A stretch of DNA of 64,000 nucleotides from Nymphaea colorata (lineage: Eukaryota > Streptophyta > Magnoliopsida > Nymphaeales > Nymphaeaceae), in the NCBI RefSeq assembly GCF_008831285.2, contig NC_045138.2, positions 4,493,205-4,557,204 of the forward strand, written 5' to 3'. The position numbers were made by a program, and so were the translations under genes. The notes beneath the pieces are model-generated. The model saw only the letters and a program-made list of their open reading frames with translations, was not told the origin of the DNA and made no database searches. This document shows positions 1 to 64,000 of the stretch, one piece after another (the stretch's first letter is position 1; every line of letters starts with the position of its first letter).

Positions 1-1449
1 AGAAAGTTGGCCGCCAAATAACGAAGTTTAGAGTCTTAAATTGTCGGCTCATGAACACACACACATATATATATATACACACATATGTGTGTCAAGTCCC
101 GGAAACAGGCATAAACCCCGAAGGCCGGGATAGTGGTCCTAAAGTTTTCTAGAGACAAAATCTCTCAGTCCGAATTAGACATATCAAACCGCCGGACATA
201 TGGACAACACCTAAAGACAGACAGGATTTATTAGCTTTGAAAATAAATTCCAAGCGAAAAAGTTTCCCAGCAGACTTGGGTCTTCCTTTAAAATAAAGAA
301 AGAAATCTTTGTCATCGTCGTTTGGTGGCACATTATTTTCTTCCCACCTTTGACTTCCCGTTCACGTTTGAATGGGAATCTTAGTCATCGACGTGAGCCT
401 CTCATTCACAAGCAAAGTCCTCATAGATATGATTGTGGGTCCCACTCATTTCTGGCAATATTTATTTGTTTGTTGAGTTTTTCTTTGAGAAAAGAAGGGG
501 CCTGAAGTTTCTGATTTTCCTGAAGCAGGTCCCACATTTTCTGGTAATCACCAAATGGCGGCTCTTTTTACTGGGGAACTGGCAAGCATCAAGGCCATGT
601 CAGCTTCAGACGCTTTTATTTTTTTTGTTTCATATCAAGTGAACATTTTTTCCATTTGTTATCTGAATCGGCAGGCTGTTTCTGATCAAAACTGTGCCAA
701 ATTCAGTGGCGGATTCAACAGTGTGTTTATTTACCGCGGATATGAGATCACCAAGGTCCTGGATTTTGAATCCGGGGATTCAAGATTACTTTTAGGTTGC
801 ATTTATTTACCACAAGTATAAGATCACCGAGAATCTCATATCCATTGGTAAGTATTGACCTGATCAATCATGGGGTCCATTTGATTCACACGAAGTTTTT
901 TGCATGGTAAAACTATCAATGTATGAAAGGAAGAAATTTTCGTGAAAAAAAGTCAGACCTAAACGTGGGATGTTTTTTCGAATTCAACGAAAAACGCATG
1001 GTAAAATTCTATGCATTTGATGCTGCGAGAGAAAACCACATAGTATTTTTCTTGTACATCAAACAGGGCCTTGAATTCTTAGTTAAACCCTTGCACTGAG
1101 TGGAGAGGGAAGGAACAATGAACATAAAGGGTCGGCATGTTATAATTGCGGGATCCCTTTTCAATGGGAATTAAATTGGCTCTAAGGTTCGAACTGAGTC
1201 GTGTTCGAGTTCTAATTCAGCAGTAACTAAACGAGTCAACCCGAGCAACTCCAGCTCGGCTAGTTTAGCAAAAGACTTGCTCAACTCATTGTTCTGCCCT
1301 ATTCTTGACAACACATTGATATGTGTCAGAGCCTGGGTAGGGAAGTGGTGCACCATCGACATCCTCGGTGTTGTGACCCACTTAGTAAGGTCTAGGAACA
1401 TATTGCTTATCGAAATCAAAATGAAAAAGCACAGTAATCTCGGCACTTT
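1..1449. other. Gene-free spacer at the left edge
   Basis: No reading frame here has a recognisable domain, and short frames exist on both strands without codon or splice support. It is AT-rich. A short CA/TA microsatellite lies near 58-90. Nothing else could be identified. Confidence 0.5.
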
Positions 1450-2340
1450 TACCTGACCAGCTACATTATGCCACTTGAAACAAACAGCATGAGACAATAT
1501 TAGCCCAATAATTGGTGCCAATAAATTCAAACAGGTTTGGTGGTAGACCGACCCTGGTGAAATAGTGTTTTTCCTGTGTATTTTAACCAAGTAGAAAAAG
1601 TGGATCTATCTTTCACAAACTTTCTTTACTCGGTTATAAATGTAGAAAGATAGTACACTGGTGAAACAAGACATTGATTTTTTGACGTATGCATTTAATG
1701 GCCAATAGTACTAACGCTATTCATGCAATGAAGTTTACAATTTTTATGTCGCCCATAGGGACAAAAATTATATTTAAAAAATATATTTTTGAAAAATAAA
1801 AAAATAATGTAGATGAAAATTTTAGAACGTTAGTAAAATATTCGAGAAATTGACACGCGACATTTTTTAATTGAATTAAATCTGATTGCTACCTATTTGA
1901 ATTAAAGATGCGACCTATCACACATTTGTGTCCGACCAGTTACACTATGTTTCTTAACTTAAAAGCATGCATACCTAAACATTATACCCAACAAATTCAA
2001 GGGGTTTGGTATGCGAACAGACATAGCTCAAATAGTGCTTTTCCAGTGTATTTTCATCAATGAAAAAATTTGGATCTTGCTTTGAGTAACTTTTTTTTAC
2101 TCGATTATGAATATAAGGAATAATGGAGAAAAAATACACTGATTTTTGAAAAATTAGTGAACTTGCTAATTCAAAAATTATCAAAGAGATGAATTTTGAA
2201 AAATACAGAAATAATATAATTAAAAAAAAGAAAAAATATTTAGCAAAATATTTTGAAAATGGACACATGACACTGCTTAATCGAATCAAATCTGTTTGCC
2301 ACCTATTGGATTTGAATCTGCTCGGTCTGACAATATAGAT
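1450..2340. repeat. Diverged tandem duplication, two units
   Basis: Two consecutive blocks, about 1450-1930 and 1935-2340, share a similar order of words. Both start near GACCAG(C/T)TACA(T/C)TATG, then carry AAATTCAA followed by GGTTTGGT, AAATAGTG(T/C)TTTTCC and GTGTATTTT, a TACTCG(G/A)TTAT(A/G)A block, and end with a GACAC..GACA and CACCTATT-like block. The units differ by many substitutions and indels, so the duplication is old. They could be halves of a decayed mobile element; no coding content is recognisable. Confidence 0.55.
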
Positions 2341-2760
2341 TGTCCCAAGGGTTTTCTTGTATTGGCTCGTGTTAGTGGCTGGTCTCTAGTTCAAATCACA
2401 TTGGCCTCAGCACCTTGCTCACCAAGTCATATGGATATTAGTATCAAGATATTGGTATGGAATGACCATTTTAAAATTTATAGATACAAAGGTACAACCA
2501 GGTGTGTGTGTGTAAATTCCACAAAAAATATGCAAATTTTCATAAGAAATATGAAAAAAATCACAAGTATGCATAATTTCCAAAGTTCCACATAAAAAAC
2601 TGCAAATTATACAAAAAAAAAAGGACTTGCAAGAATCAAAAGTGTCATGTTCAACCACGTCTCTGCACCCATGTCGGCATGTCAACATTGGTATATAGTT
2701 TATATATATATATATATAAAGTATCCAAGACTTAAACTTCTTGTATTCCAAAAAAAGGAG

Positions 2761-2850
2761 TCAAGCGACTCTATATCTTATAAAAACAAAAAATTGTATC
2801 TTATCAAGCGACTCTATATCTTATAAAAACAAAAAATTGTATCTTATAAA
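2761..2850. repeat. Short tandem repeat, period 43
   Basis: A 43-bp unit beginning TCAAGCGACTCTATATC occurs at 2761 and again, without visible change, at 2804. A partial third unit (ATAAAGACAAAGAATTG) follows. The perfect identity of the two units points to a recent slippage or duplication event. Confidence 0.85.
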
Positions 2851-3278
2851 GACAAAGAATTGGGCGGGAACACACATTAAATTACGGGAAAAAGTTTAGC
2901 CCTAAGTTTGGGAAAAAAATATTCATGACATTAATTGCTCCAACTATGCAGTGAAGACTTTTAGTATGAGAAATTATTGCAGGGAGGGATGAGAAGGGGG
3001 AGGATCTTCGTCCTCTGTTTGGAACAAACATTGCGTTCCTATTAAATTGCAAAAGTTTCTGTTCAGAACAATAACTAATCGCTTGACTGCACTGTTCGGC
3101 ACGTGCCAAGGACAGAAACAAAAGTTTTTCCCCTCCCCTCTCGTGGGCTGCAAACGGATCGGGTATGGTTCACATAATGCTTGACAAAATAGATTGAAAT
3201 CTTTGTTTCACTTTTTGTGATAATGTTTTCCCCTTTAAAGATTTCAAATTAAAATTAGTTAAAATAGAATTGGGAGTA

Positions 3279-3490
3279 GAGATGTCAATGGATTGAATTT
3301 GAATCAGATATCTAACCAAATTACTTTCGATATAAAAAAAAAAAGAAAAAAAAACTTATATTTGATTAAGAACTCATATAAACTTCCGATTTTAGAAAAC
3401 GACACCTCCTGGATTTGGTTTCTGTTCTAAATAATATTCTTATCCTGATTTGAATTTTGATTTAGTTTAAAATAGACATTGTGTATACAA
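3279..3490 (+). mobile_element. TA-flanked GGATGTCAA element, truncated copy
   Basis: Begins TA|GAGATGTCAATGG and continues with the GAATTTGAATCAGATATCTAA-type interior shared by the full copies at 43850-44256 and 61977-62413. The right terminus is not seen here. Similar Gly-Asp-coding-like CGGAT/TTCAGATT words resume at about 3826-3945, so the copy may have been split by the element at 3531-3806. Confidence 0.55.
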
Positions 3491-3530
3491 CATCCATATA
3501 TTATGGAAGTTGGTCACTTAAAAAGACACA

Positions 3531-3806
3531 TTTTTACTGACGCTCTATTCGAAGCATTTAGTGAAAGTCGAACATTCACTAACGCGATGCCTAAAATGTC
3601 AAAGTTGGTCAACATTAGCGAAGCAATATATGAAACGCATCAGTGAAGTGTTTCGTTTCTTCACAAGGACGACATCACTAACGTTCAGCAAGTGTCAGTA
3701 AACGTCCAAAGAAATTCCTTTGGCCTTAACGTCCCAAAGGGTCAATGAAATCTCTACTGACCATTTTCTTTTAATTTTACTGACGATTATTTAGCGTCAC
3801 TAAAAC
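3531..3806. mobile_element. Small inverted-terminal-repeat element
   Basis: The left end reads TTTTTACTGACGCT and the right end AGCGTCACTAAAAC, whose complement GTTTTAGTGACGCT matches 12 of 14 positions. The interior contains repeated CACTAACG and TGTCAGTAAACG words. At about 276 bp it has no coding capacity and would be a MITE. No target-site duplication was confirmed. Confidence 0.45.
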
Positions 3807-3809
3807 TTT

Positions 3810-6800
3810 TTTTTTTTTTTTTGGTGTGGATCTCTTTCGGAACTTCGGATCATATTTGGATCTTCGATTTAAAATTCAGATTAAGATACAGAATTAGACT
3901 TTTTTTCATTATAATTCAAACTCTGATTCTGAAAATGATTCGAACCTAACAAACGGCCCATCCTCTTGGAATTATCATGAGAGTGACCCTTCTAGAAGGG
4001 AGAATTGAAATAATTGAGTAACTGAAAAAGAGGGGACAGGATAAAAGGGGATGCATCTTCCAACACAGCGTCAGAAAATGAAGTGTGAAAATTTGACTCG
4101 GGCTTTTTTCTCCAGCTTCTAGAGAAGTTTTTGACAACTCACTCAGAAGGTGAGGCTAAAAAACTTTCAAAAAGCACTCAATATTTTTTCTTTTAATGTG
4201 ACAGAGTCTTGTTCACAAGTTGCCCCGTTTCATATTTAAGAAGCAGACACAACTGATTTTTTTTTTTAATTAATCTGTCTTTTACTATAATGAGATTCAA
4301 TTGCCAGGACTCTCACCTTAGCTGAATTTCTTGTCAATCAGTCATATGTATTAAAACAATTATGTTAAAATTATAATATAAGACTAAATAAAATACAAAA
4401 TGTGACAACGATATTTTGAAAATAATTAAAAGCTGATGCGTGGCACTCTTAAACACTCACACATTGCATTTAAATACATGACGGAGACGTAAAAACAAAA
4501 AAGATAGAGAGAGAGAGGGAGGGAGAGACGATAAAATAGAAATGCATAACAAAATTTAGGGACAAAAAGTTCTTTAAATACAAGAACAAAATAGAAGAAC
4601 GAAATATACAAGATAGCAGCACGATAAAATAAAATAAGAGGGGTGTGAAGAGAGTGGATAGATGAAGCAAGAAGCAACAGAGTCACCCAACAACAAACGA
4701 AAGATGGTGCCGTAGCCGAATAGCAAAGTGGATATTCCTTTGCACAAGGTGTGCCATAAAATCCAACAATGTGATGGTGCTCTTGAAGACCCTGTTGTTG
4801 AGAGAGAGAAAGAGAAATTATAATTAAAGCTCTCAATTATAGACAAAGTCATAACCGAACGCCTTTCTTGAGTGGGAAAGAAACTCATTCTTTTCCCCAA
4901 AAACTTGTACAGAAGATTATATCTTCGGGTCCTAACATTCTCCATTGGATCTTAAAACTCCTATAAGGTCAAGGGTCCTAACACAAGCAGTGTGTTAGGA
5001 TTCAAAAATGACAAAAATGTTTTAATTAAATGACGAAAACATCTTTCCTTTTCATTTTCAGGCCTTTAACTGATTCAAATCTGATCCATTTCGATTCACT
5101 AGTCTGAGATGTCCTTTTCTCGAGAGCAGAGATTTTTTTTGTGGTCGTAAGGCCCACACAAACATTTTTCACCCAAAAGATCTCCACTATCGTCCTTCAA
5201 ACAAGTCTTTCACATTCCTCGTCGGCTCGGTTGTCATTTTCAGGGTGAAAAAAGTGGTTTTTTTGTAGACATCCGATAAAATTGGAACGATACATGATAT
5301 AATGTCATATACTGAGGCTTGATTTGTCTTAATCTCTTTTCTTTTGATAACAATGCAGACAGCTCATGTAAGATGGTTGCAGATATGGATTCACCATTCA
5401 AATTATCTCTTTCCAAATTCTTCAGATCTCATTGAGAAGGACATAATGCTATGGATATCAACACAACCAAAATTTTTTCATGAGACAGACAAAATTAACG
5501 TTTCTAAATCTTGACTAGGGCCGAAATATCATTTTTCAAAATTTTTATATAAAACAAGTAAAATTGTTTAGAATTTACACGTAAATTTAAAAAAAAAATC
5601 TTGAAGTGGCGCCTATCTTTCCTCCACCCCTGGATCAAATAATCTAGAAACTAAAAATATTTCTATGGAAAGACTTGTCACCGTCACCAGAAAACGATTT
5701 TGCGGCAATGGGCGTTTGTCAATCCACAACAAACAGGTACCATCATCTTAAAACTGATCAAGAACTGAAAATGAACCAAGATGAATGAAAGACAGATGGC
5801 TCTCTAGCACCTAACAAGCATTTATTCTACATCATGTGTGCCTAAGATAGGTAAGGCTTTTCAACATGTCACTTGTCCAAAACAACATTTCTTTACTTTG
5901 CTAGTTCTCCTTCTAAATTATGCATATTAAAAGACATATGATATAAGAACAACATTATGTTTTTGGAATACATGCTTACAAGACACATGATTCAAAAAAC
6001 ACCATATGTTTACTAGGAAAATATAATATAATTCTTGACATTATTTCTAGACTCACTAATTAAACTCTATATACAATCATATAATGTTCCTTAAAACAAG
6101 AACTCTGTTGTCTTAAAACATATGTCACAATAATATGTGTTCCAAGAACATAATAATCTTCTTAACAAACATCGGTAAAAAAAAAAAAAAAAAAACGCGT
6201 TTGTCCCAACAGGTCACGAGGGTTTGCCGCGATGTTCCTTTCAAGAGCTTGTCCTTGTATCCTATCGTGGGGGTCCACGTGCTCAAGAACGGGAAGACAA
6301 GAGAGACAGATGGTGCCGTCCCGAACCGTTCCGAACATAAAAAATAGAAAGTTTTTTTGCACGTTAATCACCGAAATATTGTCATTTATATCAAAACAAG
6401 GCTTGCAAGAACACCACAAGCACACCATGCTTCTAACTTAACGAGAAAGAGTAAGGTGTCCGAATACTTATTTTTATTCATTTTATAAAAATCGCACTAT
6501 AAATACAAACGTGAAATGAAAAGACTTATTTTTATAGGCGATAATTTCCTTGCCGTTTTTTTATTTTTATTTTTCTTTTCTTTTGCATCTAGATTACTTC
6601 TCTGGCGGGCTTGCCACGACTGACGCCTTCATTTTCGTCGTTTGGCGTCGCGCATTGGGCCAGATTGGAAATTACGTGAACGCAAAGACACATAGAGATA
6701 GAGAGAGAGAGAGAGAGATGACTTTTTATTTACGCAACCTTTTAATTTAAATAAATGTAGACTTCCAAATGGGCGCCTGTCCTTATTGTATCTGGACAAA
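3810..6800. other. Gene-free spacer
   Basis: AT-rich with a (GA) tract near 4505-4530 and another at 6694-6718. Minus-strand frames of about 120-136 codons around 4426-4945 overlap one another in different phases and have biased Ser/Leu/Phe composition, so they look like chance frames. A short word coding for Gly-Leu-Gln-Glu-His-His on opposite strands near 4770 and 6405 is shared but unexplained. Confidence 0.45.
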
Positions 6801-7050
6801 ATGCAGCCTCTGACTTGTTTGCATGTGGATAAGATTTTTCTGTTCTTGGCTAAATGGATATAACCACTTGAGTCTCTGACTTGTTTGCATTATGATAAGA
6901 TTTTCGTCTTTTTTTAATAGATAAACATGGCTAAAAGTTTAGATCTAGATGGATATTATAACCCCCTGAACTTGTTTGCATTTGAATAAGATTTTTTTTT
7001 TCTCTTTTTACATATAAAATATGGCTAGCAGATTAAATCTAAATGGATAC
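6801..7050. repeat. Imperfect tandem triplication
   Basis: Three adjacent units of about 75-105 bp start near 6807, 6872 and 6965. Each has (T)CTGA(A)CTTGTTTGCAT, then a (G/A)ATAAGATTTT block followed by a T-rich run, ATGGCTA and a (A/G)GAT(A)-containing end. The spacing differs by indels. No coding content is visible. Confidence 0.6.
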
Positions 7051-9542
7051 GTGGAGTGAGCGAATGGTGACTCTGACTTTTTAAAGTCATTGACAAACAC
7101 GTCCCTTTCTTTTCTGGGGAGACTTTATCTCTGTAAACTGTCATTCAATGAGAGTTATTAGATCTATTCTGATGCATGATTAAGAAAAAAATAAAAGAGA
7201 AAAAATGTATGAATTAATACTACTTACAAAAAATACCACATTACATTTTCTTCTTATTTTTGAAACTATTTTTGTTTCAATTGTTCATGGCGATGGATCA
7301 ACCAATCCTTATGAGTGAACTTAGGTAACTTTCGATACCCAAGATCACCATTCAATTTTCTTATATATCTATGACAATAATTTTTTTTCCCCACTATTGA
7401 ATTCGATTTCAGTATGATTTTATTGTCATGTTTAGCTCATCAAGATAAACTTCTATTGTTATAAATTAATTTAAATCTTTCCATATCATCTTCATCTTAT
7501 CTTTAAAAAACATCATATTATCTCTAAAAAACTTAAATGGAAAGAGGAAGAGTCCTCACGCTTCTCTCTTATACCCATGAGACAATGCCTTCACTCTCTT
7601 CCCTTTTATATCCACAAAACAAAAATTGTCATTCTATTAAGATAAAAAGCTTATTTTTGCTAATATAGAAAACATTTTCCATTTAACACGAGGGGCATTT
7701 AGGTAATTTTAAAAAAATAGTTTGCGCTTCTAGAAGGGGGTTTCTGTTTAAACAATAGGGACAAAATTTTGAGTGCATAAAACAAAGGGCCATTTGATAA
7801 TTTCAGACGGAAATGCAGTGCTTCTGAAAATATATAAAAGTAATGGGTGCATATGGAAATATCCGTTGGTAGGGCAGTGACGTTGGTTCAATCCCTTCCA
7901 CAAAAGCAGGGTGGTTGAGAATTCCTCTCAATTTTTCTTTTTCTTTTTATTAAATAAATATTTGTTCTCGACTTGTGCCAGACATGAATGGGCTTTCACG
8001 TTTCCCAAATCTCCAAACTGGGCTCGTACAATTCCTACAATGACAAACATGTCCTCCTGCCTGTCTCGATCTTCTTGACCCAGTTGACAGACGACTAGGC
8101 TCCATTTAATGCGATCGTGTTGACTCAACCGAGTTAAACTTCGTCTCTCCTGTTGCCATCTCGAGTATTTGACCGATCGATATGAATAGACATCTAGAAA
8201 CCCCGGACCGGAGCATTTATTTCTTATATTATTATCTTTGTTCTTGCCTTGCACAAAACGTTTTGCCAACTTGCATTCAAAAAATGGAAAGCAGATCCAC
8301 AAAATCAGGTTTAAGATTCTTGATTTAAATTGATCAATCCTAATTCACCATTGTACAAGTGAATATGAATGCATAATTTCATAATGTGGCTCCAATGATA
8401 GATATTTGGTCGACTAAGAACCAATCTCCCAGCAGTTTTGCATTAGAAGTAAGGAAGTACAGCCAGTCTAAGTTTTGCATCGAAGACGGGCTCGACTTAG
8501 CCTTATGGAAGGCCAATCTTGGCTGAACCACGTCGACTTCGCAGTGCTCGACCAAGCTCGAGCCGGCGCGTGCACCATCTAAGTCCAAAAGTGAGCTGCA
8601 TGTTAAAAAGTGTGAGAAAGAATCAAAGTGCATTCAAACACTTAAATGGGTCCGGCCAAGGGCTCAAGAGTCAAGTCCCAGCCACCGGAAAAGACCATGC
8701 CACCCTAAATTTTGACAAACACGTCCTTTTTTTTTCTGGGAGACTTTATGTCTATGAACTGAAAACTAGTAAATTATCAAAAGAAGACAACAAAGCTGAG
8801 ATACACGGAGGGAGCTTTTAAAAGAAAAAATTACAAACATCTGCTTAAATTTTGTATATTTATAAATAACAACTTTACATTTGAAAACATTACAGATTAC
8901 TGTTTTATTTATTGAGGGATTCACCGGAAGGCATGAGATTGGGACAATACCCTGACACCTTTTTAACATCGTAATATGGTGCGTAACTTTATATTTTATT
9001 AAGGTTAGGTATTGGGTTGTTCCTTGTTATATATTATTTTATATTTTAAAAATATTTTTTTTTATTTTAAACGGGAGCTCGGATTTTATGAGTCGGATTA
9101 GGCGCGTAGTTACTAGTTGTAACCCATGCTTAGGCCGATATTTTATACAAAAAACGTGAAATTATATTTAGAAAGGCTACGTTATAATAAGAAAGACAAT
9201 TCATTCAAAAACTTAATTTTGTAAACCTTTAAAGTTAATTTCTCGATAATTTTACATCTCATATGCTTTTTTTTTTTTCCTTTCGCCTTTATAGTGACTT
9301 TTTTTCGTCGTCGCAAATATATGGCTTGCAAGAAACTCTCATATGAAAAATATTTTTATTACAAACAAAATAAATTTTGAAATATTTTTCGATATTTAAC
9401 GCCTTCTGCAAAACTTATTTTATAACTCAAATCGTTGGTTCTTAGAATTTCACAATCGTAGAGGCCTTGTTCTTTGTAAACGCATAAAAGTAAAAAAAAT
9501 CGGCGGTTTTCTACGAACGATTTTAGAGAAGGGAGCCAAAAA
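7051..9542. other. Gene-free spacer upstream of the aldehyde dehydrogenase gene
   Basis: No convincing exon. A word of about 50 bp (GACAAACACGTCC, T-rich run, TCTGGG.AGACTTTAT.TCT, GAACTG-like) occurs near 7090-7142 and again near 8714-8763, suggesting a dispersed repeat. The final 150 bp carry the promoter elements listed separately. Confidence 0.45.
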
Positions 9543-9592
9543 CACGTGTATGGCTGCCCCAAAAATCTATAAAACAGCATCAAGATCACGTG
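9543..9592 (+). promoter_or_regulatory. Two CACGTG G-boxes flanking a TATA-like box
   Basis: CACGTG is present at 9543-9548 and 9587-9592, about 190 and 145 bp before the ATG at 9736, with TATAAAA at 9568-9574 between them. G-boxes of this kind are bound by bZIP and bHLH factors and act as abscisic-acid response elements. Some plant ALDH3 genes are stress- and ABA-responsive, so this fits, but function is inferred from position and motif only. Confidence 0.5.
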
Positions 9593-9735
9593 ATTGCAGA
9601 TTGAATTTGGTCTTCCTTCCGAAGAGCACTTCCTCCAGAGCTCGGTTGCGGCAGTTTTCTCTTTGTTGGGTTTTTGGTGTTTGTTGGTGCTTCTCTATTG
9701 GTGGCTCTGGTTTGTGACCACTTTCCTTCGGTTCT

Positions 9736-15252
<5,517 letters not shown>

Positions 15253-15625
15253 GAAGCCCTTCCAGCAGCTCTATAATTCTACACCGTCATGCTGCTTGCA
15301 TGGCTTTCATTATTTGTATGACAAAAATTGAAGGGACGTGCCAGTTCCTTTCAATTTCTTTTCTTATTCTTAATGCATAGTAAATATCTCGCCGGTCTCT
15401 GTCTTTGATGTATATGGCTCTTATACAAGTCACTATCATTATCATCTTCATCATCATCATCAAGCATTATCCTAATTACCTTCAATGGGCTCTATTGAAT
15501 CTTGTATCCTTCCTTTTTATCTAAAGCGTCATGGCCATGTTGACGGTGTTATGTTGATACTCCATGGCGTTAAACATGTAATCCAGAAAATGGCATCAAT
15601 GAGTTTTTTGCTTTCCCATCAAGTT
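15253..15625. other. ALDH3 3' untranslated region and flank
   Basis: Follows the TGA at 15250-15252. It contains a short CATCAT repeat near 15444-15462. No canonical AATAAA signal is evident close to the stop, so the polyadenylation site could not be placed. Confidence 0.35.
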
Positions 15626-15626
15626 A

Positions 15627-16240
15627 AATGGAACAAATACATTGCATATTTGTATGTTTGCAAAGTCAGGCAGGGTATGAAGGAAAAAAAAGAAAAAAAG
15701 AAAAAAAAATCAAATCGCTCATAGTAGTCCTCCGAACGTGGCCAACACCAAAGTCGAGGTTAATCATTTTAGAAAAAATATTAAAAACAAACAATAGCAA
15801 GCATACCAAGAATATTAAAAACCTGGCTGTCACCAAAAGCATCACAAACTCATGGCGCTTGAATATTTAATTATTTGCCAACATCTAACAACTGGCTGAT
15901 TTCAACTCTTCGGCTTCTATGAATTCAAATATGATTCAATGAATATTTAACTCTGTCAACATGTAACAACTAGCTGATTTCAATTATTTGGCTTCTATGA
16001 AATCAAATATGATTTAGAATTTAATATTTACAATATTGACATCAAATAGAAATTAAATATATTGCACGTTCATATGTTTACAAAGTTTAGGCCATCCAGA
16101 AAAAGAAAAAAAAAAGCTTCACATGGCTCATTGTAGTCCTTCCGATGTTGCGAATGCCAAAGTCCAGTTAATCATTTTAGAAAAGATTATAAAAAAACCA
16201 ATCAGTATCAACCGTACCAAATGAACCAGAATTGGCTTTC
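15627..16240. repeat. Diverged direct duplication downstream of ALDH3
   Basis: A block at about 15635-15800 recurs at about 16050-16195. Shared words in order are CATTGCA(T/C)..T..TATGTTT(G/A)CAAAGT, an A-rich AAAAAGAAAAA run, CAC/ATCG..GCTCAT(A/T)GTAGTCCT.CCGA, (A/T)GCCAAAGTC and TTAATCATTTTAGAAAA. Between them, 15870-16020 holds a second, shorter tandem pair (period about 77) with AACAACT(G/A)GCTGATTTCAA and GGCTTCTATGAA. No gene is visible. Confidence 0.7.
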
Positions 16241-16490
16241 TTTAAATGATTTCACTTAAATGGTTTTACTTTTAAAAAGAAAAATGTTAAAAAACTGTTA
16301 TTATAAATTTATATGGAATCGGCAGAATCTACTGATTCTGGCGACATCCAGATAGATTTCAAAGCCTTGTATTAGCTCCTGGGCTATCTAGTTTCTTGAT
16401 ATTGGAAAGCATCTGGCAAATACATTTGTAATCAAAATCAATTTCAGTGTTTCCATTGTTCAAAAATGGATCAAAGATCTCTCAGAATTA

Positions 16491-16910
16491 GGTGTAAATA
16501 TATCTGGGTTGGATCTGATATCCAGCCCAATCATTCCAAAAAGATCGGACATAGGAAAAAGTTCAATGTCCAACTAATGAATCGGATCGGATTCAGCATT
16601 AATAAATAACATCGATTGGATTCAGAGATACAAATATCCGATCAAATTTTGGATCAGATTTAGTTTAAAATAAATATCTTAGATCCAATGCCATATGTTT
16701 TGAAAATTGGCCAGATTTGGTTCAAAATTCGGACTCAGATTCAGATGTAAGTGTAAAAATCAAATTCAGATTGGATTCAGATTGTGAGATGGGATTTCAG
16801 ATTTGGATATAACTTTTCTTCATTCATATTTAAATCTGAATATATAAATATCCGAAAAAATGCATATGGTTAAGTGCATATCCAATTCAGATCTGATCCA
16901 TTGACATCCT
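16491..16910 (-). mobile_element. TA-flanked GGATGTCAA element
   Basis: Bounded by TA dinucleotides at 16489-16490 and 16911-16912. The right end is TTGACATCCT, the complement of the AGGATGTCAA terminus of other copies, so this copy is in reverse orientation. The left terminus (GGTGTAAATATATC) has diverged. The interior has the family-typical repeated GGATTCAGATT and ATTCGGACTCAGATTC words and no open frame. Confidence 0.75.
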
Positions 16911-16912
16911 TA

Positions 16913-19036
16913 CTAGAATAGTTGATTGTCAAATGAATCAATAGTTACTCGCAAAACCAGTCTCATTTTGCATGAATTTGTTGGAGAAGCTTCCGTCTTT
17001 ACCTTTGGTATGGACATGTTAGGAATCAGATTAGGATTCTGATAGAGAGTAGCAATCATCATTCAGATAGAGAGTAGCAATCATCGCGACTTATTGATTA
17101 GACATTCTCCAAATGAGTCAAATTCAGTAATTCATTACGAAATTCAAAACCATAATTGAACTTTTACATGTCAATAGATGTTGTCTGACAAAATTAGATA
17201 TATATTAATTCAATTCAACAAGAAATCTGTTCTGAAATCAGTGTCGATTACTAGGCAACTTGAATGTGTTGCTGAATTCAACCGATCAAGTCCAGATTCG
17301 AAACAGATAACAACGGATTTGATTAAAATTGATTTTGACTACCAAGTAGACATGAATTTGTTGCCAACTTAAACCGATCAAATCATGCTTCGAATCAGAT
17401 GTCATATAATATCTGAACGTTGGTATCCTTTCCTCAGGTGCAAACACTCCTGTCCTTGGCCTACCATTTTGCCGTCATCCCATCTGCCAATTCTCAATTT
17501 CTGCCTCGTAACATCTTTTGGGGATTAATGACATGTTAAAGCAACACCATAATCATCTCCCACATTTCCATTGTGGATCTCAACTTTTCTGTTTTTTATG
17601 TTTTTCTAACTTTTTAATTAGTCATTTTGATATACTGATTCAAAAGCTAGAGAGTCCTAGACTGCGTTATCCGATTCTGTTTTTCTTCCTTTTTTCTTAT
17701 TTACTTCCTAACTGAAGTTAACACCAATGACAAGAAAAAATTCACAAGTTTGATTCTACACAGGGTTACCCACAAGCCAGATACAACCTATCACATAAAC
17801 TTGCCCCAGGGAACTTACAAAACGATATCAACACACGTTCAACAATTTGAAAATTTACCGAAATCAGTTAACTTGTTAAAACATGTCCCGGATGAGACAA
17901 TTTTCATATTCCGCTTTGCTCTTACAGCATGTAGACAATGATTTATGGAGCAAACTAAATTTTAATATGAACAAAAACCAAGATCTTTACAAAGTGGTCC
18001 ATTGCAAAGACAAGGATCAGATTAAGCAGTAAGCCCCTCCAAATATGTCTTCCTGGAATGTTAACATCCCATACGAGCAGACCTCCACATATTAGTGGAA
18101 AGAACCTGCTCACAATCTCGGATCCACATCCCAGGCTAAAGCCCATCCACATACAAAAATCTGCAAGGACATGATATTCATTCTAAAAAGAAAAAATAGA
18201 TGATAACTAAGCTTCTTCTTTTTACAATAATTTGGCTGCTTGCGTGTATCATGTATCATTTACATAAAAGGAAACAAGAAAATGACAGAAACCCCTATAG
18301 ACAGGAGTAACAGCCTGCAAAATTTCAACTGGTGTCGGCTTCTCAAAAGGAGCATCTACTCTAGGCATAAGGTGGATTGAAGCCATACTGACGATTATGA
18401 TTGGACAATATCACCCTCCTTGCCACAGCACATACCTGTGTGAGCAACAAAGATCACATAGAATCAGACAGAGTACCAACCTCTTTCATGGTTATCAACC
18501 TGAAAGGGCATAGCATGTACCATGAATCGATACATAGAATATGCATAACAAACTATTGTTATCTGGCTAGTGCCACAGATATGATGGAATCTTTAAAATT
18601 GTGCACTTCAACTACAATGTCTGTGTGAACTAACGTTAAGATTTTCTGGAATACACTACGTGAGAGATACCACCTAGATCTTGGTCCTTAGGACATGGTT
18701 TCTGCCATGATGAACTGTATTTACTAGGTATAATCAGGTCACAAATTGTTTATATGAAAACGCCAACGTATTGAAGCACTGATAGTAGAAATTAGAAAGA
18801 TGAACATGTTCATTTTTTTTATTAACCTACAACTTTCCAGCAAGAAAGAACCATATCATGTGAAATGAACAGTACCAATTGTGAGGAACATGGGAGCATC
18901 TTAAGCAACAATCACCAAGATTCATGAGAAAGCTAGAACCTTGCCACTCAAGTTGTACCAATAGCGATCATCTAGACAGAGTCTTCTAGATTCTTGAAGA
19001 CTGATGTCATACTAGCTGCACTCAATTTACATGAAG
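16913..19036. other. Spacer and possible 3' region of the RING-CH gene
   Basis: No coding exon recognised. A short tandem repeat of the word GATAGAGAGTAGCAATCATC lies at 17040-17085. The part nearest 19036 would hold the 3' untranslated region of the minus-strand RING-CH gene, but its end could not be placed. Short minus-strand frames near 17955-18152 have no recognisable domain. Confidence 0.4.
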
Positions 19037-22000
19037 TCAGGCACGAGCTCGAGAGGACCAGACAGCAAAGAGAGACCAGAAGACAAATAAAATTGCACAA
19101 TGACATGCTGGTCCATACTTGACTCTTGGTAACACTACCTGCAAGTTCAAGGTCCTCAGATCAAAGACAGAAGTGACACTCCTCACCCTGCCAGAGTAAA
19201 GGTGAATGGGAGAAAACACATCATCAGATGGAAAGAAACAACAGAGGATGAGATCGAAGCAAAGTTTGAGTTCAACCTAAAACACTAAAAAGGTAATTAG
19301 AAATTGGCAGGCAATTACGAACAAAAAATTTGGCAGTGCTTGCCAATCAAAGTTGAGGAATACCCACATATGAAACACTACATTGACTAATGGGCAAATG
19401 CGATGTTTCCATTGTCATGCATAGCTAATTGAAAGTTATGCCATTGACATGCATGAGATAAATTTTATGGCAGGACATAGTAGGAAAACCTGATCACGCA
19501 TAGGCCTCCTGAGATAATGGATCTAATTCCAGCACAACCTGGAGTACTGATCCCTAAAACTAGTTATAATACCATTACCATAATTTCGTGTTAATATCCT
19601 AAAAAGAGGCAACAAACTACCAATGTCCTTCGCCATTTTGTAACCAATTTTTTATCGGAATAATAACAGCTAGTTGCAGTATGCATGAGAAAAGGTATTA
19701 GATTACAGGTCACGTATTTGACAAGACCATCCACAGATGGATCAGAGAACCCCTACAGGTACAATAAGAGTAGATAGAATATATCTAGATAATGGATGAG
19801 GGAATAGTTAAATGAAAAGAATAAGAAAAAGTCTAACAAGGAAAGGCAAGTGCAAAATAAGATGAATAAGCAAGCAAAGTTTGATGATTCAGGAAGATCT
19901 ACACCCTGTATGATAAGCAAAACGTTGTACACACACTTAATGTATCAGGTGATGGTGAAACAACGCATGTGAAAAAGGGGCAATAACCATTAGAACAATA
20001 TAAAAAAAAATGGAAAAAAGATAAAAGCAAGTTATGGACAATAACAAAGCGAAGATTCCAAATTGACCAAATCATCGGAAAATCATTGCAGACACTGCAA
20101 GAATAAGATGCCCACAGTGCTCTAAGCTTAGAGGAAGACTAAGGTCAAATCTACAACTGGCACCAAACAACCTGAAAGCATCAAATCACAATTAAGGCAC
20201 TGAAGTGCAGAAGGTTGTCGTATTTATAAAAACCTCTCTATGCGCGCGCCGCCCCCCCCCCCCCCCCCCCCACTCACACCCAAAAAAAAAAAGAAAAAGT
20301 GAGAAACCCTGACTCCTTCCAGTTAAAGAGAATAGAAATAACAATGAAAGCACAGATTAAGTAATAGGAGGACAATGTAAAGGAAAGACTTAGTAAGATT
20401 AAACAGTGTGCGGCACTAGGCAGAAAAGGGGAAATAAAGCTTGCAAGGTCTCCCCAGAAGATGATGAGGCATGATGATGAGAATCACACGACTACAGTTA
20501 AGCTACTTGATTTTTGTGATCTAAATACTTTTCATATAATTACCAGCTAGGTAAATCACAACTAGGACAGACTTAACAACAATAGTTACTTATCTAGCAA
20601 TGAAGTCCTATATGCAGTACATAGTTCAGTATAGTGAACCGCTGCTAAGGGGTGGTTTACTAGTGGCTTAAACGATCGTTTCAAACTCTTCAATCATTTG
20701 GGAAAGGAGAAATGACATGAAGAACTGTTTCATGGCACATTGAATTTTGTAAAAAGCCAATAAACCAAGGTGAGTAAACAAACTAAAAGTAATAAACTCA
20801 AAAAGGAATATCAAAATGTACAATGGTATCCAAACACCAACAAGTAAAGTGACAGAACACAGGATTCCTGCAGGCTCCTTTTCGCTAAAGGATTCTTGAT
20901 GCATTCTGCTTTCCAATTCATCGTAAGTGGGATTTGGGATTCTGACCTACTCTACTTGACCCTGTTAACCATGGGTTTTCTGAACAAAAATTGAAATGCA
21001 TCATTATTTTGAGAGTATGACCTTCAAGAAGTGAAGCCACCGGACAGTGAGGCAAAAAACAAAATACAGAACGAGGGAGTCACAGAGGAACAAAATTATT
21101 AAACAAAGGAGGAATAAGCTTTACAAAGCCATTCTTCTTAAGACCGGGTAATGCATAACAAAAAAGACTACAACTTAGATTAAATGTTTTTAGAACTATT
21201 TTTATTTATTCCCCAAATCTGCAGACTTCATGTAACATGGATTATCGCATAATACCAATAGGACATGAAACCACATAAAATTGCAAATAAAAGGGGGTAA
21301 GCTAGGCTAGCTAGCAATGAGATTTCATAGGCAAGTTACCATTATTCCTAAGTCATAAACCACCATTCTTGCTTCTTCAGTTTTATTTTTTTGATTCCTT
21401 TCTTTTCTCTAAGAACGTGTATGTGCATGAAAACATGCACAGAGCCATAGATACATGCACGTGATTAAACATAAAAGGCAACAAAAACCAGCACTTGAAC
21501 CAGCACAAACTCTATCAAAAATAAATTCACAGGAACTTTTCTACTTACAAATCGAAGGAACACGACAATGGTCAAGGCGCAAAGCCCTCCCAGGAAAATG
21601 TGGAGGCCACTTCTAGCAGTTTTCTGTCAAACAAAGTTATTAAGAAGATCTCAGAATATATGAAATATTAAAAGGAAAGAATAATTCTTTAGTGGGACAC
21701 AAACAGAATGCTCTTTTAACCAATGATTTTTTTATTTTTTTTTTACAAAGCAAGGAAAACAAATAGAAGACAAAAAATTATTACAGCAAAAATAAAAAAG
21801 GGCAACAATGCCCCGTTGAAAGGTCTGGGCAAGAAAACCAATTCAGCTTCACATGGCTCAACTTTGATTTACTCCTATCTAACAATCATCTCTTGTATGG
21901 CCATTATACCAGCTAAGAAGGCACGTCATAATCAGTTTAGAGTGACACACGTCCACCTATATTCTTTGCAGATAAAATTTCATAAATCTCGTACATAAGA

Positions 22001-23010
22001 GATGCTGATGAACAAATGAAAAACTTACAGACTTAAGCATGCTAATGGCTCAAAAGAAGGACCTAAGATTTCAATCATCATAAAAGCTTAGATACCTTTC
22101 CAATGCGAGGTGCAATAAGCCATGCAAGGGTTATCGTGAGCAGTCCGGTGGCTACTAGTATCCCAGCACTTTCTACAGCCCATTTGGTGGCACGGTTCAC
22201 ATTGGAGCTAGTTTCCTCAGCAGGAATGGTGGAAGCTTGATCAATGGTGCCTTGTGACAATGTAGTGAAATGGTTCTGTGGATTAAACCACAAAGAGATC
22301 TCAGTAAGTCTCAGCAATCGAATAGCAGCGACTGCATCAGGATCCGCACGTGGATTTGACTGCATATGTACAGGAGTAAGTTCTCCAGCAGCAGTTCTTT
22401 CTCTTAAGCTCTCGCATTCCTTTAACAAAAATATAACCTTATGGAAATCTGCTGTCCTAATATTTGTTGCTATGCTTCCACAAATTTCACAGACAGTGGA
22501 TCCATGATTGATGAACCACTTAAGTGCACAAGCATAATGTACAAGAGCAAGATCATTCTTGCATGAACATCCAAGATTAATCAGCGCATCATGATAATGG
22601 TAGGACCCAGCTTCCAAACCTGCACTACAGATAAAAACTTCACCTTCAGGACTCACAAACTTAAGAAAAGTAGGCTCCGTTTCAGAGTCCTTCGGATCAC
22701 CAACGCCATCATGAGCATTTCTCGTATTATCTTTATGTCCTGAGCTATTTTCCCCGACACCTTGTGAATCAGCATCTATAGGGGGAATGATGTTCAGGAA
22801 AACTAGTGCAGCATCTCCCCTTCTATCAGGCTCAGCAGATTGACAAACACGACAAATTTCTGACGATTCTTCCTCGTCTGCACCTTCATAAGATGTAGAG
22901 GTGGTCTCCTGGCTCTCCTCCTTTTCGGCTTCAGAAATTGAAGTTGTTTTACAGTCCTCAGTTCCAGATTCGCAAGATTGAACATGGTCTTCTTGCACAA
23001 CCATTATCAT
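19037..23010 (-). CDS. RING-CH (C4HC3) zinc-finger membrane protein, probable E3 ubiquitin ligase
   Basis: Three coding exons, 23010-22096, 21623-21549 and 19138-19037, join in phase 0 to a 363-residue protein. Residues 1-50 are acidic and Ser/Thr-rich. The RING-CH ligands appear to be C53 and C56 (ICRVC), C148 and C150 (GCSC), H158, C161, C174 and C177 (VCEIC), with tryptophan in ALKWF. RING-CH proteins usually recruit an E2 enzyme at membranes. The spacing between C56 and C148 is 91 residues, far longer than typical; the insert includes a conserved-looking KFVSPEGEVFIC stretch. After the finger come three hydrophobic segments: about residues 280-298, one coded by exon 2 (FLGGLCALTIVVF) and one by exon 3 (AILFVFWSLFAVW). 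The chain ends SSRARA. Family assignment is strong; ligase activity and target are inferred. Confidence 0.88.
20252..20271. repeat. Homopolymer C tract
   Basis: About 20 consecutive C residues follow a GCGCGCGCC run inside the second long intron of the RING-CH gene. In this AT-rich setting it stands out and could form a G-quadruplex on the opposite strand or be a length-variable or assembly-error site. Confidence 0.8.
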
Positions 23011-23683
23011 ATGAAAATCTCCGCCCCGATTTTACGCTTATTTAAAACACAAAATTTCTAACATAAACTGCCGAAAGTGTTTCAAACAACAAAAACAACG
23101 TAATTCTTCAACGCACTAGAGTTGCCGTAACATTTTGAATTGGATAGACAGATAAAGCCCCCAAAAGCCATAAAGTTGGTGATCAAAACAGTAAGAATAA
23201 GCAAAGCCATGGAACCAGCTTTATCTACAGAGGCGGCTCAGCGAAATCAAGAAAACTCAATGGCTCGTTATTAAACTATTGCAGCGCTTGAGGCATTCTG
23301 CAGTGATAAAAAACTGGCTCGAACAGAGAGATGCCACTGTTATATGGCGACCAGCATCTGCATTAGAAATAAGACGATCTCTAAGACGGAAATTAAGATT
23401 TACGAATTCCACCAACCAAGAGATATTCAGTCTCCTTTGTTGCTGAAAACTCAAATATCACCAGCGAACTAGTTTGGCAAGTTTGGTACAAAGATAAGCA
23501 ACATAATATTCAGACACCGGATTCTATATCGATCAAAGTCTCCCACCCATATGCACATACAAATCAAACCCAAATAACTAAAGCAGGAAAGGAAGAAGAT
23601 TGTGGTTACCCGATAAGAATAAATGAACAAATCCACCAAACGCTTCATACCAGACCGACTACCGAGACAATAAAAACAAAGAA

Positions 23684-28400
<4,717 letters not shown>

Positions 28401-28939
28401 TTTAAAATTAAGAGCTACATGACGGTTGAGATTTATCCTGATAAAATTCTTTGGTGGCCTATTATGGGTCAAGATATTTTTAAATCAGCCCATCAAGCAC
28501 AACCCTATTCCCCATCTCTCTTTCTGTCTGTTCCCCTTCCATCTCTTTTAGTTTCTGTCCATTCTTTTCACCATTTCTCAGTTTCTGCCGTTGCTCTGCT
28601 GGGTTTCCAGTTTCCACACAACCAGCGGTTCTCTCAATGTCTCTCGCTCCTTGTTCTGGTTTTAATTTCTCACGTTCTTATGCTGATGGGTTCCATGTTC
28701 GTGTGGGTTAAGGGGCTCTAAATGGACTGCACACATCGTATTGAAGCGTGCCCATTAAAAAACTGGGATTACTAGGTTTGTCACATGGGTGCTGACCACG
28801 CTGTAAATTTGCTGCTACACCAGAAATCAGATGCACACTGGTTGTGCAGTGGGTGCAGTTGTTAATAATGCATGGTTATTGTGTTTATGTTGTATATAAT
28901 TATAAGCATATAATATACATATATGTAAAATCATGCATG

Positions 28940-29113
28940 TATTGTTTTGTTAGTTTTTTATTTATTTTATTTTTCCTATTTTTTAAGATTTTTTTAATTT
29001 TTTTTAAAAATTTACTGTATTTTTCCCCTTTCTTTCCCATTTTTTTCAAGCTCGCTGTATTATACCGAGAAAAACCTCGCCGTTGAAACTCCAAAACGTT
29101 ATTTGTGACTATG
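28940..29113 (+). repeat. AT-rich repeat family, partial copy
   Basis: A T-rich tract followed by GAGAAAAACCTCGCCGTTGA and AACGTTATTTGTGACTATG. The same right end is found in the copy at 35838-36242 with few differences. No coding potential. Confidence 0.6.
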
Positions 29114-30814
29114 TTTTGAACATAGTTTAAGATTGCATTCTCAAGAAAAAAATTATCAATCATGTTTAATATTTACAGTAGGCCTTAGAAGGCTAAGTCT
29201 ATAGATTAAATGGATTTAATGTGGGCCCTATTTCAATGCTGTTATTTATTATCAGTGATCTAGTTAGCCTTGACAAGAGATACAAATTTTAGATCCTTAA
29301 CATATATACTTTGGCTATGAATATGAATGTAGATTAGCTGGAGGTTATCCGTTACAAGCATGCTAATCTGTGATACTATGTACAGAATACGTCCTACCAT
29401 TCAGCAATCCACAAACACCGTACTGATACTCATTTACATTTTATTGCAGTTGACAGTATTATGCAGCAATCAAAGATCAGTACACTTGTATCTAGACTTT
29501 TACAACATTCAAGGAGGAGCCCGTTAAATTCAAATTGTTTTGGTGAATGCCTCTGGCCTTTCACAGATTTTTTTAGTATGAAATGTTAGCGCTTCATGAT
29601 GCAGATGTTGTATTTTATTTTCCTTTTTGTTTTCATTTTGTTGCAAGGATATATATGTACCTACAGTAAAGTGTGAGGTTTTTTTGGAATGAGATGGTAG
29701 AGCAACCAGCGTCTGCACCTGTGTGGGTGTTCCAGCATGCACATGTTTGTTTGTTAGGGCCAATTGACAAGGTAAATGTAGCTGAAGCCAGAAAATGCAT
29801 TATTTAGGAAATGTAAATGTATGTACATGGTTCAATGAATTGATACTGAAGTTGGTCTGGGAAAAAAGCTCAATAGAACCAAAAGTGTCTTGTTTATGGA
29901 ATTCTCATGAACGAGCCCGAACTCCAGGTTCATATAGGCAAAAAAGAAGCCAGTCTATTTCCTAAAGATTTGTTCCCAAGGTGTCCTTTTTTGAGATGGG
30001 CAACGTGTTCACACACACAAGCAGACATATAATTTAACAATAGATGCACACCCACACATGTCATATCAAATAATGAAAACATGAAACTGCAAAATATTTT
30101 TTTAACTATGTGTATTAATCAGAAGTAAAATAAAGACAAAGAATCCTTGTTCATGCCTGGCTCATCTACATATAAAAATGAGCCCAGCATTCGCTGCAAG
30201 CAGTTTTATACAAACATGAACACACTGTTGAGGAACTGAACTGGCCTAATTATTAGCTGCTTGGTTAATTTTTTACCCCAGCTAAGTACTTGATGTGCTA
30301 CATAGTACATGTTATATAGTAATTAGTAGGAGTGGTAACACTGTACAAAATGAAGGCATAATTTTGTCAGGTATCTCGAACTCAGCCCAAATTGCTGGGT
30401 AGATGCATATAAGTGCCTTCCTCACCATATCTGATATATTGCCTGAATTGGTGTTGATGCCCCTTCTTCTTTTCTTATTGTTGGTATTTCTTGATAGTTA
30501 GTTGAAACTTCTCCATCTTGGTGGAGTAAGAGGTCCTTTAAGCCACAGTGTTGGTTTCTAGTTCTGGTTCATCAGTGTGATTGCTTTTGTTTACTCGTTC
30601 ACTGTGGATCTGTAATTTTTGTCCAGTCTTCAATCATGTTTGCTCAGGCATACGTATTAATGGAGTGCATCTGGTGAGCATGAATCATGTTTTTGTGAAA
30701 ATTTCAAGTATGAACTGACAATTCTGTTGCAGTTTCATTTTTACCCTTAAAAAATGTGGATGTATCTGTAGTTTAAGAAGTTATGCAGACTAATACATAT
30801 GATGGAATCGTAGC

Positions 30815-31235
30815 AGCAAGTAACATTGTCGGGTTTTTATCAGCTAGATTTTCTCTGTATTTTTGGCAAAATGGTTTCTTTCAGGAAAATTTTGGAGTTT
30901 TCTAAAAAATATAAAAAACTAAATGTTAGGTAAAAATACAATAAATGGAAAACTAATAAGAAGACACAAAAAAAAACATCTATTTAAAATGATTAAGTTG
31001 ATGAAGTAATAAGCATTGTATTGCAGCCGGGAGATCACGTTAAATACCTAAAACAAGAGGAAATAAAACAGTGAAACAAAAGTTGAAAAAAATGAAAACG
31101 GAAAATGAAATAAAAAATACAAATCGTGATAAATTGATTTTTAATTGTTTTTCAAATTATGACTTTTTTCTTTCTTTGATTTTTCATTTTTTTGTTAATA
31201 TCATGATATTTTTGAAAATATCATGGTATTTGTGG
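30815..31235 (-). repeat. AT-rich repeat family, reverse-orientation copy
   Basis: Starts with a TCGGGTTTTTATCAGCTAGA block, the complement of the family right end, and finishes at about 31199-31232 with ATCATGATATTTTTGAAAA, the complement of the family left end. Length is about 420 bp, similar to the copy at 35838. Strongly diverged inside. Confidence 0.5.
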
Positions 31236-31989
31236 CTATGATTGGAATATCGGATTTTTGCTACTCATGTAGGTCTCTCTCTTTCTCTCTTTTTATGCTT
31301 CTTCTTTCATGACACTAAAGAAGCTGATGTTATGGCTCTCTCTGAAATGGTAATAAGTGATTGCTTAACTGTTTTTTTTTTTTTTTTTTCTTTTTTTGGA
31401 GTCTTGCTTTGGGAGAGCAATTTTCACTATTATATGCATGCCTGTTATGCATATACACCTTTGAAAATCGGTAGTTTTGCTCTTTTCTGGAAGGACCAGC
31501 TGCTCCTCTGGTGCAACTTTTAAGTTTTAAAGTTTTGGATGGTTAGTTAAACTTTTGTGGTTGCACATTACGGGAGAACTATCCAAATCCTTTCTGCCAT
31601 TGTTTTTATCTTGATTTTAGTTTTGAAATCAGAAAACTGATCTCAAAAGTCAGATATTGATTGATAATCTTAAATCCCAGTTCAACGCATTGTACAGAAA
31701 AAAATCCATATCCTCGTGTCATTATCTTGTGATCTTGTATGTTAGTTTTCATTGTAACTAATGTCAGTGTTTTCCAAAATACGACATTATAGACAGGAAA
31801 AATAAGAAAAGCAAAAAGTGAAAAATTGTCAAGAAAAAATAATGTATTGTTGCGGGTTTATTTAAAAATACTATTTTTTAATATAATCTATTTTTTTTTT
31901 GTTTTTTCCAACATTTTTTGCCAATTGTTCAGGTTTTTTATCAAATTTTTTTGTTAAGAAAATTAGTAGAAACTAGAAACCACTGGCAC

Positions 31990-32390
31990 AAATATCGCAA
32001 GATTTTCAGAAATCTCATAATATTTATGATTAAAACAAATAAAATGGTAAAATCTTGTGAGTTTCTGAAACTCTTGCTAAAATGAAAATCTCACTTTTTT
32101 TTCCTGAGATTTTAATATTTTTTATTTTTTAAGATTTTTAAAATTTTTTAAAAATTGTCAAGGCTTTCCCGAGATTTTCTTGAGATGAACTTGGCCGAAA
32201 ATACCCATGAAAAACCTATTTCCCCAAGAATGATATTTGTGACAACGGTAGGAACTAATAAGTTCATAACTTCATATATATATATATATATGAATTCTGA
32301 AAATTTTCTTGAGAAAAACCTTTCCAATGAGTACCTGAGGAAAGCCTCACTGATGAAAATTAGAGAACGATATCTGTGACAATGTTAGTT
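31990..32390 (+). repeat. AT-rich repeat family, copy with duplicated right end
   Basis: Begins ATATCGCAAGATTTTCAGAA, reaches a family-like right end GATATTTGTGACAACGG at about 32232-32248, and carries a second, related right end GAGAACGATATCTGTGACAATG at about 32362-32384 after a short TA repeat. The two ends suggest a nested or internally duplicated copy. Confidence 0.45.
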
Positions 32391-32825
32391 TTGGAAATGT
32401 ATATCTTGTTTTAAAACTTGAATATTGATTTTAGATGGCTATCTCGATCCACAGAAATCCATATTGAGGCCTCAGGCTATCTATTAGTGCTTGTATCATC
32501 GTGGTCTCCTAGTCCGCATTACTGCATCTTCAGAGTTCACCTCCTAGCGAACTAGGGAACACCCTTGGATGCACAGAACTTTAGTCTTCAAATGTTCATT
32601 GTTCCCAATTCCACAAAGCATTTTATCTTTTTTATTTTCTTTTTTCAAAAGAATGGGATGAAGGGACAATTGTGTGTGAATGTGCAAGAGGGGAGGCCTC
32701 AGTGGGAGTTTTACAGTTAGGTTTAACAGTTTTAGAAAGTGATTAAAATCAATCATGAACTGCTAGCCACTGATACTCCTTTGGCTTTATGTTATACAAT
32801 CTGGCCCTATTTGCTATCTTTGCAG

Positions 32826-35044
32826 GAGAGATTGTACTGCAGTCCTTTGTTGGGTGCCTCTTGAGAAAAGTTATCCTTTAACTTACAGGCATGGGTTTGC
32901 TATAGGTCTGCAAAGAGGACCACAACTATGTTACTCTACCATCTCATATGGGGAGTTTGAGGAGGCCCACACTGATCTGCCGAATGACGAGGAGCTGATT
33001 CCTAACAAAAGAGAGATCCAACCACAAGGAGTGGACCCAAAAAAGGGTTGGAATTTCAGAGGCGTACACCGGGTATTTCTCTGTTTTCGTTTTAAGCTTG
33101 GGAAGTGACTATGGAACTAAAAAATTTATTATTACTTAATAAATCATATACATGAGGAACTAACTCAGGCATATTTCCTCTAGGCAATTATTTGTGGTAG
33201 ACTTGGACAAGCTCCGGTTCAGAAAATCCTCAGGAATGGCCGGACTGTAACCATTTTCACAGTGGGAACAGGAGGCATGTTTGACCAAAGAACTATCTGG
33301 TCAGAGAACATGCCAAGACCAGTTCAGTGGCACAGGATTGTTGTACATAATGAAGCGCTTGGTGCATATGCTGTTCAAAAACTTATGAAAGAGTATGTAT
33401 GTTTAATCTCTTCATTCATTTTGGTTTCAACTTTTTACAGTTTTTCTTTCTCGAACAATTTTTTCAGTCCATGCCACCTTAGTACCTACTAGTGCAGCTC
33501 TGCAGTTAATATACTAAATTGGTTTTGTATAGTTCTAACTGTGTCCTTTCCTTCTTCTCTTGTTTCAATACTTAGCTCACCAGTTTATGTTGAAGGGGAC
33601 ATTGAGACAAGAGTCTATAATGACAGCATCAATGGGCTGGTGAAAAATGTCCCTGAGATATGCATCCGGCGTGATGGTACGAACTTGTAAATTTGTAATA
33701 TTTTGCTTTGCATGTGCCTTAAACATAAGCACCCACTGGTTTTCATAAATATTTGATGATATTTGATCTGATTTCCTCATTGAGCAATTTGAGGAAAATA
33801 TACAAGGATTAGTGGAGATCCATCGGAAGCATTAATAGGTCATATCCCTTTCTATGCTACTCCAGAACAATCTCTACTAAATTGCGGTTAATGTTGTGTT
33901 AAGTTTCTTTATTATTCTGGGTTCTTCTCATTTATGAGATTTGAGAAAACAAACTTTTCCCCTACATGTTTTTAAGATATGGTTGTAAAATTTGGGTTTT
34001 CTAATGTTCTAAAAAAAACTTGAATACTACTCACCTTGTTGTCTCCCATTATTGCACTAGGCCTCTTTTCCGGTATAATCCTAGCTGGGAACCAATTGCA
34101 AATATGCTAGCTGGCTAGTGTGCTGATCACATTTCTGATCAGCACATGGATGCAATCAAATGCCTGAAAAACCTTAGAGTTAAGCATTCATTTCTGGACT
34201 TGAAAGTCCGATAAAATATAATGCAGGTTTAGCAAAAGTAGGGTAATTCCATTGTTTTCTAGTGAACCCAATCTGGTGACTGCATTTGCAATTGGGCATG
34301 GTTCATTTGCTAGAGATTTGATACTTGAGTAACTATTGTAAGTCAGCCTAAATTGGCTGATTTGAATCAAATTGGTGGGATGCTCCTCCCATTATCAGCT
34401 GACACAGGGGTGCCACGTGTAATACACAATTCACTTTAAAATTATTTTTTAAATATTTGAAACTTTTCCCAAGTTTTTTGCATAATTGTTTTTTTCAATT
34501 TATTAATTATTATTATTATTATTATCATTATATATTTAATTTATTTTATAAAAGTAAATATAATAATAACTTTTTGCTGTTTCATATCCTTCATTTGTAT
34601 CATGATTCATGGATAGTTCTTGTGCAGAATTTGAAACACTTGAAAAATCTTCCATGTTCTGTAATAAATAAACGAAGAACTGTTCCTGTTGACATAGTTC
34701 TCTCTCTCTTTTTCTCTCTCTTGTTATATATATATATATATATATAGATATTCTAGTGGGTGGACATGCAGCTTCAGGTAGTATTGAACATACATAAATA
34801 CATATATACAATGTACATGCACATGAATATGCTATATAGTCAAAAGCGTTAAACAATTTCTTAGTGCTAAACCTTGCCTAGGGCCTAGCCAAGGCTAGGC
34901 TGCTCCAGGCAATCCACAGAAAAAGTACAAAAAGTAAATAAGCAAAAAGAAAGTTCATAATTAAATATTAAATAATTTACAAGCATTGTGGCACACATAC
35001 AAAACACAAATTGATTCAGCAAATCCAAGAAATGATGATTAAAC

Positions 35045-35091
<47 letters not shown>

Positions 35092-37355
35092 TTCGAACTT
35101 TACCAAAGAAAAATGCATATTACATAATTGAAAACTCCATAACATGCACTTATGACACCAGAACAAAATTGAAGACATATAGGTGTTAACAACACTAAGA
35201 CAATAACTGATTATGTGAATTAACACCAACAACTATATTGAGCACACAAATTTTGACTAGCTAGAAATAACCACAACTGACTAATATTAGCAAATAGCTA
35301 ACGTGCCTGGTTTACCAGCATCTACACAAAAAATGCAACGTTAAAACAAAAACCAATTAAGAATACTAGATTAAGAAAAATAGAGCCATAACAAAAGGAA
35401 AAGTTGGGGGGGGGGGTGTGAAAGAAGAAACGAGTTAAAAAGGAACAGAAAAATCAGAGAGGAAGGTGGCAGGAGAAAAATCAAGAGAAATGAAAACAAA
35501 GAGAAGGCATTGGCAACCCTTTTTTTTTGTTGTCTTAATTGAAAAAAGCCTTTGATACATGGAAGCCTATGTGTGACCATGCCTAGGAACATTCCGTAAG
35601 GACCTAGATTCCCTAGTTGTTTTGGCCACCTATAACCGCTATGCCGAAGCTGCCAAGGTATACTAGATAGCATAGAGATCTCAAGCGTAAGCCAAATGAG
35701 ATTGTGGTTGCATAGTGAATATATATGTTGCTTGCGAATAAATTGATAAACCTATGTCACATGGGTGCAGGTGTCAGTGTGAGTGTGGGTTGTGGCAAAT
35801 TTCAGAAAAACATGGGTGCAGGTAAGATGAGGGTGTGCAGATATCACGATATTTTCAAAAATATTGTGATATTAACGCCAAAAATAAGAAAAACGAAAAA
35901 AAGGGAAAAAGTCATGATATTTTGAAAAAATTGAGAAAAAATATGTATCACGTTATTATCGTGATTTTTTCATTTCTCTATTTTTTAGCATTGACATTAT
36001 CATAGATTCAAATATAAACTTAAACTAACTTATTTTCTTCATTTTTATTGTCATTAGAACATTCCTTTTATCACTGTTATATAGTTTTATTTATATTTTC
36101 CTATTAGTTTCTCATTTATTTCATTTATACCCAATTTTTTTTCCGAGTTTTTTCCCAAGATTTTCTCAAAAAATGCAACTTTGTTGTTAAATCCAAGAAA
36201 AATCTCGCCGATAAAAACCCGAGAACGTTATTTGTGACAATGGGGTGTGTGTGTGTGTGGGTGTGTGTGTGTGTGTATATATATACAAAGTCACATCCTA
36301 GATTCCAAAATCTGTAGCCTTTTATTTTTTCCATGTAATATACATTCTCACACACACACACACACCCCATTGTCACAAATAACGTTCTCGGGTTTTTATC
36401 GGCGAGATTTTTCTTGGATTTAACAGCAAAGTTGCATTTTTTGAGAAAATCTTGGGAAAAAACTCGGAAAAAAAATTGGGTATAAATGAAATAAATGAGA
36501 AACTAATAGGAAAATATAAATAAAACTATATAACAGTGATAAAGGGAATGTTCTAATGACAATAAAAATGAAGAAAATAAGTTAGTTTAGCTGTTAAATC
36601 CAAGAAAAATCTCGCCGATAAAAACCCGAGAACGTTATTTGTGACAATGGGGGGTGTGTGTGTGTATATATATATACAAAGTCACATCCTAGATTCCAAA
36701 ATCTGTAGCCTTTTATTTTTTCCATGTAATATACATTCTCTGGAGTCTGATTTCAGATTTTACAATCTTACTCACAACATAAGTAGGCATTAAACAAGTA
36801 GTTGTTGTATAAATAATTAAATATATGGTATATATTACATATAACATATATAAGACTGGTTTACAAAACTGGTAATACATGTATATAACTTATATAAGCT
36901 TCGTTTTTCCTAGGGAAGGTTTAAAAAAATGCCTAATCAGTTGGTAGTTGCTATTTCAGTCTCCACTGGCTTCAATGTCTATGGCTTATAATGGGACAGG
37001 TTTAGGATGATTTTTTGTGCTGGTCAAATCATGCTGTATGGACTGTGGAATTGGATCCATTGATGTAACAATGCTGGTCAATGAATTGATTTTTCCTCTT
37101 CTTGCAAGGTCCATAGGTTTCAGAAAATCTATTTATTGTTACAAACTTACAATCAATCTCTTAAATTTAATTTTCCATCAAAACCTTAACAGGCAAGGTT
37201 CGCCTTATTAGGACATCTGAAGGCATCAGCAGTGCTTCACTTGATGACCTAAGTAAGATTCTTATTCCTTTAATTGTTGTCATGCTTTTAGCCGCTTTGC
37301 AGTTGTAACTATAATATCATAATGATTATTGCTCCCAGGAGAAGGCTTATTTTAG
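32826..37355 (+). CDS. mtSSB: Mitochondrial-type single-stranded DNA-binding protein (first exon not found)
   Basis: Predicted OB-fold protein that coats single-stranded organellar DNA during replication, repair and recombination. Five coding exons: 32826-33072, 33184-33392, 33576-33676, 37193-37252 and 37339-37355 (ends REGLF then TAG). They join in consistent phase to about 210 residues; the start codon must lie upstream. The OB fold is seen as AIICGRLGQAPVQKILRNGR, TVTIFTVGTGGMFDQ, PVQWHRIVVHNEALG, PVYVEGDIETRVYND and GKVRLIRTSEG. The preceding region (LQRGPQLCYST) is basic and hydroxylated, like the end of a mitochondrial presequence. The sequence around GVHR to GRLGQAP is the plant organellar SSB pattern rather than the bacterial one. 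Intron 4 is 3.5 kb and contains recent repeat insertions. Identity is confident; mitochondrial targeting is inferred. Confidence 0.85.
33677..35837. other. Long intron of the SSB gene, left part
   Basis: Non-coding. It contains a (TA)n tract at 34725-34746 and an (AT)n tract at 35049-35088. A run of about nine G residues lies near 35406-35415. Short frames here show no recognisable domains. Confidence 0.5.
35838..36242 (+). repeat. AT-rich repeat family, reference copy
   Basis: Starts near CAGATATCACGATATTTTC, an internally palindromic end, and finishes at GAGAACGTTATTTGTGACAATG. The interior is A/T-rich with TTTCCTATTAGTTTCTCATTT and CAAGAAAAATCTCGCCGAT words. Related copies are at 28940, 30815, 31990 and 44610. 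Length is about 400 bp, with no open frame. The superfamily is unknown; neither terminal inverted repeats nor target duplications were established. Confidence 0.6.
36021..36740. repeat. Near-perfect inverted duplication plus direct duplication in SSB intron 4
   Basis: The left arm, 36021-36276, is repeated in inverted orientation at 36350-36589 with only about two substitutions over roughly 225 aligned bases. The intervening segment 36277-36349, which holds ACAAAGTCACATCCTAG, is repeated in direct orientation at 36667-36740, joined to a copy of the inner left arm at 36590-36660. The order is therefore arm A-B, spacer S, inverted B-A, then B, S again. The near identity means the event is very recent. 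Transcribed, the arms could pair into a hairpin of over 200 bp. Confidence 0.9.
36242..36290. repeat. (GT)n microsatellite
   Basis: GT repeats interrupted by GGG, followed by TATATATATA. A matching (CA)n tract at 36350-36364 is its inverted copy, and a shorter GT tract at 36651-36664 is the direct copy. Confidence 0.85.
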
Positions 37356-37575
37356 ACTGTGGCATGATCAAGCATGGTAACATGGTACGGGCTTGGTTAT
37401 TTGTGACGGCACTTCATTGCAGCGATGACAGCCACCAAGATTTTGATATGTTTGTATTGTTGAATCCATATTCTAAGTTCATCGGGCAGTGTTAAAGAGA
37501 GTGATCATGGTGTTTACTTTTGTAATGACAGGTCCACTAATTTCTGCAAAACAGTTGCTTGCACATGCACACTCA

Positions 37576-37641
<66 letters not shown>

Positions 37642-39103
37642 TGAAGGCTATGCGTTTGCTACTCTTCGTTACCTGCACATAGATACGGGGAAGGCATACT
37701 TTTCTTTCTAGTCGGCATCCATCAAGATCATGGTCGCTGTTCAAAAGAGATTTGCCACTCCATCAAGAGAGAGGGGCCATATATTTGTTGTATATCATTT
37801 GTCTAGATGAAGATAGGTGATCTGAGGGCTAAGCAGATAATTACCGAGCATGCTAACAGTACTGTGCCCCAAGTAACCTTTCCAACCTTAAGGCCAAAGT
37901 TCACACGTCTATCTAGGTGGTGGAGTTCATTTTGATGCAACTTCCGTATTCATGCCACTGCTAACTGATGAGAACTGCTTCTCTTTGTAGCCTTCACATT
38001 TTTTATATTTTTTCGATCCATATTTTACATGTTTGCAATGGCCTTGTTTTCCTGAGAAAAACCTGAACTTCTAGCTTATGAAGGTTCAGTCGTATTCTTG
38101 CCATCAACAGAGCGATATGAAATCAAAAGTCGGCGAATGTGTAAAATTTCAGTGGTATGACATTAAAAAGGTTGGATATGCATCGATGGTTACTATCGTC
38201 GCTCGTTTTCTCATGCATTTGCGCGACACCAACACATTTTATCTTTGAGCTGGTTCTTGTTTAGATTGTCGGTGCTCATATCGGTGTTGCAGAAACCTTG
38301 CCGTGCTATTAGGCTTAGGTGGACTTGAATCAAGATTCTGTGAAATGAATTTGGGGTCTCATATCATATGGAGCTAAAATCAGATCATCAGATATATATC
38401 CTGGCTCCCTATTGTGAGGGGCAAGTTACTAGAGGCTTCCTTTTCATCTTTATCTGATAAGCAAATACTCATCTCTAGGAAGCTAGCAAACTTAGCGCCT
38501 TGCCTAACCCCCACGCAGCCATTGTCCGAAGGGATCATCGACAGTGGTAATGGGAGTCGTGAAGCTTTCTTTAGTCTCACCTTTGCTTTGCTATTCCTAG
38601 ACTTTTATTGATTCCTCATCGTCAGCATAGAATGAGTTAACACTAAGGAAAAAACTGCAGCATGTGATTCTTCAATAATTGAATTTTAAAACTGTTTCTC
38701 TCTAACCCTTCTGTCGAGGTTGTGATCATGTGATCCAGCCATCAAAAGCTAAAGACTTCTGACTGAAGCTGATGCGCCCTTTGGAGAGATCAGATGACTT
38801 CATATAAGGATCATACTGGTTCCGTCAGACGAGTTTAATGAAATTCTGTGATGCACAGTAATTCTCAATATCACAGTGAAAGAAAATGGCCAAGTGAGAG
38901 CAGCAGGCCCGGTTAAAGTGATTGATGCAAGGACATGCGCTACCCACAGAAATTTAGAGGTGAAACCATGTAGCCCACAAAGGGAGGAAAGTTTTCATGC
39001 AACTTATGATACACAGTTTTCTTCGTACTATTATGGTACAGGTGTTGCTAGCTTTTAACTTCTTAACAGTGAAAAGAAAGCAACGAGAAGAGGGAGAAGT
39101 TTA
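37356..39103. other. Spacer between convergent SSB and DnaJ-like genes
   Basis: Holds the 3' flanks of both genes. A long (AG)n microsatellite is listed separately. The plus-strand frame at 38414-38611 is open for 65 codons but has no family I recognise. No polyadenylation signal could be placed with confidence. Confidence 0.4.
37575..37638. repeat. (AG)n microsatellite
   Basis: About 30 AG units interrupted once by a GGGGGG run near 37603-37608. It is about 220 bp after the SSB stop codon, so possibly in the 3' untranslated region. Confidence 0.9.
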
Positions 39104-40873
39104 TCAAGAAGTAGGCATGTCTTTAAACAGTTCCCTGATGTCATCTTGTTGTTTCTTACTCAAGTGTGCAGGAAATTTTACTTGAAACTGGACCCGGAGG
39201 TCCCCTTTCTTCCCTTGCTCTTTTATGTCAGGCATTCCTTGGCCCTTAATTATCTTCTCATAGCCGGGATATATGACGTCACTCAATGCCAAACACATCT
39301 TCTCTCCTCCAAGAAGCGGTATAGAAAGTGTACATCCAGTAAGAGCCTTGACTAATGGGACTTCAATCACCAAGATCAGGTCATTTCCATCCCTCCTGAA
39401 CAAAGGATGATGCTTCTCCACTATCAAGAATACCAAGTCGGCTGGAAGCATGCCCGGCCGCTCATCACCCAAACATTCAAATGTGATCTTGGTCCCTGTC
39501 CTCCACCCGGGCTTCACTTTTATCTTCAATTTCTCCTGCTCTAGAACTGTCTTCCTGCAAAACTCACAGCAGGTTGAATATAATTACTGTAAATCAACCC
39601 CACCATGCAAGGGTTCACAAGTTTGGACATGTCCAAATTTGTAGTCGCCATACTGAAAATATTATACATCACCACTGACTAATGAACAAAACAGCTAAAC
39701 CAGCAACATAAAATATTCTCAGAACTGTAAGGTGATTTTAGGAGGATAGACTGATAGCATGAGACTTCAAAAGTGTTAGTATTCTGCTTCTTGACCGTCT
39801 CTTTTTAATGAAAAAGTTTAAGACATTCGTCGTGGAACAAATGAAAGGATGATAAGCTGCGGAAACAAGCAATAACTGAACAAAATGAAGAACATGAGTT
39901 TTCTTCTCTGTGGCGAATCTAATATAAGATAATGCAACACATGATGTTAACAAGATAAAATGAGTTCATACGTGCATGATGTATGTTCTGATTTTATATT
40001 TCATTAATTTTTTGTTTCAGAATAGCGTGGGATTCTCGGAGAATGACATCTATTATATATTTGTCAGTACTCGCCAGAGTTTCTGACTAGTCACCACTAT
40101 CTCTGATATTTGTAAAAGGCGACAGACACTATCTCTGATATTTGAAAATGTCATATCTTGTCAAAATTTAGAGCCAATGAATAATATTTGCAAAATATTC
40201 TGACATTTCAAAATATTTCAAAAAGTGCGTCATAATTATTTTGCAAGTTTTTTGATGCTTTAAAATATGTTTCAACTTTCAAGTGTAATTTTCTAAATGC
40301 CCCAGCCTTTCCTTTATATTTTTTGCGAGAAAACACTATAAAAGCGGCTGCTCAATAGCAATTCTGTCATCCTTTATAGTTTTTTGATTCAGAATTTCTG
40401 AAATTTCCACCAAAGAAGCTGGTTTTTTCTTTATTTCAGAAGATAGAAATGTCAGTGAAGAAAGTTCCTGATAAATTCAATATATTTTTTTTTTTGGTGA
40501 CTATGATCTCATCTGACTGCGAAACATAACTCAAAAGCAGTCGAGAAGGCTACAATTATCCATGAAGGTGATGACATTGATGAAGGGCATGGTGCACTGC
40601 TCACCCATTCATTCCGGTGACCTCTCTAGCGATAAGGATATTCTTGACACAGCCTTGGCAAAGCTCCTCCAAAGTGCACTCGAGTTTGCGTTCGGTGGGT
40701 GGAGCCTTGATTATGAACGTTGATTTCACACGACTGGATATGTGCCTGGCGAACGCGCTGTCAGCGGACTGATGCCTGTAAACATTGGAAGGAGAAGGCA
40801 TGCCCGAGTTTGAGGTGGTTGCCTCATTGCTTGCAGCTTCTCCACCAATGCCCCTGTACTCAAATCCGTTCAT
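39104..40873 (-). CDS. J-domain-less DnaJ/Hsp40 C-terminal substrate-binding protein
   Basis: Two coding exons, 40873-40605 and 39554-39104, join in frame at a GG|GTGAGC donor to 720 nt, 239 residues. Residues from about 50 onward match the C-terminal half of type II (DNAJB-like) Hsp40s: ERKLECTLEELCQGC, then GKTVLEQ, KVKPGWRTGTKITF, LPADLVFLIVEKHHPLFRR, DGNDLILV, GKKGDLRVQF. In the family these two beta-barrel domains bind clients and a short C-terminal segment dimerises. No J domain or HPD motif is seen, and the exon has an in-frame TGA 27 nt before the ATG at 40873. No J-domain exon was found upstream to 45300. It may be a genuine J-less protein, a gene whose first exon lies elsewhere, or a decaying copy. 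Family call firm, start uncertain. Confidence 0.85.
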
Positions 40874-40905
40874 GATTTTTCCCGTCTTCCTTGATCAATG
40901 CCTGG

Positions 40906-42260
40906 AGGAAATGAAGAACCATTGACTAATGATGCCTACAGGAAAACATGCTTTGTTATGAAGTAAAAGGTTATGCCAAGAAAGAGGAGATTAAGGGTCA
41001 TATAATCATATCCATTACATAAAACATATGTTTGACCATGTAGGATTTTGGTTCTCTGATCTAAGTGAAATGGACCAACTCCAGTTTCCTGCATACTTGG
41101 AGTATTTATGATCGATCATTTAGATCACTAGCAGCATCGGGTTCGTAAAGACTGCAAGATATACATGCTGAACTAAGCCGTCTCATGAGATATAAATCAT
41201 ATTTATGTAGCGAGAGGGTTTTAATCATTTGCAAGGATATTCGAACAAGCCGCAGCTATGTTGGTTGTCAGCTTACTAATGTCCCCAATTAAAGTATCCC
41301 GCATGCTTTCTGCAAATTGCGGAATATGTGAGGCACACACACATGTACACATTTTTCTTTTGCAGTTGAAATGGAATAACCTTAAACCAATTCTCGAGGC
41401 CATGTACCATGGATTTCATTTTTGATATGGTTGACAAAAGAATATCATCAACATATATGTAAATCTCCTTTTTTCTTTTACTTTATAAAACAATTGTGAA
41501 CAGGAAGGAAACCCAGTCATGCAGATAACATTTGCCCATTAAAAGCAGGTAGAAAACATATGTACAATTGGTAGGTTAATGCACTCTAACAGTCTGATAA
41601 TTTCATTTCTTTTCCTTCTTTTTCGCCTTACTACATTAATTAGCCGGTGAGGTCAGGGAGATCCCTTACCAAAATCTGCCAAAAAAGATCTAGGTAGTGA
41701 ATTATTGACCTCCTTTTACTTCAAGGTCTTAAATCCGACCTCCTCGGAGGTAGTCGGAGTTCTGGTCGGCAACTGTTACCCAGGGTCCTATGCCAAAATT
41801 TATGCTCAAACGCTGCCTGCACATATTATTTGAACTATGCCAAAACGAAAAGGAAACTGTTTCTTTCAATATATGTCCATGAAGCCATGCGTGAATCCCT
41901 ATATATACATGTAAATGCATTCTTTGAGTGCTCCAAAAGGGAAAAAGGAGCAGGACTCAGGAGAACACAAGACAATCACATGAACATCATGTTCTGGAAT
42001 ATGGAGCATTTACATTTTACTGTACTGGAGAGTAAAGAAACAAAAAAGCAGAAAACAAAGGAGAGAAAACATACATGCTAAACAAGGAAAGCGTCGATCA
42101 TGGATTAAAAAAAAAACGAACATTTAAGGATGCGATCTTGTTTTCTTATGCATGGGCAATGCACGAGCCGCGGAAATGAAAGCCATCGAAGAGGAAGCAT
42201 CCATACACATGGTTTAAGTATGCAAGGAAAACATTCAATTCATGCATAGGAAAATAGTAC
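40906..42260. other. Probable first intron of the DnaJ-like gene
   Basis: Minus-strand reading gives an acceptor CTCCAG at 40906-40902 just before the exon and a donor CCAG|GTACTA at 42261/42260. Between them no J-domain-coding stretch is visible in any frame I examined. The interval is AT-rich and otherwise featureless. Confidence 0.3.
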
Positions 42261-42549
42261 CTGGCAATCTGAATTCAGCCTCCTTTTGGTGTTTTAAGAG
42301 ATGGGTAGTGCTTAGAAAACTGCCATTTTAATCAGAAAAAAAAATTCTGTAGGCTGCGTCTTTTGGTAAAGGAGAAGCCCATGAAGACGCAGAGGACCAC
42401 AAGGAAGCCTTGCAGGCCTGCGCAGAGGGAGGAAGAGGAACGATGACGATGAGGCAACGGGGGGAGGAAGGGGGAAGAGGGAAAGCGAAAGAGGAAGAGA
42501 AAGAAAGGATTGGATCCAACCAAAATGCCAAGTTTGTTGAAGGATTCAA
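42261..42549 (-). other. Possible untranslated first exon of the DnaJ-like gene
   Basis: Pyrimidine-rich on the minus strand, ending at a good donor (CCAG|GTACTA). A 73-codon frame here has low-complexity Ser/Pro composition and no domain, so it is more likely leader sequence than protein. Inference from position and splice site only. Confidence 0.25.
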
Positions 42550-42987
42550 CGGATTTTAAGGCCCTCTATTAGGTAATTTCTGTTTCATTGGTAATTCAAA
42601 ACAAGTCATAGGCATGTGCCTTCTCTTTCTTTTTCATTTGTCGTTTTGTTTGAAATTGGATAAGCGTTCATGTATCAGGGAGGTTGTCAACGGATGGAAT
42701 CGGGTAACTGGATCTTCCAAATATAGTCACTCACTGTTGGCTATTTTTTCTAGGGAAGATTTCAAATGCCCACCGGAAACTTTGCAGCCAAATTTGATTG
42801 TGCATCAAAAGTTTGGATGGTTTCAATATTTCCCCAAAGTTTTTGTCACTGTTAAATCTCCGATTAGTGAATATCGATTAGCTTATCTTGGGTCAAAACT
42901 TATTACTCACAGTATATGCCCTGCTCTTATGTAACATGATTTCTGGTAAAAGCTGATGATGGTGTAAGAAATGTTCATGTTTGTTTA
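42550..42987. other. Spacer upstream of the DnaJ-like gene
   Basis: A plus-strand frame at 42614-42934 is open for 106 codons but has no recognisable domain and no supporting splice or neighbour evidence. Probably promoter and spacer. Confidence 0.3.
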
Positions 42988-43251
42988 CTTAGGGGGTGTT
43001 TGATAGCTTCAGATTTGAGTTTGTTGAAGATTTGAGAACCATGGATTTAATATCATACTCTCTCCTGATCCAACTTTTTCTCAAAGCAAACAGGTAAAAT
43101 AAGGATCTTAAGTTTTGATGTTAGGTCTGACTTAAGATACTTAGTTTGATGAATCATGGACTTTACCATAGCTTTTTTTTGCCACATTAACAAAAGCATG
43201 TTACATCAAATCCATGGATTTCAAATCCAGAATAATCAAACAACGCCTAAG
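42988..43251. mobile_element. Small inverted-repeat element (hAT- or Harbinger-like MITE)
   Basis: The left end is CTTAGGGGGTGTTTGAT and the complement of the right end is CTTAGGCGTTGTTTGAT, 15 of 17 matching. Similarity continues inward (GATTTGA on both arms). About 264 bp, non-coding. The TGTTTGAT core resembles termini of hAT and PIF/Harbinger MITEs, but no clear target-site duplication distinguishes them. Confidence 0.6.
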
Positions 43252-43849
43252 AGTATTGCAATTCTTAGCTTGCTTAACCTTCCCGTTGTGCGCACTTCTA
43301 AATTCTTTCATAATGTTCATGTCCTTCCAGCCATTGTGATTCAAGTGGCAGGTATGCGGATAATAATCTGAAATCAACCCAATTTTTGTAACGTTTGCAT
43401 CAATTACCCAATAGCAGATTGTGGTTGGGGTCAGACTTGGATTTGACAGATCAAATTTGATTCACACTTGGGTTGGTTCACATCAAGATTTAAGATCACG
43501 TTCAGCTAAAATCCAAATTAAGATTTTATCTTCGTGTTTACATCTAAAAGCAGGTGCCTTGAACACCTTTTATGGGATTCAATTATATGCTTTTCTGTAC
43601 ATTTTTTTTTTCTTAAGATGCAGCAATATTGCAATGATTTATTTGTATTAAGTTTCAACGGCAACTGATAGATGTGTTTGGATCTGAATTTGTATTCATA
43701 TGTACATAGCCGTTTTAGCTTACGACCTACTAGAATGCTGACTGAACTCAAGGGATTTGCACTACGGCGTGCTTGAAAATGACTTGTTGGTCTCCTCACT
43801 CTTCTCCTTATCCAGAGGGAGAGAGAAAACACTAAACTTTGTCTGGTTA

Positions 43850-44256
43850 GGATGTCAACGGATCGAATTCAAATCAGATATACCCTTAATCATATGTACT
43901 TTTTAGGATATTCACATGTTCGGATTCAAATTTGGATTCAGATACGAATAAAGAAAACTCATATCCGAATCCGAATGAGAAATCCAATTTTACAATTTGA
44001 TCTGAATTTTGAACCGGATTTTGCCAATTTTTAAAATGCAATAGAATTAGATACAATACATTTGTCTAAAAACGAATCCGATTTCAATCTGATCAGATAT
44101 TTATGTATATCTGAATCTGAATTTGATCGGATGTTATTTATTAAATCCGAATCCGATCCAATTTCTTATTCGGATATTAAAGTTTTTTTTATAGTTGATT
44201 TAATTGGATCGATTTAGTTGAATATCTGATTTAAATCGAATATATATTGACATCTC
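43850..44256 (+). mobile_element. TA-flanked GGATGTCAA element, reference copy
   Basis: Bounded by TA at 43848-43849 and 44257-44258. The left end is GGATGTCAACGG and the right end TTGACATCTC, giving a terminal inverted repeat of about 10 bp. Sub-terminal blocks (ATTCAAATCAGATAT at left, ATCTGATTTAAATCGAATAT at right) are also mutually inverted. The interior repeats ATCCGAATCCGAT-like words. No open reading frame; non-autonomous. A TA target duplication is the mark of Tc1/mariner-type transposition. Confidence 0.8.
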
Positions 44257-45319
44257 TAAATTCAATGGTGTAAAATGAAAACTCAAGATGCTTTGATCTT
44301 TTATCTTTCATCAAACATGGTCATATCTGTCAATACACGTTTGCTAATCTATAAATGAATTATAGTTATATATAATAAAAAAATAAAACGTATAAAATGC
44401 CAGGCTGCCTGCTGAATGAAGTGGCAGATTCAGCGTTCAACGTGAGTCAGTTACTATGAATTGACAAAAAGTGTTTTATGTCTTAAAAAAAGTATATGAC
44501 ACGTGACACCTTTGTATCAGCTGTTTAAATTTGTAGCGATAGCATTTTGCGATAATAAATTAGCTGTTTAAGACTTAAAAAAACTCCTTTAAAAAAACGT
44601 TAAATTGCTAAAACACAAAAAAACACGTTTTTTTTTTCATTTAATTCATTTTTTCACTCTTTTTAATGCCAAATTATTTTTTTTCATTTTATAATTGTTG
44701 CAAATCTACTTTTTTGGTGATGTTTATGTTATTAGTTTCTCACTTATTTTATTCTCTTTATTTTTAGTTTTTTTTAATTTTTAAAAATTTATGGTATTTT
44801 TTTATTTTTTATTTTTTTTTCTTTAAAGCCGCACAAAAACCTTGCCTTTTAAAACTCAAAAAAGTTTGTTGTGACTATGTTTCAAATTATAAGAGCTTCC
44901 AGACTTTTGGTGCACAGAAGAATGAGATCTCAAGCTTGATAATTGGTGCTCTTTGTGAAAAAAGAAAAAGCTTTTTGAACAAATATTTCTCCTTTTCTCT
45001 TGCGAAGTTGAAGGCGTCTTTGTGAAACATTTCATGCACATAATTGTCAGCTCATCACTCAAAGTCAAGGTTGTTTGACTAAAAGAAATTGAGCATTTCA
45101 GTACTTCTCGATCAGCAAGATGGTTAAAACCTGATCGGAAATGTTTGATAAATCTAAAATAACATAAAACAATTCATTTTAAATTGTCATCACATTCAAT
45201 TCACGATTTTTTTTGTCTCATAAGATCTGAGATCATAATTCAAATCAAATTTGAAGAAAACCAGCTAAAAGAAAGACCTTGAACCACACGACGTGTTATA
45301 AAATTGGAGAGTCCCCATC
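44257..45319. other. Spacer downstream of the NLR gene
   Basis: No coding exon seen. About 44610-44882 ends AACTCAAAAAAGTTTGTTGTGACTATG after CCGCACAAAAACCTTGCC, which resembles the right end of the AT-rich repeat family found around the SSB gene. The part next to 45319 would contain the NLR 3' untranslated region. Confidence 0.4.
44610..44882 (+). repeat. AT-rich repeat family, diverged copy
   Basis: Long T-rich tract with TTATTAGTTTCTCACTTATTT, then a right end AGTTTGTTGTGACTATG matching the GTTATTTGTGACAATG end of the reference copy at 35838-36242. The left boundary is unclear. Confidence 0.45.
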
Positions 45320-48300
45320 TTATTTGTAGCTAATACGGACGCCTGGCAAGTAGTCTCTAGGCAATAAAAGCAAGGGGCAGTTGTAACAATCCAAATCTTC
45401 AAGCCTTGAGAGCGACGCGATCTGTTCTTGTTCTGGCACCAATCCTGCACTACCATGCTCCCCCTCTTCTTCTTCCTCTGCTGCATTTGCAGGTCGGGGA
45501 AGCATGTCCACAAGATACCTCAGTTTGGGGAACTTTCTTATATAGAGCCCTTTAAGCTGTTTGAAGTTTTGCCAGTGGCCTCCTCCCAAACTTGTCTGCT
45601 CTGGGAAATCATACAGCCATATCTCTTCCACTTGGGTGAGACCCCACACCCAATCTGGCACCTTTCCCCAATTGGCATTGGGTTCCCCTCCCCACAAATG
45701 TAGAATCCTGAGGGAGGGTAGAAACGAGGATACCTGTGATGGCAATGGCGGTTCATCACCATCTCCACATTGCAACAACTCGTTGCTTGTCCTGAGCTCC
45801 GTGAGTTTGGGCAGACGAGTGAAGGCGTCCAACTTGAGTCTCGCACATGGGCTCACCAGTACAGTCAATTGTTGAAGCTCGATCTCATGACCCTTTGATA
45901 AAGCAGGGAGGAGCCCTTCCATCTGCATATTTGGGCACATCACCAATTGCGCATTTTTTAGGCATGGCAGTGCTGCAGCTTCCCCTGTTCCCCCTTCAAA
46001 TCCCTCCCATTTGGGTAAACCAAACATTGTCATTTCTTCAAGCGATTCTAGACATGGAGGCAAGGCCTTGAGCTCTGCGCAACCTGACACTTCCAGTGTT
46101 CTGAGGTGTGGCATGGCAGTGGTCCCTTCTTGCCCTTTCTCCATCGGCCATCCTCTGAAAATGTTCAAGTACTGCAGCTTGAGTTCCTCAAGTGAAGGAA
46201 AGCATGGGAGATCGTTTAGCACCTGACAGGACGACAACTTCAACTTCCTTAAGACGGGCATGTTTGCAACTGAATTCAATTTATTGCATTCCTTCACTTC
46301 AAGCTTCACAAGGGCGGGCATGCTAGTTAGCAGCATAAGGTCGTCACATTTTTCCAATGTCAATGACTTGAGCGCAGGCACGACGGGCATCGTCCCCAAG
46401 TGAGAGCAACAGGACAACCTCAATGTCTGCAGATTGGCATAGTTGGACTCCAGATACCAAGTGCTTGGCAGCGCGCCTCCTTTGTAGCAGGATAGCTCCA
46501 AGTTCTCGAGGCCATGTGGAGGCTGTAAAGCCTCTAGTATACCACCCTGTCTCTTTGATTCATTCTGTAATTCCCCTGTATCATCATCAGCAGTTCTGCT
46601 GGTTGCGCCATTGGGCATCGAGAAATCCAAACGCAGGGCGGTTATGCTCTTCTTTTTGTTGAGTTGTGCTTCACCTGCGTCTGTCATGGTAGTGATACTC
46701 CCCAACCCCATTATATTCAAACTTCCCTTCAGTTTGTTCAACTCTTTCAACTCCCTAATACTGCACCCATTTTCACACGCAAGGAACTTGCATAGGGTCC
46801 TTAAATGCGTAAGCTTACCAAGTCCTTCAGCCACAAATGTTAATTTGTCTGTCTTTTCCAATCCAAGATACCTCAAGTTGCAAAGTTCCCCTATTTCCTT
46901 GGGCAACTCCTCTATATGGCTGCCATCTAAATTCAGTGTCTGCAAGTTGTAGAGTCTACCTATTGAACTAGGCAAACTCTTCACCCAAGTGCCACTTAGA
47001 CCAAGATATTTCAAAAGCGCAAGGTCTCCAATGCAATCTGGCAACTCTTTTATATCAGCACCTATCAATGACAACACTCTCAAGCTCCTGACCTTGCCTA
47101 GGCTATTAATTCCACAGCTGCAGCTACTCAGCAATGTATGCAGCTTACTTGTTTGCAATTCACTTTGAGCAATAAAAGAGCCGCCCGTAAGAGACAAGTG
47201 GCGGGTGTGCTCAGTTGCAGAATTATGACTGTATTCTTTTCCACCAATGTACAGGGCAAGATCATGTAGAATATCATGCAGTTTGACACCCTTTTTTGTT
47301 TCTTCTATCAAGCATCGGTCTATCAAATCATTAAGATAATCGTTTGCTCTCGCTTCCATGTCAACCCCGTTAGCTTCTTCAACTAATCCATGGGCTATCC
47401 ATTGCATGATCAACTCATTCTTTTGTATTTCATAATCCTTTGGGTACACACTGCAATAGACAAAGCAGTTCTTCAAACAAGGTGACAAGTCATCGTAGCT
47501 TAGCACCAGTCCAGGAAGAATGTCACCATATGGAGAAGAAGATGAGGGCATTTTCCATTCCCAGATCCCGCTCTTCTCCGCAACTGTCCATTCATGCCTC
47601 CCTATCTTCTTTGAACGCAACAAACGCCCGACTGTTTGGATCACAAGCGGCAAGCCGCCACATTTTTGTACTATTCTTTCCCCGATATCTTTCACATTTT
47701 CCCTTACCAAGTCGTATTCACTCTTGTCTTCTTTCAGTGCATTTATCACAAACAAGTGCCAGCTTTCTTCTTGAGATAATCGCTCCAGTTTATGCATGTA
47801 TATTGAGTTAACATCACCAGAGACTTGTTTCTTCCTAGTGGTTATCAGAACTGCACTACCCACTGCACCCTCTACCAACAGGGTCTTTATTTGTTCCCAC
47901 CACTCTAAATCCCATACATCATCTAGAACCAACAAAAATCTTTTGTCTGATAACTCTTTCTTTAGGCACTTGCATAGCAGCTCCAATTGGGTATAGTCAG
48001 GGGACTTTTCGGTAACTGACTCTAGTATCTTTCTCACCAATTCCTTGAGGTCTGGTTTCTCTGAGACACATACCCACCATCTGTTTTTCCCAAACTCTTC
48101 TTCAACTTCATTAAATACCATTTTAGCAAGAGTTGTTTTGCCAATTCCCCCCTGCCCTGTGATCGAGATGACAGAGACATTACATTTTGTACCATGGGTA
48201 AAGCTTCTAAGTTGGAGACTTTCTAATATCCTTTTCTTATCGACCTCCCTGCCCACTGTACCCTGCCAACTTATAAGGGAGGTGGTTTCTCTGTAATGTT

Positions 48301-48838
48301 TAGTACTCGTGGGATTCTGACCAGTACCACTGCTTTGTGTAGCTTCAAAGAGTTTATATAAACCCAATGTCTCCCTCTCTCTGTGTATTTCTTCGAGCCT
48401 TTCATTTATGCTCTTCATATTATTTCCAAGTTGGTAACGATTAAAGCTCTTGCTAGCAGACATGATGGCCTTTCTTTTCTTTCCCGAAGAGGTGCTCGTT
48501 CTGTATTCGTCGATGGTGTCCTCGGCATCATAGAGAACATCCTTTAGCTTCCACACCCAGTCTCTGACGCGCTCGTTGTTGAAAAAAGGCATGCGGTTTG
48601 CAGTTTGAATGGCTGCTCGAATATCCTCGAGCTTGCTCTCGAGTTTCTTGAGCTCCCCTTCTGCATTCTTGAAGGCATTAAACTTTGCTTTGATCAAATC
48701 CACAGAACTCAACAGCGAGGAAATGGCAGCCTTTGCGAGCTCTTCTGCCATGTCTGTTTGCTTGAGAATACAGCTGATGGCAGAGCCAAACTGAGAGAAA
48801 TCTTTCCACCTTAGAAACAAAGAAGCAGGCATGGACAA
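45320..48838 (-). CDS. CC-NB-ARC-LRR immune receptor (CNL), single exon
   Basis: Intracellular receptor of the plant NLR family, which detects pathogen effectors and triggers defence. The open frame is 1172 codons; the likely start is the ATG at 48751 (MAEELAKAA), giving 1143 residues, because CNLs typically open this way and the 29 upstream residues are unlike the family. In that numbering: coiled coil about 1-130 with the EDVID-equivalent DAEDTIDE near 75-82; P-loop GQGGIGKTT at 199-207; RNBS-A WVCVSE; kinase 2 FLLVLDDVW at 272-280; RNBS-B GSAVLITTR; GLPL CGGLPL at 364-369; RNBS-D CFVYCSVYPKDYE; and LHD (490-492) where MHD is usual. About 20 LRRs fill from roughly 540 to the C-terminus, some irregular. 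The frame is intact with no stop. Ligand unknown. An LRR relic at 61300-61700 is a likely relative. Confidence 0.96.
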   Translation of the reverse strand: MSMPASLFLRWKDFSQFGSAISCILKQTDMAEELAKAAISSLLSSVDLIKAKFNAFKNAEGELKKLESKLEDIRAAIQTANRMPFFNNERVRDWVWKLKDVLYDAEDTIDEYRTSTSSGKKRKAIMSASKSFNRYQLGNNMKSINERLEEIHRERETLGLYKLFEATQSSGTGQNPTSTKHYRETTSLISWQGTVGREVDKKRILESLQLRSFTHGTKCNVSVISITGQGGIGKTTLAKMVFNEVEEEFGKNRWWVCVSEKPDLKELVRKILESVTEKSPDYTQLELLCKCLKKELSDKRFLLVLDDVWDLEWWEQIKTLLVEGAVGSAVLITTRKKQVSGDVNSIYMHKLERLSQEESWHLFVINALKEDKSEYDLVRENVKDIGERIVQKCGGLPLVIQTVGRLLRSKKIGRHEWTVAEKSGIWEWKMPSSSSPYGDILPGLVLSYDDLSPCLKNCFVYCSVYPKDYEIQKNELIMQWIAHGLVEEANGVDMEARANDYLNDLIDRCLIEETKKGVKLHDILHDLALYIGGKEYSHNSATEHTRHLSLTGGSFIAQSELQTSKLHTLLSSCSCGINSLGKVRSLRVLSLIGADIKELPDCIGDLALLKYLGLSGTWVKSLPSSIGRLYNLQTLNLDGSHIEELPKEIGELCNLRYLGLEKTDKLTFVAEGLGKLTHLRTLCKFLACENGCSIRELKELNKLKGSLNIMGLGSITTMTDAGEAQLNKKKSITALRLDFSMPNGATSRTADDDTGELQNESKRQGGILEALQPPHGLENLELSCYKGGALPSTWYLESNYANLQTLRLSCCSHLGTMPVVPALKSLTLEKCDDLMLLTSMPALVKLEVKECNKLNSVANMPVLRKLKLSSCQVLNDLPCFPSLEELKLQYLNIFRGWPMEKGQEGTTAMPHLRTLEVSGCAELKALPPCLESLEEMTMFGLPKWEGFEGGTGEAAALPCLKNAQLVMCPNMQMEGLLPALSKGHEIELQQLTVLVSPCARLKLDAFTRLPKLTELRTSNELLQCGDGDEPPLPSQVSSFLPSLRILHLWGGEPNANWGKVPDWVWGLTQVEEIWLYDFPEQTSLGGGHWQNFKQLKGLYIRKFPKLRYLVDMLPRPANAAEEEEEGEHGSAGLVPEQEQIASLSRLEDLDCYNCPLLLLPRDYLPGVRISYK

Positions 48839-51800
48839 ACTATGAGATGCTCACTCTTAGCAACTGCGGACAGAAAGTGGAAGCTTAAACAGGTACACGG
48901 ACTATGTCTCAACTGTACTTATTTGCATTAATGTTTTAAACCTTGCTTCTTGCTTTAATATGTTTCAAATTTCACTTCGTTTTTCATCCTTTCTTATGCT
49001 TGGGGTCACTGAACATGACAATTGCTCATAATCGTATGTAACAAAAGCTAAAACAGCTTCATGGCAACAGCGAAGCATACGGAAACTTAAATAAAACCAG
49101 ATTATTGGGCTGGTTATTAATAAAGCACATTATCCAATACAGCGTATAAAAAAGCAAAAACATTATATAAAAAATAGATATGTATATTAAAACAGTGTAT
49201 ACAAAATTAAATTATAAGGATCGGCTCCTCGGCGAACAAACTAAAGCTGAAAAAACCTAAAATAAAGCAAACTTAAACTGGTTATATTGTAAATTTAGAA
49301 CATCTTGCACGCAACACATGTACAACAAGGAAAAAGAGAGGGGGGATAGGAGATTTTAAAAGTCTTTTGTAAATAAATGTATATTTGTACTTTTAACTTT
49401 TTTTCATAACCTTTTTTTGTTCTTCTAAAAATCTATTTTTAAAACATTTTCTAGAATATTTAAGTATTACACACCTCTGTTGTGCTTAACTTTTTTTGTA
49501 CAAAGGTCTACACGTAACCTGTTGTCCGAACGGATTATATAGAGCACATTGCAAAACGCAACTTTCCCTTGTCCAACAAAAACATGCTGATTTTTGGATG
49601 TTTTATTGAGCTGCCCAAGTTGTTTATAAAGGCCACTCCTTTCTAAGTAACTAAAACCATAATTTTTTTTTGTGTTTTTTTATTGGTGAAAACTTTTTTC
49701 GGATTTATTAAGAACAAGTTTACTCCTTAATCTCTCCCCAATAATGTGATCATCCAAATTCAGTTTTTTCTCTTCTATATTACTGAAAATCCTTAAATAT
49801 CACCCATCATCAAGATAATCTATCCTCTGCATAAAACTAATGAGGCAAGCTGGTATTACAGATCTCTAGATTGGACTTTTTTTTTGTTTCCGACAAATCA
49901 CGATTTAGCCGTTTAGGTCGACAGTGTATAGGATGTTGAGAATCAATGAAAATAGTTTTGTTGAAAAATTGGTGCACAATTTCCTTTTTGGCAATAATTG
50001 GAGATGGAACAATACTTGCTTAACTCATTTATGTTAAACATGTATCGTTTCTTTTAACTCATTTAGTTGGTGCTCGCTTAACTATTATCTTCTTGTAAAT
50101 CAACATTCATTATGTAGTCGAGCCCAGTCGAGTTCTTACAACTCGAACTGTAGTCGTTTAACATTTCAAGCTCGCTTGTAAACGAATCGAACTTGAGTCG
50201 AGTTTTGGCAAGTAAGTTTGAGTCGAACTCGAGCTGGCTTGATTGATTGTGCAGCCATACCAACTACCCTGCTAAAAACTAGTCAGTTTGGATCTATAAT
50301 GACTAAAATGCTTTTGATTAAAGTAAAAAATGGAGTTTCTTACGAAAATAAAAATTTGATTATGAAAAAGTTAAGAACTAAAAAACTAACACCTTTTTAT
50401 AAAAATTTCTAAAATGCCCTAAACCCTCAATTTTTTATACGGTATAGATTTATTGTGTGAACACAACTTGATCTCTTAAAAACCCTCTAACCTATTGTTA
50501 TGCTCCTCCCAAATCCGCCACCAACAATATATCAGGTTGGGGATGTAGCGGGATAAGGAGGGCCGAGGGTGGCAGAGGAGCTAACAGAACAATGAGCAAG
50601 AGGTAAAAAGGTTGAAAAGATTCTTTTGTAGAACGACAAAGGATACACCAACTAGCCAAGTGGAAACCAAATGTAGCCAGCAAGTAGGCAAGGGGTATAC
50701 CAACTAGTCAGATTGAAACCAAGATGCTGCAGATGGTCAATAGTGTCAATATGCGAAACTGGTCGCCTTTATGCACACATAGAAGTGTGTAATGCCTAAA
50801 ATACCCTTGATAAAGTGAAAAAAAAGATATGCAAAAGTCTAACAAGTACACTTTATTATAAAACAATACTTAAACCTTTCCCCTTTTTATTTGTTGTGTG
50901 CACAATACAATTCCATCTTGTTAATATGAATATGACCAACAAGTAGGAGTCATGCAAAAACCATGGCACCAAGTGTGTGGTTAGCTATCGACCATACTTT
51001 TGGCAGATGAAGGAGAAGAACATGTGGTCAGAGGTGGCAAGCCACCACCACTAGGAGCATAGCCAGGCAATGGTCATGCGTCCGGATCCCTCCATCCCTA
51101 GGAGATGAGTGAACCTGGTTAATATGTGTTTTTTCATGCACCAGTATGATTAATGACTAAAATGCCCTTAGTTCACATTGGATTTTTTTTTTTTGTAAAC
51201 ACAAAATTGAAAATCAACAAAAGTAAAAAAGACTTTGGATGGCATTTTTTTTAATAAATTTTCAAAATGTCCTTCATTGCCTTACTGCACATCGTGGTGC
51301 GCCTGTTGCATATAACTTTCTCTCGAATATGAGGGCACACAACAACATCCCACTGTGCCAGAGAAGCATGCAGTTTATCTGCTGTCTCTAAAGAAAAGGC
51401 GAAGGGCTCTGTCAAACTGATGGAAGATGAAGGCAAGAGAGAGAGAGAGGGAGGGAGAGAGAGATTGATGGAAAGAAGGGCAAAAGTGTCCTTTTTTGCA
51501 TTAAACCATAGTTGTCTAACCTTGTTCAATAAGCTGGATCGCCTGTTGATATAAACCTGCAAAAGAGAGGCTGTAAAGTCGAAACCTTTAAAATCACAGG
51601 ATCCTGTTTGCCATTTGTCTAAAATTGAGACGTTTTTTTGCAATTTTTTCATATAAAACAAGTTATATGACGGGCTATACTAATAAGTCATAGTAAACGC
51701 TGTCGTGAGTGCCACGAGAGTTGGGAGGAGGAGCTAGCAGTCAATCCTCGACCTGGCGGTCGCTGGTGGTTTGTATATAGTTGTAGCAAGTCATTGACTT

Positions 51801-52510
51801 GGGTCACTAGCTTTAGAGAGAGAAGAAAGAGAAAGAGACAAAGAGCGACAAAATGAGAATTCATCAACGAAAATGAGGCGACAAATAGTCGCGAACAAGG
51901 AAAAAACGGCAAAAAACAAAAACAAAGAAAAGAAAGCAACCAAAGAACATGTAGAACAGAGAAAGGAGAACAAAGAGGGAAGGAAGCCAAGGAGAAGTGC
52001 AAGATGCACATCTCTCTGTCTTCTCCAAGTAGTCAATAGAGTCTGCTAAAGCTGCTGTGTCTCTAAAGACCCTGTTGTGCTCGGCCACCAACAGCTAATA
52101 ACCACAGCTGCCAAGTATAAGGCGAAAACTGAGAAGCAGAGGGCGAAGGGTTAAAAGAAAGAGAGGGAGAGAAAGAGAGATTAAAGCCTTCCTCCCCTTT
52201 TCCACTGATCAGTAAACTTGCAGAATCTAAGTACCGATTCAAGCAGCCTCATAAACTGCTTTAACTAAATTGAGAGACTGGACAACTCTCTTTCTCTCGA
52301 CGCTGAAAAGACAAAGAACCCTAGGAAGAGCCAATTTTTACTACTGAAAAGAACAAAACTAAGGAAACACACTAAAAAATGCTTAGCATCGAATTCACAG
52401 ATTAAAAAGAATTTGGAGTTTAGCGACATGAGCAAAGAAGTATGCAGCGAAAGGCAGAGAACACACCTTTTCCGGCAACAGAAGCAGAGAGATCTGTAGC
52501 AAAGGCAGAA

Positions 52511-52514
<4 letters not shown>
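48839..52514. other. Spacer upstream of the NLR gene
   Basis: Contains the NLR promoter, which shows no motif I can name with confidence. Several minus-strand frames between 51251 and 52516 are open for 75-136 codons but lie in overlapping phases and in GA/CT-biased sequence; none has a recognisable domain. A transcript leader or non-coding RNA here is possible but unsupported. Confidence 0.4.

Positions 52515-52545
<31 letters not shown>
52515..52545. repeat. (GA)n microsatellite
   Basis: About 15 GA units following AAGAACAA. Several other purine-rich tracts lie within 1 kb to the left. Confidence 0.85.
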
Positions 52546-52546
<1 letters not shown>

Positions 52547-52888
52547 CCTCCTTAAGTTCTTTTCCTTTTATGAATGGTGGGTCGTGTGTAGGGACGTATT
52601 AAGGTTGGACGCATCTGATTATGGACCTGACTTTGAATCCATTTAACCGTAGCTAGTAAAAAAGCATTGTGCCATTACTAATCAAATTCGTTTACTTTTC
52701 AGTTTTATGCTATATTCAGGCCCGAGTCCACTTTGTGTTACGGAGATCCAACAAAGATCCAACCCAATTATGTCTAGATTTCGGATCATAAGCTTCTCGG
52801 ATCCAAATTCAGTTTTGAAAAGTAGAGCCTACATTTGAATCCCAAGTCCTACCTGAATCCAAACCACTGACATCCATAGTTGCGGATA

Positions 52889-53333
52889 GGGATGCCAATA
52901 TATCTGATTTGCATCAGATTTCTAATTTATCTGTTTCGAAGAAATCAGATATGAAAAAAAATTTCATATCCCATTAAAAAGTTAGATTGAATTCAGCTTT
53001 AGTAATTGGCTTCCAATCAGATTTTTGGATATACATAAACATCTGATTCGATTTAGATACGGATTTGAATCAGATTTATTTTAAACAAATATCCTACATC
53101 AAATGCTCTTACATTTTGAAAACCGGTCAAATTCGGTACAAAATTCGTATTCAGATATGAATATAAAAATTAGATTCGGATCAGGTTCAATTTGTAAAAT
53201 TGGATTTCAGATTCAGATTTAGATATTTCTTTGTTCTTATTTGAATATGAATTTGAATCCAAATAAGTCAATATCTGAAAAAGTAGATACAGTTAAAAGT
53301 ATGTCTAATTTGAATACGATCCGTTGGCATCCC
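52889..53333 (-). mobile_element. TA-flanked element with perfect short terminal inverted repeats
   Basis: Bounded by TA at 52887-52888 and 53334-53335. Ends are GGGATGCCAA and its exact complement TTGGCATCCC. The interior is the reverse of the reference copy at 43850-44256 (runs of AGATTTGGAT, ATTCGGAT type). The GCC in place of GTC at both ends is a matched variant, as if both ends were co-selected or gene-converted. Confidence 0.8.
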
Positions 53334-53771
53334 TAATCGTGGTTGAAGGGGTAGCCTTGTCCTCCCTTTCTTTCTTTCTCCTTTGACAGCTTTTCATTTC
53401 TCCTTGGCGGCTTGTATGACAAGTAGTTAGGTGGGTGGCTTCTTTTTTGTGAAAGAGACCTGAAAGATAGTTGGGTCACTTGATGAGCACCAAAGTTAGA
53501 AAATTAGTACAGGCAGCCATAAGGTGGGGGCGGTAGGGGGTTAGCTGATGTAGAAGATAAGGTCTCCAGTATAGGCTTTGGAAAGAAAGGAATTGAAATG
53601 TGCATCGAAGAAGGTTGAATGATCCCATCATTTCCTAGATTTGAAGAATAGATCATCTGCCAATAACTGTGGCCACTTTGGTTAGAATCAAGTGGTAGTA
53701 TCACGCGCATATCATGGTGGGGTCTTTGACTCTCATTTTCAGCGGTGGAGTTAGAAATTTTTGGTTAAGTA
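53334..53771. other. Short spacer between two elements
   Basis: No gene visible. A minus-strand frame at 53504-53710 has no recognised domain. Confidence 0.4.
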
Positions 53772-54213
53772 GATGTCAGTATATTTGATTTGGATCAGAT
53801 ATCCAACCAAACCATTCTGAAAAACCAGTTATAGAAAAAATATAATGTCCTATTCAAAGATCAAATCGGGTTTGGATTAAAGAAATGACATTCAATTGCA
53901 TTCGGATTTAGATATATATAAATATTCGATCATATTCAAATTCAGATTGGATTTAGTTTTAAACAAATATCATACATCCAACACTCTTATATTTTGAAAG
54001 TATGCTAGCTTTGGTTCAAAATTCGGATTTGGAAGTGAATGCAAAATTGGATTAAGATCATAATCAGATTGTAAAATCGGATTTCAGATTCAGATATGAC
54101 TTCTCTTCGTTTATATTCAAATGAGAATTCAAATATGGACATGTGAATATCTGAAAAAGCAGCTATATGTGGTGAAGAGTATATTTTATTTGAATCCGAC
54201 CCAATGAGATCTC
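53772..54213 (-). mobile_element. TA-flanked GGATGTCAA element
   Basis: TA at 53770-53771 and 54214-54215. The left end is GATGTCAGTATATTTG; the right end (CCAATGAGATCTC) has lost part of the terminal repeat. The interior matches the 52889 copy in order and orientation. Confidence 0.7.
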
Positions 54214-54527
54214 TATGGCTGATGGCGTACGACAAGCAAACCTGGGTGACAACTCCTATGGCTGGATCCAAAATCCAAGTCCACTCCTCGTTGAAAAGTT
54301 GTTGACCCTGCCGGCAAATGCTCATACCAGCCCACATCTGGCTTACCCGCTGCTCTTTTCAGCCATTGAGACGAGTAAGAAAGACTGTATCAGCACCTCT
54401 TTCCGATGCTAAGAATGCACGTTGCATTCCTTACAATTGCAAATCTCATGCTAATCCATTTCTTAGGGACTGCATGTTTGTCTTTTGAACTTCGAGTTAA
54501 GTTGGGCATTTTATGTGGATATAGGTA

Positions 54528-54919
54528 AGGATGTCAATAGATCACCCACCTGCTTTTTAGGATATTTACATATTCAGATTCAAAAGACAAAAATTCATAT
54601 CCAAATCCAAATCCAAAATCTGATTTCACAATCCAAATCGGACTTTTACATTCATATATGAATCTAAGTCTAAGTTTGAAGCAAATTTAGCCAATTTTTC
54701 AAAATTTAAGAGCATTAAGTATAGGATATTTCTTTAAAAATAAATCCGATGAATCCGAATCCGATTGGATATTATTTGTATCTGAGTCCAATCAGATCTC
54801 ATTTCTTAAATCCAAATATGATTTCACTTATTAATCAAATATTATTATTTTTTTCATATCTGATTTTTTCGGAATAGTTTGGTCGGATATCTGATCCAAA
54901 TCAGATATACTGACATATC
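54528..54919 (+). mobile_element. TA-flanked GGATGTCAA element
   Basis: TA at 54526-54527 and 54920-54921. Left end AGGATGTCAATAG, right end CTGACATATC. The opposite orientation to its two left neighbours makes this a cluster of three copies within about 2 kb. Confidence 0.7.
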
Positions 54920-54921
54920 TA

Positions 54922-56395
54922 GATATAGGGTAATTAGCAGCCCAGGTTTCTTATGAAAGATGCTGGGAGTTAGGCTCCGGACTTTTATTAACAAAAAATT
55001 ATATCTACAACAGCCAAAAATGGAGATGCATAGCATGTAGCCAAGTGAAAACTTAGCTACTGTGACCCAGCAGCCCCACAAAAACAACAAGCAACAGCAA
55101 GCTGCAACCATGCATTGAGATTTTGGAAAGTGAAGAGTGGACATGTACCTCCTTGACTCACATGGGGCTTCCCATGGTTTTAACTTGCCAAATTCACCAA
55201 ACAAAATGAGAGAAAATGACAAAAAGTTTTGCATCTCCCCTTTGTTGTTTGGTAAAGCAGAAGGAGTATTTATCCTACCGCTCTCTATTGAGGGCCAAAG
55301 CCCCCACCTATCCTATCCCCATCCCTCTAGAGTCCAGAGCTGTTTTTAGTTCATGAGAAAGGTGCCCCCCATTATGCTTCTTCTACCTGCAGTACCCCCT
55401 TTATGCTGCATAAAGAATCAACACATTGAAGATTTGAAACGAAAACTGGCAGCCTACCAGCCTCCACCCGTCCGATGCACCAACTGCTTTGCTTTGGGGA
55501 TGCAATTCTCCTTTGTTGAGCTTAGGAGTGGCTCATGTAATTATCTTTTTGTTGCTTATCTTTACATCCAAAATTATTGATGATGTGGCCTTAGGTTTTT
55601 ATGACAGTGTTACTGTTATGCTCATCGATCTTTGTTTATTATTTCTGTTGTTGTAAAAATTATGGTTCTATTGTATGCTTTCCTTTTGTCCTAGATGGTG
55701 CAATAGTAGGTCTTTTTTTGCACTTCATGATATCTCTATTACGGGGTACTTTTATGAGGTATCCATATTGACACGGATAAGACACTTGTCCGAGTATTGG
55801 CACACACTTGGACACAGCCCAAACATAGTCAAACCTATGTCGGGTGTGGTCAACATACCCATGACCATATCCATTAGTTTATTTTTGTCCACTTAATTGA
55901 ATGACATGTTGAAGAGCATCCAAACTAATTTACATCTGAATACTGGATTGAAGTAGATTCATGAAATAGTACTGCATTTGAGTGTTTCATGAATATACCC
56001 AAGTCTATAGCAGAAACTAATACATAGAGTACTATCATAGAGTTCATGCTACCAAACACCATAAAAAAGAGTTATGCATAAGGAGCGAAAGAGTTGCAAG
56101 GAACCATTTGAAAATTAAGCTACTCTGTGGTATATGGATTCTGGCAACAAATATTTCGTTCAAGGTTTGAGGTGTTTATTCAGTTTTTGTTTATAACCAT
56201 TAATTACATTCATTTGGTTCTATACTTTGACTGAAGATTCATGCCATAATCAATAACTTCCACAAGAACATATATATGTGTTTGATTACTCCAATCCCTT
56301 ATTCTAGACAAAGATATAAACTCTGTTTGAAAATTTTATGAAATACAAAATAAATTTGTAATTTCTGAGTATTCCACTCTGTTGATAAGAAGCAC
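54922..56395. other. Spacer without recognised genes
   Basis: Minus-strand frame 54854-55234 (126 codons) starts inside the neighbouring element and has no recognisable domain. A block near 55764-55860 has repeated ACTTG(G/T)(A/C)C(A/G)C-type words common in dispersed plant repeats. No exon could be supported. Confidence 0.4.
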
Positions 56396-57005
56396 TGATG
56401 ACTTTACTGCCATCTAGCAATGGCCACTCAGAGCCAACAACATCTTCCTCAACAGAATCAGTGAAAACTAAGTACGCATGCATGTGCCAAACACTCTTCT
56501 TCTGCGATCCTAATAGCCTCCATCACTTTGTTGTCTATTAAACTCTACGCCGAGGCGAACTGTATGCTCGGGGAATATATCACAGTTTATTCTCATTTTG
56601 ATTACTTATGATCATATGGACCTTGTCGATGAGAGTTACCCTGCTCCTGCCAAGCAGAAAGGAAATTCCATGGAGTTGAACCTCAAATATAAAGAATGGG
56701 TTTGACAGGATCAATTGCTGTTCAGCTGGCTGTTATCTTCTTTTACTGAGGATGTGCACGGTCAGATTCTTCGCCTTTAAGACTGCATCTGATATGTGGC
56801 AGGCTTTGATGATTGCAATTCAAATCTTAGTTTGAAGATTTGAAGAAAGGGAACAAAACTGTGGATTAATATATTCAGAAAGCTAAGGCGTCCGCTCACC
56901 AACTTTCCGTCACCTCTAAAGCAGTGCCAGATAAATACATTGCTATGCAAGTCCTTAAAGGTCTACGACGTCTTCGAACTAATGGAATAATAATGAAGTA
57001 CTGAG
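56396..57005 (+). pseudogene. Decayed Copia-type retrotransposon gag
   Basis: Translation in shifting frames shows HMDLVDESYPAPAK, LKYKEWV then a stop, QDQLLFSWLLSSFTEDV, SDMWQAL-like and AHQLSVTSKAVPDKYIAMQV. These match the order of the plant Copia gag domain (a YKEWVKQDQLLLSWLLSSLTE-type core). At least three stops and frame shifts interrupt it, and no protease, integrase or LTR is visible nearby, so it is a fragment. Confidence 0.75.
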
Positions 57006-57395
57006 CAGAGTGAAAGAACAGTGCATCTTAATGTGAACGGCATATTAGGACAGAAATTTTTCTACGGGTATCACAATCTTCTCCTGATAACAGATATTGG
57101 ATTATGCCGCAGCTCCAGTTATTAGACCAAAATTGCGTGGAATTTCCATCCCCCAGTTGCATCTTCTCATATGACTAATTTCTTCCCATCCCAGATGATT
57201 CCTTGCCAAGACCATGAGTTTTTTTGCTTTATTTTGCTCGTCAATAAGCTGCAGTTACTCAGATGTTTAGCTTTTACGAGCTGAGGCTAATAGAATAAGA
57301 TATGCAGACCCTACATGCCAAAAAACTCTATAGAGATCTTTTATATGTATATAGCTGAAAATTGGCCCCGCCCCTTCTATACATGAGATTGCCAG

Positions 57396-57530
57396 TTCAC
57401 CAAATCTACTTTCCTATCATCAGTGGGAGAGCTACGTTTGCCACACAATCCCACAAAATTTTCACCAAATCTACTTTCCTATCATCAGTGGCAGAGCCAC
57501 GTTTGCCACACAATCCCACAAAATTTACTT
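57396..57530. repeat. Tandem duplication, period 65
   Basis: Two units starting TTCACCAAATCTACTTTCC at 57396 and 57461 are nearly identical (GTGGGAGAGCTACG versus GTGGCAGAGCCACG). The GTGGCAGAGCCACG core resembles a terminus found in some dispersed plant elements. Young, local duplication. Confidence 0.85.
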
Positions 57531-57887
57531 TATTTACATATAAAAACTTTATTCATTTTCAGTTTGTCTACATATGAGTGCCCCTTAGAGTTTGAAATAT
57601 AAACTTAGAGGTCGTTTGATTGTTGTTCATTCGGACGGAATAGACAGGACATCCTGTCCATTACACTACTATCCTGTCCTCATGAACAATGATGTTCCTT
57701 ATTCACCGTTTAATGATTTTAAGAACAGAATACTAAGTTCTTTTTGTCCGACGTTTGCTATGTCTGTTATGTTTGACATTTGTTTCAAAATAAACAAATC
57801 TAATTACAATTATGAAAGATAAATTAAAAATTTGTCAGCAATACCTGATACTTTGTTGTTTTGTTTATGTCAATCTAATGTAAATTA

Positions 57888-58080
57888 GGATATGTCAATG
57901 GATCCAGATTCAGATTAGATATCTAATTAACCAATCAAACTGCTTAAACAAATTAAGTTTAGATGTAAAAAAGAAATTATAATCCAATTAAGAAATGGGA
58001 TATATTCCAAATTTAAGAAATAATCTAATTCAATTCCTTCTTAAATGAATATTCTAACGAAAAATAATCAATAATATTGT
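57888..58080 (+). mobile_element. TA-flanked element, degenerate copy
   Basis: Starts TA|GGATATGTCAATGGATCC, matching the left end of the reference copy, and continues with ATTCAGATTAGATATCTAA. The right end is not recognisable. A short CATAATCTGAAAGTAT tandem repeat lies just beyond, at about 58095-58160. Confidence 0.5.
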
Positions 58081-58966
58081 CAATAGGTACATACATAATC
58101 TGAAAGTATACATAATCTGAAAGTATGTTGTTTTCAATATGTACATACATAACCTGAAAGTTTTAATTGTTAAGCTGTGAACTTAACTGTAGTATTCTGG
58201 TTAGATTCGGATTTAAATTTGGAAGTTAGACTCAAATGTATATAAAGTTTTTCAACTACCAATTAAATTCAAAGTATGCGAACATTCCAATGAACTTCAT
58301 GCAATTTGAATACAATACACTGACATTCCTGCATCCACCTCTAATATGCTCAACAGAGACAATTTTAATACAGGAGACCCTAAGAAACAACTACTCACAC
58401 TTAATCTACCCCAACAGCCAATTCTCCTCTTGAGTTTCTCACTGTCTCAAAGTTTAAGAGATGAAAATGCAGCTGCTTGAAACCATAGACTGCCACTTCC
58501 TCCCCTTCTTCCTACATGAGAAGATTTGCAGCCAGAGGAGAAGAAAGCCTTAAATCAAGGAAGCCATTCCCCTTATACTGTGCCAATCGCGTTAACATGA
58601 AGTCTCCATATTCCCTCCATTAATTCTACTTCTGCCCACGCATTGAATGAATTATGGCCGTTAGATGGTGCAATACTTTTTCTCCGGTTCAGATTCCTGC
58701 ATTGCAGAGGAAGAAGAGTATGTTACATCTGACTTCTCATAAATGATTTATATTGAAACATGTTCTTACAGAGAAATACAGCCAGTAACAAATCTCTTCT
58801 TTATGTCGATTAAACCAGTTGGTGCTGCTGACTACATTCAATATGTCTATTGCCCCACTAACATGTCGATTGACATTTGCGACTGTGTCCTGCATAGTCT
58901 TGCTTCTAAGTTAATACAAATGCCACGTTGTGATAAACAAAGAAATGCACCATATCTTCCACGTCC
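58081..58966. other. Spacer with no recognised gene
   Basis: AT-rich with scattered short frames. Nothing supported. Confidence 0.4.
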
Positions 58967-58969
58967 ATT

Positions 58970-59431
58970 TCACCTTGATTTTCTCCTCCCATCATCAGCG
59001 TAAGGCCTCCTTAACACTATTCCAGTTAGCAACTTTAACATCCAACTTGCTACCATTGAACTTCCAGCAGTTCTTCGCCCAGACACATGGTGAGAAGACG
59101 CGAGAGAGGATTCGGCTTGCGACGCAAATTCAACCTCCTGGGTAACACGTTTGGCCAATTGAGAACTCAACCTCCTGCAAATTTCGCTCTCATGCTGATC
59201 TTCCTCAGAAATGATCACATAGGGATGTCCTTCGAGTTCTTCTTTCGTCTCCTCCACTTTCTTTGCATCTCTTATGATCTCCTTCCAAGATTTTAACAGA
59301 GGCAGTCTTCCGGTGTGATCGCTCACCCCATTCAATTGATTGGTCTCCGTTTCTGTATTTTCCCTTGTTGAAATTAGGGATATCCAGCCTCGCGTCCATG
59401 ACAAATGAAATCCACGAGATAAAAAAATCAA
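58970..59431 (-). CDS. Unrecognised open frame, possible exon
   Basis: I do not recognise this protein. The 153-codon frame has non-repetitive, charged, soluble-looking composition (KSWKEIIRDAKKVEE, ISEEDQHESEICRR, EVEFASQAESSLASS) ending in RRPYADDGRRKSR, unlike the low-complexity frames around it. The first part (MIFLSRGFHLSW) may be non-coding. No clean splice sites or upstream start were established, and it could be a chance frame or the last exon of a small plant gene. Confidence 0.3.
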   Translation of the reverse strand: MIFLSRGFHLSWTRGWISLISTRENTETETNQLNGVSDHTGRLPLLKSWKEIIRDAKKVEETKEELEGHPYVIISEEDQHESEICRRLSSQLAKRVTQEVEFASQAESSLASSHHVSGRRTAGSSMVASWMLKLLTGIVLRRPYADDGRRKSR

Positions 59432-59499
59432 TAGCTTCAGAAAAAAGACAGCATGCTAGAAATCCATTATTAAGAAAAGTGAAAAAGAGGGAGAACATG

Positions 59500-59890
59500 C
59501 AGCATCGGGGTTTGAGAGCTTAAGTTTCCTGCAACCCTTGTAGGAGATGCTGCGTCGGTTCATGAAGAAGAAGAACACCATAAAACCCCTCTGCGGCTCT
59601 GCCACCGCCGAAAATGCGTGCTGAAAATGGGCATGGGCCGAGGGAGAGACGGGGCGGAAAAAGCGAGCAGAGAGAGAGAGAGATTGAGTATCACCACCAC
59701 AAGCCGCCGCCCAGGAGCCGCTGGAAGACTCCCTGCTGAGGATCTGCTGGAGGACGCCCACTGAAGAGCTGCTCGAAGACGCCCACTGAAGAGCTGCAAG
59801 CAATGTTGCAGGAGGAAACGAATCGACTATGTCCGGGGAGAGAAACAGAACGGCTCAGAATGGAATTTCTGGCTCCCCCGCCTATCATGT
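59500..59890 (-). other. Low-complexity G/C-rich stretch with a 25-bp tandem repeat
   Basis: More GC-rich than its surroundings, with CGCCCACTGAAGAGCTGC repeated at a 25-bp spacing near 59756-59800. Three overlapping minus-strand frames are Ser-rich. It might be the promoter-proximal leader or first exon of the unrecognised minus-strand frame at 58970-59431, but this is inference. Confidence 0.3.
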
Positions 59891-60199
59891 TCTTTTCCGC
59901 CCCAAATAAATGAATGAAATTTAATCACTTCACCTGGAAGCTTAAAAGACCTTCATCTAATACCCGACTATTTGATATATCAAATGCCATACTAGAGCCA
60001 ATTACCTCTTTACTTAATCTTTGTAATACCGCTCCTTGAGATTTACAATGAAAAGTAGCAGTCCCGGGTAAGAACTTGGAAAACTGGATTTTGTCCATCC
60101 TAAATGCTGAACTAATTAGTTACCCAATTCTTGTTCTACATGAAATATAGTAATTGATCACTTAAAAGAGGGTTAATAATCAATCCAGCCTTTTCGCCC

Positions 60200-61290
60200 A
60201 GCCATTTAGCGCTTACACATATATATATAATCAGTTTCGTTGACTTTCTCCATCTATTTCAAATACATGGTCCTGATTAGATGGTTGGGTGACTTTAAAC
60301 TTTCAAAAACACATACACACATATATAGACGGTTGGGTGACTTTAAACTTTCAGAAACACATACACACATATATAGACTTTGGTGAATATATAGTCATCT
60401 TTTATCACTCTCCTCCCCACTATATAAACAATACTAGCCTCCCTTTTCCAACCCTTGACAAAATATTATATTTCTAAGCTGCATGAACCACAATCTTCCC
60501 ATTGTCATATTTTTGCAAGTTTGGTGCACGGATTATTTCAAGCCCAAGAATACGCCAAAGCCTTCAACACGCAACCAAATTCCGCAAGCAAACTTTGAAG
60601 ACATACCCAAGTTTAAGAGCCAAAATCAACACAAAAGCACCAAGGCTCACGATCAGACTACCCAACAGCCGGCTGTTGTAGATTGCTTCGACGCTCATTG
60701 ACTACCCAACATCTACACATACGTTAAGGACGTCGATAAAATACATGTATATGGGGCAAGGAATGGTTTTACTGTAAAAATACATGCGACTCCACCTTCT
60801 CTTCCAACAAATTGGTTACAATCCCCAACAAATGAGAAGTAGCTGTTTCTGCAAGTGCATCGATTACTATTGCCATCTCCTCCGTTTCTTAGCAGATGGA
60901 AGAGCAGAGGAAGAGAAGCAATTCTTACCCAATGGAAGGGAAGGAAGCCATAGAAAGATCAAACTAAAGATAAGGAACCATGAAATTTCTGATATCTGAA
61001 ATAGGCAGAGATCAGCAGCTGAGAGAAATGGAGATGCCGACAGTTCGAGCAACCCTCCCTTCGCCTACCCTCGCTTCGGAATTCGGGTTCCGACTAATAT
61101 TATTTGAGAATTAAGGAAAAAAGCATGACTTATAAAAATTATACAAATATATATAGTAACTGAATTTATAGCTGTGGTTGTGCACCTGAATTTGAATCCA
61201 ATGGAAAGTCCACATGTATTTACAAAATTTTGTATAAATTTTTTGAAAAATCTCGTTAAAAATTTAAAACTATAATTCAGTCTTTTTCAT
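60200..61290. other. Spacer with a short tandem repeat
   Basis: At 60283-60378 a 48-bp unit starting GGTTGGGTGACTTTAAACTT occurs twice almost identically. No gene could be supported in the remainder. Confidence 0.5.
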
Positions 61291-61299
61291 GAAATTTTT

Positions 61300-61745
61300 T
61301 TTGCGCCACCCTTAATCCACCAAGACTTGGGCTGGAGGAACCCCTTGAGAGCGGTAGGCTTTTCAGATTGTTGAGGCACTGCCAGTAGCCTCCCATATTG
61401 ATCATTTCCTTAAATCAGGAACCATCCAAGAACAATGTCTCCAGTTGGAGGAAACTCCACAGCCGCTCTGGTATCCTTCTCAGAGTGAAGTCCTTAAAGT
61501 TCGCATCTTAGCCAACACACACTCAATTGCTCGCAGTTTTTCACTTCGAGACGCAGAAGGCGTCACAGCATGTCAGCTAATTGTCTGAGTCCGTAATAGC
61601 TTAGGTCAAGATATTTTAGAAGTGCAAGATCTTAAGTGAAATTTGGCAACTCATTGATTTTACATCGCTTCAGGTGAGCACGAAGTTAACAACTCACCAC
61701 TTTGAAGATGAACCAAAGGCCTCCCCATTCCTCTAGTATAGGATC
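61300..61745 (-). pseudogene. LRR relic of an NLR gene
   Basis: Minus-strand translation in shifting frames gives INELPNFT, a stop, then DLALLKYLDLSYYGLRQLADML, a stop, RLLRLEVKNCEQLSV, then IPERLWSFLQLETLFLDGS and NMGGYWQCLNNLKSLPL. These match the order and content of LRRs in the intact CNL at 45320-48838, for example DLALLKYLGLSGTWVKSLP and GGGHWQNFKQLKGLY. Stops, frame shifts and large deletions show it is dead. It lies about 12.5 kb from the CNL, on the same strand. Confidence 0.8.
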
Positions 61746-61976
61746 CTGGACCACATTGAAACCTGGGTGAAGTATGATATACACTTTAATTTGAGTATCA
61801 CAATCTCATTTTTTAGAGTAGCACCTATATGAATCGAACATGCAATGTGCATTCTACTTGTAAGTTTGCCAAGCAGCTACGCTACGGTCCTTGAGAAGAT
61901 TTTACATCCCTTCATTGACGATACACTCAACCACTTTATCTTGTTGAGGTGTGCATTTATTGTTGACTTGCACGTA

Positions 61977-62413
61977 GAGATATCAATGGATAAGAATCGA
62001 ATATGTCCTTAACCGTATCCATTTTTTCAAATATTCACATATTGACATTCAGATTCAGTTTCGAGTACAAATAAAGAAAAGTCATATCTGAATCTGAATT
62101 TGATCCAAAATCTGATTCCATGAGCTGAATTCGATTTTTGCATTCATATTCGAATCTAAATCCAATTATTGAACCGAATGTGACTGATTTTCAAAGTGTA
62201 AGAAGATAGCATATATGGTGTTTATTCAAAATTAAATCCGACCCAAATCTGAATCCGATCAAACATCTATTCGAATTCGAATCCTATGGGATGTCATTTT
62301 CTAAATCCGAATATGATCTGATTTATCATTCGGATATTTATTTTTTTCCATATTCAATTATTTCGGAACAAATCGATTGGATATCTGATTCAAATTGAAT
62401 ATATTGACGTTTC
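61977..62413 (+). mobile_element. TA-flanked GGATGTCAA element
   Basis: TA at 61975-61976 and 62414-62415. Left end GAGATATCAATGG, right end ATTGACGTTTC; sub-terminal ATCTGATTCAAATTGAATAT matches the reference copy. Both termini carry substitutions, so it is an older copy. Confidence 0.7.
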
Positions 62414-63075
62414 TAATTGCAATCTCCCCCTCCTAACCCTCAGAAAAATTTAATTTATGTATTGGATATGCTGCTTGGTCATGCCCTATGTTGAAATACA
62501 TTTAGATTCATGATATCCAAAACTTTTTTACACAATAAAATTAGACAAACAAGAGATTAACAAGAAATCAGGTCGCACCACTATTGATGGGAAAATTCAT
62601 GTGAATGACAGAAACATCTAGAATTGGAGAGGAAAAAGAAGCAGCAATAAGAATGTAGCTAATCTGGACAACAGAAATGGTGGTGTATGGAATGGTAGAA
62701 AGAGTGTGGAAGCCGAGGGCCGAGACCATTGAAGACTAACCAACCGAATTGATGGCTAAATTACTCTGCGGGACAAGGATGTGTGAAGATGGCTGGATGT
62801 CCTTTTCACATTAAAACTACTTTTTGTCCTGTTTTCTAAATTAAATGGAGACAGTTGTTGCATGCACTCTCTACCACTGGTAAGGCAATAATGTGGTGGT
62901 GGAGCTAATCAAATGGACTCACTCACTCGACTTGATTTTTATGAGGGGAGGGCCGAACTCTACAACTCAATTGTAATTGTCAGCATGCAGCCTGGTCTTT
63001 TTCTTTATTTGTTGCTTTGCTTTTCTTCCTCTATATCTGAAAATTGCTTCTCTTTCATTGGGGCCTGTTTCAATC
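62414..63075. other. Spacer before the reverse-transcriptase relic
   Basis: No gene recognised. Could include further retrotransposon sequence too decayed to identify. Confidence 0.35.
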
Positions 63076-63345
63076 AATAAATTTATTGGATCAACTTGCA
63101 CATGCAGCTTTCCCTTTCTTCCATATATGGAAGGCAAGACCATGTGACCATCCTCTTCTAACTTTCCATGCAAAATTGCATTGTTGATGTCCATTTGCTG
63201 CAATATCCATCCACATTTTATTGCAATTGATGATAAGTACCTTATAGCAACCATCATCTCCACAACCGTTGTGAAGGACCAAGCAGCCGATGGCAGGGGT
63301 GAACAGCTTATATGTATTATCGTGACTCCGTTTAGGATTAGCAGT
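63076..63345 (-). pseudogene. Decayed Copia-type reverse transcriptase fragment
   Basis: Minus-strand translation shows TVVEMMVAIRYLSSIAIK then GWILQQMDINNAILHGKLEE and VLPSIYGRKG, the Copia RT block with its characteristic QMD(V/I)NNAFLHG motif. The neighbouring YKLFTPA-like start matches the FSPVA block in another frame. Up to about 63700 on the same strand only short frames remain (KKVKQVMMLL...), with no recognisable integrase. It is on the opposite strand to the gag relic at 56396, so they belong to different insertions. Confidence 0.8.
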
Positions 63346-64000
63346 TCTTGGTCTCCCAGCTCCAATTCTCAATGCACTTCGAATTTTGGAAAGGATGAAT
63401 AAATGGAGGTTGACCTGATGATTCTCCACTACATATCTCCACTTAGTTTCGGTCCTGAATCCAGTCATTCTTCAGCAGCCTTAGCGCTTGACTACCCATG
63501 ATCTCCATGCGCACATCTTGAAGGACGCTAGTTTTTCCATGACCTCTCCGCAGTTTCATCGGCTCTTCAAGAGCAGATTTTCTTTCTTTTTCCTCCAATT
63601 CTAGATGTTTCTGTAACTGACATGAATTTTCCATCAGCAGCATCATGACCTGTTTAACTTTCTTTCCAAACCGGTCAAAAAACAAGGCAGTGGAGCACGT
63701 GAGAAAAATACTAGCTTGTTGATGAATTTTGGATCTGAGTTGTACTAAAGAGGAAATTTGTTAGTTTACAATCTCTTTGAAATATATGTAATCAATAGAA
63801 GGAAGGGGAGATTTGTTTTAAACTCTTGGAAGCCTATTTCCTTTGAAACCTAATAGAATGTAGAACTCTTGCAGGAAGATTCACTTCACTCAATTTAAAA
63901 GCATAGATTCTTGAAGTGATTCACCCTTCATGTGAAATAACGGCCATATGAGCCTAAGAATTTGTAAAGACGCCAATGGAGGGTGTTAGCACGTAAGGAA
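63346..64000. other. Right-edge flank, possible decayed retrotransposon
   Basis: No intact frame. The minus-strand frame 63443-63685 is charged and could be the linker region upstream of a Copia reverse transcriptase, but this is not demonstrable here. Confidence 0.3.

Follow-up and report, generated by a model that had tools for sequence, protein, structure and literature searches.

Rearrangements of the DUP-TRP/INV-DUP type, the closest described counterparts of the locus reported here, are usually far larger than it. At the human PLP1 and MECP2 loci they comprise segments in successive copy numbers of 1-2-3-2-1, with an inverted middle copy and two junctions (PMC4352052; PMC10766186). In the portions of these accounts drawn on here, most rows of Table 1 of one give a junction microhomology of 0-4 bp (PMC10766186) and 14 of the 16 Jct2 sequences of the other share 1-4 bp (PMC4352052), with exceptions such as one of 47 bp in an Alu (PMC4352052; PMC10766186). 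One junction of the PLP1 and MECP2 cases, as opposed to all DUP-TRP/INV-DUP, lies in large pre-existing inverted repeats, and a single PLP1 case is given with a triplication of ~254 bp (PMC4352052). At a shorter range, template-switch mutations have been treated under a four-point model, and the inverted copies of the gold-standard great-ape set are reported with a median of 12 and a maximum of 128 (PMC7954356). Inverted-repeat loci that make siRNAs are represented in Arabidopsis by PAI1-PAI4 and VIM4-VIM2, which involve whole genes and are described with small-RNA data (PMC13213937).

The block that we describe occupies positions 36021-36740 of the window, by which we mean the whole 64-kb stretch of Nymphaea colorata DNA that was analysed. 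It resembles the DUP-TRP/INV-DUP rearrangements in its 2-3-2 copy numbers, its inverted middle copy and its two junctions, here with 1 and 0 shared bases; it differs from the PLP1 and MECP2 cases in that only 391 bp have been added, in a plant intron, and that no pre-existing inverted repeat was seen by eye at the junctions. With the short-range template-switch mutations it shares a local inverted copy of the sort produced when synthesis switches away and then returns, a near-perfect hairpin and an insert copied from nearby (36351-36589 from 36021-36259). Unlike the great-ape set, its inverted copy is 239 bp long, above the maximum of 128 given there (PMC7954356), and unlike the usual short-range switch its return point lies upstream, so that a further stretch is also duplicated. 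Like PAI1-PAI4 and VIM4-VIM2, it has near-identical inverted copies with the potential for a long hairpin transcript; unlike them, its arms consist of old repeat sequence within an intron. Among the literature matches listed, judged by titles and abstract starts, no inverted triplication in a nuclear plant intron was evident, which we do not offer as a claim that none has been published; on the same basis no paper on de novo miRNA formation by template switching was found. The block is a known kind of mutation, tidy but ordinary, and by itself it alters no accepted view. If real and young, it would provide a clean, base-resolved and very small plant example of a pattern that the literature searched here describes mainly from human disease loci, and would show that one copying error can place a long hairpin in a transcript.

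The host intron and the dispersed repeat

The block lies in an intron of a plant mtSSB-like gene, much of it on an old dispersed repeat, the coordinates of which are those of nhmmer envelopes or match ends, with copies sought within the 64-kb window:

33677..37192, + strand: intron of the mtSSB-like gene containing the block, 3516 bp, with GT donor, AG acceptor and frame kept
35838..36242, + strand: old dispersed repeat of ~400 bp, holding A and most of B (segments defined below), from nhmmer matches in the window
31232-30805, - strand: dispersed-repeat copy (nhmmer E 1.8e-14)
31989-32399, + strand: dispersed-repeat copy (nhmmer E 1e-4)
29026-29121, + strand: dispersed-repeat fragment (nhmmer E 1e-4)

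The placement in an SSB intron, already proposed in the first-pass annotation, is borne out. A tblastn search with an mtSSB probe recovered + strand exons at 33187-33390 (E 1e-34), 33574-33678 (E 1.5e-14) and 37192-37266 (E 0.010); the splice context fits, with the exon ends read from the genomic sequence rather than from transcripts; and the joined exon peptide matches the Pfam SSB profile PF00436 (E 2e-18). As for the repeat, a local alignment to the copy at 31232-30805, with 285 of its 451 columns identical, extends across position 36021, the outer breakpoint of the block, which thus falls inside the repeat. Long alignments of the arm to the other repeat copies are 63-69% identical, rising to 82-86% over stretches of 36-50 bp. 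The copy at 31989-32399 is itself diverged, has the motif GAAYGATATYTGTGACAA twice and a 39-bp palindromic stretch at 32263-32301, and perhaps represents a nested or tandem copy.

Structure of the block

The region 36021-36740 is one sequence in three adjacent copies, in the order A-B-S-B'-A'-B-S, and resolves into the following parts:

36021..36182, + strand: segment A, left copy (outer left arm); inverted match 36428-36589, with one difference at 36066
36183..36259, + strand: segment B, left copy, closing with the first (TG)7 tract; inverted match 36351-36427, direct match from 36590
36260..36349, + strand: segment S, first copy, comprising GG, the second TG tract, the TA tract and unique sequence; loop of the hairpin; direct match in 36590-36740
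36349..36351, no strand: junction 1, S to B'; C shared (1 bp) at the edge of the CA tract, with an extra A (36350) or an extra CA unit
36351..36589, - strand: B'-A', the right arm, an inverted copy of 36021-36259, from repeat matches and best-fitting breakpoints
36589..36590, no strand: junction 2, A' to B; GTTTA/GCTGTT, 0 shared bases, no GT/CA repeat
36590..36740, + strand: B-S, second direct copy, running unbroken into the right flank (TGGAGTCTG...)

Segment A is thus present twice, B three times (once inverted) and S twice, and it is the middle extra copy that is inverted. The repeat search returned the inverted arms as 36021-36268 and 36342-36589 (248 nt, 98% complementary); once the tracts are read through, the copied interval is 36021-36259 with its inverted partner at 36351-36589. 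The inner ends given by the first-pass annotation, 36276 and 36350, are accordingly slightly off. Its count of about two differences in 225 bp holds outside the GT tract, where the exact register 36021-36245 against 36365-36589 has 2/225 mismatches, both T in one arm and C in the other (36066 and 36184). The third segment, 36590-36740, is likewise confirmed as a direct copy of 36183-36349, and with it the order of the segments; over the 63 positions of B it departs from the left copy once and matches the inverted copy throughout, and the S copies past the tract are identical (0/64 differ). The tracts themselves vary: that on the left reads G4(TG)7GG(TG)7(TA)5C, that of the right arm G4(TG)8 before its exit into S, and that of the third copy, which is shorter, G6(TG)5(TA)6C. 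The inverted self-match scores 797 bits, whereas none of 20 mononucleotide shuffles of the region exceeded 34.6 bits, which excludes a chance origin. When the window was compared with itself by BLAST, just two rows had at least 120 columns and at least 80% identity, and both come from this block.

Only two new junctions occur, 36349/36350 and 36589/36590, with 1 and 0 shared bases. Inspected by eye for pre-existing inverted repeats of the kind involved in origin-dependent inverted-repeat amplification, the junction sequences have these 1 bp and 0 bp in common. It had been proposed that both switch points adjoin GT/CA repeats; this is true of 36349/36350 and does not apply to 36589/36590. Both S copies stop at the same base (36349 and 36740), and only the second runs on into the flank.

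Origin of the block

The arrangement is best explained by two template switches, which would make the block a miniature DUP-TRP/INV-DUP; they are the simplest origin of the order A-B-S-B'-A'-B-S, which the first-pass annotation had already traced to two replication template switches. Under this reading, a strand copied from left to right through A-B-S would have halted at the end of S (36349), resumed on the opposite strand by priming at the CA tract with which B closes, and run back through B'-A'; a second switch to B (at 36183) would then have led it across S and on into the right flank as it originally stood. The net result would be a 391-bp insertion with copy numbers A2-B3-S2, that is, duplication, inverted triplication and duplication. 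The direction of copying is presumed, and a mirror path fits equally. The switches may have taken place at a stalled fork or in the repair of a break, and we take MMBIR/FoSTeS-like or polymerase-theta-like synthesis to be the candidate routes; a literature search for filler DNA with polymerase theta in Arabidopsis found no paper.

We compared simple histories by the edit distance that each leaves from an assumed unduplicated allele in which 36349 is joined to 36741. The double switch leaves 21, mostly in the GT tract, as against 154 for an inverted copy alone, 230 for a tandem B-S copy alone and 391 for no event (406 if the B-S of the third copy is taken as the single copy); these figures rank the models and are no test statistic, since the double-switch breakpoints were optimised on a small grid (12 x 12 x 7 positions, then 14 outer) and those of the alternatives were fixed. 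Five equally good solutions were found, in which the first stretch ends at 36348-36350, the inverted one runs from 36259-36261 to 36021 and the last begins at 36183. The 1 and 0 bp shared at the junctions also favour the double switch, since they fall within the 0-4 bp of most DUP-TRP/INV-DUP rows cited above. Two details count against the simplest form of this model: compared with the first left tract, junction 1 carries an additional CA unit (or a single additional A), and the (TG)7 of the left copy is missing from the third. So does the lack, by eye, at both junctions of the inverted repeats that mediate one junction at PLP1 and MECP2. These tract mismatches mean that repeat slippage must be added to the double switch.

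We consider it probable that both switches took place in one event of replication or repair. The coincident ends of the two S copies, with the flank following only the second, come free with one event, whereas a history in two steps needs a coincidence. Such a history, in which inverted B'-A' was inserted after S and direct B-S added later behind A', would draw some support from the published account of palindromic junctions as lacking stability and readily rearranging a second time, at least in the part of that study drawn on here (PMC10766186), and the sequence by itself gives no timing of the junctions. It would, however, require at least one further junction along with the exact agreement of the S ends at 36349 and 36740, and it sits poorly with the near-zero divergence in every pair of copies (2/225, 1/63, 0/63 and 0/64), for which reasons we consider two separate events improbable. 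The arms do lie within a dispersed repeat of which the window has three or more further old copies or fragments, as might befit a transposable element with long terminal inverted repeats (a foldback element or MITE) inserted in the intron. Yet inverted ends that coincide with the element ends, the mark of such elements, are lacking here: the repeat spans ~35838-36242 and the arm 36021-36259, the outer arm end lying inside the repeat and the inner end beyond it. Nor is there, by eye, a target-site duplication in the 12-bp flanks, and long inverted arms are absent from the remaining copies in the window, for which only the palindromic stretch of the copy at 31989 was listed. Such an insertion would also fail to account for the third B-S copy. 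The mismatch between arm ends and repeat ends, together with the missing target-site duplication, leads us to set aside a transposon origin as highly unlikely. The arms were instead copied from each other rather than inserted separately, given 223/225 identity between them against 63-69% to the other copies of the repeat.

Two further explanations bear on whether the block is real and whether it is as young as it looks. Foldback chimeras yield inverted copies, so that a foldback or chimeric molecule, or else mis-joined haplotypes, could in principle have produced the arms as an assembly or library artefact. This is unlikely in view of the two substitutions and the differing tract lengths that distinguish the three copies; moreover, a simple foldback would presumably give no third direct copy running into the flank. 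Sequence exchange is also possible between close inverted arms, and an older inverted duplication held identical by conversion between its copies would only appear to be young. This proposal concerns the age of the block and is compatible with the double switch. The S segments lie outside the arms and are nonetheless identical at 64/64 positions between the direct copies, as youth predicts, although exchange between the direct copies could have had the same effect; on balance we give conversion an outside chance.

The GCTGTT variant and the age of the block

At 36184 the left copy has T where the inverted and third copies have C, so that the third segment shares GCTGTT with the inverted arm, from which it had been suggested that it was copied from that arm. 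This does not follow, as a single later C-to-T change confined to the left arm is sufficient, and templating of the third copy on the inverted arm would be an addition that is not needed. The old paralogues give a weak indication at best of the polarity of this mutation, the fragment at 29065-29113 having C, the copy at 31232-30805 C or T depending on the alignment, and that at 31989-32399 A.

With two substitutions in 641 copy-bases, the divergence is 0.0031 per base per lineage (95% Poisson interval 0.0004 to 0.0113). If the yearly rate is taken as 1.5e-9, 7e-9 or 1.3e-8, values that we assume, the point estimates of age would be 2.1, 0.45 and 0.24 million years respectively, with intervals that extend over all of these rates from 0.03 to 7.5 million years. 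The block is probably young, with the proviso that conversion could have lowered its apparent age. The earlier description of the duplication as very recent is compatible with the two changes observed; its age in years hangs on the assumed rate and could have been reset by conversion.

The predicted hairpin

The + strand folds at -432.3 kcal/mol, compared with -136.7 on average (sd 6.1) for 20 shuffled versions, into a long near-perfect predicted hairpin. This low energy is a consequence of the inverted copy itself and is silent on processing, such as the small-RNA production suggested in the first-pass annotation. The block is most likely without function, inert intron DNA, as the intron would be spliced out and the hairpin lost with it. 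A more elaborate scenario, in which the double switch has only just made the mtSSB-intron hairpin, which would already be processed to siRNAs while the unduplicated allele still segregates, so that a small-RNA locus would be seen at its birth, appears improbable to us. In a search for small-RNA targets, words of 36021-36349 made up of three or more letters had no exact match of at least 17 nt in 1-35837 or 36741-64000; the longest exact match there is 16 nt, in the GT/TA tract, and otherwise 15 nt. The window had no Rfam match at the gathering score. Viral and prokaryotic contig collections had no match to exact patterns of 24 and 26 bases taken from the core of the arm, to which we attach little weight.

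Other features of the window

By its gene content the window resembles nuclear DNA of a plant. Pfam profiles matched five of the six proteins scanned from it (SSB; Rx_N, NB-ARC and LRR; DnaJ C-terminal; RING-variant; aldehyde dehydrogenase), the sixth having no match. An unbroken frame of 1176 codons at 45320-48850 on the - strand combines Rx_N, NB-ARC, winged-helix and LRR domains and constitutes a CC-type plant NLR gene. A second family of old dispersed repeats is found at 43829-44258, 52887-53332, 53771-54211, 54554-54921, 16490-16929, 62023-62423 and 3269-3404, its longest matches covering ~440-460 columns; the comparison covered inverted pairs, which are 66-73% alike. On the - strand at 62970-63368 there is a fragment whose match to the RVT_2 reverse transcriptase profile, at 24.1 bits, falls short of the 31.6-bit cut-off, presumably a Copia remnant. 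Finally, 57396-57526 consists of two tandem copies of 65 bp with 96% matches.
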